Below, in pieces: positions 1-64,000 of a stretch of 64,000 nucleotides of DNA. Below the pieces are notes generated by a model. That model did not search any database, was not told the origin of the DNA, and saw only the letters and a list, made by a program, of their open reading frames with translations. The position numbers and the translations under genes are program-made. This stretch comes from Gordonibacter urolithinfaciens (lineage in GTDB: Bacteria > Actinomycetota > Coriobacteriia > Coriobacteriales > Eggerthellaceae), in NCBI RefSeq assembly GCF_900199375.1, contig NZ_LT900217.1:2728001-2792000 (forward strand). Direction: 5' to 3'. Every line of letters starts with the position of its first letter. Within the stretch, counting starts at the first letter, position 1.

Positions 1-183
1 GCGGCCCGCCGGTTCCGCGCTCGCTTCAAGATGCGTATTTTTCGCCGCAACCGCCGCAAATCGTGTATGCTAGCGTCTGCTGCGCGCCCAAGCGCGCCAT
101 CCCCGCACACGTTAATAAACGAATGGGGCATCGTGTGAACGACCGAGCCGCGGGAGGCGGCCCAGAAGACGAGGAGGAACCGC
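1..183. other. Region upstream of topA
   Basis: GC-rich leader with no convincing gene. A -10-like TATGCT lies at 66-71 without a clear -35. A strong Shine-Dalgarno (AGGAGG, 172-177) precedes the topA GTG. Confidence 0.5.
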
Positions 184-2757
184 GTGAAGCTGGTGGTAAC
201 CGAGAAGAACGACGCGGCTCAGAAAATCGCCGACTTGCTCGGCGTCAAGAAACCCAAGGCGGACAAGGTGTATTCCACGCCGGTGTACCGCTTCGACGTG
301 GACGGCGAGGAGTGGGTGACCATCGGCCTGCGCGGCCACATCCTGGAGCCCGACTTCACCCCGACCATGGTGTACAAGAAGCGCGGCGGCTGGCAGGGCG
401 TCACGGAGGAAGGCGAGACCTTCCCGGCGCAGCTGCCCGCGACGCTGCCCAAGCCCCCCTTCAAAAAGAAAAAGCCCTTCACTGAGGATGGCGTGGAGCT
501 CAAGACCTGGAAGATGGACGCGCTGCCGTACCTGGTGTACGCGCCCATCAAGAAGCTCCCCAAGGAGAAGGAGATCATCCGCTCGCTGAAGAACCTGGCG
601 AAGAAGGCGGACTCCATCATCATCGCCACCGACTTCGACCGCGAGGGCGAGCTCATCGGAAGCGACGCGCTCTCCTGCATTCAGGAGGTGAACCCCGACG
701 CGCCCGTGCAGCGCGCCCGCTACTCGGCCTTCACGAAAGAGGAGATCACGCACGCGTTCGACAACCTGGTGGAGCTGGACGTGAACCTGGCGTCCGCCGG
801 CGCGTCGCGCCAGGACATCGACCTCATCTGGGGCGCGGTGCTCACGCGCTACCTGACGCTCGTGAAGTTCGCCGGCTACGGCAACGTGCGCTCGTCGGGC
901 CGCGTGCAGACGCCCACGCTCGCCCTCATCGTGGCGAAGGAGCGCGAGCGCCTGGCGTTCGTGCCCGAGGACTACTGGGTGATCCGCGGCGCGTTCGGCG
1001 CCGACCCCGACGCGTTCGAGGCTCCGCACGCCACGGCCCGCTTCAAGGCGGAGGCCGAGGCGAGCGCCGTCATGGCGCACGTGGAGGGCGCGACCACCGC
1101 CCGCGTGTCGGGCGTCGAGAAGAAGAAGCGCACGGTCCAGCCGCCCGCGCCGTTCAACACCACCTCGCTCATGGCCGCCGCGTCCGCCGAGGGCCTCTCG
1201 CCCGCGCGCACCATGCGCATCGCCGAGAGCCTCTACATGGACGGCTACATCTCCTACCCCCGCGTGGACAACACCGTGTACCCCTCGTCGCTCGACCTCG
1301 CCGACACGGTGCGCGCCATCTCCGGCAACCCCGCCTACGCGCCGTACTGCAAGGAGCTGCTGGCGAAGGGCGAGCTCAAGGCCACGCGCGGCAAGAAGGA
1401 GACGACGGACCACCCGCCCATCTACCCCACGGCCAAGGCCACGCCCGACGACCTCGCGCCGGCCGACTACAAGCTGTACAACCTCATCGCGCGGCGCTTC
1501 CTGGCCACGCTCTCCGAGGCGGCCGTCGTCGAGGGCACGAAGGTGTCGCTCGACGTGAACGGCGAGCCGTTCGTGGCCAAGGGCGACGTGCTGGTGCGTC
1601 CGGGCTTCCGCGCCATCTACCCCTACGGCCTGAAGAAGGACGAGCAGCTGCCCGCGCTCGCGGAGGGCGAGACGATCGCGTTCAACGGCGCCACCTGCAC
1701 GAAGAAGCAGACCGAGCCGCCCGCGCGCTACAGCCAGGGCAAGCTCATCCAGGAGATGGAGAAGCTGGGCCTGGGCACGAAGTCCACGCGCCACTCCATC
1801 ATCGAGCGCCTCTACGCGGTGAAGTACATCGTGAACGACCCCATCGAGCCCTCGCAGCTGGGCATGGCCGTGTGCGACGCGCTCGACAAGTTCGCGCCGC
1901 ACATCACGCATCCCGAGATGACGGCCGAGCTGGAAGAGGAGATGGACAACATCGCCGAGGGCCGCACCACGCGCGTGAAGGTGGTGGACACGAGCCGCGA
2001 CCTTCTGGCCGACCAGCTGGCCAGCCTCCTGCCGCACTCCGAGGAGGTGAAGGACGCGCTCGCCGACGCCGTGGCCGCCGACGCCTACGTGGGCCCGTGT
2101 CCCAAGTGCGGGAAGGACCTGCAGCTACGCGCGAGCCAGAAGACGCGCGGCATGTTCATCGGCTGCGCCGGCTGGCCTGACTGCGACGTCACCTACCCGC
2201 TGCCCAAGGGCAAGGTGGAGGCCGTGCCCGAGCCGTGCCCCACCTGCGGCATGCCCCAGGTGAAGGTGACGGCGTTCCGAGCCAAGCCGCGCACCATCTG
2301 CATCGACCCGAACTGCGCCACCAACAAGGAGCCCGACGTGATCGTGGGCGAGTGCCCCGTGTGCAAGGAGAAGGGCAAGCAGGCGAACCTCGTGGCGCAG
2401 AAGAACCCGCGCACGCTGAAGCGCTTCATCCACTGCGAGAACTACGAGGAGTGCGGGGTGGGCTATCCGCTGCCGCAGTACGGCGCGCTCACGGCCACGG
2501 GCGAGGTGTGCGAGCACTGCGGCGCGCCGATGGTGATCGTGACCACCGCGCGCGGCCCGTGGAAGCTCTGCCCCAACTTCGACTGCCCGGGCAAGGAACA
2601 GGACGAGGAGAAGAAGGGCACCGCCGCGAAGGGCGGCGCGAAGAAGGCCCCGGCCAAGAAGGCGCCCGCCAAGAAGGCTCCCGCCAAGAAACCCGCGGTG
2701 AAGAGGGCTCCCGCGAAGAAGCCGGCTGCCAAGAAGGTTTCCTCCGACAAAGCCTAG
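184..2757 (+). CDS. topA: DNA topoisomerase I (type IA) with zinc ribbons and Lys/Ala/Pro-rich tail
   Basis: Relaxes negatively supercoiled DNA by transient cleavage of one strand, acting on the nucleoid. The Toprim domain is at about residues 1-165 (TDFDREGE motif). The strand-passage core follows, with GYISYPR around residue 354-360; Tyr358 is the expected active-site tyrosine by position. Cysteine pairs of about four C-terminal zinc ribbons lie between residues 640 and 800 (CPKCG, CPTCG, CPVC, CEHCG). The last 50 residues are a repeated KKAPA tail like that of histone H1, common in high-GC actinobacteria and probably a non-specific DNA contact. The GTG start is chosen because AGGAGG lies 6 bases upstream. 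At 857 aa it is within the family range. The N-terminal sequence looks closer to the archaeal/short-form topA branch than to E. coli TopA (impression only). Confidence 0.95.
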   Translation: MKLVVTEKNDAAQKIADLLGVKKPKADKVYSTPVYRFDVDGEEWVTIGLRGHILEPDFTPTMVYKKRGGWQGVTEEGETFPAQLPATLPKPPFKKKKPFTEDGVELKTWKMDALPYLVYAPIKKLPKEKEIIRSLKNLAKKADSIIIATDFDREGELIGSDALSCIQEVNPDAPVQRARYSAFTKEEITHAFDNLVELDVNLASAGASRQDIDLIWGAVLTRYLTLVKFAGYGNVRSSGRVQTPTLALIVAKERERLAFVPEDYWVIRGAFGADPDAFEAPHATARFKAEAEASAVMAHVEGATTARVSGVEKKKRTVQPPAPFNTTSLMAAASAEGLSPARTMRIAESLYMDGYISYPRVDNTVYPSSLDLADTVRAISGNPAYAPYCKELLAKGELKATRGKKETTDHPPIYPTAKATPDDLAPADYKLYNLIARRFLATLSEAAVVEGTKVSLDVNGEPFVAKGDVLVRPGFRAIYPYGLKKDEQLPALAEGETIAFNGATCTKKQTEPPARYSQGKLIQEMEKLGLGTKSTRHSIIERLYAVKYIVNDPIEPSQLGMAVCDALDKFAPHITHPEMTAELEEEMDNIAEGRTTRVKVVDTSRDLLADQLASLLPHSEEVKDALADAVAADAYVGPCPKCGKDLQLRASQKTRGMFIGCAGWPDCDVTYPLPKGKVEAVPEPCPTCGMPQVKVTAFRAKPRTICIDPNCATNKEPDVIVGECPVCKEKGKQANLVAQKNPRTLKRFIHCENYEECGVGYPLPQYGALTATGEVCEHCGAPMVIVTTARGPWKLCPNFDCPGKEQDEEKKGTAAKGGAKKAPAKKAPAKKAPAKKPAVKRAPAKKPAAKKVSSDKA

Positions 2758-3167
2758 CGACCAATTCCCGATCGATCGTCTGGTCGGCCCTGACCTACCT
2801 CGACAGCGCAGCCCCGCGGCTGCGCTGTCCCGTACCTACGCATCGACCGGTCGGCCGGGCAACGGCTTCGGGCTCTTGCTGCACACTTTTCACCAGTTTT
2901 TTACGTTGGAAGGCGGGTTTTCCGACTTGTGAAGCCGAACAGGCTATCAGCGTTGACCGTTTCCCCTGATCGCGTTTCCTTGCGGCGAGGTCTCAAGTGC
3001 CTGAGTGCAGAAATCTGGTGAAAAGTGTGCAGTGCGGCTCCGCGTCGCCAACAGTCACCAACTGCGACGTGCCGTTTCGCTGGAGATGCGGGACTCGTCG
3101 TCGCAGCTTGGCGCGTGGGGCGCTACAATGCGGGGCGCAGAACCTGACTTCGAAGGAGAACAATCAC
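2758..3167. other. topA-mdh intergenic region
   Basis: No gene seen. It contains the 154-bp inverted-repeat-bounded element at 2879-3032 (listed separately) and a -10-like TACAAT at 3124-3129 that could serve mdh, without a good -35. Confidence 0.6.
2879..3032. repeat. Intergenic element A, bounded by perfect 18-bp inverted repeats
   Basis: The left end CTGCACACTTTTCACCAG (2879-2896) is repeated perfectly in inverse orientation at 3015-3032. Between them is non-coding sequence with a CGTTTCCCCTG core near 2968. A diverged relative with the same ends and core lies at 63219-63394. It is too small to encode a transposase. It resembles a MITE-like or other dispersed palindromic element. Confidence 0.7.
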
Positions 3168-4091
3168 ATGCCCAAGGTAACCATCGTCGGCGCCGGCAAC
3201 GTCGGTGCCACCGCCGCCCACATCATCGCGTCCAAGAACCTGGCCGACGTCGTGCTCATCGACGTGGCCGAGGGCCTGCCCCAGGGCAAGGCGCTCGACA
3301 TGATGCACATGCGCAGCGTGGAGAAGTTCACCGTGCACGTGACCGGCACCAACGACTACGCCGACACGCGCGACTCCGACGTGGTGGTCATCACCGCCGG
3401 CATCGCCCGCAAGCCCGGCATGACCCGCGAGGACCTGCTCGGCGTGAACGCCGGCATCATGAAGTCGGTGATCGGCCAGGCCAAGGAGGCGTCCCCGAAC
3501 GCGGTGTTCATCTGCGTGACGAACCCGCTCGACGTTATGACCACGCTGGCGTTCCGCGAGAGCGGCCTGCCGGCGGAGCGCCTCATGGGCATGGGCGGCG
3601 TGCTGGACTCCTCGCGCCTGTCGTTCGCGGTGTGCGAGAAGCTCGGCTGCGAGCCGGCGGCCGTGGAGGCGTGGGCCGTGGGCGCGCACGGCGAGGGCAT
3701 GGTGTGCTGGCCGCGCTTCACCACGGTGGACGGCACCCCCATCACCGAGCTCATGGACGAGGCGGCCGTGGCCGAGGTCGTGCAGCGCTGCGTGAAGGGC
3801 GGCGCCGAAGTGGTGGCGCACCTCAAGACCGGCAGCGCCTACTACGCGCCCGGCGCGTCCATCGCCAAGATGGTGGAGGCCATCCTGGGCGACACGCACG
3901 AGATCATGAGCGTGTGCGCGCACATCGACGGCCAGTACGGCATCGACGACCTCTACATGAACGTGCCCGTGCGCTTGGGGCGCGGCGGCGTGGAGGAGGT
4001 CGTGGAGTTCGATCTCGACGACGAGGAGCTGGCGGCGCTGCGCGCGTCTGCGGACAGCGTGCGCGCGGGGTTGGCGAACCTGCCGGAGTAG
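3168..4091 (+). CDS. mdh: Malate dehydrogenase (NAD-dependent, LDH-like type)
   Basis: Interconverts malate and oxaloacetate with NAD(H) in the cytoplasm; 307 aa, normal for the LDH-like MDH family. The Rossmann motif GAGNVG is at residues 8-13, the TNPLDVMT segment near 120, and the catalytic His in the GAHGEGM segment near 180. The ATG at 3168 is chosen over longer in-frame starts because AAGGAG lies 9 bases upstream and the Rossmann strand begins at once. Together with the fumarase genes about 2 kb downstream it supports a reductive oxaloacetate-malate-fumarate branch in an anaerobe; that pathway link is inferred. A long hairpin follows the stop codon. Confidence 0.95.
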   Translation: MPKVTIVGAGNVGATAAHIIASKNLADVVLIDVAEGLPQGKALDMMHMRSVEKFTVHVTGTNDYADTRDSDVVVITAGIARKPGMTREDLLGVNAGIMKSVIGQAKEASPNAVFICVTNPLDVMTTLAFRESGLPAERLMGMGGVLDSSRLSFAVCEKLGCEPAAVEAWAVGAHGEGMVCWPRFTTVDGTPITELMDEAAVAEVVQRCVKGGAEVVAHLKTGSAYYAPGASIAKMVEAILGDTHEIMSVCAHIDGQYGIDDLYMNVPVRLGRGGVEEVVEFDLDDEELAALRASADSVRAGLANLPE

Positions 4092-4106
4092 GTCGACCTG
4101 CGGGGC

Positions 4107-4181
4107 GGGCGGAGGGAGGCCGTGCGGCACTCTTCGCACACTTCGCGAAAGCTCGTCGCACCGCACGGCCTCCCTCCGCCC
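4107..4181. terminator. Perfect 21-bp hairpin downstream of mdh
   Basis: Left arm 4107-4127 and right arm 4161-4181 are perfectly complementary over 21 bp around a 33-nt loop. It lies 15 bp after the mdh stop. No T-run follows, so it may be a terminator or mRNA 3'-end stabiliser, or one of the large intergenic hairpins typical of this genome. Confidence 0.6.
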
Positions 4182-4296
4182 TAGGCGAGGGGCTGCGAGG
4201 TGGCGGGCTTCCGTGCGGCTCACAAGGAGGCGTCGCTTGAGGCGGCGTCTTCTTCGTTGGGGGGGGTCGGACTCCCTTGGGAAGAGAGGGTTCAAC

Positions 4297-5088
4297 ATGC
4301 TGATAGAGATCGACGCCGGGCGCTGCATCGGGTGCGGGAAGTGCGTTGCCGACTGCGTGGGGTCTAATCTGGCCGTGGAAGACGGCATCGCGCAGGTGAA
4401 AGGGCGCTGCATCCTGTGCGGCCACTGCGTGGCCGTCTGCCCGACGGCGGCGGTGTCCATTCCGGGTTACGACATGGCCGATGTGGAGCCGTCTGCGCCG
4501 GCGGGCGAGACGATCGACGCCGCCGACCTCCTGCGCGCCATCAAGTCGCGCCGCAGCGTTCGTTCGTTCAAGCCGGAGCCGGTGGGACGCCAAGAGCTCG
4601 AGTTCGTGCTGCAGGCAGGTCGCTACACGGCCACGGCGAAGAATGCGCAGGGCTGCCGGTTCATCGTGGTCCAGGACGGCCTCGCCGAGCTCAAGCGGCT
4701 CGTGTGGGACGGTATCGACGGGCTTCTTGCTCTGCCGGCAGACGAGAAGCCGCGTTGGGTGAAGCTCTACAAGCCGTTTTTGCGCGACGCGTGCGCGGGC
4801 AGGCAGGACTTCCTGTTCCGCGACGCACCGGCCGTCGCGTACGTGGCTGCCGAGCGCGCCGACGACGCGGGCCTGGCGGCTCAGAACATGGAGCTCATGG
4901 CAGCCGCGCAGGGCCTCGGCGTCCTGTTCAACGGCTACCTCTGCCGCGCCTCCGAGGAGCTCCCCGCTGTGCGCGCGTTTCTCGAGTCGGACGAGCGCCC
5001 CCTGCAGATGTGCCTGCTGCTCGGTCGTCCCGTCGTGTCCTATCCCCGCACGGCCCCGCGCATGCCGGGCGACTTCATAGTGAAGTAG
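4297..5088 (+). CDS. Ferredoxin-nitroreductase fusion protein
   Basis: 263 aa. Residues 1-60 form a 2x[4Fe-4S] ferredoxin domain (CIGCGKCVADC and CILCGHCVAVCP). Residues from about 75 on form an FMN-dependent nitroreductase domain (LLRAIKSRRSVRSF at the start, GVLFNGYL near the middle). The family joins a ferredoxin to a flavin reductase so that low-potential electrons pass straight to FMN; the substrate is unknown. The ATG at 4297 is preferred to an upstream in-frame start at 4213 because the ferredoxin domain starts there and GAAGAGAGGG precedes it. It stands alone between two hairpin or AT-rich non-coding regions. Three further nitroreductase-type genes occur in the window. Confidence 0.85.
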   Translation: MLIEIDAGRCIGCGKCVADCVGSNLAVEDGIAQVKGRCILCGHCVAVCPTAAVSIPGYDMADVEPSAPAGETIDAADLLRAIKSRRSVRSFKPEPVGRQELEFVLQAGRYTATAKNAQGCRFIVVQDGLAELKRLVWDGIDGLLALPADEKPRWVKLYKPFLRDACAGRQDFLFRDAPAVAYVAAERADDAGLAAQNMELMAAAQGLGVLFNGYLCRASEELPAVRAFLESDERPLQMCLLLGRPVVSYPRTAPRMPGDFIVK

Positions 5089-5519
5089 AAGCGTTCCCCC
5101 GCGCGTTTTCGACGCTTTGTCGCGATGTCGCGCGAAATGGCTCCTGCTGTCAGAAACGAGCCGGTTTGGCAATTTCTCGTGACGTCGCCGGACTCTCTTT
5201 CGACGAATTGAGAAGAAAAGACCAGATGGCGTTTTACTACGGTTTTTTTGAAAAACGCCGCCGATTGCCAAATCGCGTGTTTTTCGGCAGAAGATGCTAT
5301 TGCGGGGTCAACGCAAGCCCGAGATCGGGCTCTTGGCGAGGCGCCTTCGTCCGGTTCGCGTCGCTTTGCCTGCTGCGACGGTACTATGCCGCGCCGACGG
5401 GTTCTTGCCGTGCGGGCGCGGCCGCGCTGGCGGTGGCTTCGCGCTCGAGGAGGGGTGCGCAGCGCCGCAGGTCCGGCATCTCGCGCGGTGGGGCGTTGCT
5501 TGCGGTATAATTCATCCCC
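5089..5519. other. Intergenic region upstream of fumarase genes
   Basis: No gene seen. The stretch 5150-5300 is more AT-rich than its surroundings. TTTGGCAAT near 5164 and its inverse ATTGCCAAA near 5264 form a loose inverted repeat about 90 bp apart. A TATAAT (5506-5511) sits just before the fumarase start. Confidence 0.5.
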
Positions 5520-5520
5520 A
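5506..5520 (+). promoter_or_regulatory. Consensus -10 box placed for a leaderless fumarase mRNA
   Basis: TATAAT at 5506-5511 ends 8 bases before the ATG at 5520, and no Shine-Dalgarno lies between. Transcription would start at or next to the ATG, as in leaderless actinobacterial mRNAs. No clear -35 is visible. Confidence 0.5.
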
Positions 5521-6389
5521 TGGAAACCATCATCACGAAATCACAGGTCGCGGACGCTGTTTACGCGGCCATCCCGCGGCTGGCGTGCGAGCTGCCGGCC
5601 GACATCGAGGCGGGGATCGCTGCGGCGCGCGCCGTGGAGGGCAACCCGCGCGGTCGGGCGGTGCTCGACCAGCTGGCGGAGAACGCGCGCATCGCGCGCG
5701 AGGACCGCGTGCCCCTCTGCCAGGACACCGGCACGGTGTGGGCGAGCCTGGAGATAGGCCCCGACGTGCTCGTGGCCGGCGACGTGTTCGCCGACGTGGA
5801 CGACGCGGTCGCCCGCGCCTACGACGAGGCGCGCCTGCGCAAGTCGGTGGTGCGCGACGCCATCCTCGACCGCGCGAACACCGGCGACAACACGCCCGCG
5901 TTCTGCGACATCCACCCGGTGGACGAGCCGGGCGCGGCGCGGCTGCACCTCATGCTGAAGGGCGGCGGCTCGGACAACGCGAGCCGCGTGGTCATGCTCG
6001 TGCCGGGCGCCGGCAAGCAGGGCATCGTGGACGAGCTTGTGCGCTGCGTGCGCGAGAAGGGCGCGAACGCCTGCCCGCCGCTGGTGATCGGCATTGGCAT
6101 CGGAGGCACGTTCGACAAGGTGGCGGGCCTTGCGAAGCGGGCGCTCATGCGCCCGGTGGACGAGCCGGCGGCCGATCCGCGTCTGCGCATGCTCGAGGAG
6201 GAGCTGCTCGCGGCCGTGAACGACACCGGCGTGGGCCCTGGCGGCCTCGGCGGCGCCACGACGGCGCTCGCCGTGCGCGTGGCCACGGCTCCGTGCCACA
6301 TCGCGGCGCTGCCCCTCGCCATCAACATGGGATGCTCCGCCATGCGCCGGTGCACGATCGACCTTGCATCGGAAGGGGGCGCGCGATGA
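5520..6389 (+). CDS. Fumarate hydratase class I, alpha subunit
   Basis: The Fe-S-binding subunit of a two-component class I hydro-lyase (fumarase or L-tartrate dehydratase family; oxygen-sensitive [4Fe-4S]). 289 aa, matching split alpha subunits. The three expected cluster cysteines are visible: Cys67 in CQDTG, Cys185 before PPLVIGIGIGG, and Cys272 in NMGCSAM. The start codon lies 9 bases after TATAAT and has no Shine-Dalgarno. It overlaps the beta gene by 4 bases (ATGA), so the subunits are likely translationally coupled. Proximity to mdh favours fumarase over tartrate dehydratase; sequence reading alone cannot exclude the latter. Confidence 0.88.
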   Translation: METIITKSQVADAVYAAIPRLACELPADIEAGIAAARAVEGNPRGRAVLDQLAENARIAREDRVPLCQDTGTVWASLEIGPDVLVAGDVFADVDDAVARAYDEARLRKSVVRDAILDRANTGDNTPAFCDIHPVDEPGAARLHLMLKGGGSDNASRVVMLVPGAGKQGIVDELVRCVREKGANACPPLVIGIGIGGTFDKVAGLAKRALMRPVDEPAADPRLRMLEEELLAAVNDTGVGPGGLGGATTALAVRVATAPCHIAALPLAINMGCSAMRRCTIDLASEGGAR

Positions 6390-6928
6390 GCGACGAAGCG
6401 ATCCGCCTGTTCCTGCCGCTCGACCGCCCGCGGCTCGCCGAGCTCCATGCGGGCGACGCGTGCCTGCTCACGGGCCCCCTGTACACGCTGCGCGATGCCG
6501 GGCACGTGCGCCTCATGGCCGAGCTCGAGGCCGCGGACGGCACGCTGCCCTACGGCCTGGACGGCCAGGCCATCTTCTACGCCGGTCCCACGCCCGCGGC
6601 CGCCGGCCGGCCGTTCGGCGCGGTCGGGCCCACCACGGCCAGCCGCATGGACTTCGCCGCCCCGGCGCTGCACCGCGCGGGCGTCGTGGCGACCGTGGGC
6701 AAGGGGCGCCGCTCCGCCGAGGTGCGCGACGCTTGCTGCGCCACGGGTTCCGTTTATTTCGTGGCGTGCGGCGGCGCTGCGGCCTACCTGGCCAAGTGCG
6801 TGGCATCATCGGAGACGGTGGCGTACGACGACTTGGGAACCGAGGCGCTGCGCCGCATCGAGGTGGTGGACTTCCCCGTGTTCGTGGGCGTGGACGTCCA
6901 GGGACGCGACGTGTACGACCTCGCCTGA
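6386..6928 (+). CDS. Fumarate hydratase class I, beta subunit
   Basis: The swivelling C-terminal half of class I fumarase as a separate 180-aa chain. It carries the substrate-binding GPTTASRMD segment near residues 75-83 and a GKGRRS segment near 104. It starts inside the alpha stop codon (ATGA overlap), the usual arrangement for obligate heteromers. It forms the active (alpha-beta) hydro-lyase with the preceding gene in the cytoplasm and catalyses fumarate/malate interconversion. The alternative is the small subunit of tartrate dehydratase. Confidence 0.88.
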   Translation: MSDEAIRLFLPLDRPRLAELHAGDACLLTGPLYTLRDAGHVRLMAELEAADGTLPYGLDGQAIFYAGPTPAAAGRPFGAVGPTTASRMDFAAPALHRAGVVATVGKGRRSAEVRDACCATGSVYFVACGGAAAYLAKCVASSETVAYDDLGTEALRRIEVVDFPVFVGVDVQGRDVYDLA

Positions 6929-6971
6929 GCGCGCCGCTTCCGGCGCTGACCGTTAGGATCGAAAAGACACC

Positions 6972-7913
6972 GTGACGCAGGAACTTGCCGAAAACGATGC
7001 CCCGCGCGGCATCTTCATAACGTTCGAGGGCGGCGAGGGCGCCGGCAAGACGACGCATATCCGCTTCCTGTCCGAGAAGCTGCGCGAGCGCGGCCGCGAG
7101 GTCGTGCGCCTGCGCGAGCCCGGCGGCACCGCCGTGGGCGAGGAGCTGCGCGCCGTGGTGCTGGACCCGAAGAACGACAACCTCTCCGACGAGGCCGAGC
7201 TGCTCATCTACGAGGCCGCCCGCGCGCAGATCGTTGCGGAGGTCATCCGCCCGGCGCTCGAGCGCGGCGCCGTGGTGCTGTGCGACCGCTTCGCGGACTC
7301 CACCATCGCCTACCAGGTGCACGGGCGCGGGTTGGACGCCGCCTTCGTGGAGCAGGCGAACGCGTTCGCCTGCCAAGGCGTGTCGCCCGACCGCACCATC
7401 CTGCTGACCACGGGCGGCTCGGCGCGCACGGGGCTCTCGCGCGCCACGCACCGCGGCGCCGACCGGCTGGAGCGGGCGGGCGAGGAGTTCCACACGCGCG
7501 TGAACGAGGGCTTCCTGGACATCGCGCGGGCCCACGCCGACCGCGTGCGCGTGGTGCAGTCGGCCGCGCGGAAGTCGCGGACGTCGGAGCTCGTGTTCCG
7601 CGAGCTGGCCGACCTCTTCCCGTGGATGGCGGACGTCGTGGACGACCCGTCGTACTTCGCCTCGCTCGACGTGCGCCGCCCGCGCCCGCAGGGAGCGCGC
7701 GGCGGCTCGGGCAACCGCGGCGGCAGCAACGGCAACAACCGTGGCAGCGGCGGCACCCGCAACGGCGCCGACGGCGGCGCGAAGGGGAAAAGCGGCAACC
7801 GCGGCAACCCGGGAGCGAAAGCCGGCCGCAACGGCGGCGGCCGTGCCAGGCAGGGGAAGCCCTCGCAGGGCTCGAACGGCAGCGCCCCGCGCGGCAAGGG
7901 CCAGGGGAGATAG
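6972..7913 (+). CDS. tmk: Thymidylate kinase with Gly/Asn-rich C-terminal tail
   Basis: Phosphorylates dTMP to dTDP for DNA synthesis. P-loop FEGGEGAGKTT lies near residue 18-28, the DRF/ADS motif near 104, and the lid region with DRLE near 160. The catalytic domain ends around residue 235. The remaining ~80 residues are an unusual Gly/Asn/Arg/Lys-rich low-complexity tail, so at 313 aa it is about 100 aa longer than typical Tmk. GTG start. It is followed after 3 bases by holB and then ricT, the classical tmk-holB-ricT order also found in Bacillus. The tail may bind nucleic acid or polyphosphate, which is inference. Confidence 0.92.
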   Translation: MTQELAENDAPRGIFITFEGGEGAGKTTHIRFLSEKLRERGREVVRLREPGGTAVGEELRAVVLDPKNDNLSDEAELLIYEAARAQIVAEVIRPALERGAVVLCDRFADSTIAYQVHGRGLDAAFVEQANAFACQGVSPDRTILLTTGGSARTGLSRATHRGADRLERAGEEFHTRVNEGFLDIARAHADRVRVVQSAARKSRTSELVFRELADLFPWMADVVDDPSYFASLDVRRPRPQGARGGSGNRGGSNGNNRGSGGTRNGADGGAKGKSGNRGNPGAKAGRNGGGRARQGKPSQGSNGSAPRGKGQGR

Positions 7914-7916
7914 GCC

Positions 7917-9086
7917 GTGGCCGACGCCTTCGAGAACATACTCGGGCAGCCGCAGGTGCGCGAGTTCCTTCGCGCGAGCGTGGCGAGCGAGCGCGTGACG
8001 CATGCGTACCTGTTCACCGGCCCTGCCGGGTCGAACAAGACGATGGCCGCCTACGCGCTGGCCCAGGCGCTGCTGTGCCCGAAGGGACCCCACGGCCCGC
8101 GGGGCGGCGAGTGCGGCGCCTGCGATATCTGCCGGCGCGTCAAGCGCAAGAAGCACCCCGACGTGCGCTACTTCGCGCCCGAAGGCGCCGGCGGCTACCT
8201 GGTGGACCAGATCCGCGACATCGCGGCCGACACGGTGCTCGCGCCCATCCAGGCCGACCGCAAGATATACATCCTCGACCGCGTGGACCTGCTGGGCGTC
8301 CAGGCGGCCAACGCCTTCCTGAAGACGCTGGAGGAGCCCCCGTCCGACGTGGTGCTCATACTTCTGGGCCGCACGCGCGAGAGCGTGCTGCCCACCATCG
8401 TGTCGCGCTGCCAGGTGGTGCCGTTCCGCCACATCCCGGCCAGCGAGGCCGCCGGCATCCTGGCGCAGAACACGGGCGCGTCGCGGGAGAAGGCCCGCAT
8501 CGCCATCGAGGCGTGCGACGGCTCCATCACGCGCGGCATCGAGTTCCTGAAGTCCAACGAGCGCCTGGCGTTCCGCGCCCGCGTGCTCGAGGCGCTGGCC
8601 CTGCTGCGCAACGCCGACGACTGGGACCTCGTGGGCCAGGCGGGCGAGCTCGTGGTGCTGGCGAAGGCCCCGCTCGACGTCGTGCGCGCCGCGCAGGAGG
8701 AGGAGCTGGCCGAGAACGCGGACTTCCTGGCGAAGTCGGCCATCCGCCAGATAGAGGCGCGCAACAAGCGCCAGCTGACGGCGAAGAGCCTCGAGTCGCT
8801 GCGCCAGCTCACGGCCATCATCCGCTCGTGGCTGCGCGACGTGCTGGCCGTGTGCGCCGAGACGCCCGAGCTCGTGATAAACGTGGACGCCCGCGGCGCG
8901 ATAGAGGACGCCGCACGCGCCACCGACGAGGCCCGCGTGGCCGCCGCGCTTTCGGCCGTGCGCCGCTGCGACGAGGCCATCTCGTATAATGTATCCCCTG
9001 AGACATGCATCGACGCGCTGCTCTTCGAAACAAGGGACGCGCTCTACCGCCCCCGCCCGCCCGCGGGCGCCGGGGCCGTGAGATAG
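7917..9086 (+). CDS. holB: DNA polymerase III clamp-loader subunit delta'
   Basis: 389-aa AAA+ protein that helps load the beta clamp on primed DNA. It has a P-loop-like GPAGSNKTM at about residues 34-42 and a zinc module of four cysteines at about 54-72 (CGACDIC is the second half). A conserved DRVDLLGVQAANAFLKTLEEPP segment sits near residue 120-140. An SRC sensor motif is at about 161-163. GTG start 3 bases after the tmk stop indicates coupling. Neighbours tmk and ricT support the assignment as delta' rather than gamma/tau. Confidence 0.92.
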   Translation: MADAFENILGQPQVREFLRASVASERVTHAYLFTGPAGSNKTMAAYALAQALLCPKGPHGPRGGECGACDICRRVKRKKHPDVRYFAPEGAGGYLVDQIRDIAADTVLAPIQADRKIYILDRVDLLGVQAANAFLKTLEEPPSDVVLILLGRTRESVLPTIVSRCQVVPFRHIPASEAAGILAQNTGASREKARIAIEACDGSITRGIEFLKSNERLAFRARVLEALALLRNADDWDLVGQAGELVVLAKAPLDVVRAAQEEELAENADFLAKSAIRQIEARNKRQLTAKSLESLRQLTAIIRSWLRDVLAVCAETPELVINVDARGAIEDAARATDEARVAAALSAVRRCDEAISYNVSPETCIDALLFETRDALYRPRPPAGAGAVR

Positions 9087-9099
9087 AGAGGTATCGGCA

Positions 9100-10656
9100 A
9101 TGGTTCGCATAGCGCCCATCAGGCTCGCCTACAACCCCAAGACGCTCTGGTTCGACCCGGGCGACCTGGAACTGAAGAAGGAGGATCCCGTCGTGGTGTC
9201 CACGGCGCGCGGCCTGGAGTTCGGCCGCATGGCCGACGACGTGTTCGAGGCCGACGAGGCCCAGGTGAAGAAGCTGAAGACCGCGCTCAAGCCGGTGAAG
9301 CGCCTCGCGAGCGAAGAGGACGTCGCCCGCGCAGAGGAGATGTGCCGCCGCTCGGAGGAAGCGCTGCCCGTGTTCAAGCAGATGGCGGCCGAGGCGAGCG
9401 AGGACATGCACCCGGTGTCCGTGGAGTTCCTGCTCGACGGCGACAAGGCCGTGTTCTACTTCGAGGCCGAGGAGCGCGTGGACTTCCGCGAGCTCGTGCG
9501 CAGGCTGGCCGCGCACTTCCACGTGCGCATCGACATGCGCCAGATCGGCGTGCGCGACGAGGCCCGCATGGTGGGCGGCCTGGGGCATTGCGGCCAGGAG
9601 CTGTGCTGCAAGCGCCTGGGGGGCGAGTTCTGCCCCGTGTCCATCCGCATGGCCAAGGAGCAGGACCTCTCGCTCAACCCGCAGAAGATATCGGGCGTGT
9701 GCGGCCGCCTTATGTGCTGCCTGCGCTACGAGTTCGACGCGTACAAGGACTTCAAGAGCCGTGCGCCTAAGCAGAACTCGCAGGTGGAGACGCCGGCGGG
9801 CATGGCGAAGGTCGTGGACTTGGACGTGCCGCGCGAGATCGTGTCGCTCAAGGTGGAGGGCGAGAAGCCGGTGCGCGTGCCGCTCGCGGACTTCGAGCCG
9901 CCCGACGAGGGCTCGAACCGCCCGAACCGCGTGGGGCAGGACGCCTGGGACGAGGCCACGACGCAGGCCGTGATCGGCGTGGCGGGCGAGAGCTCCATCT
10001 TCGCCACCTCGCAGCTGACCGGCTCCGACAAGCTGGCCGACCCGAAGGCCGTGCGCCGCACGGGATCGGGCGGCAAGGGCGGCCCGAAGGGCCGCGGCGG
10101 CGCAGGGAAGGAATCCGGCACGGGATCGGGCGGCAGCTCGGCCGGCTCCGGCAACGAGTCGCGCAAGCCGCGGCGGCGCCGTTCCACGAAGGTGGCGGCC
10201 GACGGCACGGCCCAGCCTGCGACGACCGAGGAAACGCCCTCCAAGCGCAAGCCGAAGCAAGGAGGCGCGGCGGCCTCCGGAGGGGGCAGGAAGCAGGGGT
10301 CGAAGAAGGGCGGCAACGGCGCCCAGGGCGGCGGCAACGGAGGCAAGAAGGGCTCCGGCTCCCAGAACGGCCAGGGGCGCACCGGCGGCGCTCCGGCAGG
10401 CGGCGGCCGCGGCGGCGCGGACAAGAACGCCAAGAAGCAGGGCGCGAAGGGCGGCCAGGGCGCTTCCAAGCAGGGACCGCGTCCCGGCCAGCGCTCCTCC
10501 GGCCTGCGCCAGCAGGGCGCCGGGGCCTCCGCGTCGGGCGCTCCCGGGGCCGCGCCGGGCGGCGAGGGCGGACACCGCCGGGCGCGCCGCCGCAGCCACA
10601 AGGCCGGCGGCCCGCAGGAGGGCCAGGGCGGCGCCGCGGGCGGCAAGGCCGAGTAG
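9100..10656 (+). CDS. ricT: RicT/PSP1-domain protein with long Gly/Lys-rich tail
   Basis: Residues 1-275 form a PSP1 domain as in B. subtilis RicT (YaaT), a component of the Ric complex that controls RNase Y-dependent mRNA processing and carries Fe-S clusters. The conserved cysteines are visible (GHCGQELCC, EFCPVS, GVCGRLMCC, residues ~165-212). From about residue 290 to 518 the sequence is Gly, Lys, Gln and Ala low complexity with no fold, about 230 residues more than usual. Position directly after tmk-holB is conserved across Gram-positives. RicA and RicF partners are not in this window. Confidence 0.85.
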   Translation: MVRIAPIRLAYNPKTLWFDPGDLELKKEDPVVVSTARGLEFGRMADDVFEADEAQVKKLKTALKPVKRLASEEDVARAEEMCRRSEEALPVFKQMAAEASEDMHPVSVEFLLDGDKAVFYFEAEERVDFRELVRRLAAHFHVRIDMRQIGVRDEARMVGGLGHCGQELCCKRLGGEFCPVSIRMAKEQDLSLNPQKISGVCGRLMCCLRYEFDAYKDFKSRAPKQNSQVETPAGMAKVVDLDVPREIVSLKVEGEKPVRVPLADFEPPDEGSNRPNRVGQDAWDEATTQAVIGVAGESSIFATSQLTGSDKLADPKAVRRTGSGGKGGPKGRGGAGKESGTGSGGSSAGSGNESRKPRRRRSTKVAADGTAQPATTEETPSKRKPKQGGAAASGGGRKQGSKKGGNGAQGGGNGGKKGSGSQNGQGRTGGAPAGGGRGGADKNAKKQGAKGGQGASKQGPRPGQRSSGLRQQGAGASASGAPGAAPGGEGGHRRARRRSHKAGGPQEGQGGAAGGKAE

Positions 10657-10756
10657 CCGGGTGCTCGGGGAGACGGCCCGCACCCTTGGCGGTGCCGCCG
10701 GGACGCTGCCGGCACCGGAACGCTGACGGAACCGCCGCATGCTTGAGGAGGATGCA

Positions 10757-12217
10757 TTGAAGCTCGATTACGCGCTGCTCACGGACCTGTACCAGATCAC
10801 CATGGCGCAGGGGTACTGGGAAAGCGGGAAGGGCGCCACGGAGGCGTGCTTCCATATGTACTTCCGCGATTACCCGTTCAAGGGCGGCTACGCCGTGGCC
10901 TGCGGCATGGCCCAGCTCGCCGAGCTGGTGGAGGGCTTCGCGTTCTCGGAGGAGGACCGCGCCTACCTGGCGTCGCTCGACGCGCCGGGCGGTGGAAGGC
11001 TCTTCAAGCAGGAGTTCCTGGACTACCTGGCCGGCTACCGCCTGTCCGTGGACATCGACGCGGTGCCCGAGGGCACGGTGGTGTTCCCGCACGAGCCGAT
11101 CGTGCGCGTGTGCGGCCCCATCATGGACTGCCAGCTTATCGAGACGGCGCTTCTGAACTGCGTGAACTTCGAGACGCTCATCGCCACGAAGGCGGCGCGC
11201 GTGTGCCAGGCGGCCCAGGCGCCCGTGGCGGAGTTCGGCCTGCGCCGCGCCCAGGGCGCGGCAGGCGGCCTCTGGGCGAGCCGCGCCGCCGTGGTGGGCG
11301 GCTGCGCGTCCACCTCCAACGTGCTGGCCGGCAAGCTGTTCGGCATCCCCGTGTCGGGCACGCATGCGCACTCGTGGGTCATGTCGTTCCCCGACGAGAT
11401 ATCCGCCTTCCGCGCCTACGCCGAGGCGTTTCCGAAGAACTGCATCCTGCTCGTGGACACCTACGATGTGGCCCAGGGCGTAAGAAACGCCATCACCGTG
11501 GGGCTGGAGATGCGCGCGCGGGGCGAGCGCCTGGCCGGCATCCGCATCGACTCGGGCGACCTCGCATGGCTCGCGAAGATGGCGCGGCGCATGCTGGACG
11601 AGGCGGGGCTCTCCGATTGCGGCATCGTGCTGTCGAACGACCTGGACGAGTTCACCATCCAGTCCATCCGCGACGAGGGGGCCCAGGTGATGTCGTGGGG
11701 CGTGGGCACGAAGCTGGCCTGCGCCTACGACCAGCCCACGCTGGGCGGCGTGTACAAGCTGTCGGCCACGCGCGAGCCGGGCGAGCGGGAGTGGACGGAC
11801 CGCCTGAAGATCTCGGAGTCCGTGGGCAAGCTCACCACGCCCGGCGTGCTGGACGTGCGGCGCTACTTCTACTGCGACAACGGGCGGCTGGCCGGCGACA
11901 TGGTGTTCGACGTGAACGCGCCGGGCGACCAGAGCCGCGAGGTGATCGTGGACCCCGCCGACGATCTTAGGCAGAAGAACCTTGCGGGGCTGTGCTCCAA
12001 GACGCTGCTCGAGCCGCTGGCGCGCGACGGCAGGACGGTGCTCGACGCCGCCGGGCGCGACGCGCAGGCGGCGCGCGCGCGGGCGCAGGAGGGGCTCGCG
12101 CTGCTCGACGAGAGCCAGAAGCGCATGCTGAACCCGCATACCTATCCCGTGGGCCTCGAATATGGTCTTTTTGAGCGCCGCCGCGAATTGGTTGCCCGCA
12201 TGCGTGGCATCGCGTAG
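10757..12217 (+). CDS. pncB: Nicotinate phosphoribosyltransferase
   Basis: Converts nicotinate, PRPP and ATP to nicotinate mononucleotide in NAD salvage (cytoplasm). It starts with the family signature LLTDLYQITMAQGYW and contains SGTHAHSWVMSF near residue 203 and RIDSGDLAWLA near 265. A TTG start at 10757 is chosen because GAGGAGG (10745-10751) is 5 bases upstream. The in-frame ATG at 10739 would put that ribosome site inside the gene. 486 aa, normal for the family. Confidence 0.92.
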   Translation: MKLDYALLTDLYQITMAQGYWESGKGATEACFHMYFRDYPFKGGYAVACGMAQLAELVEGFAFSEEDRAYLASLDAPGGGRLFKQEFLDYLAGYRLSVDIDAVPEGTVVFPHEPIVRVCGPIMDCQLIETALLNCVNFETLIATKAARVCQAAQAPVAEFGLRRAQGAAGGLWASRAAVVGGCASTSNVLAGKLFGIPVSGTHAHSWVMSFPDEISAFRAYAEAFPKNCILLVDTYDVAQGVRNAITVGLEMRARGERLAGIRIDSGDLAWLAKMARRMLDEAGLSDCGIVLSNDLDEFTIQSIRDEGAQVMSWGVGTKLACAYDQPTLGGVYKLSATREPGEREWTDRLKISESVGKLTTPGVLDVRRYFYCDNGRLAGDMVFDVNAPGDQSREVIVDPADDLRQKNLAGLCSKTLLEPLARDGRTVLDAAGRDAQAARARAQEGLALLDESQKRMLNPHTYPVGLEYGLFERRRELVARMRGIA

Positions 12218-12274
12218 TTTAATGGGAGAACGATAACCTCGCGCCCCGTGCGCCCTAGCCCAAGGTAACGTGCC

Positions 12275-13177
12275 ATGATCAAGATACTCACCGATTCGGT
12301 CGCCTCCATCCCCGCCGACGCTGCGCGGGAGGCGGGCATCGACGTCATAACGCTCTACGTGAACCGCGACGGCCGCGAGCTGGCCGATGCGGACATGGAC
12401 CTGGACGCGTTCTACGCGGACATCTACGATATGGTCGACAACATCCCCATGTCGAGCCAGCCCTCTCAGGCTGCGTTGGAAGCGGTGTTCGAGGAGGCCG
12501 CGCAGGCAGGCGACGAGGTGCTGGGCGTGTTCATCTCCACGGGCCTCTCGGGCGCCTACGAGGGGGCGGTGCGCGCCGCGCGCGCCGTGGCCGCCCGCAA
12601 CATCGGCTTCTCCTACGCGCTCGTGGACTCCAGCTCGTGCGGCTACGACGAGGCGTGGCCGGTGTTCGACGCCGTGGCCGCCCGCGCGGCCGGCGAGGAC
12701 CTGGAGGGCTGCACGCGCGCCGTGCTGAAGGGCATCGAGTCCACGCGTTTCCTGTTCACGCCCGAGACGCTTACGTTCCTTCAGAAGGGCGGGCGCATAG
12801 GCAACGCGGCGGCGCTTCTGGGCAACCTCATCCAGCTTTCGCCCGTGCTCACGGTGTGCGACGGCAAGGCCACGACCCTCGCGAAGGTGCGCACGCGCAA
12901 GAAGGCGCTGGAGAAGATTTTGGCCACGTTCAAGGACGACGTGGAGAAGTACGGGCTGAAGAACGTGGTGGTGCACTACATAGGCGACAAGACGCCGGCT
13001 GTGGCGTGGGCCCATGAGGTGGTGGAGCCGCTCTTGGGCCGCTCGGTGCCGGTGCTGCCCGTGAGCCCTGTCATCGGCCTGCACGTGGGGCCGGCGGTGG
13101 GCATCGCCTACGAGTGCGCGAGCGCACTGGCCGGCAAGCTCACGGCGCCGGTGCAGGCGCGCCTGTGCACGTCGTGA
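12275..13177 (+). CDS. DegV family fatty-acid-binding protein (first copy)
   Basis: 300 aa. The DegV fold binds a fatty acid and in Firmicutes presents it to fatty acid kinase (FakB role). It shows TDSVASIP at the N terminus, a SSQPSQAAL segment near residue 60, and FISTGLSGAYE near 88. FLQKGGRIGNAAALLG is near 170, with SPVIGLHVGPAVG at the C terminus. A second, diverged copy begins 56 bases downstream, so the two may bind different acyl chains. The kinase FakA is not in the window. Confidence 0.88.
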   Translation: MIKILTDSVASIPADAAREAGIDVITLYVNRDGRELADADMDLDAFYADIYDMVDNIPMSSQPSQAALEAVFEEAAQAGDEVLGVFISTGLSGAYEGAVRAARAVAARNIGFSYALVDSSSCGYDEAWPVFDAVAARAAGEDLEGCTRAVLKGIESTRFLFTPETLTFLQKGGRIGNAAALLGNLIQLSPVLTVCDGKATTLAKVRTRKKALEKILATFKDDVEKYGLKNVVVHYIGDKTPAVAWAHEVVEPLLGRSVPVLPVSPVIGLHVGPAVGIAYECASALAGKLTAPVQARLCTS

Positions 13178-13233
13178 GCGCGCCGGCCCGCCCGATGGAC
13201 GAAACCGTATTCGACAAGGAGGCCGACGCCCCT

Positions 13234-14160
13234 ATGCCGCATTCCTGCAACCTCATTATCGACTCGTGCTGCGACCTGCCGTTCGAGGTGGTCGACCGCG
13301 ACGGGGTGGAGCTCATCGAGTTCCCCTACGTCATGAGCGACGGGGAGCATGCCGACGACCTGTACCGCGCATCGAGCGCCCACGACTTCTACCAGGCCAT
13401 GCGCGATGGCGAGGAGCCAACCACGGCCCAGGTGCCCGTGCCGGTGTTCCGCGCAGCCTTCGAGCGAGCCGTCGAGAGCGGCGTGCCCACCGTGTACTTG
13501 AGCTTCTCGAGCGGGCTGTCCGGCAGCTTCGACGCGGCCGTGCTCGTGCACGGCCAGATCATGGCCGAGCATCCCGATGCGGAGCTCTACCTGGTGGACA
13601 CACACCTGGCCTCGGTGGCGGAGGGGCTGCTGGTGCACGAGGCGCTGCGCCAGCGCGACAAGGGCCTGACGGCGCGCGAGCTGGCCCAATGGGCCGAGGA
13701 AGCCCGCTACTTCGTGGACGCCGAGTTCATGGTTGAGGACCTGGAAGCGCTGCGGCGCGGCGGGCGCATCCCGGGCTCGGTGGCCTATGCTGGTTCCAAG
13801 CTGGACGTGAAGCCCATGCTCACCATCGCGCCGGACGGCAAGCTGTCGCTGGCGGGCGTGGCGCGCGGCCGCAAGAAGGGCATCAAGCAGCTGGCCGAGT
13901 ACTACCAGAAGCGCGTGGCGGAGAGCGTTCCCGGCCAGTGCGTGGTGGTGGCGGGCGCCGACTGCCCGAAGGACGTGGGGCGCCTCAAGGAGGCGCTGGG
14001 CAAGGTAGACGACTCCATCCTGTTCTTGGAGAGCAGCATAGGGCCCGTCATCGGCTCGCATGTGGGACCCGGCATGATAGCCGTCGTGTTCTGGGGCGGC
14101 GACAAGCGCGAGGACATGTCGGTGGCCGACCGCATAGCGCGCAAGGTCAAGCAGGGATAG
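13234..14160 (+). CDS. DegV family fatty-acid-binding protein (second copy)
   Basis: 308 aa. DegV motifs are IIDSCCDLP, TTAQVPVPVF, LSFSSGLSGSFD, EALRRGGRIPG and GPVIGSHVGPGM. It has Cys-Cys in the first motif where the sister copy has Val-Ala. The ATG at 13234 is chosen because AAGGAGG lies 11 bases upstream and the DegV strand starts there; a start at 13195 is possible. In tandem with the preceding DegV gene, probably co-transcribed. Role inferred as fatty-acid carriage to a FakA-like kinase. Confidence 0.87.
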   Translation: MPHSCNLIIDSCCDLPFEVVDRDGVELIEFPYVMSDGEHADDLYRASSAHDFYQAMRDGEEPTTAQVPVPVFRAAFERAVESGVPTVYLSFSSGLSGSFDAAVLVHGQIMAEHPDAELYLVDTHLASVAEGLLVHEALRQRDKGLTARELAQWAEEARYFVDAEFMVEDLEALRRGGRIPGSVAYAGSKLDVKPMLTIAPDGKLSLAGVARGRKKGIKQLAEYYQKRVAESVPGQCVVVAGADCPKDVGRLKEALGKVDDSILFLESSIGPVIGSHVGPGMIAVVFWGGDKREDMSVADRIARKVKQG

Positions 14161-14219
14161 GCGCCGCCGAGGCGCGCGGCACGCATTCGAGAAACGACGC
14201 CCGGAAAGGGGCTGCTCTT

Positions 14220-15173
14220 ATGGACAAGCGGTATGCATTTATCGGGAACGAAGCGGTGGGCGACGTGGTGCGAGAGCGCCTGGACGCGGCAGGCTGGACG
14301 CGCACGGACGACGTGGCGAGCGCCGGCATGGTGGTAACGTACTGCACGTCCCAGACGGCGCTTGAGGACGCGTACTTCGACGAGAACGGCATCGTGCAGG
14401 CGGCGTCGCCGAATACGGTGCTCATCGACCTGTCGGCCTCGACGCCGAGCTTCGCGCGAGAGCTGAACGCCGTGGCCATCGTGAGCGATTTGGCGGCCGT
14501 GGAGGCGCCGCTCGTGGTGGCCGACCCGATGCTGTCCGACGCCCTCTCCGACCGCGACAACCTTATGTGCCTGGTGGGGGGCGAGGAGGACGACGTGGAG
14601 GCGGCGCGCCCCGTGCTGGACGCGCTCGTGGGCACCGTGCAGGAGACGGGCGGATCGGGGTCGGCCCAGCTGGCGCGCGCAGCTTACACGCTGCAGACGT
14701 CGGCGCAGATCATGTCGGCCATCGAGGCCGACGCGCTCTACCGCGCCGTGCAGCGATCGTCCGCCGCGTTCGGCGCCACGTTCGGGCGCGCGGGCGCCAC
14801 GACGCCCGAGGCCGAGCAGGTGCTCGCGGCCGTGAACGCCGGGCGCTTCGACGGCGCGTATACCGTGGAGATGCTCATGTCCGAGCTGTCGGCCGCGCTC
14901 ATGGCCGCCGACGACGTGGACCTCATCCTGCCGCAGGCCGAGGCGTGCCTGCACCTGCTGGAGCTTTTGGCCGTGATCGGCGGCGCCGACAAGGCGCCCT
15001 CGGCACTGGCCCTCGTGTACGGAGAGGAGGCGGCCTGCGCCGAAAACGGCTTGGACTGGACGCGCGCCGAGCAGGCCTACGCCTCCGAGGAGGCGGGGGA
15101 GGACTACGACTATGACGGCGACGGCGACGGCGACGACTTCCCCGGCGGCTTCGGAGCGTATTCGGCGAATTGA
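14220..15173 (+). CDS. Degenerate beta-hydroxyacid dehydrogenase-like protein
   Basis: 317 aa with the overall order of the 6-phosphogluconate/3-hydroxyisobutyrate dehydrogenase family. There is a Rossmann start (YAFIGNEAVGD), a LIDLSASTPSFAREL segment, an EAPLVVADPM segment, and a helical C-terminal domain. Two hallmarks are altered. The GxGxMG nucleotide loop reads GNEAVG, losing the second glycine. The expected catalytic Lys in the GxxGxGxxxK helix is Arg (GGSGSAQLAR). The C terminus is an acidic Asp/Gly/Tyr tail. It may bind a cofactor weakly or have lost oxidoreductase activity. It follows the DegV pair by 60 bases. Confidence 0.7.
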   Translation: MDKRYAFIGNEAVGDVVRERLDAAGWTRTDDVASAGMVVTYCTSQTALEDAYFDENGIVQAASPNTVLIDLSASTPSFARELNAVAIVSDLAAVEAPLVVADPMLSDALSDRDNLMCLVGGEEDDVEAARPVLDALVGTVQETGGSGSAQLARAAYTLQTSAQIMSAIEADALYRAVQRSSAAFGATFGRAGATTPEAEQVLAAVNAGRFDGAYTVEMLMSELSAALMAADDVDLILPQAEACLHLLELLAVIGGADKAPSALALVYGEEAACAENGLDWTRAEQAYASEEAGEDYDYDGDGDGDDFPGGFGAYSAN

Positions 15174-15342
15174 GCTCCGCCGTTCTGGCGAGCGACGGAA
15201 CGGGCCGGCGCTGCGGGCCGCCCTCGTACCCGATCTCCGCTCCTTCTCGCTTGCGCCTCGTGGAGAAGCGCGTGAGGCCGCGATACGGGTTGACCTTGGG
15301 CGCGAGGACGGCCCTCGCTGACTGATTTGGACCGGTGGGGAT
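15174..15342. repeat. Intergenic element of family 2 (copy a)
   Basis: Begins TCCGCCGTTCT near 15177 and ends CCCTCGCTGACT near 15323. The same start, an early CGGAACG-GCCG-CGCTGCGG run and the same end recur in copy b at about 61214-61365, with a different middle. No gene seen. Confidence 0.5.
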
Positions 15343-16293
15343 ATGAAGCACAACCTTTCAACCTCCTGCGACCTCTGCCCTCGCCGGTGCGGGGCGGATC
15401 GTGCGGCGGGGGAGCGCGGGGTTTGCGGGGCCGACGATGCGCTCGTGGTGGCACGGGCGGCGCTGCACTTCTGGGAGGAGCCTCCCATCAGCGGCAGCCG
15501 TGGCAGCGGCACCGTGTTCTTCGCGCACTGCCCCCTACACTGCTGCTACTGCCAGAACGCCGTGATAGCCGCTGGCGAGGCGGGGCGCGCCGTAAACGTG
15601 GACCGGCTGGCGGAGATGCTCTTGGAGCTGGAGGCGCAGGGCGCGCTGAACGTCAACCTCGTCACGCCCACGCACTACGCCCCGCAAGCGCGCGCCGCCG
15701 TGGCGCGGGCGCGTGGGCGGGGGCTGGCGCTTCCCGTGGTGTGGAACACCTCGGGCTACGAGACGGTGGCGGCCGTGCAGGCGAACGCAGGTACCGTGGA
15801 CGTGTACCTCGCCGACTTCAAGTACGCCGATCCCTTGCTGGCGGCGCGTTACTCGAAGGCGCCGGACTACCCGGATGCAGCGCTGGCCGCCCTTGGCGAG
15901 ATGGTGCGCCAGACCGGCGCCCCGGAGTTCGACGAGGTGGACGGGAATCCGCGCCTCGTTCGCGGGACGGTGGTGCGCCACCTCATGCTGCCGGGAGCCC
16001 TCGAGGACTCGAAGCGCGTCGTGCGCCTCGTGCACGAGCGCTTCGGCGACGACGTGCTGCTGTCGCTGATGAACCAGTACACGCCGGTTCTAGCCGATGC
16101 GGCTGCCGCGGGCGACGAGCGCGCCGCGGCGGCGCTGCACCGCTGCCCGGAGCTTGCCCGGCGCGTCCCGGACGAGGACTACGAGCGCCTGCTGGACTAC
16201 GCCGATGCGCTGGGTGTGGAGGACTACTTCTGGCAGGAGGGCGGCGCAGCCGAGGAGAGCTTCATCCCCCCGTTCGACCTGACGGGGGTGTAG
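15343..16293 (+). CDS. Radical SAM protein, PflA-like
   Basis: 316 aa. The CxxxCxxC radical SAM signature CPLHCCYC is at about residues 63-70 and an N-terminal Cys group (CDLCPRRCG) is at 9-17. The family generates a 5'-deoxyadenosyl radical from SAM with a [4Fe-4S] cluster. This subgroup resembles pyruvate formate-lyase activases but usually has no glycyl-radical partner adjacent, and none is seen here. The target is unknown. It is followed by a bidirectional hairpin separating it from convergent minus-strand genes. Confidence 0.82.
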   Translation: MKHNLSTSCDLCPRRCGADRAAGERGVCGADDALVVARAALHFWEEPPISGSRGSGTVFFAHCPLHCCYCQNAVIAAGEAGRAVNVDRLAEMLLELEAQGALNVNLVTPTHYAPQARAAVARARGRGLALPVVWNTSGYETVAAVQANAGTVDVYLADFKYADPLLAARYSKAPDYPDAALAALGEMVRQTGAPEFDEVDGNPRLVRGTVVRHLMLPGALEDSKRVVRLVHERFGDDVLLSLMNQYTPVLADAAAAGDERAAAALHRCPELARRVPDEDYERLLDYADALGVEDYFWQEGGAAEESFIPPFDLTGV

Positions 16294-16376
16294 GGGGGCG
16301 GCCTCAGCAAGGCGCGCGGGGACGTGCGCTCAGCCGACGCCATCGCGCCGGTTCGACAAGGACGCAGCGTGCGGAT

Positions 16377-16420
16377 GGCGCGGCCGAAGGCGCCTGCTTT
16401 CGCACGTCTTCGGCCGCGCC
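16377..16420. terminator. Bidirectional hairpin between convergent genes
   Basis: GGCGCGGCCGAAG (16377-16389) pairs perfectly with CTTCGGCCGCGCC (16408-16420). It lies between the radical SAM gene (+) and the DUF362 gene (-), as a shared terminator would. Confidence 0.6.
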
Positions 16421-16470
16421 TTGGGAGGGGCCGAAGACGTGCGGGGACAGCGAATGGAATAGCCCTTATC

Positions 16471-17601
16471 TTACATCCTCACCAGCTCGTATTCCCTGGT
16501 TCCCAGGCCGATCTTCTCGGCGTGCTCGAGGCAGGTGCGCCATTCCGACTCGGGGGTGGAGTTGGCGAAGTGGTCGCCCGAGGGCTCGAAGCCGGGCGTG
16601 GCCAGGTTGTCGGAGAGCTTGCTGCCGGGGAGGGGGGAGGCGGCCAGGCAGGCGTCGACGCAGGCCTGGTCGAGGGCGAGCGGGTCCGTGGAAGCGAACA
16701 TCCCCAGGTTCGGCAGGATGGGGGCGTCGTTCTCGGCGTGGCAGTCGCAATGGGGCGACACGTCCACCACGAGCGAAACGTGGAACTGCGGCCGGCCGTC
16801 CACGACGGCCTTTGCGTACTCGGCCATGCGGCGGTTGAGGTCGGCGTTGGCGGCGTCCTGCGCGAAGTCGATGGCGTCGAAGTTGCAGGCGCCCAGGCAG
16901 CGCCCGCACCCTACGCAACGATCCTTGTCCACGCCCATCTTCCGGGCGGCCTCGTCGAACACGAGGCCGCCGTTCGCGCATTCGGGCAGGCACTTCTTGC
17001 AGCCGCGGCACTTCTCCCCGTCGATGTCGGGCTGGCCGTTGCTGTGCTGCTCGGTCTTGCCGGCGCGCGAGCCGCAGCCCATGCCGATGTTCTTGATGGC
17101 GCCGCCGAACCCGGTGAGCTCGTGGCCCTTGAAGTGCGTGAGGCTCACGAACACGTCGGCGTCCATGACGGCGCGGCCGATCTTCGCCGCCTTCACGTAC
17201 TCGCCGCCCGCCACCGGCACCTCCACGTCGTCGGTGCCCTTCAGGCCGTCGCCGATGAGGATGGGGCAGCCCGCCGTGAGCGGCGTGAAGCCGTTCTCCC
17301 ATGCGCACTCCAGGTGCTCGAGGGCGTTCTTGCGGCTGCCGGGGTACATGGTGTTGCAGTCGGTGAGGAACGGCTTGCCGCCGAGCTCCTTCACCACGTC
17401 CACGAGGGCGCGCGCGTAGTTCGGGCGCAGGTAGCTCACGTTGCCCAGCTCGCCGAAGTGCAGCTTGATGGCCACGAACCTGCCGTCGAGGTCCAGGTCG
17501 GCTATGCCCGCGCGGCGGACGAGCTTCTTCAGCTTCGTGGGCAGTCCGTCCCCGAACGCCTGCGTGCGGAAGTCTGTGAAGTACACCTTTGCCGTTTCCA
17601 T
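16471..17601 (-). CDS. DUF362 protein with 2x[4Fe-4S] ferredoxin domain
   Basis: 376 aa. The DUF362 domain spans most of the chain (KLHFGELGN, HFKGHELTGFGGAIKNIGMG). A ferredoxin domain is inserted at about residues 188-245 with CRGCKKCLPEC and CVGCGRCLGACN. The family is widespread in anaerobes, and its exact reaction is not known. A redox or electron-transfer role is inferred from the two cubane clusters. AAGGAGGG precedes the ATG. It stands alone, separated from the next minus-strand operon by two hairpins. Confidence 0.8.
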   Translation of the reverse strand: METAKVYFTDFRTQAFGDGLPTKLKKLVRRAGIADLDLDGRFVAIKLHFGELGNVSYLRPNYARALVDVVKELGGKPFLTDCNTMYPGSRKNALEHLECAWENGFTPLTAGCPILIGDGLKGTDDVEVPVAGGEYVKAAKIGRAVMDADVFVSLTHFKGHELTGFGGAIKNIGMGCGSRAGKTEQHSNGQPDIDGEKCRGCKKCLPECANGGLVFDEAARKMGVDKDRCVGCGRCLGACNFDAIDFAQDAANADLNRRMAEYAKAVVDGRPQFHVSLVVDVSPHCDCHAENDAPILPNLGMFASTDPLALDQACVDACLAASPLPGSKLSDNLATPGFEPSGDHFANSTPESEWRTCLEHAEKIGLGTREYELVRM

Positions 17602-17624
17602 GTTCCCTCCTTATCGAGGTTGTG

Positions 17625-17689
17625 TCAAAAGCTCCGCCTTGTCGCCCTACGGGGCGGCCCCTGGCGGGCTTGGGCCTCGGAGCTTTTGA
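17625..17689. terminator. Hairpin upstream of the DUF362 gene
   Basis: TCAAAAGCTCCG (17625-17636) and CGGAGCTTTTGA (17678-17689) form a 12-bp stem around a GC-rich loop. It lies downstream of the minus-strand repair operon. Confidence 0.5.
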
Positions 17690-17722
17690 AACGCCTCCCG
17701 TGCGGTTCTCTCGTCGGGTCTC

Positions 17723-17769
17723 ATGATAGCGGTTCGCGGGTTCTGGGGAAACTCGCGAACCGCTATCAT
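17723..17769. terminator. 16-bp hairpin overlapping the end of the repair operon
   Basis: ATGATAGCGGTTCGCG (17723-17738) pairs with CGCGAACCGCTATCAT (17754-17769). The right arm includes the last base of the stop codon of the gene ending at 17769, consistent with a terminator for that minus-strand operon. Confidence 0.6.
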
Positions 17770-18872
17770 CAGCCGCGCCAGAGGCGCTCGGTTCGCGGGG
17801 AGGCGGCGCGGGCCAGCTCGGTACCGGGGAGATCCTCGTGCATCTCCAGGATGTTCTTCCAGAGGCGCTTGGGCATGAACTGGCGGCGGAGCTCCGGGTT
17901 GTAGCGGGCCTCCACGGCGACGGTGCGGTAGAAGCGCTTCCAAGCTGCCTGCATGAGGTTCTCCTCCGCGGCGCGGTCGGGCACGTCCAGCTCGTCGGTG
18001 CGCACGAGGTACCAGTCGCGCCCCTCGTAGACGCCTGCCAGGTGGTGCACCTCGTCGTAGATGATGAAGGGCTGCGTGTTGAAGCGGCCGGCGAACCAGT
18101 CCATGAGCAGCGGCACCACCGAGGCCTTCGGGTTGCAGCGCGCGAGCCACACGCCGTTCTCCAGGTGCTCGAAGCGCAGGAACTGCACCATGTGGTGGCG
18201 CTCGTTGCCCACGGAGCGCACGAGGCGGTGCAGGGGCTCCACGGCAGGGTGGGCGAGGTCGTTCAGCACGCTGCCGCGCGCCTTTCCCGAGCAGCCGAGG
18301 GAATCGGTCGGCCGCGACGAGGCCATGGGGCCGCTGCACGATCCGCGCCGGCGGCACCCCGTGCAGTCGTGCGGGCGCTTGGCCGCCATGGCGTAGCGCA
18401 CGAAGCGGTAGACGACGGTGCCGGCGCTCGGGTCGTCCGAGAGCGAGGCGCGCATGACGGCGTCGTAGGCGGCGTGGCCGCAGACGCGCTTGATGCCGCG
18501 CTGGACGCGCACGGCGCGCTCCATGTCCGTCTCCACGAAGCGCACCGTCTGCCCGAGGCGTGGCTGGAGCGCGGCTTGCGCCGTGACGTCCTGCGGGTCC
18601 TCGCGGCGCACGTACGCCTCGAACACGGCCGACAGCAGGCCTTCCAGCGTCCCGTCGTAGGCATAGGCCACGTTGGCGAGCGGCTCTTCCGGCGTTACCG
18701 GCCCATGGGGGGCATCGCCGGCTGCGGCGGGCTCCCGTCCCGCTCCCGTCGCAGCCAAAGCGGCCGCACGGCCGCCCGCCCCCTTGTCCGGGGCGGCCGA
18801 GCGGCCGGAACCGGCCTCGGCCGCCGCAGCTCCCGAGGGCCGTTCGAAGCCGGTTCCGTGGTCGGTGCTCAT
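17769..18872 (-). CDS. Putative DNA metabolism protein paired with radical SAM partner (TIGR03915 type)
   Basis: 367 aa. After an ~80-residue Ala/Gly-rich N-terminal stretch comes the conserved domain starting AYDGTLEGLLSAVFEAY. Further on are TVVYRFVRYAM and a C-terminal WYLVRTDELDVPD/EEN segment followed by FYRTVAVEARYNPELRRQFMPKR. This matches the family always encoded beside a DNA-repair-type radical SAM protein and often near uracil-DNA glycosylase domains. A cysteine group CTGCRRRGSC lies mid-protein. The ATG overlaps the partner's stop by 4 bases. Function is unknown but linked to DNA modification or repair by its obligate partner and by the SOS-like promoter. Confidence 0.75.
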   Translation of the reverse strand: MSTDHGTGFERPSGAAAAEAGSGRSAAPDKGAGGRAAALAATGAGREPAAAGDAPHGPVTPEEPLANVAYAYDGTLEGLLSAVFEAYVRREDPQDVTAQAALQPRLGQTVRFVETDMERAVRVQRGIKRVCGHAAYDAVMRASLSDDPSAGTVVYRFVRYAMAAKRPHDCTGCRRRGSCSGPMASSRPTDSLGCSGKARGSVLNDLAHPAVEPLHRLVRSVGNERHHMVQFLRFEHLENGVWLARCNPKASVVPLLMDWFAGRFNTQPFIIYDEVHHLAGVYEGRDWYLVRTDELDVPDRAAEENLMQAAWKRFYRTVAVEARYNPELRRQFMPKRLWKNILEMHEDLPGTELARAASPRTERLWRG

Positions 18873-20380
18873 GCGCAGGCCGCCTCGGGTTGCTCGAGGG
18901 CGTGCTGCCAGCCAAACGCGCCGTCGGCATTCCCGTGGCGCTGTCCGTTCGCCCTGCTGCCGAGCTGTCCGGCGGGCGCCGTTCCCAGGCGACCGCCTGT
19001 CGCCGCGCCCAAGTGCCCGCGGGGATCGGCCCCCGCACCCTGCGCGATGCGGGCCTTCTCGGGCGTCTCCACGCTCTCGAACAGGCTCAGCTGGCCGGGG
19101 ATGGCTTTGTCTGCGCGACGGCCGTGGCCGCCGCCCTTCGGCGTTGCGGCTAAATGCGCCCGCAGGCCCTCTCGAGAGAAGTCCGTTCCCTGGCCGGCGT
19201 AGCTGCCGTTGCAGGTGATGAAGAAGCGCGCCCGCTTGTAGGCGATGCCCAGCTTGCGCAGCTCGCGCTCGCCGAGCGTGGTGGAGCGCCGGGCGCGCAT
19301 GATGGAGTGCGCGCCCTTCACGCCGATGCCGGGTACGCGCAGCAGTGCCTCGAGCGGCGCCTTGTTCACCTCCACGGGGAAGAAGTCCAGGTTGTTGAGG
19401 GCCCAGTTCGCCTTCGGGTCGACCTCGGGGTCCAGGAACGGGTGCTCCTCGTCGATGATCTCGGTGACGTCGAAGCGGTAGAAGCGCAGGAGCCAGTCCG
19501 CCTGGTAGAGCCGGTGCTCGCGGTTGAGCTGCAGGGCGTCGGTGCCGGGCAGACGCGCGTCGTCGTTCACGGGCGTGTAGGCGCTGAAGAACACGCGCTT
19601 GAGCGAGAGCGTGCGGTAGAGCGCGGCCGAGAGGTTGAGTATCTGGAAGTCGCTCTCGGGCGTGGCCCCCACGATCATCTGCGTGGACTGGCCGGCGGGC
19701 ACGAAGGCCCGCTCCTTCTTCTTCGGCTTGACCGCCTTCATGTAGGTCGTGTTCTTGCGCACGAGCGCGCGGGTGTCCTTGTCCACGGCGATGTTGTCGC
19801 GGATCTGGCGCATGGGGGCGATGATCTGCTGCTTGTTCTTCTCGGGGGCGAGCAGGGCCAGGCTCTGCTGCGAGGGCAGCTCCATGTTCACGCTCATGCG
19901 GTCGGCCAGATGCCCCAGCTCGTCCACGAGCTCGGGGGAGGTGCCGGGCACGGCCTTGGCGTGGATGTAGCCGCGGAAGCCGTGCTCGCCCCGCAGGAGC
20001 GACAGCGTCTGGATCATGAGCTCGGTGGTGTAGTCGGGGCTCTTGATGACGCCCGAGCTTAAGAACAGCCCCTCGATGTAATTGCGACGGTAGAACGCTA
20101 TGGTGAGGTCGGCCAGCTCCTGCGGCGTGAAGGCGGCGCGCCTCATCTCGTTGGAACAGCGGTTCACGCAGTAGGCGCAGTCGTAGACGCACACGTTGGT
20201 CATGAGCACCTTCAAGAGCGTGATGCAGCGCCCGTCCGCCGCGAAGCTGTGGCAGCATCCCGCCGCCATCGTGTTGCCAAGCTTCCCCTTCTGGGCGTCG
20301 CGGTCGATGCCCGAGGAAGTGCAGGCCACGTCGTATTTCGCCGCATCGGCAAGTATCTCCAGTTTGTCGATCAGTTCCAT
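18869..20380 (-). CDS. Putative DNA modification/repair radical SAM protein (TIGR03916 type)
   Basis: 503 aa from the ATG at 20380. The radical SAM triad is CVYDCAYC (Cys64, Cys68, Cys71), with an additional Cys42-Cys43 pair before it. A helix-hairpin-helix DNA-binding motif (VPGIGVKGAHSIM) lies in the second half. The last ~100 residues are Gly/Ala-rich. Family members occur with the downstream partner and are predicted to repair or modify DNA; the chemistry is unproven. An alternative TTG start at 20404 exists. The operon has a near-consensus promoter with two SOS-box-like operators, which supports a damage-response role. Confidence 0.78.
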   Translation of the reverse strand: MELIDKLEILADAAKYDVACTSSGIDRDAQKGKLGNTMAAGCCHSFAADGRCITLLKVLMTNVCVYDCAYCVNRCSNEMRRAAFTPQELADLTIAFYRRNYIEGLFLSSGVIKSPDYTTELMIQTLSLLRGEHGFRGYIHAKAVPGTSPELVDELGHLADRMSVNMELPSQQSLALLAPEKNKQQIIAPMRQIRDNIAVDKDTRALVRKNTTYMKAVKPKKKERAFVPAGQSTQMIVGATPESDFQILNLSAALYRTLSLKRVFFSAYTPVNDDARLPGTDALQLNREHRLYQADWLLRFYRFDVTEIIDEEHPFLDPEVDPKANWALNNLDFFPVEVNKAPLEALLRVPGIGVKGAHSIMRARRSTTLGERELRKLGIAYKRARFFITCNGSYAGQGTDFSREGLRAHLAATPKGGGHGRRADKAIPGQLSLFESVETPEKARIAQGAGADPRGHLGAATGGRLGTAPAGQLGSRANGQRHGNADGAFGWQHALEQPEAACA

Positions 20381-20413
20381 ACGCACGCCCGTTCGCCAGA
20401 TCAAGTGTTCGCG

Positions 20414-20459
20414 AGAATATCTGTTCGCTTAGTATGGGCGAACGGATATTCGTTGTCAA
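20414..20459 (-). promoter_or_regulatory. Sigma70-type promoter with two SOS-box-like operators
   Basis: On the minus strand TTGACA (20454-20459) and CATACT (20431-20436) are separated by exactly 17 bp. CGAACGGATATTCG (20439-20452, plus strand) lies in the spacer. CGAACAGATATTCT (20414-20427, minus strand) lies just downstream of the -10. Both fit the Gram-positive LexA box CGAAC-N4-GTTCG with one or two mismatches. They face each other as a 14-bp inverted repeat with one mismatch. Confidence 0.7.
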
Positions 20460-20497
20460 GATGGGGGATGCTTCTTCCCGAAACGGACAGGATGTCG

Positions 20498-20503
20498 TAC
20501 AAT
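20498..20503 (+). promoter_or_regulatory. -10 box of the tRNA-Thr gene
   Basis: TACAAT lies 22 bases before the tRNA. TTCCCG 17 bp upstream is a weak -35. Confidence 0.5.
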
Positions 20504-20525
20504 ACGCAGGCACGACAATTCTTAT

Positions 20526-20600
20526 GCCAGTGTGGCGCAATGGTAGCGCAACAGTTTTGTAAACTGTGGGTTGCAGGTTCGAGTCCTGTCACTGGCTCCA
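20526..20600 (+). tRNA. tRNA-Thr (anticodon UGU)
   Basis: 75 nt with encoded CCA. The acceptor stem GCCAGTG pairs with CACTGGC. The anticodon stem ACAGT/ACTGT encloses loop TTTGTAA, giving anticodon TGT (reads ACA). The T-loop GGTTCGAGTCC is canonical. The discriminator base is T, as usual for tRNA-Thr. Confidence 0.97.
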
Positions 20601-20610
20601 GGAAACAGCA

Positions 20611-20640
20611 GGCCGGAGGCGCACAGCCCCCGGCCTTTTT
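20611..20640 (+). terminator. Intrinsic terminator after tRNA-Thr
   Basis: GGCCGG (20611-20616) pairs with CCGGCC (20630-20635), followed by TTTTT. It lies 10 bases after the tRNA. Confidence 0.8.
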
Positions 20641-20803
20641 CGTCGCCGTGCGGCTCGAGGGGTGCGGGTGGCTGCGGTCTGCCCGGGTCGGCTTGCACGG
20701 CTGCGGTCGGCCCGGGCATGGCTCGCTTGGCAGGCCCGGCTGGGGCGGGCGATGCCCGGGCCGGGGCCGTCTCGTCGCGGCCTGCGATGCGCCAGCGCTG
20801 CCG

Positions 20804-21532
20804 TTAGCGCAGGCGCGCTCCCACCAGGCGCTTGAAGGCGGCGGCGTTGTCGGGCGACACGTTGATGGCGCGCACGGGGCGGCGCGTTCCGGCGAGCGTG
20901 CGGACCTCCAGGGGCTCGGAGAGCTCGATCCAACAGGGCGGGGCGCCCATGACGCCCAGGTCGAGGCGCTCGCGCTTGGGGACGTCGGGCGCGGCGGCAC
21001 CCACGCCGGTCACGAGGCGCAGCGGCACGTCCTCGCAGACGAAGGCGGCCCAGCGCACGGTGAGCGTCTCGTCGTCCACGAGCAGCGGGTTCAGCACGCT
21101 GGCGCGCGCGGCGGCCACGAGCCACAGAAGGGCGTACAAGGAGGCGGCGAACAGCGGCGGCAGCAGCGAGAACGTGCCGGCCGACCCCGCCGCCGCGGAG
21201 ACCGCCAGCGGCGAGAGCAGCCCCGGCGCGGCCAGCTGGGACGCCGCGAGGTACCCCGCCCACACCACCGGCAGCACGGCCAGGGGCGTGAGGCCGCGGC
21301 GGCGCACCACCAGCAGGTAGAACGCGGCGGGCACGCACACCATGAGGTCGAACGGCACGGCCACGTTCACGGCGAACGCGTGGGCCGAGGCGGGCACGGT
21401 GGCCGCGCACGCCAGGTCGACGGCGTAGAGCGCCAGGACGACGGCGAGCGCCAGCAGCAGGCGGCGCGCTCCGAGCGCGCGGACGGGAGCGGCGGATGCG
21501 GTGGGTTCGGGGAGGTTCGAAGAGCGGGCCAT
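20804..21532 (-). CDS. Multi-pass membrane protein of unknown function
   Basis: 242 aa. The N-terminal ~140 residues contain about five hydrophobic segments (for example RLLLALAVVLALYAVDLA and PLFAASLYALLWLVAAA). A soluble C-terminal domain of ~100 residues then faces one side and ends INVSPDNAAAFKRLVGARLR. The ATG at 21532 has AGGAGA upstream. It resembles small photosynthesis-like PH/YdbS-type membrane proteins only in layout, and I do not recognise a family. It is convergent with the tRNA and divergent from the TetR operon. Confidence 0.65.
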   Translation of the reverse strand: MARSSNLPEPTASAAPVRALGARRLLLALAVVLALYAVDLACAATVPASAHAFAVNVAVPFDLMVCVPAAFYLLVVRRRGLTPLAVLPVVWAGYLAASQLAAPGLLSPLAVSAAAGSAGTFSLLPPLFAASLYALLWLVAAARASVLNPLLVDDETLTVRWAAFVCEDVPLRLVTGVGAAAPDVPKRERLDLGVMGAPPCWIELSEPLEVRTLAGTRRPVRAINVSPDNAAAFKRLVGARLR

Positions 21533-21961
21533 GGCGTCTCCTGTCGTCGGCGGGAGGGCGTGTCGCGTGATACGGGTCCATGATAGCAGACGGGCGAGGA
21601 GGGGGCCGGGCCGGCTGCCACCGGAGGAGCGGGCGGGAGGGAGCAGGAGGGGGAAGGGGGCTGGGGGTGCCCCTCCCCGTTTCAGCCGGTCGCAGGGGAG
21701 GGCGGCAGCGCGCGTCGGTGGGTGCAGCGTGACATGCCGGCCTTGCGCGTCGGTCGTGCCCGTCTGCCTCGCATGCGAGGCAGACATGGCTCGGGGGCGC
21801 CGGCCTCGCATGCGGGCCCGGCGCGCTACGGGCTTGGCGGCTCTCCCAATGAAAAAACCTCCTCGACCCCTTCTAAAAAATAGTCAACGGGGTAGCATGA
21901 TCTCCAATCCGTTGACCGAGCGGTCAACGGCCGCAGAGCGGCAGGAAGGGAGGCGGCGGCA
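21533..21961. other. Divergent intergenic region with a 24-bp palindrome
   Basis: No gene seen. It holds a perfect 24-bp palindrome centred at 21773/21774 (half-site GTCTGCCTCGCA from 21762). A second GCCTCGCATGCGGGC-like run lies near 21805. The TetR promoter/operator is at 21881-21930. Confidence 0.6.
21881..21930 (+). promoter_or_regulatory. Promoter and palindromic operator of the TetR-ABC operon
   Basis: A -10-like TAGCAT lies at 21893-21898. CCGTTGACCG (21909-21918) and CGGTCAACGG (21921-21930) form a perfect 10-bp-arm palindrome with a 2-bp centre just downstream. A half-site AGTCAACGG lies at about 21882. The position suits autorepression by the TetR protein. Confidence 0.65.
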
Positions 21962-22612
21962 ATGAGTGCAACGGACGATAGGGAGCATGCGGACTTCAGC
22001 AAGTTCGAGAGCCTCCCCGAACAGCGACGCGAGGCTATCGTCAACGCCGCCGTGGAAACGTTCGGTCGATGCGACTACAAAAGCGCTTCGACCGAGGACA
22101 TCGCACGGCGCGCTGGCATCTCGAAGGGCCTTCTGTTCTTCTACTTCAAGAACAAGAAGGAGCTGTACCTCTACCTCATGGAGCACCTCATGGAGAAGGT
22201 GTCCGATCTGGTGGTGGACGACGGATTCTACGAGATCGACGATTTCTTCGATCTGCTCGTGTACGCAGCTGAAACCAAGCGCAAGGTGCTTTCGCGTTTC
22301 CCCTACCTGCTGGAGTTCTCCGTCCGGGCCTTCTACCCGGAGCACAAAGACATCAAGGACACGATGGACAGCTGGACGCAGCGGCAAATCGACCTGATGT
22401 TCTCCACGTACTTCAGATGCGTGCGGTTTGACCGGTTCCGCGACGACATCGACCCGAAGTACGTGCTCGACCTGCTGATTTGGCTGGCTGACGGCTACCT
22501 GCACCAGCAGCGCGCCCTGCATCAGCGCCTCGACATGGATGCGATGCTGGACGAGATGTACCGCTGGTGCGACATGCTGAAAGCCTATTCGTACAAGGAG
22601 GAATACCGATGA
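21962..22612 (+). CDS. TetR/AcrR family transcriptional regulator
   Basis: 216 aa. Residues ~18-65 form the TetR helix-turn-helix (EAIVNAAVETFGRCDYKSASTEDIARRAGISKG followed by LLFFYFKNKKELY). The rest is a ligand-binding helical domain with no recognisable specificity. It is first in an operon with an ABC exporter: its stop codon overlaps the ATPase start (ATGA). The palindrome at 21909-21930 is its likely operator, so it probably represses the exporter until a toxic compound binds. Confidence 0.9.
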   Translation: MSATDDREHADFSKFESLPEQRREAIVNAAVETFGRCDYKSASTEDIARRAGISKGLLFFYFKNKKELYLYLMEHLMEKVSDLVVDDGFYEIDDFFDLLVYAAETKRKVLSRFPYLLEFSVRAFYPEHKDIKDTMDSWTQRQIDLMFSTYFRCVRFDRFRDDIDPKYVLDLLIWLADGYLHQQRALHQRLDMDAMLDEMYRWCDMLKAYSYKEEYR

Positions 22613-23583
22613 GCGCAACAATCGGCCCCGCGATTGCGATCGAGGGGCTCAAGAAAGATTACGGAAGCGGGCGCGGCGTGTTCGGCGTGTCGTTTGCCGT
22701 GGAGCGGGGCGAGGTGTTCGGCTTTTTGGGACCGAACGGCGCCGGCAAGACGGTGACCATGCGCAACCTCATGGGCTTCATCCGCCCCGATGAGGGAACC
22801 GTGAGCATCAGCGGCCTGAACTGCTTCAGCCAGCGCGCCCGCATCCAGGAGCACCTGGGCTACCTGCCCGGCGAAATCGCCTGCATGGACGAGATGACCG
22901 GCGCGGCGTTCCTGGAATTCATGGCGCGCATGAAGAAGCTGCGCGACCGCACGCGCATGGAGCAGCTGATCGAGTACTTCGAGCTGGATCCCGCGCGGCG
23001 CATTCGCAAGATGTCGAAGGGCACGAAGCAGAAAGTGGGGCTGGTCTGCGCGTTCATGGCCTCGCCCGACATCGTCCTGCTCGACGAGCCCACGAGCGGC
23101 CTCGACCCCCTCATGCAGAGCCGCTTCATCGACCTCGTACTGGAAGAGAAGCGCCGCGGCACCACCATCTTGCTATCGTCGCACCTGTTCGAGGAGGTTG
23201 AGCGCACGTGCGATCGGGTGGCGTTCATCCGCGGGGGCAAGCTGGCCGCCGTTGAGCGCATGGACGACGTGCGGAAGTCGCGCAAGCGCCTGTTCGTCGT
23301 CACGTTCGCCGACGAGGCCGCGCGCGACCGCTACGCGGCGGCCCACCGCGACACCGACGGCTGCGGCGAGGCGGGCTTCAGCGTGCAGAAGCAGGGGACG
23401 ACCAGCGTGGAAACGGCCGTGTCCGGCAACCTCGACGCGTTCGTGAAGGACCTGGCCGCGTACGAGATCGTCGATCTCACCGCGCGCGAGCAGACGCTCG
23501 AAGAGCTGTTCATGCACCTGTACGGCACCTTCGGCGACGCGTCGAACCGCAGGTCGGGGTTGAAAGGAGGCTCCCATGAATAA
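22609..23583 (+). CDS. ABC transporter ATP-binding protein (drug-export type)
   Basis: 324 aa. Walker A GPNGAGKT is at about residues 43-50, the signature KMSKGTKQKVG near 138, Walker B IVLLDEPTSGLD near 158, and the switch His in LLSSHLFEEVERTCD. The C-terminal ~100 residues are the extension of drug-resistance-type ATPases (DrrA/CcmA-like). AAGGAGG precedes the ATG, and the gene overlaps both its neighbours. It energises the permease encoded next; the substrate is unknown. Confidence 0.92.
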   Translation: MSATIGPAIAIEGLKKDYGSGRGVFGVSFAVERGEVFGFLGPNGAGKTVTMRNLMGFIRPDEGTVSISGLNCFSQRARIQEHLGYLPGEIACMDEMTGAAFLEFMARMKKLRDRTRMEQLIEYFELDPARRIRKMSKGTKQKVGLVCAFMASPDIVLLDEPTSGLDPLMQSRFIDLVLEEKRRGTTILLSSHLFEEVERTCDRVAFIRGGKLAAVERMDDVRKSRKRLFVVTFADEAARDRYAAAHRDTDGCGEAGFSVQKQGTTSVETAVSGNLDAFVKDLAAYEIVDLTAREQTLEELFMHLYGTFGDASNRRSGLKGGSHE

Positions 23584-24373
23584 GACGCTGTTCGCGAAGG
23601 AGCTGCGCGCCAACCTGTTCGTCAGCGGCATCATCGCCGCGGTGCTGGCTATGTACATCGGCACGATCGTGGCGATGTACGATCCTAAGCTGGGCGAGAG
23701 CCTCGACCTCATGATGCAGAGCATGCCCGAGCTGTTCGCGGCATTCGGCATGTCGATGCAGGCCACCACGCTGCTCGAGTTCATGCTCAACTATTTGTAC
23801 GGGTTCCTGCTGACCATCTTCATCCTCGTGTTGATCCTCGTGATGGTGAACAAGCTGATGGTGCGTTATCTCGACCGCGGAGCGATGGCATACCTTCTGG
23901 CCACGCCCAACAGCCGCACGCGCATCGCGTTGACGATGGTCGGCGTGATGGTTGCCATCCTGGTCGGCCTGTGCGCGTTGACCACGGCGCTCGAGGTGGG
24001 TTTCGCCGAGGCGCTGTTCCCCGGCGACCTCGACGTGCGGGCGCTCGTGCAGGTGAACCTGGGGTTGTTGGCGTTGTGGCTGGCTACGGCCGGGCTGTGC
24101 TTCCTGTCGGCCTGCCTGTTCTCCAATTCGTCGGCGGCGCTGTGGGTGGGCGGCGGCCTCTGCATCCTGTTCTTCCTCATGCAGATGGTGTCGCAGGTTG
24201 GCGACAAGTTCGAGTTCCTGGAGAACGTCAACCCCTTGACGCTGTTCGACTACTACGGCTTGGCCGCAGGCGACGCTTCGGCCATCGGGGGCGCGATTGC
24301 GCTGGCCGCGAGCGCGGTGGCGCTGTTCGCTGCGGCAGTTGCGGTGTTCGACCGGCGCGACTTGAGCATCTAG
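23576..24373 (+). CDS. ABC-2 type permease
   Basis: 265 aa with about six hydrophobic segments (FVSGIIAAVLAMYIGTIVAM near the start, FLLTIFILVLILVMVNKLM, VGVMVAILVGLCALTTAL, LWLATAGLCFLSACLF, and a last helix near the C terminus). Starts 8 bases inside the ATPase gene with AAGGAGG upstream, so it is translationally coupled. It forms the membrane channel of the TetR-controlled exporter. Followed by a 51-bp perfect hairpin. Confidence 0.88.
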   Translation: MNKTLFAKELRANLFVSGIIAAVLAMYIGTIVAMYDPKLGESLDLMMQSMPELFAAFGMSMQATTLLEFMLNYLYGFLLTIFILVLILVMVNKLMVRYLDRGAMAYLLATPNSRTRIALTMVGVMVAILVGLCALTTALEVGFAEALFPGDLDVRALVQVNLGLLALWLATAGLCFLSACLFSNSSAALWVGGGLCILFFLMQMVSQVGDKFEFLENVNPLTLFDYYGLAAGDASAIGGAIALAASAVALFAAAVAVFDRRDLSI

Positions 24374-24382
24374 CAGGTTCGA

Positions 24383-24514
24383 GGGCGAGACAGGGGGGGG
24401 CGTGACAGGGGGACGGGGATAATGTCTCATTCCGCGATGCGGCAAGGCTTCGGCAGACGTATTGGAATGAGACATTATCCCCGTCCCCCTGTCACGCCCC
24501 CCCCTGTCTCGCCC
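24383..24514. repeat. Perfect 51-bp inverted repeat (giant hairpin) between convergent genes
   Basis: Left arm 24383-24433 and right arm 24464-24514 are perfectly complementary over 51 bp, including an 8-G/8-C run, with a 30-nt loop. The arms contain GACAGGGGGACGGGGATAAT and its complement. The right arm encodes the last codons and stop of the nitroreductase on the minus strand. Likely a bidirectional terminator built from, or resembling, a REP-like element. Confidence 0.8.
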
Positions 24515-25340
24515 AGGCGAAGCTCTCCGTGCCGGCGCCCACCTCGAAGTGGTATTTTGCGATGCCCAGGTCCACGGCGGTGTAGGCACCGGAGAGGGTT
24601 TGGGCGCGCACCGTCTTGCCGTCGAGCAGCAGCTCGAAGCGGAACTTCTGCTGGTTCAGGGCCGTGGGGGCGAGCAGTGCCGCCCGCACGCCGCGTTCGA
24701 ACCACTCCGGCGGCTTCCCGGCCGCACGGCTCACGTCCTCGGGTGCCTTCGACTTGCGCGGTCTGCCCTGCGTGGCGCCGTAGCCGAGCGCCAGCGCGCA
24801 GACCAGCCTCTCTTCCGGCCCGGCGAGGCGGCGGACCTGCCGCTTGCTGAACGTGAGGGCTGCCCAGCACGTGTTCAGCCCGAGCGCCTGGGCCGCGAGC
24901 ACGAGGCGCTCGCCGTAGTAGCCCGCGCGCTCGTCCAGGTTGTCGGCCGTCTTCCCGATGATCGCCACGTAATTGCGCACGTTGGCAAACTTCCCGTAGC
25001 GCGCCAGCATGCTGGAGAACGCCCGCGGCTCGTCGAGCACGACCTGCATGCGCAGGCCGCCCTCGCGGTTGCAGGCGTCCAGCTCGTCGCATAGTGCGGC
25101 GAGCACCGGGCCCTCGATACGTTGGCCGGTGAAGCTGCGCACCGAGTGGCGGCGCTCCATCGCCTCCTCGACGGTGCAGAGGGGGAGGGCGCCGCCTGAG
25201 GGGGTCGTGCGATCCTCGCACGCCGCGGCGTTCTCATGCGCTCTCCCGGGCATGTCCTCGTCTTCGCGGGCGCCGCCGGGCCCTCCTTCGACCTTCTCCA
25301 TAATGCCGCGCTCCTTCTGCTCGTGCGGGTTCGTTGTCAT
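24492..25340 (-). CDS. Nitroreductase family protein
   Basis: 282 aa. After ~55 residues of polar N-terminal extension comes the FMN-binding nitroreductase domain. It shows EEAMERRHSVRSFTGQRI, a YYGERLVLAAQALGLNTCWAA helix, an APTALNQQKFRF segment, and a C-terminal DLGIAKYHFEVGAG stretch. It is probably an NAD(P)H-dependent flavin reductase; the substrate is unknown. The start overlaps the stop of the upstream ArsR gene (ATGA), so it is part of that operon. Its last residues are encoded inside the giant hairpin, so the Gly-Gly-Ala end may be a late addition. Confidence 0.85.
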   Translation of the reverse strand: MTTNPHEQKERGIMEKVEGGPGGAREDEDMPGRAHENAAACEDRTTPSGGALPLCTVEEAMERRHSVRSFTGQRIEGPVLAALCDELDACNREGGLRMQVVLDEPRAFSSMLARYGKFANVRNYVAIIGKTADNLDERAGYYGERLVLAAQALGLNTCWAALTFSKRQVRRLAGPEERLVCALALGYGATQGRPRKSKAPEDVSRAAGKPPEWFERGVRAALLAPTALNQQKFRFELLLDGKTVRAQTLSGAYTAVDLGIAKYHFEVGAGTESFAWARQGGA

Positions 25341-25723
25341 CGCTGCACCTTGCCTTCGCTGTCTTGCAGGTAGCCTTCGAGGTTGGCCTGCTGTACCAGC
25401 TCGTAGACGCGGTCGACGAGCTGCTTGAGTTGCGCCCACTGCGCGTCGTCGGCGGCAATGTGGTAGAAGTTCATGGTGCCCGCGCGCCGAAGGGCGATGA
25501 TGTTCGCGTCGCGCAGGATCTTCAGGTGGTGCGACACGGCGGGGCGGGAGAGGTGCGTGCGCACCGTGATCTCGCCCACGCGCAAGCCGCACTCCTCGGC
25601 CTCCAACAGCGCCATGATGATCTGCTGGCGCGTCTCGTCGCCCAGAGCCCCGATGATGCCCCGGCACTTCTTGAACCCCTCTGCGAGGTCCAGCCTGCTC
25701 TGCGCCCATTCGCGTTCGTCCAT
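25337..25723 (-). CDS. ArsR-family winged-helix regulator
   Basis: 128 aa from the ATG at 25723, which has AAGGA at good spacing; an upstream ATG at 25741 is possible. The winged-helix core ALGDETRQQIIMALLEA...HLSRPAVSHHLKILRDANII is at residues ~25-80. No metal-binding CxC motif is present, so the signal is probably not a thiophilic metal. It is co-transcribed with the nitroreductase. A palindrome upstream is the likely operator. Confidence 0.88.
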   Translation of the reverse strand: MDEREWAQSRLDLAEGFKKCRGIIGALGDETRQQIIMALLEAEECGLRVGEITVRTHLSRPAVSHHLKILRDANIIALRRAGTMNFYHIAADDAQWAQLKQLVDRVYELVQQANLEGYLQDSEGKVQR

Positions 25724-25753
25724 CGATGATCCTTCGTCCATCGCGTCTTATAC

Positions 25754-25771
25754 GGTTCGATTGTTCGAACC
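25754..25771. promoter_or_regulatory. Putative ArsR operator palindrome
   Basis: GGTTCGA (25754-25760) and TCGAACC (25765-25771) form a 7-bp-arm palindrome 30 bases upstream of the ArsR start. Confidence 0.55.
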
Positions 25772-26030
25772 ATTAAACCATGAAGAGGCGGCTCGCAAGG
25801 CGGGGGGAGGCTGGCGTTTTCCCTTGGGAAAGAAATTCGAGACGGAGGCCGTGGCCCTCCGGTTCCGCCCTGGCTCTTACCGCCGAGTGCCCCGTGGCCG
25901 CTGGTGCGCGCCGCCGACCCCTTACCGCCGGCGCTTGCACCGGCCGTCGCGCATGACGCGCGGGCATTCGTTTCGCTACGGGTCGATGCGGGCGATTGCG
26001 CCGGGGTGCCGGGCATGGTTGCATGGGCGC
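25772..26030. other. Non-coding region between ArsR and the small orphan gene
   Basis: With the operator this makes ~307 bases without a convincing gene. Open frames run through it but lack ribosome sites and recognisable protein character. Confidence 0.4.
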
Positions 26031-26321
26031 ATGGGATTTCGCAAGACATACGTGGACGTGGTGGCGAACATCGACGTGGACGGGCGCGTGACGCCGCTGT
26101 CCATCCGATGGCGCGACGGCCGGACGTTCGAGATCGACCGGGTGCACGAGGCCATCCGGCGCGCGTCCACCCGGGTGGGCGGCACGGGGATACGCTACCT
26201 GGTGACGGTTCACGGCCGCGACAAGTACCTGTTCTTCGAGGACCCGCGCTGGTTCGTGGAAGAGGTCGTACCCGAGGACGAGGGGAGCGCGTCGCTTGCG
26301 GGCGGGGCCCGCAAGCGGTAG
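26031..26321 (+). CDS. Small conserved protein, paralogue of the protein encoded at 61481
   Basis: 96 aa, unrecognised. It starts MGFRKTYVDVVANID and has a WRDGRTFEIDRV segment and a C-terminal LFFEDPRWFVEEVVPE block. The second protein in this window (61481-61801) shares the order: a basic start, VxVxxxxxxDGxVxP, W.DGR.F, IRY/VRYxVxV, then FLFHEDPRWFVEEIVPE. Fold unknown, but alternating hydrophobics suggest a small beta-sheet protein. The start lacks a good Shine-Dalgarno, and an in-frame ATG at 25986 is an alternative. The stop codon overlaps the promoter of the crcB riboswitch. Confidence 0.65.
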   Translation: MGFRKTYVDVVANIDVDGRVTPLSIRWRDGRTFEIDRVHEAIRRASTRVGGTGIRYLVTVHGRDKYLFFEDPRWFVEEVVPEDEGSASLAGGARKR

Positions 26322-26324
26322 AAT
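26296..26324 (+). promoter_or_regulatory. Promoter of the crcB riboswitch transcript
   Basis: TTGCGG (26296-26301) and TAGAAT (26319-26324) are separated by 17 bp, immediately before the fluoride riboswitch. Confidence 0.6.
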
Positions 26325-26327
26325 GCC

Positions 26328-26394
26328 TGCGGGAATGAGGTTCTCCCTAAGCCGCTCGAAGGCTTGAACCGCGTAAAGCTGATGACTTCTGCAA
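26328..26394 (+). ncRNA. Fluoride riboswitch (crcB motif)
   Basis: The sequence GGGAATGAGGTTCTCCC is followed by TAAGCCGC, a short hairpin, and then GCTGATGACTTCTGC. This matches the order of conserved blocks in the crcB-motif RNA (stem with GAUG/AUGAGG-UUCUCC, then CUGAUGACUCCU). It sits just upstream of crcB. Hairpins with a T-run (near 26434-26446) between it and crcB could be the expression platform. Fluoride binding would raise crcB expression. Confidence 0.85.
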
Positions 26395-26446
26395 ACGGAC
26401 TCCCCATGGGGGAGCGCCCGCGCGCGGGTCGTCGGCTTTTTTCATG
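26395..26446 (+). terminator. Expression-platform hairpins of the fluoride riboswitch
   Basis: CTCCCCATGGGGGAG and GCCCGCGCGCGGG hairpins lie between the aptamer and a TTTTTT run at about 26440. Likely the regulated terminator; the exact alternative pairing is not resolved by eye. Confidence 0.45.
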
Positions 26447-26484
26447 CCGCGCGGCCGGCGGGGGGGTGTCGGAAAGGACGGGAT

Positions 26485-26886
26485 ATGGCAGCGGTGCTCT
26501 GGGTGGGCGCCGGCGGGTTTCTGGGCGCCGTCGGGCGCTACCTGCTGGGGCTCGTGCCCTCCGAGGGGGACTTCCCCCTTATGACGTTCCTCGTGAACTT
26601 CGCCGGTGCGGTGGCCATCGGCGCGATAACCGAGGTGGCGGGTGCCACGTCGGCCCTGTCGGCCGAGGCGGCGCTCTTCTTGAAGACGGGCGTGTGCGGC
26701 GGCTTCACCACGTTCTCCACGTTCTCGCTGGAGACGCTCGCGCTGTTCGAGGGCGGCAAGTACGCCACGGCCGCGCTCTACGCCGGCGGCAGCCTTGTTG
26801 CCTGCGTGCTGGGCGTAGCGGCGGGCAAGCTTGCCGTGCGCGGCGCGCTGTCGCTCGTGCAGCTCATCGGCGCACAGGGCGCCTGA
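26485..26886 (+). CDS. crcB: Fluoride channel CrcB/Fluc
   Basis: 133 aa, the usual size for Fluc, a dimeric membrane channel that exports fluoride. It has four hydrophobic segments, including VLWVGAGGFLGAVGRYLLGL at the N terminus. The signature GGFTTFSTFS at about residues 72-81 is present and includes the Na+-binding and Phe-track region. The NFAGAVAIG segment carries the conserved Asn. A ribosome site GGAAAGGA precedes the ATG. It stands as a single gene under the fluoride riboswitch. Confidence 0.95.
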   Translation: MAAVLWVGAGGFLGAVGRYLLGLVPSEGDFPLMTFLVNFAGAVAIGAITEVAGATSALSAEAALFLKTGVCGGFTTFSTFSLETLALFEGGKYATAALYAGGSLVACVLGVAAGKLAVRGALSLVQLIGAQGA

Positions 26887-26928
26887 CGGAGCGGGAGGCG
26901 CGTTGGACGCGCGGCCGGCCGGCGCGCT

Positions 26929-28428
26929 TCATGCCGTATCGCCGGCCTCCTGGGCCTCCACGATGTCGATGAGCTCCTGCTGCGAGTGAATGCCCATCTT
27001 CTGGTAGATGTGGTAGGTGTGCGTCTTGACGGTGCGCTCGGCCACGTAGAGCTGGTCGGCGATATGGCGCGCGTTGCGCCCCTTCACCAGGTAGAACAGT
27101 ATCTCTCCCTCGCGTGGGGTAAGGTTGAAGGTGCGGGTCGCCTCGGCGCATTTGTGCTTGTAATGCTGCTCCACCACCGCCTCGGGGTCGGTCTCGGGCT
27201 CGGACATCGGGGCGGGAGGCGCCTCGACGGGCTCGGGCTCCTCGGCCACGATGGCGTACTGGTCGGGCCTGACGGTGGCGACCACGATGTAGGCGCATAC
27301 CAGCATGATGAGGACCATGGCCGCCACGGTGAGCCAGCCCTTGCCGAAGTCCGTGGCCACGAACGCGCCGGCGAACCAGCCGAGTGCCTGGCCGAGGACG
27401 ATGAAGAAGCGTCCTCTCGCGAAGCAGTAGCACGGTGAGATGGACAGCAGCGTGCCGCGCAGCGACAGCACCGAGGCGTTCGTGTAGTCCAGCAGGTACA
27501 GGATGACGAAGAGCGGCGGCGCGGCGACGGTGTTCCAAGGCGCCTGCAGGAACCCGGAGAGGATGAGCCCGCACACGAGGAAGGGCAAGAGCACGAGCTG
27601 CACCCTTCCCATGGCAAGGAGCCGGGGCGCCTTCCGGCTCAGGAGCAGGAAAATAAGCGCGACGCAGACGAACGCCGCGCCCATGGTGATGGGCGGCAGG
27701 ACGCCCTTGCTGATTCGCGCGACGACGAGCCCTGCTATCACGCCGCACATTATGCCGTCGACCAGCATGATGTAGGAGCCGTTCGGGCTGTACCGGCTCG
27801 TCTCCGCCAGCCAGCGCTCGTCGCGCTCGCTCGTGAGCTCGGTCGTGCTCGGCGGTGAGGCTGCGAGAAGCGCGAACGAGCTCGCGCACAGCAGCAGGAA
27901 CGCCGTGATGGCGGCAGGGCCGGGCATGGCCAAGACGCCGGCCACGATGCATCCTGCCAGTCCGAACGACCATAGGTTGGCTGCGCGGATGCGCTCCTCG
28001 CCAAGCGAGCTGCGCACGTCCGCCCAGACGCACGAGAAGTAGGCGCCCGAGGCGCCGAACACGGCCCAGAGCGCGAACTGGAGTACCAGGGGAAGTGCGA
28101 ACGCGAGCACCGTCTCGAGCAGGACGATGCCGGGCAACAGCAGCTGCAGGGCCAGGAAGCCGGTTCGCACCCGGTTGGAGGAGACGAGCTCGTTGCGACC
28201 CTTGCAGCGCGTGATGACGAAGTAGAAGCCTGCCATGGCGGCGAACATCGTGCCGTGGGTGAGGCCGTGCATGACGGGCGTGTTGGTTGCGACCGTGGCC
28301 AGCAGCGGGCTGAAGGCGGCAAGCAGCACGGACGCGGTGAAGAGCGTGAACCCCGCGATCCCCGCCAGCTCCCGCTCGCTGTAGCGGTTCGCCTTTCGAT
28401 TTGCATGCCCCTTGGTGGTTTCGGCCAT
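26929..28428 (-). CDS. Membrane LuxR regulator (12-helix transporter-like domain plus HTH)
   Basis: 499 aa. Residues ~20-400 hold about twelve hydrophobic segments arranged like an MFS transporter. The C-terminal ~65 residues are a LuxR/FixJ helix-turn-helix (LTPREGEILFYLVKGRNARHIADQLYVAERTVKTHTYHIYQKMGIHSQQELID). This architecture is abundant in Eggerthellaceae, where such regulators sit beside inducible molybdoenzyme genes and are thought to sense substrates at the membrane. The ATG at 28428 is preferred because AGGGGGG lies upstream; 28461 is an alternative. Divergent from an MFS gene that leads into the molybdoenzyme locus, so it is a candidate regulator of it. Confidence 0.9.
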   Translation of the reverse strand: MAETTKGHANRKANRYSERELAGIAGFTLFTASVLLAAFSPLLATVATNTPVMHGLTHGTMFAAMAGFYFVITRCKGRNELVSSNRVRTGFLALQLLLPGIVLLETVLAFALPLVLQFALWAVFGASGAYFSCVWADVRSSLGEERIRAANLWSFGLAGCIVAGVLAMPGPAAITAFLLLCASSFALLAASPPSTTELTSERDERWLAETSRYSPNGSYIMLVDGIMCGVIAGLVVARISKGVLPPITMGAAFVCVALIFLLLSRKAPRLLAMGRVQLVLLPFLVCGLILSGFLQAPWNTVAAPPLFVILYLLDYTNASVLSLRGTLLSISPCYCFARGRFFIVLGQALGWFAGAFVATDFGKGWLTVAAMVLIMLVCAYIVVATVRPDQYAIVAEEPEPVEAPPAPMSEPETDPEAVVEQHYKHKCAEATRTFNLTPREGEILFYLVKGRNARHIADQLYVAERTVKTHTYHIYQKMGIHSQQELIDIVEAQEAGDTA

Positions 28429-28784
28429 GGTCGCGTATCCCCCCTGATTCCACGTACCCATGCGAAAGCCGGCGCGCGGCTCGGCTTGGGAGGGCCCGCC
28501 CTCCGATGCGCTGCTCCGCAGGTTTCGGATATATCGTATTCTATCGCGTGCGGTATGCTATCGAGAGTACGTTTTCTCGTTTCGATGCCGCCGGAGCCGA
28601 TTTAATCCTCTGAGTAGCAAGACAAAAACCGTCCCCGTGGCAATCATGGCCAAGCGACGGGCGGATGCCCTGCGGCGCGCGAGGGGCGCGGTCGCAGGCG
28701 CGGCCTCCGTCGGTCCGGCGGCAGGGCCCGTGCCGCGTTGTGCTCGGCGACGCAAGCGGCCCTCGGCGTAAAGGGGAAGGCGCC
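28429..28784. other. Divergent promoter region between LuxR and MFS genes
   Basis: No gene seen. An AT-rich stretch at 28527-28590 contains TAGAAT (minus strand, near 28539) and TATGCT (plus, near 28555) -10 candidates with loosely symmetric CGATA/TATCG motifs. CCGTCCCCGTGG near 28630 resembles fragments of the giant hairpin arms. Confidence 0.5.
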
Positions 28785-30032
28785 ATGAGAGAGACGTTTC
28801 GCAGGTTCTTCGCCTATTTCAGGATCGAGCACGCGCTCGTGCTCGTGCCCGTGTTCGGGCTCGCGGTGTACGACAGCGTGTTCTCGGCGTTCTCGTCGAT
28901 TCTCGGCGTGCTGGGCGACGCGTATCCGGACGTGCCGCGCACGATGGTGCAGATGGTGCTCTCGGTGCCGCCCCTGGTGAGCATCCCCGGAACGCTGTTC
29001 TCGGGGTTCCTGTCCTCGTACGTGCGCAAGAAGCGCATCGCGGAGTTCGCGCTGGCGGTGCTGTTCGTCGGGGGCATGATCCCCGCAGTCTTGCCCGAGC
29101 CCAGCATCTACGCCCTATTCGCGTGCAGCGCCTGCGTGGGTCTCGGGCAGGGGCTCCTGCACCCCATGGCGAACGCTTTCATCTGCCAGACCTGGGACGA
29201 CGACGGCGAGCGCAGTCGCGCTCTCGGGTTCAAGCAGGCGTTCAACTTCATTGGGGAGGCGCTGGTCGCCCTGCTCGTGGGGTTCTTGGCGCTTTCCCAT
29301 TGGGGCAACGCGTTCCTCGTGTACCTGGGTGTGATACCCGTGTTCATCGTAGCCCATATCGCGCTTCCCGAGGGCGGCCTAGACAAGCGGCTTGTCGGCG
29401 GGAAGGGCCGTGCGGCCGGCTTGAAGGAGGTGTTCAAGCCCCGCGCCGTCTACCTGTTCGCCCTGTTCTTCTTCGCCATGATGTTCCTGTTCGGCTTCCA
29501 CACCAATATCGCCATGCTGGTGCAGGAGCGCGGCCTGGGCACGACGGCCGACGTGTCGGTGGTGGCCTCGTCGGTGAGCGTCGTGTCCTTCCTTGTGGGC
29601 ATCGCATATGGGAAGGTGTCGAAGACGTTCGGCCCTTCCACGCTGTGCATCGGGTTCGGGTGCCTCTCCGCGGGAATGCTCGCCGTGGCGGCGTTCGGCT
29701 ACAGCTTTCCGGTGATCATGGCGGGCGGGGTGCTGTTCGGCATCGGATCGGGCATCCAGCAGATCAGCACCATCTACTACATCTCGAAGACGGTGGACAA
29801 GAGCGTGGTGACCATGGCCATCTCGGTGCTGGTCTCGTTCGTCTCGCTCGGCGCCACTTTGTCGCCGCTCGTTATCAACGGCCTGCAGGTGCTCGTGTGG
29901 GGTGCGGAATCGGCAGCGGGCTCGCTCGCCGTGGCCGGATGCGGCTTCGCGGCGCTCGTCGCGGTGGAGGCGATGTCCTCCCGACGCAAGAGAGGGGCGG
30001 GCCGGCAGGGAAAAGGTGCTGGGCGCGGCTAA
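28785..30032 (+). CDS. MFS transporter
   Basis: 415 aa with about twelve hydrophobic segments. An MFS-like loop (FLSSYVRKKRIAEF) follows helix 2 and a second (YGKVSKTFGPSTL) precedes helix 8. There is a GLGQGLLHPMANAF segment in helix 4. It resembles oxalate/formate-type or aromatic-acid MFS carriers, but the substrate cannot be assigned. AAGGGGAAGG precedes the ATG. Divergent from the LuxR regulator and upstream of the first molybdoenzyme, so it may import that enzyme's substrate. Confidence 0.88.
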   Translation: MRETFRRFFAYFRIEHALVLVPVFGLAVYDSVFSAFSSILGVLGDAYPDVPRTMVQMVLSVPPLVSIPGTLFSGFLSSYVRKKRIAEFALAVLFVGGMIPAVLPEPSIYALFACSACVGLGQGLLHPMANAFICQTWDDDGERSRALGFKQAFNFIGEALVALLVGFLALSHWGNAFLVYLGVIPVFIVAHIALPEGGLDKRLVGGKGRAAGLKEVFKPRAVYLFALFFFAMMFLFGFHTNIAMLVQERGLGTTADVSVVASSVSVVSFLVGIAYGKVSKTFGPSTLCIGFGCLSAGMLAVAAFGYSFPVIMAGGVLFGIGSGIQQISTIYYISKTVDKSVVTMAISVLVSFVSLGATLSPLVINGLQVLVWGAESAAGSLAVAGCGFAALVAVEAMSSRRKRGAGRQGKGAGRG

Positions 30033-30107
30033 TACCCAGAGTATCGCACCCCGTTGGAACAGTTTCAAACCGCCAGTTCAGAGCATGGTTTCCAGGTTAA
30101 TACCCAG
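30030..30107. promoter_or_regulatory. Direct repeats TAATACCCAG upstream of the molybdoenzyme operon
   Basis: TAATACCCAG occurs at 30030-30039 and 30098-30107, 68 bp apart. The first overlaps the MFS stop codon, and it continues as a small dyad (ATACCCAGAGTAT). Candidate activator sites for the nearby LuxR regulator. No clear -10/-35 was found. Confidence 0.4.
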
Positions 30108-30258
30108 CAGCAGATGCGTCGGCGCCGCCAACCGGGGAAACTCGTCGGCATCGAAGCCGCCGTGGGCCAAATGAGCCGAGACACGGTGGGGTCGAAGGAT
30201 GAAGGAGGGCCTCGGGGAAGTTGGCGGCCCGAGGGAGTTGCGAGGAAGGAAGGTTCAT

Positions 30259-30495
30259 ATGGCAGATCAGGAGTTGCTCGCCCGGTATGCGCCGACGATC
30301 GATTCGCCGGAAACGAAGGAGGCTTACCTGCTCGACGGCGAGCTCTACATTCGCCACGAGTTCCGCGACCCGGCCGAGCTCCAAACGCGCATGACCTACC
30401 ACCGGGTGGGGGAGGACAACGTCGTGTCGAACGACAACCTTGTCCTGCTGGGCGTATGGGCGCGCGCCCAGAAGCAGGGCGAGCAGGTGAAGTGA
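30259..30495 (+). CDS. Small acidic protein at head of molybdoenzyme operon
   Basis: 78 aa, unrecognised. MADQELLARYAPTIDSPETKEAY is followed by LLDGELYIRHEFRDPAELQTRM. No cysteine, signal peptide or membrane segment. GAAGGAAGG precedes the ATG, and 30 bases separate its stop from the molybdoenzyme ATG. The position suggests an accessory or maturation role for that enzyme; this is inference only. Confidence 0.65.
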   Translation: MADQELLARYAPTIDSPETKEAYLLDGELYIRHEFRDPAELQTRMTYHRVGEDNVVSNDNLVLLGVWARAQKQGEQVK

Positions 30496-30525
30496 TACGA
30501 GAGCGAACGCTGGAAGGAGAATTGC

Positions 30526-32838
30526 ATGAGAGAGTGCTTCGATCCTCAAATCTACAAGAAGGATTGGCAGTACCAGGAAGGGGACCTCACCGTCACGCGC
30601 ACGTGCCAATGGTCGGCTCCCGGCTGCCACCAGGGGTGCAGCATCCTGTTCTACACCGACAAGGACGGCAAGCTGGTGAAGGTCGAAGGCGACCCCAACT
30701 CGCCGGTGACGGACGGCCGTTTGTGCATGCGCTGCCTGGCCATGGTGGAGGCCGTGTACCACCCCGACCGCATAATCTATCCCATGAAGCGCGCCCGCGA
30801 AGATCGCGGCAAGGACAAGTGGGAGCGCATCACCATGGACGAGGCGTACGAGCTGTGCGTCGAGATGGTGAAGGACATCACCGAGAAGTACGGCGCGAAG
30901 TCCATCTGCACCGGCGCGGGCACGGGCCGCAACGCCACCTGGCAGTCCAACGTGCTGGGGCAGGGCGCCTTCGGCACGCCGAACGACAACTGCGGCCTGC
31001 TCGCGGGCAACTGCTGTTACACGCCGCGCATGCAGGGCATGAACGCGGTCTTGGGCGACACGTTCATCGCCGACTGTGGACAGCTCAACGAGGCGCGCTT
31101 CGACCACCCCGACTACCGGCGCCCCGACCTGTTCATCATCTGGGGCAACAACCCGCTTCGGGCCAACGCCGACGGCTTCTACGGGCACTGGATCATCGAC
31201 TGCATGCGCCGCGGCTCGGAGCTGTTCGTGGTCGACCCGCAGGTGACGTGGCTCTCGGCGCATGCCAAGCTCTACGTGCAGGTGCGTCCCGGCACCGATG
31301 CGGCACTCGCTCTGGCCATCGGGCACGTGATGGTGGAGGAGGAGCTCTACGACAAGGAGTTCGTGGAGTGCTGGTGCTACGGTTTCGACGAGTACAAGGA
31401 GCGCGTGAGCGATTGGACGCCCGAACGCGCCGCGGAGATCTGCTGGTGCGAGCCTGAGAAGATCTACGAGGCAGCGCGCCTCATCGGCACCGCCGGCGTG
31501 ACCACGCTGCAGTGGGGCGTGGCCTTCGACCAGACGAAGTGGGCGAACGGCACGGCGCATGCGGCCGTGGCCGTGCAGGCGCTTACCGGCAACATCGACA
31601 ACCCCGGCGGCTTCGTGGGCATCAACTTCGGCTACGTGCAGTCCGACATCCGCGAGAACATTGCCAAGAGCCTGCCGAACGTCCGCGAGGGCCGCTTGGG
31701 CGACGACGGCAACTGGGGCCTCATGAACGCCGTGGGCAAGGGCGGCCACGCCATTCCCGAGGCCATCCTCGACGCGGCCGAGACGGGGGTGCCGTATCCG
31801 GTGAAGATGCTGTTCATGTGCTCCACGACGGCGTTCACCAACATGGCCGGCCAGGCACGGCGCGTGTACGACGTGTACAAGGACATGGACCACGTGGTGG
31901 TGTGCGACCTGTTCATGACGCCCACCGCCATGGCCATCGGCGACCTGTTCATCCCCATGGCCATGGGCTGCGAGCGCAACGGCGTGCGCGGCTGGTACAC
32001 GCCCCTGCGCTCCATCGTGAAGGTCACGCAGACCGGCGACGCCGTGGGCGACGAGCAGATGATGCTCGAGCTCGGCAAGAAGATGAACCCCGACCTGTTC
32101 TATTGGGACGACGTGCCCGAGATGCTGGAGTTCTGCACGAACAACATGGCCACGGTTCCCATCCATATCACGTTCAGCGAGCTGCGCGAGAAGGTGATCG
32201 TGTACCCCGAGTTCGAGTACTACAAGTACAAGACGGGTAAGCTCCGCTTCGACGGCAACCCCGGGTTCAACACGCTGTCCGGGCGCGTGGAGCTGTTCTG
32301 CAACATGTACAACAACGTGGGCATGGACCCGCTGCCCTACTTCAAGGAGCCGCCCGAGAGCCCCGAGAGCACGCCCGAACTGTTCGCCGAGTACCCGCTC
32401 GTGCTCACGACCGGGCGCCGCTGCTGGGAGTACTTCCATTCCGAGCATCGCCAGCTGCGCTCCATGCGCGAGTTCCACAAGTGGCCGATGTTCGCCATCA
32501 ACCCGGCCGACGCCGAGGCGGCGGGCATCAAGGAGGGCGACTGGGCCGTCATCGAGAACGCGCACGGCAAGGCCATCGAGGTGGCCCATGTCACCGGCAC
32601 CATCATGAAGGGCGTGGTGAGCGCCGAGCACGGCTGGTGGTTCCCCGAGCGCGACAAGGAGGAGCCGTCGCTTTACGGGGTGTGGGAGTCCAACATCAAC
32701 TGCCTCACCGTGCAGGGGGACTTCGGCCCGAGCGGTTACGGCTCGTCGTACAAGACCCAGCTCTGCCGCGTCTACCCGGCGCCGGAGGGATACGGGGCCG
32801 AGTTCGAGAGGATGTACGCGGAGCACCACAACCTGTAG
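30526..32838 (+). CDS. Molybdopterin-dependent oxidoreductase, catechol-dehydroxylase-like (module 1)
   Basis: 770-aa DMSO-reductase-superfamily catalytic subunit. It binds a [4Fe-4S] cluster through an N-terminal Cys group (Cys34, Cys38, Cys67, Cys70; Cys27 nearby) and bis-MGD through the remaining domains (WERITMDEAYEL, NPLRANADGF, VDPQVTWLSAHA, TALTGNIDNPGG, final GDWAVIENAHG domain). No Tat or Sec signal, so it is cytoplasmic. Cys163-Cys164 (NCCYTPR) fall where the Mo ligand is expected. Related families are acetylene hydratase, pyrogallol transhydroxylase and gut catechol dehydroxylases. It is followed by its ferredoxin (33-base gap) and an MFS carrier. Substrate unknown. Confidence 0.88.
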   Translation: MRECFDPQIYKKDWQYQEGDLTVTRTCQWSAPGCHQGCSILFYTDKDGKLVKVEGDPNSPVTDGRLCMRCLAMVEAVYHPDRIIYPMKRAREDRGKDKWERITMDEAYELCVEMVKDITEKYGAKSICTGAGTGRNATWQSNVLGQGAFGTPNDNCGLLAGNCCYTPRMQGMNAVLGDTFIADCGQLNEARFDHPDYRRPDLFIIWGNNPLRANADGFYGHWIIDCMRRGSELFVVDPQVTWLSAHAKLYVQVRPGTDAALALAIGHVMVEEELYDKEFVECWCYGFDEYKERVSDWTPERAAEICWCEPEKIYEAARLIGTAGVTTLQWGVAFDQTKWANGTAHAAVAVQALTGNIDNPGGFVGINFGYVQSDIRENIAKSLPNVREGRLGDDGNWGLMNAVGKGGHAIPEAILDAAETGVPYPVKMLFMCSTTAFTNMAGQARRVYDVYKDMDHVVVCDLFMTPTAMAIGDLFIPMAMGCERNGVRGWYTPLRSIVKVTQTGDAVGDEQMMLELGKKMNPDLFYWDDVPEMLEFCTNNMATVPIHITFSELREKVIVYPEFEYYKYKTGKLRFDGNPGFNTLSGRVELFCNMYNNVGMDPLPYFKEPPESPESTPELFAEYPLVLTTGRRCWEYFHSEHRQLRSMREFHKWPMFAINPADAEAAGIKEGDWAVIENAHGKAIEVAHVTGTIMKGVVSAEHGWWFPERDKEEPSLYGVWESNINCLTVQGDFGPSGYGSSYKTQLCRVYPAPEGYGAEFERMYAEHHNL

Positions 32839-32871
32839 GCGCCGCCATACTAAGGAAAGGAGATGGGACGC

Positions 32872-33204
32872 ATGGCACAACATGGTCTTTTGATCGATTA
32901 CGAGTTCTGCACGGGCTGCCACGCCTGCGAGATGGCGTGCAAAGTGGAGAAGGGCCTGGGCGAGGGCGAGTGGGGTATCAAGCTCGCCCAGATAGGGCCT
33001 TGGAAGCTGGACGGCGACGCGTGGGAATGGGACTACGTCCCGATGCCCACCCAGCGCTGCGACCTGTGCGCGGAGCGCGTGGCGGCGGGCAAGGTCCCGG
33101 CGTGCGTGCACCACTGCCAGTCGCTGGCGATGGAGTTCGGCCCGGTGGACGAGCTTGCCAAGAAAGCGGTCAAGCCGCGCATGGCGCTGTTCACGGTTCG
33201 GTAG
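32872..33204 (+). CDS. 4Fe-4S ferredoxin subunit (module 1)
   Basis: 110 aa. Cys groups CTGCHACEMAC (residues ~13-23), CDLC and CVHHC bind probably two or three [4Fe-4S] clusters, in the arrangement of small DMSO-reductase beta-like subunits. It would pass electrons to the adjacent molybdoenzyme in the cytoplasm. The ATG at 32872 is preferred over 32863 because AAAGGAG is then correctly spaced and the start aligns with the sister ferredoxin (MATYGLMIDNEYC). High similarity to the module-2 protein shows a duplication. Confidence 0.88.
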   Translation: MAQHGLLIDYEFCTGCHACEMACKVEKGLGEGEWGIKLAQIGPWKLDGDAWEWDYVPMPTQRCDLCAERVAAGKVPACVHHCQSLAMEFGPVDELAKKAVKPRMALFTVR

Positions 33205-33274
33205 GGGATTATGCCCCCGCAGTGCACCGGGAGGGCGCGCCGCGGGGGCCGGCATACGGCAAAGGGGGTTTCGC

Positions 33275-34780
33275 ATGAGCGAGAAGGTTTCACAGCTAGG
33301 GGACCGGGCGGTTTCGGCCATCCAGAACAACGTTGGGCAGGCGCTCGGCCTGATATACGGCCTCGGCATGCTCACCTGGACGGCGTTCAACCAGATGAAC
33401 AGCAACTACTGGTCGTACTTCCTCACCGAGATCTGCGGTTTGGAGCCCACCGTCATGGGCACCGTGAAGGCGGTCACGGGCGTGGGCGAGTGGTTCTTCG
33501 TCATCATAGCCGCCATCATCATCGAGCGCGTGTGGCTCAAGCACGGCCAGTACCGTAGCTGGCTTCTGGTGGCGCCGCCGGCGACGTTCGTCTGCCTGCT
33601 CATGACGTTCGTCGATCCCGTGTTCCTGGACATGGGTGCCAAGACGGCTTGGATGATCTTCTTCCAGATCGTGGGCGGGTTCTTCTCCAGCTTCTTCATG
33701 ATAGCCGCCACGTCCATCGTACCGGTTATCAGCCGGACCGAGGCCGACCGCACGCTGCTCTCGCAGCGCAAGGCGCAGGGCAACATGCTGGTGAAGGTGC
33801 TGTTCGCCGCCATATCGCTGCCGGCTATCCTGGCCATCAACGGCCTCGTGTACCGCGTGCCCGCCGGCGAGAACGCCCAGAACGCAGGACCGGCCGGATT
33901 CACGGTGCTGGCGCTGGTGTTCGGCATCATCATGATCGTCATGTTCGTGGTCATGTACAAGCGTATCGACGGCATGGACCCCACGCAGAAGATATGCGAG
34001 GAGCGCGCTGCGGCCAAGAAGCGCGGCGAGAAGGTGCCGCCCCTCGCCGCCGGCGAGAAGGTGGGCCTGGGCGAGATGCTCAAGTACTGGCTCACGAACC
34101 TTCCGGCCGTCATCGGCCTGTTCGCCGAGATCATCCGCTTCGTGGCGCAGATGACCATCCAGAGCATGGCCATGTACGTGTTCACCTACGCGTTCGGCGA
34201 CGTGGCCATGGCGGCCGTCATGCTCACGGCGTGCAACGTCACGGGCCTCGTGGCCACGTTCGTGTCCGAGCCCGTCGCCCGCAAGGTGGGCATCCGTGCC
34301 ACGTACCTGGTGGGCATCGGGGTGTCGTTCGCGTTCTCCGTCGTGTGCCTCTTCGTGGGCGCGTCGAGCATGATGGCCTTCATCGTGTGCATTTGCGGCA
34401 TCTACTTCGGCATGAACTTCATGAACGGCACCATGATGGGCATGCAGTCCAACGCCATCGCCTACGGCGAGTGGCGCGACGGCAAGACCGCCAAGGCGTT
34501 CATCATGTCCACGTTCCAGTGGTGTCCGAAGATCGCCAACGCGGTGGCCGGCCTGCTCACAGGCTTCGGCTTGGCCGCCATCGGATTCGTGTCGGGCATG
34601 GAGGCGTCGCCCGAGCTCGCACAGGGCATGGTGAACATCATCTGCCTCATTCCCGCCGTGTGCTTCGGCGTGGCGTTCGCGGCCTTCTTCTTCGGCTACC
34701 GTCTGACACCGAAGAAGATGGAGCAGATCGCCGTCGACCTCGCTGCCCGCGAGGCTGAAAAGGGCGCGGACGGCAAGTAG
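33275..34780 (+). CDS. MFS transporter, GPH-like (module 1)
   Basis: 501 aa with about twelve hydrophobic segments. A long central hydrophilic loop (GMDPTQKICEERAAAKKRGEK) and an IAYGEWRDGKTAKAFIMS segment near residue 400 are typical of the glycoside-pentoside-hexuronide:cation symporter group. In Eggerthellaceae, such carriers accompany molybdoenzymes acting on plant phenols or glycosides. Located 70 bases after the ferredoxin, with AAAGGGGG before the ATG. It probably imports the substrate of module 1; this is inferred from position. Confidence 0.86.
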   Translation: MSEKVSQLGDRAVSAIQNNVGQALGLIYGLGMLTWTAFNQMNSNYWSYFLTEICGLEPTVMGTVKAVTGVGEWFFVIIAAIIIERVWLKHGQYRSWLLVAPPATFVCLLMTFVDPVFLDMGAKTAWMIFFQIVGGFFSSFFMIAATSIVPVISRTEADRTLLSQRKAQGNMLVKVLFAAISLPAILAINGLVYRVPAGENAQNAGPAGFTVLALVFGIIMIVMFVVMYKRIDGMDPTQKICEERAAAKKRGEKVPPLAAGEKVGLGEMLKYWLTNLPAVIGLFAEIIRFVAQMTIQSMAMYVFTYAFGDVAMAAVMLTACNVTGLVATFVSEPVARKVGIRATYLVGIGVSFAFSVVCLFVGASSMMAFIVCICGIYFGMNFMNGTMMGMQSNAIAYGEWRDGKTAKAFIMSTFQWCPKIANAVAGLLTGFGLAAIGFVSGMEASPELAQGMVNIICLIPAVCFGVAFAAFFFGYRLTPKKMEQIAVDLAAREAEKGADGK

Positions 34781-34914
34781 CCGTCCGCCGATTGACTACA
34801 ACCGGGCGGGCCGCAAACAGCGCGCTTGCGGCGGGGACCGAGCGTCCCAGCCGCTGGCCTGCGCCGTGGCGAGTGGCTGCGGACGGCCCGTCCCTAACGG
34901 AAAAGAGGACTCAC

Positions 34915-35151
34915 ATGTGCTTCAGACCGGCTGCCATCAGCATGGACAAGACGTGTCCCGCCTGCGGCGCGACCAACGACTTCAATAACGAGAACTGCGA
35001 CCAGTGCGGCGCGACGCTGCCGAGCGCCCCGCCCATCGCGGGCATGCCGGGGGCGCCCGGGGCGCCAGGTGCCCCCGGAGCGCCAGCTGCCCCGAAAGCC
35101 CCGGCGGCGCCGGGAGCCCCTGCGGCCCCGAAGGCCCCTGCGGCCGAGTAG
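34915..35151 (+). CDS. Small zinc-ribbon protein with collagen-like Gly-Ala-Pro tail
   Basis: 78 aa. Residues ~11-36 form a rubredoxin-like zinc ribbon (CPACGATN...CDQCGA). From residue 44 the chain is almost only Gly, Ala, Pro and Lys in triplets (GAPGAPGAPGAP, AAPKAPAAPGAP). AAAGAGGA precedes the ATG. It lies between the module-1 transporter and the trigger-factor-like gene. I do not recognise a function. A metal-bearing adaptor for the nearby enzymes or chaperone is possible. Confidence 0.7.
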   Translation: MCFRPAAISMDKTCPACGATNDFNNENCDQCGATLPSAPPIAGMPGAPGAPGAPGAPAAPKAPAAPGAPAAPKAPAAE

Positions 35152-35184
35152 CGCCGAAGACGCAGCCAAGGACGGGAGCGAGCC

Positions 35185-36483
35185 ATGGACTTCAAGAAAC
35201 TCGAGAGGGCGGACGATGAGGCGACCGGCGCGGTAGAGGTTGCCGTCGTGCTGGACGCCGCCGAGGTGCACCGACAGCTGGCGGAATTCTACGGCGCGGT
35301 GGGCGCGGCGTGCAAGCTGCCGTCCGATGCGCAGTGGGATGACGTGGACGCCGCCGGCGCGCGCACGATGCCGCCGGAGGACTACCGCGAGGTGCGGCGC
35401 GACTTCGTGGTCAACCGAGCGGCGGGCGAGGCGCTCGCGGCGCTCGGCATCGAGCCGGCGCTCACGCCGCGCGTCCGCGCCACGGCGTACCCGGACGCGG
35501 GCGAGGACTTCGCCTTCGAGCTGTCCGCAGTGGAGAGGCCGGCGCTTTCGCTGTCGTCGGCGGACCCCGTGGAGATCGAGGCGGAGGATGTCCGGGTGAC
35601 CGGCGAGCTGGTCGATGCCCGCATCGCGGAGCTCATGGAGGCGCGCGCGGAGTTCCTGCCGGCCGACCCGCACCCGGTTGTGCTCGGCGACGTCGTGAGC
35701 GTCGACGTGGCCACGTTCTTGGAAGGGCGGCCGGTGCCGCGCCTCACGGGCAAGAGCATGGTGCTCGAGCTGGCGGACGGCTCCATGCCCGAATCCTTCG
35801 TCGAGCGGCTCGTGGGCATGGACGTGGGCCAGACGCGCACCTTCGACTACGAGGTGCCGCGGCCGCGAGCCCTCGGCGACGGCGACGTGGAGTGCTATAC
35901 GGCCACGGTCACGGTTCTCGGCCAGCTGCACAAGGAAGTGCCGGCCCTCACCGACGCGTGGGTCGCCGAAAGCATAGAGGGCGCCTCCACGGCGGCGGAG
36001 TTTCGGGCTGCGGTGGCCCGCGGCCTCGAGGCCGAGGCAACGCTGCTCAACCGCGACGCGCATGCCCGCCTGGCGAACATCGAGCTGGAGAAGCGCCTGC
36101 AAGGGGTTATTCCCGACGCGTTCTACCAAGCCTCGCGGGACGGCCTGCGCCGCTCGCTCGAACGCGAGCTGGCCGGCAAGGGCCAGACGATCGACGACTA
36201 CTACGAGCAGGAGCGCATGAACGAGGAGGAGCTCTCCGTGCAGCTGCTCATCAAGTCGGGCGAGAACCTGCGCCAGGGCTTCGCGCTGGAGGCCCTGTTC
36301 GACGCACGCGGCATGGAGCTTGCCGAGGATGACCTTCGGCTTGCGTGCGAGGAGGCGTTCGGCGCCGGGTCGTACGACCCGGAAACGCTCGAGCGCACGG
36401 GGAGGCGCCGTGTGGTGGAGGATGCCGCGAAGCGCATCGCCGCCCTCAACTGGCTCGCCGACACGGCGGTCGTGAAGGGCTGA
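35185..36483 (+). CDS. Trigger-factor-like chaperone/peptidyl-prolyl isomerase paralogue
   Basis: 432 aa with the three-domain order of trigger factor. The N-terminal ribosome-binding-like domain (residues ~1-120) keeps the fold pattern but lacks an obvious GFRxGKxP signature loop. An FKBP-like PPIase domain lies at ~150-250 (HPVVLGDVVSVDVATFLEGRPV, LVGMDVGQTRTFDYEVP). A long helical C-terminal chaperone domain contains FRAAVARGLEAEA and GKGQTIDDYYEQERMNEEELSVQ. It is flanked by molybdoenzyme modules, so it is probably not the housekeeping tig. It may be a dedicated chaperone for cofactor-free apoenzyme or ferredoxin, which is inference. Confidence 0.8.
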   Translation: MDFKKLERADDEATGAVEVAVVLDAAEVHRQLAEFYGAVGAACKLPSDAQWDDVDAAGARTMPPEDYREVRRDFVVNRAAGEALAALGIEPALTPRVRATAYPDAGEDFAFELSAVERPALSLSSADPVEIEAEDVRVTGELVDARIAELMEARAEFLPADPHPVVLGDVVSVDVATFLEGRPVPRLTGKSMVLELADGSMPESFVERLVGMDVGQTRTFDYEVPRPRALGDGDVECYTATVTVLGQLHKEVPALTDAWVAESIEGASTAAEFRAAVARGLEAEATLLNRDAHARLANIELEKRLQGVIPDAFYQASRDGLRRSLERELAGKGQTIDDYYEQERMNEEELSVQLLIKSGENLRQGFALEALFDARGMELAEDDLRLACEEAFGAGSYDPETLERTGRRRVVEDAAKRIAALNWLADTAVVKG

Positions 36484-36489
36484 CCGGTC

Positions 36490-36765
36490 ATGGAGCGCTG
36501 CTACGTGTGCAACCACTGCGGGAAATGCGACGAGATGGAATGGGGTATCGCCCCACCGCCGCCCGTCTGCCTCGACTGCGGGCATGCCGTGGAGCCGGGC
36601 GAGAGCCCCGTCCGCTGCGCCGTGTGCGGCAGCGGGCTCATCGAGGCGGCCGACCGGGCCGCATCGCCCGGGCCCGGCGGCGCGCAGCCCTCCGTCGGCC
36701 CGCGCAACCAGGGAAACCGCTTCGCCAACGGGCGGAGCGCAACAGAGAGGAGAGAGCATGAGTGA
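36490..36765 (+). CDS. Small zinc-ribbon protein upstream of second molybdoenzyme
   Basis: 91 aa. Cysteine pairs CYVCNHCGKC, CLDCGHA and CAVCGSG suggest two treble-clef or rubredoxin-like metal sites in the first 55 residues. The C terminus is polar and disordered. It starts 6 bases after the chaperone stop and overlaps the next molybdoenzyme by 8 bases, so the three are surely co-transcribed. Family not recognised. A maturation or metal-handling role for the enzyme is inferred. Confidence 0.7.
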   Translation: MERCYVCNHCGKCDEMEWGIAPPPPVCLDCGHAVEPGESPVRCAVCGSGLIEAADRAASPGPGGAQPSVGPRNQGNRFANGRSATERREHE

Positions 36766-39064
36766 GTTGACCCGCGTGTCCGAGACGCCTCGCGTCACGG
36801 AGCTCGAGGACGGGACGAAGGTGTACCGCACGGCCCAGTGGTCGCCCCCGGGCTGTCACGGCGTCGGCTGCGGCCTGAGGGCGTTCGTCAAGGACGGCAA
36901 GCTGGTGAAGGTGGAGGGAGACCCCGACCAGCCCATCACGAACGGGCGCCTCTGCGTGCGTTGCCTGACGCTGCCCGAGTACCTCTACCACGAGGACCGT
37001 CTCCTGCATCCCATGAAGCGCGACCGCGCGAACCGCGGCCAGCCCGACAAGTGGGAGCGCATCTCGTGGGACGAGGCGTACGATATCATCGTGGAGAAGT
37101 ACCGCGAGCTTACCGAGAAATACGGCCCCGACACGGTGTCGGTTTGGACGGGCACCGGCCGCGAGGCCAGCGCGTACCAGTTCCAAACGTGCAACCAGGT
37201 GTTCCACAGCCGGACGGCCATCCACGCCAACGGCGGCTGGTCGTGCGTCATCCCACGCCAGACCGCCATGGACTGGCTTCTGGGCTGCGCCTACGTGGAG
37301 TACGACGGCGCCTTCGGCTTCAAGGACCGCTACGACGACCCGCGCTACGAGCTGCCCCGCTACATGCTCGTGTGGGGCCGCGACACGCTGTGGTCGAACC
37401 CGGACGGCCTGTTCGGGCACAGCACGGTTGACATGATGAAGCGCGGCATGAAGGTCATCGTGGTCGACCCCCGCGCCAACTGGCTCGCCCGCCACGCCGC
37501 CTACCATTTCCAGATCCGGCCCGGCACCGACGCGGCGCTCGCCATGGCATTCAACGCGGTCATCATCAAAGAGGACCTCTACGACCACGACTTCGTGGAG
37601 AAATGGACGTACGGCTTCGACGAGTACGCGGAACGCTGCTGCACCATGACGCCCGAGAGGGCCGCCGAGATCTGCGAGGTGCCGGTCGAGGACATCTACG
37701 CCGCCGCCCGCTGCCTTGCGCAGAAGCCATGCACGGCGTCGGTGGGCCTCAAGACCGACCAGAACCCCAACACGCTCCAGATTTGCCATGCCATCTGGGG
37801 TATTTTCGCCATCTGCGGCAACCTGGACAACCCGGGCGGCATCAAGCTGGGACAGACCATGCTCAACGGCGGCTCCACGGGCCGCAAGGGCGTGGGCATG
37901 CTGGTGGAGGAAGAGGACTCGAACCCTATCCCCATCGCCGGCCACGACCAGTATCCGGCCATGGACTTCATCATCAACACCACGCAGCCCGACTGCACGT
38001 TGGACACGCTGCGCACGAACATCCCGTACCCGATAGAGTTCCTGTTCATCCAGAGCTCGAACTTCATCTCGTCGTGCATCACCCAGCAGCCCATGCAGTG
38101 GATGGAGGCATGCCGCCACAAGGAGTTCGTGGTGGCCACCGACATCTTCATGAACCCCACTATCCAGGCGCTCGCCGACGTGGTGCTTCCGGTGTCCACC
38201 TCGCTCGAGCACGAGGGCATCGTCACGTTCCACGGCTGCAACCAGCCCGGCCAGTTCCATGCGCTCACGAAGGTGCTCGAGCCGCTCGGCGAGTGCAAGT
38301 CCGACCTGGAGATCATGCTCGACCTCGACCACCGCATCAATCCCGACCGCACCGAGGACGCCGAGAAGTGGTCGAGCCCGCACGCGTACCTGGACAACAA
38401 GATCCAGAACATACCCTACACGGCCGACCCCGACACGGGCGAGGACATGACCTACGAAACGCTGCGCGAATGGGTGTACGGCCGCTACGAGATTCCCTAC
38501 TACCAGTACGAACTGGGGTTGCTGCGCGCCGACGGCAAGCCGGGCTTCAAATCGCCCACCGGGCGCGTGGAGCTGTGGAGCACGGTGAAGCAGCACCTAG
38601 GCGAGGATCCGCTGCCCTACTACGAGGAGCCGCGCTTCTCCAAGCGCTCGCGCCCCGAATGGATCGACGAGTACCCGCTCGACTTCGTCACGGGCGCCCG
38701 CCGTCCCACGTCGTTCCACACCGAGCACCGCATGATCGATTCGCTGCGCGAGATACGCACCGCAGCCACGGTGGAGATCCACCCCGCCACCGCCGAGAAG
38801 CACGGCATCGGCCAGGGCGACTGGGTGACCATCGAGAACCCCTGGGGGAAGTGCCAGATGGTTGCCGATATCACGCCCATCGTGAAGGAGGGCGTCATCG
38901 GGTGCGACCACGGATGGTGGTACCCGGAGGACAAGGACGCCGAGCTGTTCAGCGTGCGCAAGTCGTCCATCAACTCGCTCATGCCGTGGAAGGAGATCGG
39001 GAAGCTGGGCCTGGGCTCCCACTACGGAGCGCTGCCCTGCAAGATCTGCCGGACCGAAAACTAG
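36758..39064 (+). CDS. Molybdopterin-dependent oxidoreductase, catechol-dehydroxylase-like (module 2)
   Basis: 768 aa, same architecture as the module-1 enzyme. The [4Fe-4S] Cys group is Cys33, Cys38, Cys66, Cys69. Then come WERISWDEAYDI, RDTLWSNPDGLFGHS, VDPRANWLARHAAYHFQIRPG and ICGNLDNPGGIK, with a C-terminal GDWVTIENPWG domain. Cys163 (WSCVIPR) aligns with the CysCys of module 1 as candidate Mo ligand. No signal peptide. The ATG at 36758 follows GAGAGGAGAGAG. Its ferredoxin follows after 20 bases. The two enzymes are clearly diverged, so different substrates are likely. Confidence 0.88.
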   Translation: MSELTRVSETPRVTELEDGTKVYRTAQWSPPGCHGVGCGLRAFVKDGKLVKVEGDPDQPITNGRLCVRCLTLPEYLYHEDRLLHPMKRDRANRGQPDKWERISWDEAYDIIVEKYRELTEKYGPDTVSVWTGTGREASAYQFQTCNQVFHSRTAIHANGGWSCVIPRQTAMDWLLGCAYVEYDGAFGFKDRYDDPRYELPRYMLVWGRDTLWSNPDGLFGHSTVDMMKRGMKVIVVDPRANWLARHAAYHFQIRPGTDAALAMAFNAVIIKEDLYDHDFVEKWTYGFDEYAERCCTMTPERAAEICEVPVEDIYAAARCLAQKPCTASVGLKTDQNPNTLQICHAIWGIFAICGNLDNPGGIKLGQTMLNGGSTGRKGVGMLVEEEDSNPIPIAGHDQYPAMDFIINTTQPDCTLDTLRTNIPYPIEFLFIQSSNFISSCITQQPMQWMEACRHKEFVVATDIFMNPTIQALADVVLPVSTSLEHEGIVTFHGCNQPGQFHALTKVLEPLGECKSDLEIMLDLDHRINPDRTEDAEKWSSPHAYLDNKIQNIPYTADPDTGEDMTYETLREWVYGRYEIPYYQYELGLLRADGKPGFKSPTGRVELWSTVKQHLGEDPLPYYEEPRFSKRSRPEWIDEYPLDFVTGARRPTSFHTEHRMIDSLREIRTAATVEIHPATAEKHGIGQGDWVTIENPWGKCQMVADITPIVKEGVIGCDHGWWYPEDKDAELFSVRKSSINSLMPWKEIGKLGLGSHYGALPCKICRTEN

Positions 39065-39084
39065 CCTGGAAGGGAGGTATTGAT

Positions 39085-39420
39085 ATGGCCACCTATGGAC
39101 TGATGATAGACAACGAGTACTGCACCGGCTGCCACACCTGCGAGATCGCCTGCCGCAACGAGCTGGGCCTGCCCTTGGGGCAATGGGGCATCAAGCTTTT
39201 GGAGATGGGGCCGTGGCGCAAGACCGACGGCACCTGGGAGGGTAAGTACGTCCCCGTGCCCACCACCTCGTGCAACCTGTGCGAGGGCCGCGTTGCCGCG
39301 GGCGGGGAGCCCTCGTGCGCGCTGCACTGTCTAGCTAACGCCATCGAGTACGGCACGCTCGAGGAGCTGGCCGTGAAGATGGCCGAACGCGGGGCGCAGT
39401 GCTCGGTGTTCCTGCCGTAA
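39085..39420 (+). CDS. 4Fe-4S ferredoxin subunit (module 2)
   Basis: 111 aa. Cys groups CTGCHTCEIAC, CNLC and CALHC match the module-1 ferredoxin position by position (also WGIKLLEMGPW/WGIKLAQIGPW). It is the electron donor or acceptor for the preceding molybdoenzyme. AAGGGAGG precedes the ATG. A GC-rich hairpin terminator follows 8 bases after the stop, so the second operon probably ends here and the MFS gene downstream has its own promoter or depends on read-through. Confidence 0.88.
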   Translation: MATYGLMIDNEYCTGCHTCEIACRNELGLPLGQWGIKLLEMGPWRKTDGTWEGKYVPVPTTSCNLCEGRVAAGGEPSCALHCLANAIEYGTLEELAVKMAERGAQCSVFLP

Positions 39421-39427
39421 GCACTTG

Positions 39428-39472
39428 GAGCCGGGCGCGAGGCACTCGGCCGGAAACAGCTGCGCCCGGCTC
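39428..39472 (+). terminator. Hairpin after module-2 ferredoxin
   Basis: GAGCCGGGCGC (39428-39438) pairs with GCGCCCGGCTC (39462-39472), followed by a pyrimidine-rich TTCTCCTGCTT. Confidence 0.6.
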
Positions 39473-39580
39473 TTCTCCTGCTTGATCGGCGCCGGTGCCT
39501 GGTGCGCACGTTTTGAACTTGGCTCGGCACCGGTTTCCGGCTTTGGAAGCCAGGGGTTGCTGCAAGAGGAGGGGGAGGGC

Positions 39581-40753
39581 ATGGGGAGCGCGAAGCTGTG
39601 GAACACGAGGTTCGCGCAGCTGTTCTGCATCGAGGCAACGCTGCAGTTCGGGCTGTACCTTACGCGACCCCTCATCGCGGGTTATGCGGTTTCGTTGGGA
39701 GCGTCCCTGACTTTGGCGGGTTTCCTCGCGGGGCTTCTCGCCGCAGCGGCTCTCGCTGCAAGGCCGGCGAGCGGCATCGTTGCTGACAGGCTGGGGAAAA
39801 AGGACCTGCTCTCGGTATCCTGCGGGCTCTTCGCGGTCTCGGCTTTGGGGTGCGCCCTGTTCCGGTCGATCCCGCTCATGGCGCTCTTCCTGACCCTGCA
39901 GGGGTTCGCCTTCGCCTTCAAATCGACCGTCGTCGTCTCGCTCGCATCGCTTGTGGTTCCCGAGGAGAGGGTGGGAAGCGGAGTGGGGTGGCTGGGGGTA
40001 GCCTACACGATAGCCTGCGCCCTGGGTCCTGCGTTCGGCTCGCTCGTCGGCGACATGGCAGGCTATGCGGGCGCCTTCGCCACCTCGGGGGCTCTGCTTT
40101 CAGCGGGGTTCGTCATGGCGGTACTGTTCAAGACGCCTCCCGCTGCAGAGGTTCGCGCATCGTCGGGCGGGCGGCTTCGCGGAAAGCCCTCCGATTGGCT
40201 CTACGGCCCCGCGCTGCCGCTTTCCGCGGTAGCCGGCCTGCTGATGGTGGCGCAGGGCGTGACGTCGTCGTTTGTGCTCGTAGTGGGCGAAATGCGCGGC
40301 ATCGAGGGTGCGCCCCTGTATTTTCTGCTTTACTCCTTGGCAACGGCGACGGCGCGACCTTTGGCAGGGCGCATCAGCGATGCGCGCGGCGTCCATGCGG
40401 TGGCGGTTCCCATGATGATGCTCGCCGCATTCGGGATGCTGGCGGCGGCGTTCGTGGATTCGTTCGCGGGCATCGCCGCGGCGGGAGTGTGCATGGGGGC
40501 GGGGCAGGGATCCGCGTACTGCGCCCTGCAGGCCGAGTCGGTGCGCGGGGTTTCTAAGGATCGAGTTGGGCGCGCTGCGAACACGTTCTATCTCGGACCG
40601 GATCTCTGCATGGGCTTGGGCCCCGTTCTGGGAGGTTTCGTACTGCAGGCGGCGGGGGCGGCGGCCCTGTTCCTGTTCAACGCGACGGCCGTCCTGACAG
40701 GCTTGGGGCTGCTCGTCGTTTGCGGAAGGCGGCGTGCCGACAGCGCCTCTTGA
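39581..40753 (+). CDS. MFS transporter (module 2)
   Basis: 390 aa, about twelve hydrophobic segments. An MFS motif-A-like loop (PASGIVADRLGKKDL) lies between helices 2 and 3 and a second (ARPLAGRISDARGVH) between helices 8 and 9. GSGVGWLGVAYTIACALGP is in helix 5. It is a general drug/metabolite H+ antiporter or uptake type, unlike the GPH carrier of module 1. A strong purine-rich ribosome site precedes the ATG. Position after the second molybdoenzyme suggests it moves that enzyme's substrate or product. Confidence 0.85.
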   Translation: MGSAKLWNTRFAQLFCIEATLQFGLYLTRPLIAGYAVSLGASLTLAGFLAGLLAAAALAARPASGIVADRLGKKDLLSVSCGLFAVSALGCALFRSIPLMALFLTLQGFAFAFKSTVVVSLASLVVPEERVGSGVGWLGVAYTIACALGPAFGSLVGDMAGYAGAFATSGALLSAGFVMAVLFKTPPAAEVRASSGGRLRGKPSDWLYGPALPLSAVAGLLMVAQGVTSSFVLVVGEMRGIEGAPLYFLLYSLATATARPLAGRISDARGVHAVAVPMMMLAAFGMLAAAFVDSFAGIAAAGVCMGAGQGSAYCALQAESVRGVSKDRVGRAANTFYLGPDLCMGLGPVLGGFVLQAAGAAALFLFNATAVLTGLGLLVVCGRRRADSAS

Positions 40754-40816
40754 CGGCAGCCGTGCAGCCACGCTCCGTCGGCTGCGAAGGCTGCCGCGCC
40801 CCCTCATGCTCCCGTC

Positions 40817-40838
40817 CCTTAAGCGTTCCTTAACCGGC
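40817..40838 (+). promoter_or_regulatory. 11-bp direct repeats upstream of the VanZ-like gene
   Basis: CCTTAAGCGTT and CCTTAACCGGC are consecutive 11-bp repeats, the spacing of OmpR-family response-regulator sites. A similar CTTTAA pair lies upstream of the ABC genes at 44824. A -10-like TACGGT follows at 40853-40858. Confidence 0.45.
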
Positions 40839-40963
40839 GCTGAAGTTGCGGCTACGGTTGGCGCGCGCGGGGTGGGGCGGGGGCCGCAGGGCGGTACGCT
40901 TCTTCCTGCCCCGGTTGCGCGCACCGGGGCGCAACCGGGCGGAAGCGGAGAAGGAGCGGCCTT

Positions 40964-41677
40964 ATGGAGCAGTCAAAGGCTTGCGGGTGTGCAGGCAAGG
41001 CGGCGGGCAGGGCGGACGGCCCTGCGAGGGACGGCGAACGCGACGGCGGGCGCCGCGGCGCGGTCGAACACGGGCTGGGACGCGGCGCCGGGCACGGGGC
41101 AGGTGGCGTGGCGGACGGCCTTCCGGGTATCGCCGCACCGGCGGCGTTCCAGATGGAACGGCCGGCGGGGTTCTTGGGAAGCCGGGCGCTCACCGGGTGC
41201 CTCTTCGCGGTCTATCTGGCGTTCTTGGCATGGATCGTGCTGCTTAAAGGGCAGTTCTCGCTTGACGTGGCAGGCACGATGCGCAGCGTGAACCTGGTGC
41301 CGTTGGCGGGCGCGACGGTCATCAACGGCGCGGCCGACTACCGCGAGGCCGTGGAGAACCTGGTGGCGTTCGTGCCGTTCGGGCTGTACCTGGGCATGCT
41401 CGCAGGGCGCCAGCCGCTTTGGCGGGGCATCGCGGCCGTGGCGGCCGTGAGCCTGGGCTTCGAGGTATTGCAGTTCGCGTTCGCCATGGGGGCGTCGGAC
41501 GTCACCGACCTGATCGCGAACACGGCGGGCGGCGCGCTGGGGCTGGGCCTCTACGCGCTCGCGCGCCGCGCCTTCCGCTCGGACGGGCGCGCGCTGCGCT
41601 GGTGCAACGCCGCGGGGCTTGCCTGCACGCTGCTCGTCCTGGCGCTGACGGCCCTGCTCGTGGCGGCGAACGGATAG
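40964..41677 (+). CDS. VanZ-like membrane protein
   Basis: 237 aa. The first ~70 residues are polar and Gly/Ala-rich. Then come about four hydrophobic segments with the VanZ order: LFAVYLAFLAWIVLLKG, RSVNLVPLAGA, ENLVAFVPFGLYLGML, AAVAAVSLGFEVLQFAF, DVTDLIANTAGGALGLGLY. VanZ proteins give low-level teicoplanin resistance in some operons, but most members have unknown roles. GAGAAGGAG precedes the ATG. The gene is monocistronic, with a 25-bp hairpin shared with convergent pyrE. Confidence 0.82.
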   Translation: MEQSKACGCAGKAAGRADGPARDGERDGGRRGAVEHGLGRGAGHGAGGVADGLPGIAAPAAFQMERPAGFLGSRALTGCLFAVYLAFLAWIVLLKGQFSLDVAGTMRSVNLVPLAGATVINGAADYREAVENLVAFVPFGLYLGMLAGRQPLWRGIAAVAAVSLGFEVLQFAFAMGASDVTDLIANTAGGALGLGLYALARRAFRSDGRALRWCNAAGLACTLLVLALTALLVAANG

Positions 41678-41697
41678 TGAGGCGACCTGGGTCTGCC

Positions 41698-41750
41698 CGG
41701 GATGAACGACAGGGGGAGCGCACCATGCGCTCCCCCTGTCGTTCATCCCG
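41698..41750. terminator. Perfect 25-bp hairpin between convergent VanZ-like and pyrE genes
   Basis: Arms 41698-41722 and 41726-41750 pair over 25 bp with a 3-nt loop. They contain GACAGGGGGAGCG, similar to the GACAGGGGGACG of the giant hairpin at 24383. Bidirectional terminator. Confidence 0.75.
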
Positions 41751-41804
41751 ATGGCCGTCTTTCGCTTCGTTCGGCCTGACGGCCGCACCTGCGGGAGGGC
41801 GGGG

Positions 41805-42482
41805 CTACTTCGCGCCGTACTGCTCGTAGTAGGCGTCCAGCGCAGCCTTCACTTCGTCGTCGATGACCACGCGGCCCTGGCACTCGCGGTTCAGCAGGTG
41901 CTCCGTGACCTCGGCCATGTCCACGATGGACGCGCATGCGAAGCCGTAGCGCTCGCGCACCTCGTCGAGCGCGCAGATTTCGCCGCCCTTTCCGACTTCC
42001 ATGCGGTTGAGCGACACCATGAGGCCCACCACCTCCACGTCCGCCTGCTGCATGAGGATGGGGTGCGTCTCCTCGATGGACTTGCCCGACGTGGTCACGT
42101 CCTCCACGATGACCACGCGGTCGCCGTCGTGCAGCGCCGAGCCCAGCAGGATGCCCGTGTCGCCGTGGTCCTTGACTTCCTTGCGATTCGAGCAGTAGCG
42201 CACCTCCTTGCCGTAGAGCTCCGAGAGCGCCATCGTGGTGATGACGGACAGTGGGATGCCCTTGTACGCCGGGCCGAACACCACGTCGAAGTCCAAGCCG
42301 AACGCGTCGTGGATGGCGCGGGCGTAGAACTGGCCCAGGCGGTGGAGCTGCGAGCCCGTCACGTAGGCGCCCGCGTTCATGAAGAAGGGGGACTTCCGGC
42401 CGCTCTTCAGCGTGAAGTCGCCGAACTTGAGCACGTCGCTCTCCACCATGAATTCGATGAACTCCTGCTTGTAGGCCTCCAT
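41805..42482 (-). CDS. pyrE: Orotate phosphoribosyltransferase
   Basis: Transfers phosphoribose from PRPP to orotate to give OMP in pyrimidine synthesis. 225 aa, family length. The PRPP-binding motif VVIVEDVTTSGKS lies near residue 120. KSGRKSPFFMNAG near the start and FGPAYKGIPL near 79 are typical of the longer eukaryote/actinobacteria-type PyrE. The ATG at 42482 follows GGAAGGGAG. Other pyr genes are not in the window. Confidence 0.94.
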   Translation of the reverse strand: MEAYKQEFIEFMVESDVLKFGDFTLKSGRKSPFFMNAGAYVTGSQLHRLGQFYARAIHDAFGLDFDVVFGPAYKGIPLSVITTMALSELYGKEVRYCSNRKEVKDHGDTGILLGSALHDGDRVVIVEDVTTSGKSIEETHPILMQQADVEVVGLMVSLNRMEVGKGGEICALDEVRERYGFACASIVDMAEVTEHLLNRECQGRVVIDDEVKAALDAYYEQYGAK

Positions 42483-42889
42483 GGGCGCTCCCTTCCTCCC
42501 GCGTGCGGCACGGTGCCGCACGCGCGCGTTCCGTCGTGCGACCATGATACTAGAACGCGGCCCGCTCCGCCTCTATTCGCGAAAAACTACAATAGAGGTC
42601 ATTGACAACTATTAGATTACGTCATATAGTGATTGCGGTCTGAAACACAAGAAGGCGCGCCCGGCATCCCGTCCCCAACGGATGCCGGGCGCGCCTGCGT
42701 TCGGGCGGCGGGGTGCCCTGCCGCCGGATGGCCGCCGCAGGGGAGCCGTCGCCGGGTTGCCGTGCCGACGGATGGCCCGCCCCGGCAGGCCGCTGCCGGG
42801 TAGCCGCGCTGCGTCCCCGCGCCTCGACACCGGTCGTGCCGCATCCCCGCGCCCCGCCGCCGGCCGTCCCCGGCGCTCCCGGCGCGGCG
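42483..42889. other. Non-coding region between pyrE and nitroreductase
   Basis: No gene seen. It holds a 16-bp hairpin at 42654-42695 (listed separately) and a GC-rich stretch with imperfect short repeats of the type GCCGGATGGC/GACGGATGGC at 42720-42790. A TTGACA lies at 42602-42607. Confidence 0.5.
42654..42695 (-). terminator. 16-bp hairpin downstream of the minus-strand nitroreductase
   Basis: GGCGCGCCCGGCATCC (42654-42669) pairs perfectly with 42680-42695. On the minus strand it is followed by TTCTTGTGTTTC. Confidence 0.6.
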
Positions 42890-43405
42890 TCAGCCGCGGA
42901 AGAGCACGAGCTCGCGCACGGGGATGCGCGTCTCGGCGTGGCGCTCGGGGTCGGCGGGGGCGTCGGCGGCGTAGCCGGCCGCCAGGATGCTCACCGGCTC
43001 GAGCGTAGCGGGCAGCTCGAGCGCCCGCGACGCGACGGCGGGGTCGAACGCGCAGATCCAGCAGGTGCCCAGGCCCAGATCGGTGGCCTCCATCATCATG
43101 TGGTCCGCCAGGATGCTCGCGTCGATGAGGGCCGCGTCCAGGCCGTCGAAGGAGCGCTTCCACGAGCGCCCGTGGTCGGCGCACACGACGATGGCGAGCG
43201 GCGCCCCGTGCAGGTTGCCGGCCGCGCCCAGCCGCGCGAGCGCCTCGGCGCCCTCGACGACGGCGAGGCGCACCGGCTGGCGGTTCGACGCCGTGGGCGC
43301 CACGTGGGCGGCCTCCACGATGCGGTCGACCTTCTCCCGTTCGACGGGGCGCGCCTCGTAGGCGCGCGACGAGTGGCGGCGCTTGGCCAGTTCGAGGAAA
43401 TCCAT
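42890..43405 (-). CDS. Nitroreductase family protein
   Basis: 171 aa, the size of the compact nitroreductase subgroup. It shows MDFLELAKRRHSSRAYEARPV (FMN phosphate-binding Arg-Arg/Ser), AAHVAPTASNRQPVRLAVV, and GLGTCWICAFDP near the C terminus. It is probably an FMN-dependent NAD(P)H oxidoreductase. AAAGGA precedes the ATG. Divergent from an HxlR regulator across an AT-rich operator, the standard arrangement in which HxlR controls a nitroreductase. Confidence 0.9.
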   Translation of the reverse strand: MDFLELAKRRHSSRAYEARPVEREKVDRIVEAAHVAPTASNRQPVRLAVVEGAEALARLGAAGNLHGAPLAIVVCADHGRSWKRSFDGLDAALIDASILADHMMMEATDLGLGTCWICAFDPAVASRALELPATLEPVSILAAGYAADAPADPERHAETRIPVRELVLFRG

Positions 43406-43482
43406 AATGCGATCCTTTCCGTGTTTTCCGGTTCCCTTGCCGCTCAGGGTACTCCATGATATCCAAATGACAAGTAGGCACT

Positions 43483-43506
43483 CTTTTGGTATATACTATC
43501 CAAAAG
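43483..43506. promoter_or_regulatory. Operator/promoter between nitroreductase and HxlR genes
   Basis: CTTTTGG (43483-43489) and CCAAAAG (43500-43506) form an inverted repeat around TATATACTAT, which contains a TATACT -10. HxlR proteins bind such AT-rich dyads. Confidence 0.6.
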
Positions 43507-43540
43507 GATACTAATGGGTTGAACGGGGAAGGAGCGCGCC

Positions 43541-43906
43541 ATGGCGAAGCGTGCGAACGCGTACCACTGCTCGGTGGAGGCGACGCTCGATCTGGTGGGC
43601 GGGCGCCACAAGGCGCTCATCCTGTGGCACCTGCGCGGCGGCAAGCTGCGGTTCGGGGAGTTGCGCCGCCTCATTCCGCAGGCCACGTCCAAGATGCTGA
43701 CGCAGCAGCTGCGCGAGCTGGAGGCGGACGGGATGTTGACGCGCATCGTCTATCCGGTGGTGCCCCCGAAGACGGAGTACGCGCTGACCGCGCTCGGCCG
43801 CTCGTTCACGCCCGTGCTCGAGGCCATGTGCGCGTGGGGGCGGGAGTACCTCGACCGGCTCGAGGCGTGCGCCCACGACGGCGAAGGGGCGGCCGCGGGG
43901 GAGTAG
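43541..43906 (+). CDS. HxlR-family winged-helix regulator
   Basis: 121 aa. Typical HxlR start with a single cysteine (NAYHCSVEATLDLVGGRHKALILWHL), then LRFGELRRLIPQATSKMLTQQLRELEADGMLTRIVY and the VPPKTEYALTALG wing. The cysteine near residue 9 is the usual redox or electrophile sensor position. AAGGAGCG precedes the ATG. Divergent from the nitroreductase, which it probably regulates in response to reactive electrophiles or oxidants. Confidence 0.9.
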   Translation: MAKRANAYHCSVEATLDLVGGRHKALILWHLRGGKLRFGELRRLIPQATSKMLTQQLRELEADGMLTRIVYPVVPPKTEYALTALGRSFTPVLEAMCAWGREYLDRLEACAHDGEGAAAGE

Positions 43907-43925
43907 CCGCGGCCGGAAGCCCTCG

Positions 43926-44747
43926 CTACGCCTGCGGCGAGGGGGCGTGGGCGGGGCGCGCGCTCACGAACACCTCGGTCCGGGGGTAATAGGCGAGGCG
44001 CACGGCGTCGCCGGCGTCGGCGATCTGCCGGAGCGCATCGCGGTCCTGCTCCTTGACGGACACGCGCACGGTCTCGCCGTCCTCGGCGACGAACTCGACT
44101 ACGAGGTCGGCCGAGCGCGCAGAGGCGTATCGGCCCGAGGGACGCTGCTCCTCGAAGTCACTCAGGAGGCAGCGCTGCTCGCGCGGACCCTCGATCGCGT
44201 CGGCCACGGCGTCGGATGCCCGCAGCGCTCCGAACGCTCCTGCGGCCGCGCCGAACGCGAGCATGAACGCCACGATGCCGAACGGCTTGACGACGCCGTA
44301 CGTGCAGCGGTGCTTCTGCCGATGCCGCCGGTAGAGCGCGAACACGGCGACGCAGAGCGCGATGGCGGCCCCTGCGGCGAGGGGCGCGCGGCCGAGCGCG
44401 GTGAGCGCGCCGAGGGCGAAGATCGTCGTTCCCGCGTAGCAGACGAGGTTGAGGACGACGACGCCCGCCTGTCGCGCCGTTTCGCGTGCCAGCGCGCGCC
44501 GCCCCTCCGCGGTGCGCGGGCGAGCGCGCCACGGGTCGTGCAGGACCGGCGGCACGAAGCAGAGCACGCCGATCCCCATGGCCAAGAACCCGATGCCCCC
44601 GATGCCGCGATCGACGAGCCCCTGGATTCCGACGGAAGGCGCGAATTCCCCGTACATGAGCGCGCCGAACCCGCCGAACAGCGCGACGGCGCCGACGACG
44701 GCGAACGCCTTTTCGGCCAAGGAGAAATCTGCGCGCAACACGGCCAT
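43926..44747 (-). CDS. Membrane protein of unknown function
   Basis: 273 aa. About four to five hydrophobic segments in the first 180 residues (FAVVGAVALFGGFGALMYGE, IGGIGFLAMGIGVLCFVPPVL, GVVVLNLVCYAGTTIFALGAL, AIALCVAVFALYR, GIVAFMLAFGAAAGAFGAL). The C-terminal soluble domain is ~85 residues with beta-type alternation (ADLVVEFVAEDGETVRVSVKEQD). AGGAAGGGAA precedes the ATG at 44747. Layout resembles DUF3592-type proteins, but I cannot confirm the family. It is convergent with HxlR and divergent from the ABC operon. Confidence 0.65.
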   Translation of the reverse strand: MAVLRADFSLAEKAFAVVGAVALFGGFGALMYGEFAPSVGIQGLVDRGIGGIGFLAMGIGVLCFVPPVLHDPWRARPRTAEGRRALARETARQAGVVVLNLVCYAGTTIFALGALTALGRAPLAAGAAIALCVAVFALYRRHRQKHRCTYGVVKPFGIVAFMLAFGAAAGAFGALRASDAVADAIEGPREQRCLLSDFEEQRPSGRYASARSADLVVEFVAEDGETVRVSVKEQDRDALRQIADAGDAVRLAYYPRTEVFVSARPAHAPSPQA

Positions 44748-44823
44748 GCGGTTCCCTTCCTCTTGCGTTTGCACAAGATGACAGTATAGCGCGCCGAGGG
44801 GGCGCGGGAAAAAGCGCCGCGGC

Positions 44824-44856
44824 CTTTAAAGAATCTTTAAGAACCGGGCGCATCCT
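44824..44856 (+). promoter_or_regulatory. Response-regulator-type direct repeats and promoter of the ABC operon
   Basis: CTTTAAAGAAT (44824-44834) and CTTTAAGAACC (44835-44845) are adjacent 11-bp repeats, as bound by OmpR-family regulators at the -35 position. A -10-like CATCCT follows at 44851-44856. Confidence 0.5.
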
Positions 44857-44884
44857 GGGTTCAGGCAAGAGAAAGGAAAGATCT

Positions 44885-45583
44885 ATGGGATGCATATTGG
44901 AGACGAACGCGCTCACGAAGACGTTCAAGGGACAGACGGCGGTCGACCATGTGTCGCTGCACGTGCCGGAGGGCTCGGTGTACGGCCTTTTGGGGCCGAA
45001 CGGCGCGGGGAAGTCGACGCTGCTTAAAATGGTGTGCGGCATGCTGCGCCCCACGTCGGGCGGCATCGCCTTCGCGGGGCGCCCGTGGACGCGCGCCGAC
45101 CTCGACGGCATCGGCGCGCTCATCGAGACGCCGCCGCTCTACGACAACCTCACCGCGCGCGAGAACCTGCGCGTGCGCACGACGCTCTTGGGCATGCCCG
45201 AAAGCCGCATCGACGAGGCGCTGGCCACGGTGGAGCTCGCCCATACGGGGTCGAAGCGCGCGGGGCAGTTCTCGCTCGGCATGAAGCAGCGCCTCGGCAT
45301 CGCGCTCGCGCTCGTGGGCAGCCCGCGCCTGCTCATCCTCGACGAGCCGACGAACGGCCTCGACCCGGTGGGCATCCAGGAGCTGCGCGCGCTCATCCGG
45401 TCGTTCCCGGAGCGCGGCATCACCGTGGTGCTGTCGAGCCATATCTTGAACGAAGTGGAGCACGTGGCCGACCTCGTCGGCATCATCGTGGAGGGCCGGC
45501 TGGCCTACGAGGCACCGCTCGACGCGGGCGTCGATCTGGAGAAACTGTTCATGGACGTGTGCATGGGGAAGGCGGTGGCATGA
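44885..45583 (+). CDS. ABC ATPase, lantibiotic-immunity type
   Basis: 232 aa. Walker A GLLGPNGAGKST is at about residues 36-47, signature QFSLGMKQRLGIA near 134, Walker B LLILDEPTNGLDP near 155, and the switch region VVLSSHILNEVEHVAD. Most similar in style to LanF/BcrA-type ATPases (SpaF, MutF) that expel antimicrobial peptides from the membrane. It is the first of three overlapping genes with two permeases and a downstream two-component system. No lanthipeptide precursor or LanBC enzyme is nearby, so it is probably a defence rather than a producer locus. Confidence 0.88.
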   Translation: MGCILETNALTKTFKGQTAVDHVSLHVPEGSVYGLLGPNGAGKSTLLKMVCGMLRPTSGGIAFAGRPWTRADLDGIGALIETPPLYDNLTARENLRVRTTLLGMPESRIDEALATVELAHTGSKRAGQFSLGMKQRLGIALALVGSPRLLILDEPTNGLDPVGIQELRALIRSFPERGITVVLSSHILNEVEHVADLVGIIVEGRLAYEAPLDAGVDLEKLFMDVCMGKAVA

Positions 45584-46356
45584 TGGGAGCTGCAGCAGGA
45601 TCGTTTCCGACCGTGTTCAAGGCGGAGGTGCTCAAGGGCCGCCGCGGCGCCCCGCGCAAGGTGGCGCTCATCGCGCCGCTGCCGTTCTGCGCGCTGGGCG
45701 TGCTGTCCTCGGGCGTGATCCCGGGCACGGGCGCCATCGGCGGCATCGCGACGTGCTTGTGGAACTACTGGTACGCGCTCATGATGCCGGTGGCCATCGC
45801 GCTCATCTGCGCGTCCATCGCGAACCTCGACGCGCGGCAGAAGCTGCGCCCGGTGCTCGGGCTTCCGCTGCCGCCGGCGCGCACGTGGTGGGCCAAGGTG
45901 GCCTATGCGCTCGCGCTCGTACTGGGGGCGAACCTCGTCGTGCTCGCCTGCTCGACGGTGCTCACGGCGCTCGGCGCCGAGGGGCCGAGCTTCGCCGAGG
46001 GGCTGGCCACGGCGGTCCTGCTGACCCTCGCCAGCTCGTGGATGGTTCCCGCCGCGCTCGCGCTGACCCTGCGCTTCGGCACGCTCGCCGGCATCGCGAT
46101 TCCGGCTTTGGCGCAGGTGGGCGTGGGCATCGCGCTGTGGACGTCGGGCGCGTGGTTCGCGTTTCCCCCGGCCACGACGCTGTGCGCGGTAGCGCCGCTC
46201 TTGGGCGTGGCGCCCTCGGGCGTGCCGCTCGAGGCGGGAGACGCGCTCGGCACCTTCGGCGGGGACGCCGTGCTCGGCATCGCGGTGGCCCTTGCCCTGT
46301 TCGCGGCGCTCGCCATCGCCGGGGCGGCGTGGTTCTCGAAGCGCGAGGCCGCATGA
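45580..46356 (+). CDS. ABC permease, LanE-like
   Basis: 258 aa with about six hydrophobic segments. The start FPTVFKAEVLKGRRGAPRKVALIAPLPF is typical of lantibiotic-protection permeases (SpaE/MutE), and WNYWYALMMPVAIALICA follows. Overlaps the ATPase stop (ATGA) and itself overlaps the next gene the same way. It forms the channel with the second permease. Confidence 0.84.
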   Translation: MMGAAAGSFPTVFKAEVLKGRRGAPRKVALIAPLPFCALGVLSSGVIPGTGAIGGIATCLWNYWYALMMPVAIALICASIANLDARQKLRPVLGLPLPPARTWWAKVAYALALVLGANLVVLACSTVLTALGAEGPSFAEGLATAVLLTLASSWMVPAALALTLRFGTLAGIAIPALAQVGVGIALWTSGAWFAFPPATTLCAVAPLLGVAPSGVPLEAGDALGTFGGDAVLGIAVALALFAALAIAGAAWFSKREAA

Positions 46357-47171
46357 TGGCGCGGGTGACGTTCGCGCACGCGCTGCGCTCGGAGGCTGCG
46401 CGGCTGCGCCGCTCGCCCCTCGTGTGGCTCCATGCGGTGTTGGCGACGGTGCTCGGCGGGCTGGCGGGCGCGTACTTCGCGTTCTCGGCCTGGGATTCGC
46501 TCATGGGGACCGACGCGTTCTTCCAGCTGCTCGGCGCCGGCGCGCCGCTTTTGGCGGGCATCTCGTGCGGGCTGGCGGCCGACGCGGAGCAGCGGGCGGG
46601 CGAGGCGGCGAACCTCTTGGGCGTGTCGTCGCGCAGAAGCGCGCTTGCGGCGAAGATCGTCGCGCTTTTGGGGCTCGGCCTCGCGGCGGCTGCCTGGGCG
46701 GCGGTGCTGTTCTGCGCGGCCCTCGCGCTGGCCGTGCGCCCGATGCCGGAGCTTCCGGCCCTCGCGCTGGCCGTGCTGGGCATCGCGCTGGGAAGCGCGT
46801 GCTCGTACGCGGTCTTCCTGATCGTGGCGCTGAAGTGGGGGCGCAACGCGTCCATCGGCCTGGGCGCGCTCGGGTTCATCGCTGCGATGGCGCTGCTCGG
46901 CGGGCTGGCGAACGGGCTGGTGACGGGAACGTTTTCCGGGGCGCTGGGCGTCGAGGCGGCCGCGCTCGTGCCGTTCGCCTGGCCGTCCCGCCTGGCGACG
47001 CTGCCCCTCGAGGCGTCCATCGCCTCGGCGATGGGCGCGGCCGGCCATGCCCAGGCGCTCGCGTCGGCCTGGACGACGGTGGCGCTTGCGTGCGTCGTCC
47101 TGACGGCCGTCGTGGCAGCCGCGGTGCTGGCCTGCGCGAACCGTTTCGAAGGCCGCCGCGGCGGCGAATGA
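46353..47171 (+). CDS. ABC permease, LanG-like
   Basis: 272 aa with about six hydrophobic segments. The start FAHALRSEAARLRRSPLVWLHAVLATVLGG matches the second permease of lantibiotic-immunity exporters (SpaG/MutG). The GISCGLAADAEQRAGEAANLLG segment near residue 70 is a family hallmark. Overlaps the preceding gene by 4 bases. Followed by ~200 non-coding bases and then the two-component regulatory pair. Confidence 0.83.
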   Translation: MMARVTFAHALRSEAARLRRSPLVWLHAVLATVLGGLAGAYFAFSAWDSLMGTDAFFQLLGAGAPLLAGISCGLAADAEQRAGEAANLLGVSSRRSALAAKIVALLGLGLAAAAWAAVLFCAALALAVRPMPELPALALAVLGIALGSACSYAVFLIVALKWGRNASIGLGALGFIAAMALLGGLANGLVTGTFSGALGVEAAALVPFAWPSRLATLPLEASIASAMGAAGHAQALASAWTTVALACVVLTAVVAAAVLACANRFEGRRGGE

Positions 47172-47375
47172 GGCATCGCCCCTCGCGCCTCGCCTCCGTC
47201 TTCCGTGCCCGACCGGAGCCCCCGTCGCCCGAAACACACGCAAAACGGCCTCCAAGCGTGTGTTCGGGGCGAATATGCGGATCGGGACTGGCGGGACGCG
47301 GGGCAGTGAGACGCGGGGCGGCGGGACGGGTTTGCCGCCTCATGCTACACTCGACGACGAAGGAAAGGAGCGAAG

Positions 47376-48038
47376 ATGGCGCGGATACTGGCGGTGGACG
47401 ACGAGCCGGCGATCAGGAGCCTGCTTGAGCGCACGCTCGGCAAGGACGGTCACGACGTGCGCTGCGCGGCATGCGCCGAGGAGGCGCTCGCCGCGCATCC
47501 CGAGCGCTACGACCTCGTGCTGCTCGACGTGATGATGCCCGGCATGGACGGCTTCGAGCTGTGCCGCATCGTCCGCGAGCGCACGGACGCGCCCATCGTG
47601 TTCCTCACGGCGAAAGCCGCGGAGGAGGACGCCGTGTTCGGCCTCGGCGTGGGCGCGGACGACTACGTGCGCAAGCCCTTCGGCGCGGCCGAGCTGCGCG
47701 CGAAGGTAGCCGCCCACCTGCGGCGCGAGAAGCGGGAGCGCGTGTACGCCCTCGCGTTCGGCGACGTGCGGCTCGACCTCGCGGCGCGGGAGCTGTACGT
47801 GGGCGAGGCGCGCGTGGCGCTGACGAAGACCGAGTTCGACGTGTGCGAGTTCTTGGCACGCCACCCCGGCCAGGTGTTCTCGCGCGACCAGATCGTCGAA
47901 GGCGTGCTGGGTTGGGGCGCCGAAAGCGACGCGGCCACGATCTCGGTGCACGTGAGCAACGCGCGCGCGAAGCTGAAGGCGGCGGGCGCGGAACCCGTGC
48001 AGACCGTATGGGGGGTGGGGTACAAATGGATCGCGTGA
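47376..48038 (+). CDS. OmpR/PhoB-family response regulator
   Basis: 220 aa. Receiver domain with acidic pocket Asp8-Asp9, phospho-acceptor Asp51 (LLDVMMPGMDG), Thr78 region and Lys100 region (VRKPF). The C-terminal winged helix (residues ~125-220) has ALTKTEFDVCEFLARHPGQVFSRDQI and VHVSNARAKL. AAGGAAAGGAG precedes the ATG. Overlaps the histidine kinase by 13 bases. It resembles the regulators (SpaR/MutR-like) that switch on LanFEG immunity pumps, and probably binds the 11-bp repeats at 44824. Confidence 0.92.
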   Translation: MARILAVDDEPAIRSLLERTLGKDGHDVRCAACAEEALAAHPERYDLVLLDVMMPGMDGFELCRIVRERTDAPIVFLTAKAAEEDAVFGLGVGADDYVRKPFGAAELRAKVAAHLRREKRERVYALAFGDVRLDLAARELYVGEARVALTKTEFDVCEFLARHPGQVFSRDQIVEGVLGWGAESDAATISVHVSNARAKLKAAGAEPVQTVWGVGYKWIA

Positions 48039-49465
48039 GCGGAAGCGGAACCCGGCGCGCCCGCGGGCGCGGTCTGCCGTTGAGCCTGGTCATCCTGCGC
48101 TACTTCGCCTACGTGCTGGCGGCGGCCGTCGCGTTGGCGCTGGGGACGTACGCCGTGTTCGGCATCCTCGTCGGCACGGGCACGGTGTATCCGGCGAACT
48201 ACGGCGACACGGCGCTCGCGGAGACGTCGGCGCGCCTGGCTGAGCTGCCGAGCGACGATGCTGGGGCGATCGACGACGCCGTGCCGTCGAGCTTTCGCTG
48301 GGCCCTGTTCGCGCAGGACGGCGCCTACGTGGCCGGCGATGCGCCCGAGCGCGCGAGGGACGATCTCAAGGCGGCCGCCTTCGACGGGCTCGCCATCGCC
48401 TACGGGGGGCTGAGCACGACGCGCTACGAGCCGGTGGAGCTGGTCGACGGCTCGGTGTGCGTGCGGACGTACGACTATATGCCGCAGTTCGCGTCGAAGG
48501 GGCTGCGCGACGCGCTGCCGAACCCGCAGAACCTGCTGTTGGGAGGGTTCGCCGTGCTGGCGGTGCTCGTGCTCGTGGGCATCGCCGTGCGCGCGGCGCG
48601 CGTGCTGTCGCGCAAGATGGCCCCGCTTGCAGACGCCGCGCGCCGCATCGAGGAGCGCGACCTCGACTTCGAGGTGGGGGCGTCGGGCGTGCGCGAGATC
48701 GACGACGTGCTGGGCGCGATGGACGAGATGCGCGCCTCGCTCAAGCGCTCGCTCGAGGCGCAATGGAGAAGCGAGCAGGCGCAGCGCGAGCAGATCGCCG
48801 CGCTCGCGCACGACCTCAAGACGCCGCTCACCGTGGTGCGCGGCAACGTCGACCTGCTGCTGGAAGGCGAGCTGTCGGACGAGGCGCGCCCGTGCGCGGC
48901 CGATGCGGCCGAGGGCGCGCGTCAGATGGGCACGTACCTGGCCGCGCTCATCGATGCGACGCTCGGCGACGCCGCGGCGTTCGCGCCGGTCGAACGTCCG
49001 CTGCGTCCCTTGCTCGAGCGGTTGCGCGCGCAGGCCGAGGCGCTTGCGGCGTGCGGCGGAGCGCAGGTGGCGTGGAGCGAGGGCGCGGCGCTGCCCGAGG
49101 CGCTGCGGATGGATGAGGCGCTCGTGGAGCGCGCCGCGATGAACGTGGTGGCGAACGCCGTGGAGCACGCGCCCGCCGGCTCGACGGTGGAGGTGCGCGT
49201 GCGGGCGGACGAGGCGGCGGGCGCGGGCGGCATGCTCGCGGTGAGCGTGGCCGATGCGGGGCCCGGCTTCTCTCCCGAGGCGCTGGAGCGCGCCTGCGAG
49301 CGCTTCTACCAGGGCGATCCCGCTCGCACCGCGCGCGGGCACCGCGGGCTGGGGCTGCATGTGGCCGCTCAGGCCGCCGCCCGCCACGGCGGCTCGGTGG
49401 AGCTGGCGAACCGCGAGGACGCGGACGGCGGCGCTTGCGTGACGCTGCGGTTTCCGCTGGGCTAG
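48026..49465 (+). CDS. Sensor histidine kinase
   Basis: 479 aa. TM1 at residues ~22-50, an extracytoplasmic domain of ~120 residues, TM2 at ~175-195, and HAMP at ~195-245. The HisKA domain has His262 in LAHDLKTPLT. HATPase_c contains NVVANAVEHAP (N box), DAGPGF (G1) and GHRGLGLHVAAQAA (G2). It partners the response regulator it overlaps. The signal is probably membrane stress or an antimicrobial peptide, from the adjacent LanFEG-type exporter. Confidence 0.92.
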   Translation: MDRVSGSGTRRARGRGLPLSLVILRYFAYVLAAAVALALGTYAVFGILVGTGTVYPANYGDTALAETSARLAELPSDDAGAIDDAVPSSFRWALFAQDGAYVAGDAPERARDDLKAAAFDGLAIAYGGLSTTRYEPVELVDGSVCVRTYDYMPQFASKGLRDALPNPQNLLLGGFAVLAVLVLVGIAVRAARVLSRKMAPLADAARRIEERDLDFEVGASGVREIDDVLGAMDEMRASLKRSLEAQWRSEQAQREQIAALAHDLKTPLTVVRGNVDLLLEGELSDEARPCAADAAEGARQMGTYLAALIDATLGDAAAFAPVERPLRPLLERLRAQAEALAACGGAQVAWSEGAALPEALRMDEALVERAAMNVVANAVEHAPAGSTVEVRVRADEAAGAGGMLAVSVADAGPGFSPEALERACERFYQGDPARTARGHRGLGLHVAAQAAARHGGSVELANREDADGGACVTLRFPLG

Positions 49466-49644
49466 GGGCGAGAGTTTTCCGCTCCTTCTTCCCCTCGCCT
49501 TCCCTGTCGCCCTCTCTCCTGCGGCGCGGGGTTTCGCTTGTGGACGCTTGCGCGCGCCCGCGCCGATTCGCGACGGACGCGGCGTGCGATCGGCGCGGCG
49601 CGGGACGCCCTCATCCTGAGCGGCATCCCGCGCCGCGTCCGGCG
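49466..49644. other. Short convergent intergenic region
   Basis: Pyrimidine-rich run (TCCTTCTTCCCC, 49481-49510) after the kinase stop. No gene seen. Confidence 0.4.
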
Positions 49645-50229
49645 CTACCCGGGGTAGAAGCCGTCCTTGTGGAGCTTGAACCAGGCATCGGGGTCGTCCT
49701 TCGCGCCCAGCTCGCGCAGCACCTCGCGCGCGAACTCGAGCGCGGCGCTGCCGTTCGCCGTGACCACGCCGCGGTCGGCCACCGCCTGCGCTTCCACGAA
49801 GTGCTCGGCGCCGCGGTAATGGGGTGCGCACTGCTGCACGTACTCGAGCGTGTTGCCCGTGTGGGCGCAGTCGTCGAGGAAGCCGTGCTCGGCCAGAAAC
49901 GCGGCCGCGTTGCAGATGCCTCCCACGAGCGCCCCTTGCTCCCGCGCACGGCGGACGAGGGGCTCAACGGCGTCGATGCCGCTCGTCGGGTCGAGCCAGG
50001 GGTTGCCTCCGATGAGCAGCAGGGCGGCGAATTCCTCGGGGACGTCGTCCAGCGCGTAGTCGGGCACCACGGCGATGCCGCCCATCGAGCGTTTCGGGGC
50101 ATGGTCGGGCGCGACGGTTTTCACCTCGAAGGAGTCGGTTTGGTTGAGCTCGGCGCACACGTACGAGCTTTCCCAGTCGGCGAAGCCGTCGAACACGTAG
50201 ACGAGCACGGTTTTCTTCGGATGCTGCAT
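49645..50229 (-). CDS. DJ-1/PfpI family protein
   Basis: 194 aa. Class I glutamine amidotransferase-like fold (VLVYVFDGFADWESSY at the N terminus). The nucleophile elbow GGICNAAAFLAEHG has a Cys near residue 105 and a following HTGNTLEYVQ block. Members include glyoxalase III-like, chaperone and transcription-linked proteins; the activity here is open. AAGGAAAGGATCC precedes the ATG. Downstream of a WYL regulator on the same strand, separated by a strong palindrome. Confidence 0.88.
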   Translation of the reverse strand: MQHPKKTVLVYVFDGFADWESSYVCAELNQTDSFEVKTVAPDHAPKRSMGGIAVVPDYALDDVPEEFAALLLIGGNPWLDPTSGIDAVEPLVRRAREQGALVGGICNAAAFLAEHGFLDDCAHTGNTLEYVQQCAPHYRGAEHFVEAQAVADRGVVTANGSAALEFAREVLRELGAKDDPDAWFKLHKDGFYPG

Positions 50230-50272
50230 GGTGGATCCTTTCCTTAGGGGGCGGAACCCATAGTACGGGGGC

Positions 50273-50298
50273 AACCATGACAGCTGTATGTCATGGTT
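50273..50298. promoter_or_regulatory. Palindromic operator between WYL regulator and DJ-1 gene
   Basis: AACCATGACA (50273-50282) and TGTCATGGTT (50289-50298) form a 10-bp-arm dyad overlapping the end of the regulator gene. A TACTAT -10 candidate for the DJ-1 gene lies near 50262 on the minus strand. Probable binding site of the WYL regulator. Confidence 0.6.
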
Positions 50299-51178
50299 TT
50301 CGAATATGTGCGAGATCGCCCAGGAATCCGCAGAGCCTTTGCACCCAGGCGGCGTCGTCGGTGCGGAAGCGCGCGACGCCGGCGGCTTCGTCCGCTCCGC
50401 GTTCGAGGAAGCGCGCGTCGATGGTTTCGACGAGGGCGAACTCGTTGGCCGCGTCGTAGTCGAGCTCCACGAGGAAGGTGCCCGGAACGTCCTCGTCGGG
50501 CGGCAGCAGCAGCGGGGCGTGCGGGGCGGAAAGGGCGAGCGCCGGGGTGTCGCGCGGTTCGAACGTTTCGCCCAACACCTCGAGAGCGGCGATTCGTTTG
50601 AGCTTGAACAGGCGAAACGCCTCGCGTTCTCGGCAGAAGGCGTGGAGGTACCAGCTCGATTGCTTGTAGACGAGCCGCGCCGGCTCCACGGTGCGCGCGC
50701 TGCGCCCCGACCGCGCGATGTACTCGATCCGCGCGCAGCGCCGCTCGCGCACGGCGTCGAGCAGAAGGGCGAGCTTCTCTTGCGCGATGCCGTCGGCGAA
50801 CCACGACGAGAGGTCGAGGGCGATGGGGCCGCTCGCGGCGACCTGCGCGTTCGCGTCGGCGCCGGGGACGAGCCGGGCGATGAGCTGCGTGACGGCCTGG
50901 TCGCCGTCGATGCTGCGCAGCCCGTCGAGCGCCGCGTACAGCGCTGCTGCGTCGTGCGTGCTCAGCAGGTCGCGGCGCACCTTGAAGCCCTCGACGACGC
51001 CCACGCCGCCGCCTGCGCCCGGGAACGTGACGAGGGGCACGCCCGCCTGCCCCAGCGTGTCGAGGTCGCGCGCGATCGTGCGCGTCGACACCTCGAACCG
51101 CTCGGCCAGCGCCCCGATGGTCGTGCGCTGCGCATCCGCCAGCACGCACATGATCCCGATGAGTCGTTCCATCCGCAT
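50291..51178 (-). CDS. WYL-domain transcriptional regulator (DeoR-like HTH)
   Basis: 295 aa. The N-terminal helix-turn-helix (MERLIGIMCVLADAQRTTIGALAERFEVSTRTIARDLDTLGQAG) is followed by a WYL domain. Its KQSSWYLHAFCRERE stretch gives the name motif, with VELDYDAANEFALVE in the C-terminal extension. WYL proteins often sense nucleotides or ssDNA and regulate stress genes. The ATG at 51178 follows GGGAGGGGGG; starts at 51172 or 51211 are possible. It probably controls the downstream DJ-1 gene. Confidence 0.9.
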   Translation of the reverse strand: MRMERLIGIMCVLADAQRTTIGALAERFEVSTRTIARDLDTLGQAGVPLVTFPGAGGGVGVVEGFKVRRDLLSTHDAAALYAALDGLRSIDGDQAVTQLIARLVPGADANAQVAASGPIALDLSSWFADGIAQEKLALLLDAVRERRCARIEYIARSGRSARTVEPARLVYKQSSWYLHAFCREREAFRLFKLKRIAALEVLGETFEPRDTPALALSAPHAPLLLPPDEDVPGTFLVELDYDAANEFALVETIDARFLERGADEAAGVARFRTDDAAWVQRLCGFLGDLAHIRKP

Positions 51179-51228
51179 AAGCCCCCCCCTCCCTCCCTTT
51201 CCTGCCTGCATTCAAGGCGCCAACTCGC

Positions 51229-51323
51229 CAAGCGCCAGCTTGCCGCGGCGTCAGCTTGCACTGGCGCAAACCTGCCGGAGTGCAAACCTGCCGGAACGCA
51301 AACTTGTCAAGCGCCAGCTTACC
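51229..51323. repeat. Tandem 16-bp repeats flanked by a direct repeat
   Basis: CAAGCGCCAGCTTGCC (51229-51244) recurs with one change at 51308-51323. Between them GCAAACCTGCCGGAGT (51266) is followed by GCAAACCTGCCGGAAC (51282) and a decayed third copy (51298). Confidence 0.6.
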
Positions 51324-51407
51324 ATGCCTGCGACGGAGTGCTTAGCGTGAAACATCTGTTCTCTTTATTATGCGCCGGCTGTTCTGTTTCGGGCGCCCGC
51401 GATGCAA

Positions 51408-51465
51408 GTAAAGTCAACTTGACATATCTTCGCCCGCCTGCCATACTAGGTAAAGTCAACTTTAC
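51408..51465 (+). promoter_or_regulatory. Promoter with two operator copies upstream of the XRE gene
   Basis: TTGACA (51419-51424) and CATACT (51442-51447) are 17 bp apart. GTAAAGTCAACTTTAC (51450-51465) is a palindrome with 7-bp arms just after the -10. A near copy GTAAAGTCAACTTGAC (51408-51423) overlaps the -35. Centres are 42 bp apart, four helical turns, suiting cooperative autorepression. Confidence 0.7.
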
Positions 51466-51486
51466 TACTATTGAATCGAGCCGACC

Positions 51487-51696
51487 GTGGACACCATCAG
51501 GAACCGGGTGAGGGAGCTGCGCGAGGACCGCGGGCTCTCCCAAAGCGAGCTGGCACGGCTCACGGGCGTCACCCGCCAGACCATCATCTCGCTGGAGAAG
51601 GGGAGCTACGTGCCGTCGCTGCTTTTCGCGCTCAACCTGTGCGAGGTGTTCGATGCCGCGGTGGAGGACGTGTTCAGCAAGGAGGAGCAATCATGA
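51487..51696 (+). CDS. Small XRE-family HTH regulator
   Basis: 69 aa, a single HTH_3 domain (IRNRVRELREDRGLSQSELARLTGVTRQTIISLEKGSYVPSLLFALNLCEVF). This is the compact YozG/YgzD-type Cro-like regulator that typically precedes a small membrane protein gene. GTG start with no strong Shine-Dalgarno. Overlaps the next gene by 4 bases. It probably binds the two palindromes in its promoter. Confidence 0.88.
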   Translation: MDTIRNRVRELREDRGLSQSELARLTGVTRQTIISLEKGSYVPSLLFALNLCEVFDAAVEDVFSKEEQS

Positions 51697-52175
51697 AGAA
51701 GGTGGTGTTCGAGAGCGTGGGCAACGTGCTGCTGTTCGTGCTCATGGGGCTGGCGTTCATGTTCCCGTTCTCGCGCTACGAGGGCGGTGCGACCGCAGAC
51801 GGCTTCTCCCTTTCCGTCCACCTCTCGCCGCTCATGGCGGTGTTCGTGGTGTTTCTGGTGCTCTATCCCATCGCCCGTGCGATGTTCGTGAGGCGCAGCG
51901 GGCTGCATGCGAGCACGCGGGACAACCTGGAGCTCGCAGCCGACGACGAGCGCGAGCTCCAGATAACGGGCCGCGCGCTCAGAACCGCGTACCGGGTGCT
52001 CATGACGTGCTTGATCGTGGGCCTGGGCGTGCTGGCTGCCGCCCAGTTCCTCTCCGCAACCTTCCTGGGCGACGCCGTAGCCGTGTACCGCACGGCCGTG
52101 GGAATCATCGCCGCCACCCTCGTTGCCGCGAGTGCTTCGTACTGCATCCGGTGGTGCCTCGAGTACCGGAAGTGA
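51693..52175 (+). CDS. Membrane protein paired with XRE regulator
   Basis: 160 aa with four hydrophobic segments: two before and two after a central polar stretch (RSGLHASTRDNLELAADDERELQITGRA). Overlaps the XRE gene (ATGA) and has AAGGAGGAG upstream. The layout matches DUF2178/DUF3796-like proteins encoded beside small XRE regulators. Function unknown. Confidence 0.75.
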   Translation: MKKVVFESVGNVLLFVLMGLAFMFPFSRYEGGATADGFSLSVHLSPLMAVFVVFLVLYPIARAMFVRRSGLHASTRDNLELAADDERELQITGRALRTAYRVLMTCLIVGLGVLAAAQFLSATFLGDAVAVYRTAVGIIAATLVAASASYCIRWCLEYRK

Positions 52176-52289
52176 GGGGCGGCCCGCCTCCCGGCGCGAC
52201 CCTCGCGGCATCGGGCAGGTCTTCCGGCGTCTCCACCCTCCAAGCCCCGAAGTCTCCCTGCTCCCGGCACCCGTCCCACGTGCGCGCCG

Positions 52290-53081
52290 TCACGCCGAGG
52301 CGCGCAGGCTGAACGTCATCGGGAACCTGTCGTCGTTGCCAGGGAGCTCGTAGAGGCCCTTCTCGGGGGAGAGCTCGAGGCTGCCCGAGTCGAAGAAGTT
52401 CTCGGGGAACTCGTTGAACGCGTCGATGCGCAAGCCGGCCCCGATAAGCGCGTTCAGGATGTCCGAGACGGGGTGCATCCAGAAGTACGCCTCGACGCCC
52501 TCCTTCGGCTCCGAGGCGTAGCCGCCGATGCAGTCGTCCACGTCGGGCTCCTTGCCGAAGTAGGGGTACGCCAGGTCGTACTCGCCGCGTCCCAGCTTGG
52601 CCTCGTCGAAGGCCAGGTAGAACGGATGCGAGTCGAACACGTAGAGGAAGCCGCCGTCCGCGAGCAGCCGTCGCACGCCGCGCGCCCAGGAATCGAGGTC
52701 GGGGAGCCAGCCCAGCACCCCCTCGGATGTGAACACCACGTCGTAGCGGCCGTCGAGGCTGGCGGGCAGGTTGCAGGCGTCGGCCTCGACGAAATCGACG
52801 TTCGCGAACCCGAAGTCCTCGGCGAGCATCCGCGCACAGCGCACGTTCTCGGGAGCCAGGTCAACGCCCGTCACGTGCGCCGCGCCTTCGGCCAGCGCCA
52901 GCGTGTCGAACCCGACGTTGCACTGCAGGTGCGCCACGCGCTTGCCGGCCAAATCGCCCAGCTCTTCCCGTATGTGGGCGTTCAGACGGTTCTCCCCGTC
53001 CTCGATGCGCTTCCGGTAGTGGCGGTAATGGTCCTCGGCCAGCATGCCCCAGGCATGCCGGTTGCTCTCCACCTCGATCAT
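52290..53081 (-). CDS. SAM-dependent methyltransferase
   Basis: 263 aa. Class I Rossmann methyltransferase: motif I VAHLQCNVGFDTLALAEGAAHVTGVDLAP (residues ~48-76), post-I Asp/Glu (ENVRCARML), motif II VDFVEADACNLP, and YDVVFTSEGVLGWLPD. The glycine-rich loop is atypical (LQCNVGFDT), as in a known actinobacterial small-molecule methyltransferase subgroup. AGGA precedes the ATG. Monocistronic; acceptor unknown. Confidence 0.86.
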   Translation of the reverse strand: MIEVESNRHAWGMLAEDHYRHYRKRIEDGENRLNAHIREELGDLAGKRVAHLQCNVGFDTLALAEGAAHVTGVDLAPENVRCARMLAEDFGFANVDFVEADACNLPASLDGRYDVVFTSEGVLGWLPDLDSWARGVRRLLADGGFLYVFDSHPFYLAFDEAKLGRGEYDLAYPYFGKEPDVDDCIGGYASEPKEGVEAYFWMHPVSDILNALIGAGLRIDAFNEFPENFFDSGSLELSPEKGLYELPGNDDRFPMTFSLRASA

Positions 53082-53105
53082 GCCAGGTCCTCTCCTCTCG
53101 TCGGG

Positions 53106-53462
53106 CTAGGGGCGGTTGCTCCCCAGCTTTCCCATGATAGCGCGGTTGAGGGCGTCCTGCTTCGTGCCCTGGTACGTTTTCGCGCCCGTCAGCAGGTCGT
53201 CGCAGAACGCGGCCACGTCCTCGCCGGTGACGTCCAGCACGTCCCGACCGGCCGCGGCGCCCTGTTCGAACAGGTCCACGAGGTCGGCCAGCACCACGGT
53301 CATGTCCATGCCGTCGCCGGCCACATGGTTCCACATATAGTGCTGGATCTTGTCGTACACGAAGCGGTAGTCCTCGGGCAGCGCCTTGACGCGCGCCATG
53401 GCCTCGCGGTACTCGCGCTTCTCGCGGGCGACCTTCTTGAAATAGGCGACCGGGTTCTTCAT
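53106..53462 (-). CDS. DUF1048 family protein
   Basis: 118 aa. MKNPVAYFKKVAREKREYREAMARVKALPEDYRFVYDKIQHYMWN is typical of DUF1048 proteins, all-alpha and always encoded beside PadR-type regulators. No membrane segments. Overlaps the PadR stop codon (ATGA). Biochemical role unknown. Confidence 0.85.
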   Translation of the reverse strand: MKNPVAYFKKVAREKREYREAMARVKALPEDYRFVYDKIQHYMWNHVAGDGMDMTVVLADLVDLFEQGAAAGRDVLDVTGEDVAAFCDDLLTGAKTYQGTKQDALNRAIMGKLGSNRP

Positions 53463-53782
53463 CGGCTCTCCTTCAGCTCGTTGATCTTCGACGCGACGAA
53501 CTCCCATTTCGCCCAGAAGCGCACGAGCTCCTCGCGGCCCGTATCGTTCAGCGCGTAGAACTTGCGCGGCGGGCCCAGCTCGGACGGCTTCTTCTGGGTG
53601 TCCACCAGCCCGTTCCTCTCCAGGCGCACGAGGATGGCGTACACCGTGCCTTCCGATACGTCGGCGAAGCCCAGCGCGTTCAGGTGCCGGGTTATCTCGT
53701 AGCCGTACGTCTCCTCGCGGCCGATGATCTCCAGCACGCAGCCCTCCAGCACGCCTTTCAGCATCTCGGTTAGGTTCTCCAT
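53459..53782 (-). CDS. PadR-family transcriptional regulator
   Basis: 107 aa. Winged helix with the PadR start (MLKGVLEGCVLEIIGREETYGYEITRHLNALGFADVSEGTVYAILVRLERNGLV) and wing (GPPRKFYALNDTGREEL). The compact PadR-s2 type lacks the long C-terminal dimer domain. An AT-rich dyad region (GTACCAGTATATAGTAAC, near 53836-53853) upstream is a plausible operator. Operon with DUF1048. Confidence 0.9.
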   Translation of the reverse strand: MENLTEMLKGVLEGCVLEIIGREETYGYEITRHLNALGFADVSEGTVYAILVRLERNGLVDTQKKPSELGPPRKFYALNDTGREELVRFWAKWEFVASKINELKESR

Positions 53783-54000
53783 CGCTCCCTCCTTCCAAGC
53801 GGTTCGGGTGAACGGTATTCAGCGGTGCTTAGTACCAGTATATAGTAACACAGAATAGCGAGGATACAGGAGGGCACGGGCAAGACGGTAAGGCGCGGCG
53901 GGCAGGAGCGCGGGCAGGCCGGATCGCGGGTATGGGCGCTAGGCGGGGCGCTGGGGGCGTGATACGGCGGCTCGCCTACCGCCGCGGCGTGCGAGCGTCC
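53783..54000. other. Intergenic region upstream of PadR
   Basis: AT-rich part (53818-53870) with TACTAA and TACTAT -10 candidates for PadR on the minus strand, then GC-rich sequence up to toxN. No gene seen. Confidence 0.45.
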
Positions 54001-54480
54001 CTACGAGTTCGCCTGCCGCTCGCGCAGGTGCGCCTCGAGCCGCTTGAAGTCGCAGCACACCGCGGCCAGATGCGGGTCCTTTCCCGAGGTCGCCATGTCG
54101 TAGACGTGCTGCGCCTTCGAGACGATCTGCCGCGCCTTGCGGTTGCAGTACTGGTATTCCTCAAGAAGCAGGCGCTTGCGCTGGTAGTCCTCTTCGTCGA
54201 AGCTCTTGACGGCTCGCAGGTCGGGCGGGATGGGGAACATGAAGGAGAACCGCAGGCTTCCGACGGGCTTGTTGTTCACGTTCTTGATGACGAAGCTTGT
54301 CTTCTGCGATTTGGTGAACGAGGAAACGGGTGCGAAGTAGTCAAGACCGTGGATGCGGAACAGGACGCCGCACACGAACTTGTTGTGCTTCTCGTACTGC
54401 ACGTTCGGCACCTTCGGCTCGATGGCCTGTAGCTCGTCGATATAAGCCTGATCGACGGTGTAGAAGTTCAGCGCCCCCAT
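54001..54480 (-). CDS. toxN: Type III toxin endoribonuclease, ToxN/AbiQ family
   Basis: 159 aa. Family pattern is clear: NFYTVDQAYIDEL, KVPN, KFVCGVLFRIHGLDYFAPVSSFTK (residues ~34-57, where ToxN and AbiQ have the APLTSPK block), GSLRFSFMFPIPP, then a C-terminal helical region with KRLLLEEYQYCNRKARQIV. Catalytic candidates are Ser53, Ser54, Thr56 and Lys57 by position. ToxN-type toxins cut RNA and are held inactive by a repeat RNA. GGGGGAG precedes the ATG. Directly upstream are a terminator and three 38-bp repeats, the exact ToxIN architecture. Probably a phage-defence abortive-infection system. Confidence 0.85.
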   Translation of the reverse strand: MGALNFYTVDQAYIDELQAIEPKVPNVQYEKHNKFVCGVLFRIHGLDYFAPVSSFTKSQKTSFVIKNVNNKPVGSLRFSFMFPIPPDLRAVKSFDEEDYQRKRLLLEEYQYCNRKARQIVSKAQHVYDMATSGKDPHLAAVCCDFKRLEAHLRERQANS

Positions 54481-54494
54481 GATCTCCCCCTTGT

Positions 54495-54530
54495 AAAAAA
54501 GATGAGCGGCTCGACTGCTCGAACCGCTCA
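54495..54530 (-). terminator. Terminator between antitoxin repeats and toxN
   Basis: Read on the minus strand, GAGCGG...CCGCTC arms (54504-54529, with inner TCGAGCAGTCGA symmetry) are followed by ATC and a T-run (54495-54500). This is the partial terminator that in ToxIN loci sets the RNA-to-toxin ratio. Confidence 0.8.
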
Positions 54531-54535
54531 TGCTT

Positions 54536-54649
54536 ACCAGTCGCGCTTATCGGTGGCGAAACACCTTGCATAAACCAGTCGCGCTTATCGGTGGCGAAAC
54601 ACCTTGCATAAACCAGTCGCGCTTATCGGTGGCGAAACACCTTGAATAA
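54536..54649 (-). ncRNA. toxI: ToxI-like antitoxin RNA: three 38-bp tandem repeats
   Basis: Three head-to-tail copies of a 38-bp unit at 54612-54649, 54574-54611 and 54536-54573 (transcription order). They are identical except for one base in the first. On the RNA strand each unit contains GGUG UUUCGC CACC, whose loop UCGC can pair with the downstream GCGA, giving an H-type pseudoknot as in ToxI. A promoter lies immediately upstream and a terminator immediately downstream. Confidence 0.8.
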
Positions 54650-54653
54650 CCTT

Positions 54654-54682
54654 AGTATGGCACGCGCCCGCGCGGAGCGCAA
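54654..54682 (-). promoter_or_regulatory. Promoter of the toxIN locus
   Basis: TTGCGC (54677-54682) and CATACT (54654-54659) on the minus strand are 17 bp apart. The predicted start falls at the first base of the first repeat. Confidence 0.65.
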
Positions 54683-54800
54683 GCGAACAAACGATGGGGA
54701 AACTATGCTTTACGTCTACACAGCTATGCGTCCACCGCATCTGTTAGTGCGTGTCCCAAAAAGGGACAGTCCCCATTAGAGGTGTTCCGAAGCGTGCCGG
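54683..54800. repeat. Intergenic stretch with REP-like hairpin
   Basis: GTGTCCCAAAAAGGGACAG with the following TCCCCATTAG (54751-54779) resembles REP/terminal palindromes often linked to RAYT transposases. No transposase is seen. No gene in the stretch. Confidence 0.4.
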
Positions 54801-55730
54801 CTAGGCGGGATGCTCCGCAGCTTCCTCCGCAGGCTCGACCTGCGCCTTCATGTGGGGAAGCTGCGAGATGGCGATGCCGGCGAGGATGGCGACGATGCCG
54901 ACGGCCTGGAGCGCCTCCACCGGCTCGCCGATGACGAGCGCGGACAGGGCGATGCCGCAGGGAAGCTCGGAGGACGCCATGATGGCCGAGAGTCCCGGCG
55001 TCAGGTGCGGCGTGGCGATGCCGAACAGCACCACGGGGACGAACAGGGCGCACAGCCCCAGGACCAGGCCGAACTTCCAGATGCCGTCCTGCAGCGCGCC
55101 GCTGGCGAAGTAGTCGGGGCACAGCGCGAAGCCGAGCGCGCACGCGCCCAGGCACACGACGAGCCCGCGCTGGATGGGCGGCAGGCCGCGCCCGACGCGG
55201 CTCGAGAAGAACATGAAGAAGGTGCAGCTCGCGGCCGAGAGCAGCCCGCACGCCACGCCGACGGGATCGAGCGCCCCCACGTCGCTCGAGAACGCCCTGC
55301 TGGCCAACAACGTCCCTCCCAGGATGACGGCGACGGCGACGACCTCGGCCGCGCGCGGGCGGCGGCGCACGACGACCAGTTGGAGGACGATGCTCATCCA
55401 CGTGAACTGGAACAGCAGCGTGATGGCCACCGACACCGGCAGCAGGGTGAGCGCGTAGTTGTAGAGCACGGTGCCGATGCACGTGTTCAGCCCGAGGGCC
55501 AGAAGGGCGAGCACCTGTTTCGGCGAGAGCGGAACGAGGCGCCTGCCGCGCGAGCGTTGCACGAGCAGCGCCGCCGCGAACAGCAGCGCGGCGAACAGCA
55601 CCTGGCTTGCCACCGTCTGGGTCCAGGTGAAGCCGGCGGCGTAGGTGATCTTGACCGTGGTGGCCTGGGCGCCGTAGCTGGCGCCGGCGAGGAAGACGAT
55701 CCCGGAGTATTTCAAGGTGTCCTTCTGCAT
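54801..55730 (-). CDS. EamA/DMT-family transporter
   Basis: 309 aa with ten hydrophobic segments in two EamA repeats. The start YSGIVFLAGASYGAQATTVKI and the second-repeat start LDPVGVACGLLSAASCTFFMFF are typical; a conserved ASSELPCGIALSALVIGEPVEALQAVGIVAIL block ends repeat 2. Probably an exporter or importer of a metabolite such as an amino acid; the substrate is unknown. The gene carries no obvious operon partner. Confidence 0.88.
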   Translation of the reverse strand: MQKDTLKYSGIVFLAGASYGAQATTVKITYAAGFTWTQTVASQVLFAALLFAAALLVQRSRGRRLVPLSPKQVLALLALGLNTCIGTVLYNYALTLLPVSVAITLLFQFTWMSIVLQLVVVRRRPRAAEVVAVAVILGGTLLASRAFSSDVGALDPVGVACGLLSAASCTFFMFFSSRVGRGLPPIQRGLVVCLGACALGFALCPDYFASGALQDGIWKFGLVLGLCALFVPVVLFGIATPHLTPGLSAIMASSELPCGIALSALVIGEPVEALQAVGIVAILAGIAISQLPHMKAQVEPAEEAAEHPA

Positions 55731-55884
55731 GGGGCCTATTCTAGGGCATGCCGAGAGCGCCCGGAGGCGGGCGGGGCGGCGGGCCGTGGCGTCGGCAGAA
55801 GGCGTGCGCCGTGGGCCGCGCTGCGCCGCCTTGCCCGGTCGCGCGGTGCGTTACTTTCGCGTTCGAGAATCAACCGATGATCGC

Positions 55885-55914
55885 TTGCGTCAACCAATGC
55901 GACTCCCTCATACT
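55885..55914 (+). promoter_or_regulatory. Promoter of the large XRE regulator
   Basis: TTGCGT (55885-55890) and CATACT (55909-55914) with an 18-bp spacer. TCAACC occurs twice around the -35 (about 55871 and 55891) as a candidate binding site. Confidence 0.5.
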
Positions 55915-55992
55915 GGAAGCGCGGAAAGCGTCCCGGAACCGGGCGCGGGCAAATCCCAAAGCGGCCGGGACCCGAAAGAGAGGAAGGCGACC

Positions 55993-57108
55993 ATGAACGA
56001 TGTGGGAATCGGCGCCACCATCGCGCGCGAGCGACGCACGGCGGGCGTCACGCAGGCCCAGCTGGCGGAGCGCCTGGGCGTGACGAAGGCTGCCGTGTCG
56101 AAGTGGGAGCTGGGCCAGAGCCTGCCCGACGTGGCGCTGCTGCCGCGCATAGCCGCCTACTTCGGCATCTCGCTGGACGACCTGTTCGCGTTTCGGCCGC
56201 AGCTTGCCGAAGACGAGGTGCGCGACGTCTACCTGGAGCTGTGCCGCCTGTTCGCCGAAGACGCCGACGCCGCCTACGCGCGCATGGACGAGCTCGTGCG
56301 CGACTACGCCTCGTGCTGGAGCCTGCTACTGCAGATGGCCTCGCTGTATTCGCAGCGCTCGCTCGTGGAGCCGGAGCGCGCCGAGGAGCTGCTGGACAGG
56401 ACGTGCAGCCTGGCCGAGCGGGTGGAGGCTAATGCCGACGACGTGGAGCTGGTGCGCTCGGCGCGCGTCGTGCGCGCGCTCGTCATCAGCCAGCGCGGCG
56501 GCATGGACGAGGCCATTGCCCTGTTGGAGGGCGTGAAGCCCGCACGTCCGCTGGGCATCGAGGGGATGCTTGCGGGCCTGCACAGTATGCGGGGCGAGCG
56601 CGAGACGTGCCTGAAGCTCTGCCAGGAGATGCTGTTCTGGGGCGAGATGAACGTGATGCAGAGCATCGGCATGCAGCTTGCGCTTTACACCGAGGACCCG
56701 GCGCACCTCGCCGCGCTGCTGCGGGCGGCCGAGGGGGTGATGGAGGGCTTCGACGTTGAGGAGGTGAACCCCATGGAGGCCGCCACGTTCTGCGGCTCGG
56801 CGGCCACGGCGTGCCTGTGGGCCGGCGACGAGGAGGGCGCGCTGTCCTATCTGGAGCGGTTCGTGGGGCTGCTCAAGCGTTTCGACTTGGACGGCTTGCT
56901 GTTCCCTCGGCGCTCCGCGCTGTTCGACCTCGTGCCCGAGCTGGCGGAGACCGACGTGGAGCGCGAGCAGGCGACCGCCGACACGCTGTTCGGCGGTCTC
57001 GATATGAAGGAGCAGTGCAAGCTGGCCGTCACCGGCGATGCCGCGTGGGAGCGCGTGGCCGACGATCCGCGCTTCCGCCCGCTGCTCGACCGGCTGGCCG
57101 CGGCGTAG
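55993..57108 (+). CDS. XRE-family regulator with long helical C-terminal domain
   Basis: 371 aa. HTH_3 at residues ~8-60 (IARERRTAGVTQAQLAERLGVTKAAVSKWELGQSLPDVALLPRIAAYFGISLDDLF). The remaining ~300 residues are helical with TPR-like regularity (EEALSYLERFVGLLK-type repeats). This helix-turn-helix plus TPR layout is typical of regulators encoded beside ABC exporters in Coriobacteriia and Clostridia. AGAGAGGAAGG precedes the ATG. An ABC exporter operon follows about 220 bases downstream and is its likely target. Confidence 0.86.
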   Translation: MNDVGIGATIARERRTAGVTQAQLAERLGVTKAAVSKWELGQSLPDVALLPRIAAYFGISLDDLFAFRPQLAEDEVRDVYLELCRLFAEDADAAYARMDELVRDYASCWSLLLQMASLYSQRSLVEPERAEELLDRTCSLAERVEANADDVELVRSARVVRALVISQRGGMDEAIALLEGVKPARPLGIEGMLAGLHSMRGERETCLKLCQEMLFWGEMNVMQSIGMQLALYTEDPAHLAALLRAAEGVMEGFDVEEVNPMEAATFCGSAATACLWAGDEEGALSYLERFVGLLKRFDLDGLLFPRRSALFDLVPELAETDVEREQATADTLFGGLDMKEQCKLAVTGDAAWERVADDPRFRPLLDRLAAA

Positions 57109-57181
57109 GGAGTGCGAGGCGATTCCAGCCGGCGGGACTGTGCCAACAGTTTCGCAATCGGCATTTCGCGGCGGAACCATC

Positions 57182-57263
57182 CTGTAGGGCAAGGGCAGAG
57201 CCTTTGCCGCCACTTGCAGGACAATCTCGGTTGACGGCAAGGGCAGAGCCCCTTGCCCTACAG
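57182..57263. repeat. Inverted repeat with nested direct repeats
   Basis: CTGTAGGGCAAGGG (57182-57195) pairs with CCCTTGCCCTACAG (57250-57263). Inside, GGCAAGGGCAGAGCC occurs twice in direct orientation (57188-57202 and 57236-57250). It lies between the XRE regulator and the ABC genes. Confidence 0.7.
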
Positions 57264-57325
57264 CGAACCTGGTGTGACTTCTGATGGAAACCTTGCGATC
57301 GGTCCAGGAAGACGAAAGAGGGCGA

Positions 57326-58012
57326 ATGGACGCATTGGACGGAGAACCGCGCGCTGCGGCGCCCGCGCTGCGGATGGAGGGGCTGGCGTACCGCTACGTG
57401 CGCCAAGACGTGTGGAACGACGTGTCGTTCTCTCTGGAGGCCGGGAGCATTGCGTTTCTGACCGGGCCGAACGGCGCGGGCAAGTCCACGCTGCTGCGCT
57501 GCCTGGCCGGATGGGACGCGCCGGCCGAAGGCACGGTGGAGCTTGCCGGCCGGCCGTTTCGGCCCGAGCGGCTGGATCAGCGCCGCTCCGTGTCGTTCGT
57601 TCCCGACGTGCCCGCCTTCTACGACGACCTGACCGCCGGGGAGCACCTTGACTTCGTGCTGAGGGCGAACCGGCTGCCCGCGGACGACGCCCGCGCGGCC
57701 GGGCTCGTGGAGGCGCTCGGGCTGGCGGGGCATCGCGACCAGTGCCCCTCGGCGTACTCGCGCGGCATGCGCCAGAAGCTCGCGCTCGTGCTGGCGCTGG
57801 CCGTGCGCCCGCGCCTGCTGCTGCTTGACGAGCCGTACGGGCCGCTGGACCCGGACGCCTCCGCCGTGCTGAGCGGCCTTCTGGACGCGGCGCGCGCCGA
57901 GGGCGCGGCGGCCCTCGTGAGCTGCCACCACGACGTGCCGGGCCTGGAGCCCGACCTGCTGCTGCACGTGGAGGGCGGGCGCCTGGCGGCGGCCGTCCCC
58001 GGGCGGGGCTGA
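57326..58012 (+). CDS. ABC transporter ATP-binding protein
   Basis: 228 aa. Walker A TGPNGAGKST near residue 45, signature AYSRGMRQKLAL near 143, Walker B LLLLDEPYGPLDPDA near 163, and the switch His in LVSCHHDVPG. The ATG at 57326 is preferred because AAGAGGG is correctly placed; 57284 is an in-frame alternative. Ends 4 bases before the permease gene. It energises an exporter of unknown substrate, probably under control of the upstream XRE regulator. Confidence 0.88.
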   Translation: MDALDGEPRAAAPALRMEGLAYRYVRQDVWNDVSFSLEAGSIAFLTGPNGAGKSTLLRCLAGWDAPAEGTVELAGRPFRPERLDQRRSVSFVPDVPAFYDDLTAGEHLDFVLRANRLPADDARAAGLVEALGLAGHRDQCPSAYSRGMRQKLALVLALAVRPRLLLLDEPYGPLDPDASAVLSGLLDAARAEGAAALVSCHHDVPGLEPDLLLHVEGGRLAAAVPGRG

Positions 58013-58016
58013 CGCC

Positions 58017-59546
58017 ATGCTGTGCGACATCCGCCTGCTGCTATGGCTGCGCGCCCGGCATGCGCGCACGGCTCTCGTGCGGCTCGTCCACGCTGGCGGC
58101 ACCGACCTCGTGGAGGACCGCAGTCCAGGGGAGCGCGCCTACCAGCTGTACCTGGCGGCCATCGCGGCGGTGTGGGCGGCGCTCATGTGGGCGGCCCTGC
58201 TGGACGCCACGGCGGCGGCATTCGCCGCGGTCGGGCCGGCATCGTCGGCCATGGCGCTGGCATTGGGCCTGCTGGCGCCTGTTGCCGTGCTCGCGTGGGC
58301 GGCGGTGCGGGCGCTGCGCATGTCGCCGGTGAAGCTGGCGCGCGCCGACATGCCCTTCGTCGCGGCGGGACCCTTGGGCATGCGCGCCATCGCGGGTATG
58401 GGCTGCGCCTCCTCCATGCTCGCGGGCGCCGCGGCCGGGGCGCTGGCGGGGTACGTGCTGGGCGTGGGGCTTGAAAGCGGGCTGGGGGCGTTCGCGCCGC
58501 CGGCGGCCTGCGCGCTGGCCGCCGCGCTGCTGGTCGCGGCGGCGGTGGGCGGCGCGTGGCTCCTGGGCGCGGCGCGGCTCGCCTGCCCGCGCGCCGTCCG
58601 GCGCCGGGGAACCGTCGCCCTGGCGCTCGCGGCCGTTGCGGCGGTCCTCGGCGCCGCCGCGCTCGCGCTGGGCGTCCCGCCGGCCGCCTTCGCCCCTGGC
58701 GGCCCCGGCACGGCCGTCGCCTGCGCGGCGGGCATCGCCGCCTGCGCGGCCGAGGGCGGCCTGCTGGCACTGCTGGCCCCGCGCATCGACCGGACGGCCG
58801 TCATCGTGGAGAACGCGCTCTACGCCGACTTGCAGCCGTTCGGCCCCTTCTCGCCGCTCGACCCGCAGGCTGTCACCGACTACCGGCGCCGCCGCAAGCT
58901 GGCCGCCCGGCTCGCGCGCGGGGTGCGCTTCCGCCTGCCTCTCGCCTTCGGCGCCGGCGTCCTCGTGTCGCGCGCGGCGCTCTCGCACCTGCGCCAGTAC
59001 GGCGGCCTGCCCAGCCTGCTGGCGTTCGGCGCGAGCGCGGCGCCGCTCGGCGTGCTCGCGCTTGCGGGCGCCGGCGGCCCGGTGACGTTCCTGTTCTGGC
59101 TGGCGGCGCTCGTCATGTTCCCGCAGGGCGCGCGCGAGGCCACGCGCGCGTTCCGCGACGACCTACGCGTGCGCCTCGTGCGCGACCGGCTGCCCTTCGG
59201 GACGCTCTCGCTGCTCGCGCTGGACTCGCTCCCGGGCCTCGCCGTGGCGAGCGCGGTATCGTGCGCGGTCGTGGCGCTCGTGCTGCCGGCGGGCTTCCCG
59301 CTGGCAGCGGGGCTGGCGCTGGCCGTGCTCGTGAACGCCGCCGCCGTGCTCTGCTGCGGCCTGGACGCCGTGCGCCTGTTCCCGGGCGGACCGCAGCCGT
59401 TCTACGAGGCGGGCGCCCTCGTGCTCGTGGCTGCGACGGGCGCGCTGTCGCTTGCGGGCTCGCCGCCGCTCACCGTGGCCGGTGCCGCCGCCGTGTGCGC
59501 AGCCGTGGCGGCCGTGGTGCGCGGCGGCGCGGAGCGTGCCCGCTGA
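58017..59546 (+). CDS. Large ABC-type membrane protein
   Basis: 509 aa with about twelve or more hydrophobic segments, very Ala/Gly/Leu-rich. There is no ATPase motif. It begins MLCDIRLLLWLRARHARTALVRLVHAGG, a start common to actinobacterial ABC-2-like permeases, and has a central soluble stretch (DRTAVIVENALYADLQPFGPFSPLDPQAVTDYRRRRKL). It is the presumed channel partner of the ATPase encoded 4 bases upstream. The family cannot be named further. Confidence 0.75.
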   Translation: MLCDIRLLLWLRARHARTALVRLVHAGGTDLVEDRSPGERAYQLYLAAIAAVWAALMWAALLDATAAAFAAVGPASSAMALALGLLAPVAVLAWAAVRALRMSPVKLARADMPFVAAGPLGMRAIAGMGCASSMLAGAAAGALAGYVLGVGLESGLGAFAPPAACALAAALLVAAAVGGAWLLGAARLACPRAVRRRGTVALALAAVAAVLGAAALALGVPPAAFAPGGPGTAVACAAGIAACAAEGGLLALLAPRIDRTAVIVENALYADLQPFGPFSPLDPQAVTDYRRRRKLAARLARGVRFRLPLAFGAGVLVSRAALSHLRQYGGLPSLLAFGASAAPLGVLALAGAGGPVTFLFWLAALVMFPQGAREATRAFRDDLRVRLVRDRLPFGTLSLLALDSLPGLAVASAVSCAVVALVLPAGFPLAAGLALAVLVNAAAVLCCGLDAVRLFPGGPQPFYEAGALVLVAATGALSLAGSPPLTVAGAAAVCAAVAAVVRGGAERAR

Positions 59547-59707
59547 CGCGCGGGCGGGGGAGCGCCGCCCGCGTGCGCCGCCTTGGCGCGCTGCCAACGC
59601 ACCGTCCGCGCGGGTCGATAGCTGATCGAAACAGTTATTTGACCTGCGAAATCATGGTGCGAGCCGTTACGTGAAATCCACGGTCTGTTCGCTTGTGCGC
59701 CGTCCGA

Positions 59708-59728
59708 TAGTATGCGAACATGCGTTCT
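59708..59728 (+). promoter_or_regulatory. -10 box and SOS box overlapping the start of the Y-family polymerase
   Basis: TAGTAT (59708-59713) is followed by CGAACATGCGTTC (59715-59727), a match to the Gram-positive LexA box CGAAC-N4-GTTC. The ATG at 59720 lies inside the box, 6 bases after the -10, implying a leaderless, LexA-repressed mRNA. Confidence 0.6.
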
Positions 59729-61213
59729 TCTAAAGAGATTCGGAGCAGGAGGCCGACGGCGGGCGCGGCCTCTGCAGGCGTGCGGAAAGCGGGCGAGGTC
59801 ATGGTGGATGCGGTGCGGCGGGAGGCCGGGGGCGACTCGCAAAAGCGGGCGCAGGTGCAGGAGCAGGCGCGGCTACGACCGCAGGAGCGGGCGCGCCCGC
59901 AGCCGCAGCAGCGGTCGTGCAACCGGGGGCCCGTGCAGGAGCGCAACCGGCGGCGCGTGATCTTCCACTCGGACATGAACGCGTTCTACGCGAGCGCCGA
60001 GCAGGCCGAGCGCCCGGAGCTGCGTGGGGTGCCGCTCGTGGTGGGCGGGCACGAGGAGCGCCGCCACGGCATCGTGCTGGCGAAGAGCGCGCAGGCGAAG
60101 GCGGCGGGCATCGTGACGGGCGAGGCGCTGTGGTCGGCGCGCGAGAAGTGCCCGGGGCTCGTGGTGGTGCCGCCGCGCTACGACGTGTACCAGAAGTACT
60201 CGCGCCTGGCGCGCCGGATATACTACCAGTACACCGACCTCGTGGAGCCGTTCGGCCTCGACGAGGCGTGGCTCGACCTCACGGGCGCGCTCGCGCTGTC
60301 CAGCCGCAGCGCGCTCGACGTGGCGCGCGAGATCAGCCAGCGGGTGAAGGACGAGCTGGGCTGCACGGTGTCCATCGGCGTGTCGTGGAACAAGATATTC
60401 GCGAAGTTCGGCAGCGACTACGAGAAGCCGGACGCCATCACGGCCGTCACGCCGGAGAACTACCGCGGCCTCGTGTGGCCGGCCCCCGCCGACGAGCTTC
60501 TGTACGTGGGCGGCGCCACGCGCGCCAAGCTGCACTCGTCGGGCATCGACACCGTCGGCGACTTGGCCTGCGCCTCGCCCGAGCTGCTGCGTCGGCGGCT
60601 GGGGAAGGTGGGCGGCATCCTGCGCACGTTCGCGCGCGGCGAGGACGCGACCCCGGTGAAGCCCTACGACGCGGCAAGGAACGAGGTGGACTGCACCGTG
60701 AAGAGCTTCGGCAACGGGCTCACCGCGCCGCACGACATCGCGTGCGAGGCCGACGCGCGGGCGCTCATATGGCTGCTGGCGGAATCGGTGGCGCAGCGGC
60801 TGCGCGAGGCGCGGTTCCGCGCGCGCACGGTGTCCATCGGCGTGCGCGACGCGGCCGACCTGTCCAGCTACGGGCGGCAGGTCACGCTGCCGCGCGCGAC
60901 GAACGTGACGGGGCACATCGCGCAGGCGGCCTGGAACCTGCTGGTGGCAAACGAGCCGCTGGACGAGACGCGGCCCCTGCGCGGCCTGCACGTGCGCGCC
61001 TCGGGCCTGGTGCCCGTGGACGCGCCCGAGCAGCTGGAGCTGCCCTTCGACGCACGCCGGCGCGTGCTGGAGGACCTGGACGAGGCCGTGGACGAGCTGC
61101 GCCGCCGCTTCGGCAACACGTGCATCCAGCGCGGGACCGAGCTGCTGGACGAGAGCCTGCTGGAGCTGGACGTCAAGCGCGACAACGTGGTGCACCCGGT
61201 GGGGTACTTCTAG
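59720..61213 (+). CDS. Y-family DNA polymerase (DinB/UmuC-like)
   Basis: 497 aa. Translesion polymerase with catalytic Asp85 in FHSDMNAFYAS and Asp181-Glu182 in GLDEAWLDLTG. Helix-hairpin-helix thumb and little-finger domains follow (ELLYVGGATRAKLHSSGIDTVGDLA; LRGLHVRASGLV). The C-terminal LPFDARRRVLEDLDEAVDELRRRFG is typical of the UmuC/ImuB-like branch. The first ~75 residues are an Arg/Gln-rich extension. If the leaderless start is wrong, the ATG at 59801 is an alternative. The SOS box at the start indicates damage-induced expression. Confidence 0.88.
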   Translation: MRSSKEIRSRRPTAGAASAGVRKAGEVMVDAVRREAGGDSQKRAQVQEQARLRPQERARPQPQQRSCNRGPVQERNRRRVIFHSDMNAFYASAEQAERPELRGVPLVVGGHEERRHGIVLAKSAQAKAAGIVTGEALWSAREKCPGLVVVPPRYDVYQKYSRLARRIYYQYTDLVEPFGLDEAWLDLTGALALSSRSALDVAREISQRVKDELGCTVSIGVSWNKIFAKFGSDYEKPDAITAVTPENYRGLVWPAPADELLYVGGATRAKLHSSGIDTVGDLACASPELLRRRLGKVGGILRTFARGEDATPVKPYDAARNEVDCTVKSFGNGLTAPHDIACEADARALIWLLAESVAQRLREARFRARTVSIGVRDAADLSSYGRQVTLPRATNVTGHIAQAAWNLLVANEPLDETRPLRGLHVRASGLVPVDAPEQLELPFDARRRVLEDLDEAVDELRRRFGNTCIQRGTELLDESLLELDVKRDNVVHPVGYF

Positions 61214-61365
61214 GTTCCGCCGTTCTCCGAACGGCGGAACGAGCCGACGCTGCGGCCGGCCGTGGCACCCGGCCTTCGCGCGATCCCGGGGGCTCGCGTA
61301 CCGAAGTACGCTTCGCCCCCGCGATCCCGCGAATTCCGGGCACCACGGCCGCCCTCGCTGACTTG
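61214..61365. repeat. Intergenic element of family 2 (copy b)
   Basis: Starts TTCCGCCGTTCT with a perfect hairpin CCGCCGTTCTCCGAACGGCGG-type head (arms CCGCCGTT/AACGGCGG) and ends near GCCCTCGCTGACTT. It shares both ends and an early CGCTGCGG run with copy a at 15174. No gene seen. Confidence 0.5.
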
Positions 61366-61480
61366 CTACGCCAACCTGGACGGCTTGGCAGCCGGACCGG
61401 CGCGGTAAAGTTCGCGCTTCGCGCGAATCGGCGGGGGCGAACAAGGGGGAGCGAACAAGGGGGAGGAGGCGCGAGGGCGC

Positions 61481-61801
61481 ATGGTGCGGGGCATTGCGGG
61501 CAGGCGGAAGCGGTACGTGGAGGTGGAGGCCGAGTTCCTGGCGGACGGCACCGTCGTGCCGCGCGCCGTGGCGTGGCACGACGGGCGGCGCTTCCCCGTG
61601 CGCGCCGTGCTGGGGCGGCGGCGGTGCGCCTCGCTCAAGGTGGGCGGCGAGGGCGTGCGCTACGACGTGGTGGTGGGGAACTCCCACACGTTCCTGTTCC
61701 ACGAGGACCCGCGCTGGTTCGTGGAGGAGATCGTGCCCGAGCTGCCGCCCGAGGATGCTGGGGCGTCCGCACGGTGCGGCGACGGAGCCTTCGGGGCATG
61801 A
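61481..61801 (+). CDS. Small conserved protein, paralogue of the protein encoded at 26031
   Basis: 106 aa, unrecognised. Basic start (MVRGIAGRRKRYVEVEAEFLADG), WHDGRRFPVRAVLG, VRYDVVVGNSHTFLFHEDPRWFVEEIVPE, then a polar tail. The core matches the 96-aa protein at 26031. GAGGAGG lies 11 bases upstream. It follows the SOS-box polymerase on the same strand after a repeat element, so a DNA-damage link is possible but not shown. Confidence 0.7.
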   Translation: MVRGIAGRRKRYVEVEAEFLADGTVVPRAVAWHDGRRFPVRAVLGRRRCASLKVGGEGVRYDVVVGNSHTFLFHEDPRWFVEEIVPELPPEDAGASARCGDGAFGA

Positions 61802-61814
61802 TGCGCGCCCGTGT

Positions 61815-61842
61815 CGGCCGTCCCTTCGTCCAAGGACGGCCG
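61815..61842. terminator. Hairpin after the small conserved gene
   Basis: CGGCCGTCC (61815-61823) pairs with GGACGGCCG (61834-61842), with a further CTT/AAG extension. It lies 14 bases after the stop. No T-run. Confidence 0.55.
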
Positions 61843-61971
61843 GCGGATGTCGGCGCCGGCGTGGGTGCCGATGGGGCGTGCCGATGGGACGGGGGCTCCG
61901 ATGGGCGACGGCATCGGTTTCCGCTAGAATGGTGCGAATCGACCGGGCGGAAGCATGCGAAAGGAACAGCC

Positions 61972-63159
61972 ATGGACATCGAAGAGATCGAGCCGCAGGG
62001 GCGCGCGCCCGAGCTGGTGGGCCGGCTGGCGCAGGTGTGGGAGCGCTCCGTGCGCGCCACGCACGGGTTCCTCTCCGAGGACGATATCGCGGGCCTGCGC
62101 CCGGAGGTGGCCGCGGGCCTCGCTGCCGTCGGGCGCCTTGCGGTAGCCTGGCAGGATGGCGCCGCCGTGGGCTTCGCCGGCGCCCAGGACAGCCATCTGG
62201 AGATGCTGTTCGTGGACGATGCCGCGCGCGGCGCCGGTGTGGGCGGCGCGCTGCTCGCCCATGCCGTCAAGCGTTGGGGCGTGCGCACGCTCGACGTGAA
62301 CGAGCAGAACCCGCTGGCCGCGGGCTTCTACGAGCGTGCGGGCTTCGTCGTGGTCGGCCGCTCGCCCGTCGACGGCGCGGGCCACCCTTTCCCGCTGCTG
62401 CATATGCGCCTCGGGCTGGCGGGGGAGGCGGGTGTTCCCGGGACGGCCGGGGGCTCGACCCGGTCGCCCGCGAGCCCGCCTGCCCAGGGTGCCGGTTTGC
62501 CGGGATCGTCCGTACCGTCCCGCAAGGCCGCGGCCCGCGCCGCATCCGCATCCGCCGGCGGTGCCTGGTTCGACAGCGCCGACCCGGCGCTCATGCGCGA
62601 CCATATCCGCGCCTGCGAGGTCATGGCGCGCTTCAACGCGCAGCAGGGCATGCTGGACGCCGACCGCATGAAGATGCTGCACGGCTTCCTGGGCGCCGTG
62701 GGCGAGGGCTCCTCGCTTTCGACGGGCGCGCAGGTGGACTACGGCTACAACCTGTTTTTGGGAAGGAACTGCTTCTTCAACTTCAACTGCACGTTCCTGG
62801 ACGGCGCGCCCATCACGTTCGGCGACGACGTGGGGGTGGGGCCGGGCTGCTCGTTCGTCACGCCGCTGCACCCGCTGCTCGCCCGCGAGCGCGCCCGTTG
62901 CGAGGACGCCGGCGGCACCGGGCACGTGTGGGAGCGGAGCCTGCCCATCACGGTGGAGAGCGGCGTGTGGATCGCGGCGAACGTGACCGTGAACGCGGGC
63001 GTGACCATCGGCGAGGGCGCCGTCATCGGCTCCGGCAGCGTGGTGACGAGGGACATCCCGCCCCGCACGCTGGCCTACGGCAATCCCTGCCGCCCCGTGC
63101 GCGCGATCACCGAAGCCGAAAGCGTCGCCGATGCCCTCGCCGAAGCCGGCCTGGTCTGA
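61972..63159 (+). CDS. GNAT acetyltransferase fused to hexapeptide (maltose/galactoside-type) acetyltransferase
   Basis: 395 aa. Residues ~1-148 are a GNAT N-acetyltransferase (LEMLFVDDAARGAGVGGALLAHAVKRWG is the acetyl-CoA loop, NEQNPLAAGFYERAGF the C-terminal strand). A ~50-residue Ser/Ala/Gly linker follows. From ~203 comes a Maa/LacA-type left-handed beta-helix (MARFNAQQGMLDADRMKMLHGFLG, NLFLGRNCFFNFNCTFLDGAPITFGDDVGVGPG, VWIAANVTVNAGVTIGEGAVIGSGSVVT). GAAAGGAA precedes the ATG; TAGAAT at 61925-61930 may be its -10. The frame is continuous, so this is a true two-enzyme fusion as sequenced. Confidence 0.85.
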   Translation: MDIEEIEPQGRAPELVGRLAQVWERSVRATHGFLSEDDIAGLRPEVAAGLAAVGRLAVAWQDGAAVGFAGAQDSHLEMLFVDDAARGAGVGGALLAHAVKRWGVRTLDVNEQNPLAAGFYERAGFVVVGRSPVDGAGHPFPLLHMRLGLAGEAGVPGTAGGSTRSPASPPAQGAGLPGSSVPSRKAAARAASASAGGAWFDSADPALMRDHIRACEVMARFNAQQGMLDADRMKMLHGFLGAVGEGSSLSTGAQVDYGYNLFLGRNCFFNFNCTFLDGAPITFGDDVGVGPGCSFVTPLHPLLARERARCEDAGGTGHVWERSLPITVESGVWIAANVTVNAGVTIGEGAVIGSGSVVTRDIPPRTLAYGNPCRPVRAITEAESVADALAEAGLV

Positions 63160-63218
63160 AGCATTGCCGGCAGGGCGGTGCGGTGCGGCGGCGGGGGCGA
63201 ATGCAGAACCGCCCCTTT

Positions 63219-63394
63219 CTGCACGTTTTTCACCAGATTATTGCGTTTTGGGGCGGCTGCGTCCTCTCGGCGAGCCGTCGGCCCGCCGTCCTCGTGTCTC
63301 TTGGCCGGCGTTTCCCCTGTTCGCGAGTTTCGGACTTGCGCAGAAGCCGTCCGCGGGGGGATGTGCGTGCAACATTCCGGTAAATAGTGTGCAA
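63219..63394. repeat. Intergenic element B, diverged relative of element A
   Basis: The left end CTGCACGTTTTTCACCAG differs from element A at 2 of 18 bases. The right end CCGGTAAATAGTGTGCAA (63377-63394) matches the inverse repeat at 14 of 18. The internal CGTTTCCCCTG-TCGCG core and a GACTTG...AGCC run are also shared. Confidence 0.65.
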
Positions 63395-63700
63395 AAAACC
63401 GCTGCCGGCGATGCTCCTTAATCGCTGAACATTATTTATTGACGATTGCTCAATAATGGAAGCCGAGTTCCGGACCATTCCGGGCCGTTTATTCGACGAG
63501 GCGTCGTGGCGCAAGGCGGGCTCTCGCGGTTGCATGGTCCGAGCCGTGAAGGCGGCTTGACCGCATGGGCGAGCGAGGGCCGAGTCCCGGGTTCGCCCGC
63601 GCCGGGAGCGCGCGGGCTGCCATGGCCTGCACGGCAGAGGGTGCGCGAATTGTGGAGAAAATGTACGACGCAGGTAACTTCTCTTGCCCGCGAATTCATG

Positions 63701-63718
63701 TTAGCTTAATCTAACTTA
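63701..63718. promoter_or_regulatory. DtxR/IdeR-like box
   Basis: TTAGCTTAATCTAACTTA matches the actinobacterial iron box TTAGGTTAGGCTAACCTA at about 14 of 18 positions. It would control a gene to the right of the window. Confidence 0.45.
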
Positions 63719-63855
63719 CATCGAAAGCGCAACGGAACGGCGCAGGCGAACTCGGAGCGGCTCGGCCGCTGGCAGCCTGCGGGAACGGCTTTCGACCATC
63801 GTCCGCCGACCCGGCGGCGGAGGCTCCTCTCGTCTGGCCATCCGCCGCACCTCCT

Positions 63856-63888
63856 AGCGGAGGGAAGATCCCCCCTCTTCCCTCCGCT
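63856..63888. terminator. 13-bp hairpin near the right end
   Basis: AGCGGAGGGAAGA (63856-63868) pairs perfectly with TCTTCCCTCCGCT (63876-63888), followed by TCTCCTGTTTTG. Confidence 0.5.
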
Positions 63889-64000
63889 TCTCCTGTTTTG
63901 AAGCGAAATAGCCGGCGGCGGCTCGGCAGCAGGTCTGCCGTCCGGGCGGCGCATCCCTGTTGCGAAAGCGCGGGCGGTCGGCAGAAGGCGGGAGGAGCCT

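Follow-up and report, generated by a model that had tools for sequence, protein, structure and literature searches.

Which products of polyphenols and catecholamines reach the host depends on catechol dehydroxylases, most of which are without an assigned substrate. Enzymes of the Eggerthella type, such as Dadh, Cadh and Hcdh, are larger, three-subunit and membrane-anchored, with TorD-like chaperones (PMC11887054). The eam cluster and Eldh are established cases of two enzymes that act as a pair on a single compound (PMC12771579, PMC11887054); in eam, Eadh1 and Eadh2 perform two sequential dehydroxylations of the ellagic-acid pathway (PMC12771579). Here we analyse a 64,000-nucleotide stretch of Gordonibacter urolithinfaciens DNA (2.728–2.792 Mb, hereafter the window), with features also placed genome-wide, and describe a 12-gene block built around two molybdoenzymes, ENZ1 and ENZ2 (Table 1). 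The block probably specifies a single inducible pathway with two reductive steps, of the kind known from Gordonibacter-type catechol dehydroxylases.

Table 1 Features of the ENZ1/ENZ2 block, in window coordinates
Feature	Coordinates	Strand	Evidence
LuxR-type membrane regulator, 510 aa	26929..28461	-	Pfam GerE 60.8 bits, HTH at 446-500
MFS_1 carrier upstream of 78-aa gene	28665..30032	+	Pfam MFS_1 123 bits
Candidate intergenic element TTAATACCCAGCAGCAGATG	30097..30116	+	upstream-region alignment
78-aa protein gene	30259..30495	+	conservation, codon comparisons, structure prediction
ENZ1, 770 aa, bis-MGD catechol-dehydroxylase-family enzyme	30526..32838	+	Pfam domains, tree, motif
Fd1, 113 aa, two predicted 4Fe-4S sites	32863..33204	+	Cys pattern, domain matches
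GPH (MelB-type, MFS_2) carrier after Fd1	33275..34780	+	Pfam MFS_2 199 bits
MCFRP-family zinc-ribbon peptide, 78 aa, P/G/A-rich tail	34915..35151	+	MCFRP pattern match
Trigger-factor-like protein, 432 aa	35185..36483	+	Pfam Trigger_N + Trigger_C
Second small zinc-ribbon-like protein, 91 aa	36490..36765	+	overlaps ENZ2 start
ENZ2, 768 aa, bis-MGD catechol-dehydroxylase-family enzyme	36758..39064	+	Pfam domains, tree, motif
Fd2, 111 aa, electron-transfer subunit	39085..39420	+	Cys pattern, model matches
MFS_1 carrier after Fd2	39581..40753	+	Pfam MFS_1 121 bits

An earlier note on this DNA had read the block as twin cytoplasmic enzymes of the DMSO reductase superfamily, about 770 residues each and each followed by a ferredoxin of about 110 residues, and this layout is borne out, with the ferredoxin-like genes directly downstream. 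Both enzymes carry the domains Molybdop_Fe4S4, Molybdopterin and Molydop_binding above the Pfam cut-offs. Both lack a twin arginine within residues 1–40, a simple scan shows no hydrophobic stretch in either, and we therefore take both to be cytoplasmic and free of a Tat signal. Fd1 has 8 cysteines and Fd2 has 9, eight of which, in both proteins, fall into two CxxC-type sets. The carrier that the note placed after each enzyme is in both cases of the MFS superfamily, but the two differ in kind: a GPH/MelB-type symporter (MFS_2, 86–96% identical to its counterparts in relatives) follows ENZ1 and an ordinary MFS_1 carrier follows ENZ2. The upstream MFS_1 carrier has relatives 52–78% identical, and their alignment limits suggest that its true start is likely 28785. 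What had been called a shared chaperone block is a trigger-factor homologue between two small zinc-ribbon genes, of which the 91-aa protein has no match in Pfam. The block has no recognisable hydrolase, demethylase or decarboxylase that might point to a substrate.

The LuxR regulator that the note set beside ENZ1 is present but lies outside the 30259–40753 segment that the note covered, with one MFS gene and one small ORF between it and ENZ1. The gene adjoins the block wherever contigs cover that side (L099/L129, L123, L126, L130, L133, L135, L137 and L139). It belongs to a membrane LuxR family as described in PMC9734109. Its N-terminal part is hydrophobic, with 14 overlapping segments before the HTH in a hydropathy scan, which fits the note's 12 helices but is not a helix count. 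The element TTAATACCCAGCAGCAGATG recurs with a few changes in all nine upstream regions aligned. A pattern fitted to it matches the window once, against 0.03 expected. Of 229 loci, 22 contain a match, and these are mutually overlapping copies of the block upstream region. The element is a candidate regulator-binding or promoter site. The ORF at 30259, the start of the note's segment, is a real gene, since its 78-aa product is conserved in nine other loci (58–95% identity) and synonymous changes exceed nonsynonymous ones in all four codon comparisons. None of its 10 members matches Pfam. The protein is predicted to fold as alpha-beta-beta-beta-alpha (AlphaFold pLDDT 81, the other four models 55–71), and the model has no PDB match at E ≤ 0.001 in Foldseek and none above Z 3.7 in VIA-align.

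In the tree, ENZ1 and ENZ2 group with Gordonibacter-type catechol dehydroxylases in a clade of 44 rows, apart from E. coli DmsA and NapA. The SH-aLRT support of this clade is 91, short of 95, and rises to 99 once three Chloroflexota rows are included. The resemblance to catechol dehydroxylases thus survives the check that the note had proposed, with neither enzyme placed in an unrelated clade, but the kinship is with the Gordonibacter type (Eldh, Eadh) and not with the Tat-exported E. lenta type. The clade also holds the enzymes assigned to (+)-Eldh1/2 and the eam locus; ENZ1 shares a 19-row sub-clade with (+)-Eldh1/2 and ENZ2 falls in a different one. The tree leaves out three molybdoenzyme fragments of <560 aligned residues, including E. 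coli FdhF, and the truncated ENZ2 orthologues L101_20209 and L102_20566, so that ENZ2 orthologues are represented by L099 and L134. The Mo-ligand motif C-x-x-P-R occurs in 44 of 44 clade rows, ENZ1 and ENZ2 among them, with the ligand Cys predicted to be Cys164 in ENZ1 and Cys163 in ENZ2. The Cys and the P-R are also present in both E. lenta-type rows and all three Chloroflexota rows, and the motif is absent from the aligned rows of acetylene hydratase, DmsA and NapA. The closest assigned enzyme is 47.9% identical to ENZ1 and 40.1% to ENZ2. Among the references assignable here (a set without Dodh, Gp Hcdh, Gs Vadh, (-)-Eddh and Eadh3), no characterised dehydroxylase reaches at least 72% identity to either, the network threshold for a substrate group in PMC11585353. 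At 48% and 40%, the similarity to an assigned enzyme is too low for either to be given a known substrate. Among the matches listed, the best in the G. pamelaeae genome G067 (82% complete) are 49% for ENZ1 and 54% for ENZ2.

Among the matches listed, orthologues of at least 80% identity to ENZ1 and those to ENZ2 come from one identical set of nine Eggerthellaceae genomes out of 138 (G000, G066, G029, G058, G061, G086, G039, G040 and G060, with G039, G040 and G060 counted by contig-end fragments and the ENZ1 of G060 taken from locus comparison). The 12-gene block is kept with local rearrangements and recurs in Adlercreutzia and Raoultibacter, and the layout is therefore not a matter of chance. 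In two genomes, G085 and G058, most of the block occurs in a diverged copy made up of ENZ1-like, ENZ2-like, Fd, 78-aa-like, MCFRP, trigger-factor and GPH genes. Plasmid relatives all match at <60% identity, and ENZ2 as query finds no match in viral contigs.

The trigger-factor-like protein scores 127.8 bits against TIGR00115, under the 180.2 cut-off, and lacks GFRxGxxP, which we take to be the ribosome-docking signature of trigger factor. One of 47 trigger-factor-like ORFs compared (two of them short, at 283 aa, and the housekeeping gene drawn from the present genome alone) carries this motif, namely the present genome's ORF at 331 kb, next to an ORF that is presumably clpX. Five of the six trigger-factor-like genes in this genome lie 1.7–6.2 kb from a molybdopterin-domain match, the sixth 28 kb off. 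Trigger factors are not supported as general molybdoenzyme markers: among 35 trigger-factor regions outside the block (L175–L209, taken by E-value), a molybdoenzyme ORF is present in 9 and absent from 26. MCFRP is found in 8 of those 9 regions, versus 0 of the 26. The family, whose peptides begin with the residues MCFRP, has 18 pattern matches in the genome, none farther than 6.6 kb from a molybdopterin-oxidoreductase domain, with the site at 27298 counted once where stretches overlap; the pattern search spans 137 genomes, and G117 stands outside both it and the distance count. The rare AGA codon is near-fixed at position 4. None of the pattern matches listed comes from G053, which we take to be E. 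lenta DSM 2243, and active (+)-Eldh1/2 have been expressed in E. lenta (PMC11887054), so that a requirement for MCFRP by all Gordonibacter-type enzymes is doubtful. As a tentative suggestion, MCFRP, the motif-less trigger factors and the 78-aa protein might form an undescribed dedicated maturation system for the cytoplasmic Mo dehydroxylases of Eggerthellaceae, replacing the TorD-type chaperones that exported enzymes have, with MCFRP as the common part, the 78-aa protein as the ENZ1-lineage part and the AGA codon adding translational or RNA-level control.

In the pathway that we propose, the LuxR membrane protein would sense a phenolic substrate and switch the operon on, perhaps through the 30097–30116 element, and membrane transport of substrate and product would fall to the GPH and MFS carriers. 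With electrons from its own 2x[4Fe-4S] partner, each of ENZ1 and ENZ2 would take off one hydroxyl, acting either on a shared compound or on intermediates that follow one another, in the manner of Eadh1/2 and (+)-Eldh1/2. The substrate is most likely a plant- or host-derived phenolic. For folding or maturation, the cytoplasmic molybdoenzymes probably have help from the MCFRP peptide, the 78-aa protein and the trigger-factor-like protein.

The earlier note had favoured two substrate-specific pathways, possibly acting on linked substrates. Two independent dehydroxylases for unrelated substrates could share accessory genes and regulation in the manner of the E. lenta Cadh cluster, where five enzymes with distinct substrates have accessory genes in common (PMC11887054). 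Each of ENZ1 and ENZ2 has its own ferredoxin and carrier. They are 38.6% identical and belong to different sub-clades, which counts against a single pathway, as does a pairing that is not always exclusive: G039 has a further ENZ2 orthologue (81–82%) in another cluster (L134), beside an ENZ1-like enzyme of 50%, and in L116 a fragmentary ENZ1 relative of 75% neighbours an ENZ2-like enzyme of 47%. In L131 (A. faecimuris) and L125 (G060), trigger factor and ENZ2 are separated by a LuxR-type HTH, an arrangement that would fit separate induction of ENZ2. However, no genome of the 138 searched has, among the matches listed, an orthologue of at least 80% identity to one enzyme alone, and the pair was duplicated jointly. 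We therefore favour one two-enzyme pathway, a reading that the second ENZ2 orthologue of G039 qualifies, and consider independent enzymes rather unlikely.

The enzymes might also be Mo reductases or non-redox enzymes acting on a non-catechol, whether acetylene-hydratase-like, transhydroxylase-like or serving another respiratory electron acceptor. The nearest solved structure by sequence is acetylene hydratase (2E7Z; 1.6e-72 for ENZ1, 1.5e-63 for ENZ2), which shares a Cys at the Mo-ligand position. Its essential catalytic residue, which we take to be Asp13, after the second cluster Cys, is nevertheless His in ENZ1, ENZ2 and all 44 clade rows, its C-I-G-N-T stretch reads C-x-x-P-R in the clade, and the block enzymes have an extra Cys at ENZ1 position 70. 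The match to transhydroxylase is weak for ENZ2 (1.3e-12) and not listed for ENZ1 at the 1e-10 cut. Although 121 of 126 family clusters have no known substrate (PMC11585353), the clade members with assignable published activity are catechol dehydroxylases, and we regard a non-catechol role as very unlikely.

For the proposed two-step dehydroxylation pathway, the co-inherited pair, the sensor and the duplicated sister block narrow the candidate substrates to those from which two hydroxyls are removed, and G. urolithinfaciens is already genetically tractable as a host. The MCFRP family offers a simple marker of molybdoenzyme loci and a candidate for the missing maturation factors of cytoplasmic members. 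New here are the co-inherited two-enzyme 12-gene block, the empty site in G. pamelaeae, where the block is absent from the corresponding position, and the three accessory parts.

Compared with Eggerthella-type enzymes, ENZ1 and ENZ2 share C-x-x-P-R with the two E. lenta rows and the locus shares LuxR-type regulators, but identity to those rows is about 30%. (+)-Eldh1/(+)-Eldh2 of Gordonibacter pamelaeae correspond to GPA_25810/GPA_25800 (PMC11887054), and the assignment is supported by a mutual identity of 73.5% here against 74% published (PMC11887054). Like the block enzymes, they are an adjacent pair of cytoplasmic two-subunit Gordonibacter-type enzymes, and an MCFRP gene lies 3′ of the orthologous pair in the present genome; they are close sisters, unlike ENZ1 and ENZ2, and are 47.9% and 46.8% identical to ENZ1 and 39.3% and 38.2% to ENZ2. 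The block is not their orthologue, which lies at 1.918–1.924 Mb and is at most 48% identical. Nor is it the ellagic-acid locus, which sits at about 3.005–3.018 Mb, with an amidohydrolase (3013838–3014572) between two clade members; PF04909 matches occur at 1.81, 2.96 (below cut-off) and 3.01 Mb and none inside the window. The eam cluster differs in its amidohydrolase-type decarboxylase Eah, a class that the block lacks, and in identities of 38.7–42.5% to the block enzymes, and resembles the block in its pair of Gordonibacter-type dehydroxylases, their 4Fe-4S partners, and the presence of MFS carriers and of a LuxR regulator.

The block that carries ENZ1 and ENZ2, two cytoplasmic bis-MGD molybdoenzymes, is real and conserved, a two-enzyme dehydroxylase locus of a type already known, and lies with the rest of the window in a single 3,294,868-base contig. 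Its genes run LuxR (a membrane regulator, minus strand), MFS, a small 78-aa protein, ENZ1, its ferredoxin-like partner Fd1, a MelB-type GPH carrier, an MCFRP zinc-ribbon peptide, a trigger-factor-like protein, a second zinc-ribbon protein, ENZ2, its partner Fd2 and MFS. Five of the nine orthologue-bearing genomes (source genome G000, G066, G029, G058 and G086) hold the block on one contig, and in the remaining four it is split by contig ends. Named carriers are Gordonibacter sp. Marseille-P2775 (G066, LT827128.1, the same genus as the window), Adlercreutzia sp. ZJ473, A. faecimuris and Raoultibacter timonensis. Gene order in Marseille-P2775 and ZJ473 is identical to that of the window; A. faecimuris has its first MFS gene on the far side of LuxR, and in R. 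timonensis the interval between trigger factor and ENZ2 holds both MFS genes. Across the block loci, aligned pieces of ENZ1 and ENZ2 are 81–98% identical, as opposed to 33–81% for LuxR and 47–73% for the trigger factor. We found no substrate assigned to this block. A third arrangement, L134 (G039:C111:10000-29900), unites in one cluster an ENZ2-like enzyme (81–82%), an ENZ1-like enzyme (50%), a second ENZ2-like enzyme (51%) and ferredoxins.

Features of the block and its surroundings (window coordinates)
Feature	Position	Strand	Remark
Nitroreductase-family gene	24492-25709	-	few genes from block; G. pamelaeae also has it, close to the empty site
LuxR	26929-28461	-	
Conserved 20-nt element	30097-30116		upstream of 78-aa gene; conserved across genera
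78-aa protein	30259-30495		
ENZ1	30526-32838		770 aa
GPH carrier	33275-34780		
MCFRP zinc-ribbon peptide of block	34915-35151		pattern match
ENZ2	36758-39064		768 aa
Nitroreductase-family gene	42890-43405	-	opposite side of block, few genes away

The site is a variable one for dehydroxylase cargo. Window positions 24494-26885 and 41808-42703 are collinear with DNA of a close relative, G067 (G067:C1:1857000-1876900, locus L215), which we take to be G. pamelaeae 7-10-1. There, approximately 850 bases stand where the window has 14.9 kb (26886-41807), and the whole block is absent; nor was it found at the equivalent place in G065 or G068, the latter having a different dehydroxylase–ferredoxin–MCFRP insertion nearby (L216). 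The empty or alternative site in relatives indicates that the block was gained or lost as a unit, and no mobility gene was recognised within it.

The accessory parts of the block have no earlier description that we could find. The MCFRP peptides, named for their first residues, are captured by the pattern ATGTGYTTYMGNCC. It matches 18 times in the source genome, where its reversed control has no match; across the family it has at least 441 matches, against at least 35 for the control as counted by hand. None of the 18 is more than 6.6 kb from a molybdopterin-oxidoreductase domain match, the median distance being 1.6 kb, and 17 encode a CxxC...CxxC ribbon. Random placements have a median distance of 22.7 kb, and none of 2,000 random sets was as close, a single random position having a 22% chance of falling within 6.6 kb. 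Among the matches listed, and ignoring shared ancestry, the 56 genomes with an ENZ1-type enzyme (E≤1e-150) average 7.2 MCFRP matches, with at least one in 55, versus 0.5 in the 81 genomes lacking the enzyme, with at least one in 26; among the matches listed, certain genomes from other families within the order likewise have several each. AGA accounts for 4 of 214 arginine codons in eight window genes, yet is near-fixed at Arg4 of the 52 distinct ribbon-bearing peptides from the loci examined (AGA 47, AGG 5, CGN 0). No Pfam model exceeded its cut-off for the block's peptide, and NCBIfam reported none for a longer reading of its ORF. Judged by title, none of 15 papers containing the string ‘MCFRP’ concerned these peptides, and in a second literature search none of the 15 papers listed out of 16 combined Gordonibacter with zinc ribbon.

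The GFRxGxxP motif, present in 1 of 47 homologues, is missing from the trigger-factor-like protein, and a literature search joining trigger factor with catechol dehydroxylase found no paper. The 78-aa protein, single-copy in the source genome, occurs only alongside the ENZ1 lineage at the loci examined. The 20-nt element, a candidate LuxR operator, was seen only upstream of the block, with a pattern fitted to the element itself.

In a tree of 70 rows, built by a quick method with SH-aLRT as the only support, ENZ1 and ENZ2 both fall inside a 44-row clade (SH-aLRT 91), which three Chloroflexota relatives extend to 47 rows (SH-aLRT 99). With several of the deep branches long or weakly supported, we claim no branching order beyond those 47 rows. 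The clade holds 28 source-genome enzymes (26 plus ENZ1 and ENZ2); two E. lenta ORFs that we regard, by contig position, as Eggerthella-type lie outside it. It also includes two enzymes assigned to the lignan dehydroxylases (+)-Eldh1/2, being adjacent and, in G067, 73.5% mutually identical (74% in PMC11887054), and two assigned to the ellagic-acid (eam) cluster of PMC12771579, since they flank an amidohydrolase at 3.01 Mb. This shared membership bears out the resemblance to catechol dehydroxylase loci proposed in the earlier note, and dehydroxylation by ENZ1 and ENZ2 is likely.

The predicted Mo-ligand cysteine (Cys164 in ENZ1, Cys163 in ENZ2, by alignment) has x-x-Pro-Arg directly after it in all 44 clade rows, both E. 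lenta-type rows and all three Chloroflexota rows, a motif absent from acetylene hydratase, DmsA and NapA in the same alignment. Cluster cysteines of the clade occupy ENZ1 positions 34, 38, 67 and 70, kept in 42, 43, 43 and 43 of 44 rows; at the classical first Cys position the clade has A, P or G, and none of the ten outside rows inspected has Cys70. We infer for the clade an FS0 cluster whose ligand set would be shifted. Acetylene hydratase is the top PDB sequence match of both ENZ1 (1.6e-72) and ENZ2 (1.5e-63), in agreement with PMC7028382, which places catechol dehydroxylases nearest to it; where acetylene hydratase has Asp, all 44 clade rows have His. Elsewhere in the source genome, a paralogue (G000:C1:755612-757942) lacks all four predicted FS0 cysteines and keeps the Mo-ligand C-x-x-P-R motif.

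A 72% identity cut separated five characterised enzymes in PMC11585353. Both block enzymes fall below it, with top identities to assignable references of 47.9% (ENZ1) and 40.1% (ENZ2), in a comparison where Dodh, Gp Hcdh, Gs Vadh, (-)-Eddh and Eadh3 were not individually named. In G. pamelaeae, whose genome is 82% complete, the best listed matches reach only 49% to ENZ1 and 54% to ENZ2, so no unrecognised close orthologue is apparent there.

Where the earlier note saw two substrate-specific pathways, the enzymes are better read as serving one. Among the matches listed, orthologues of at least 80% identity to ENZ1 and to ENZ2 occur in the same 9 of 138 Eggerthellaceae genomes (as contig-end fragments in G039, G040 and G060), and G085 and G058 each have a sister block that repeats the pair. 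It comprises an ENZ1-like enzyme (58–60%), an ENZ2-like enzyme (46–48% in G085, cut off in G058) and, with them, Fd, MCFRP, trigger factor, GPH and either one or two 78-aa-like genes. Separate pathways would fit the mere 38.6% identity between ENZ1 and ENZ2, the LuxR-type HTH ahead of ENZ2 at loci L131 and L125, an extra G039 orthologue of ENZ2 (81–82%) beside a 50% ENZ1-like enzyme in another cluster (L134), and locus L116, where an ENZ2-like enzyme (47%) is paired with an ENZ1 relative (75%). A single pathway nevertheless remains our preferred reading; the known pairs Eadh1/2 and Eldh1/2, as described in PMC12771579 and PMC11887054, act on the same molecule or on successive intermediates.
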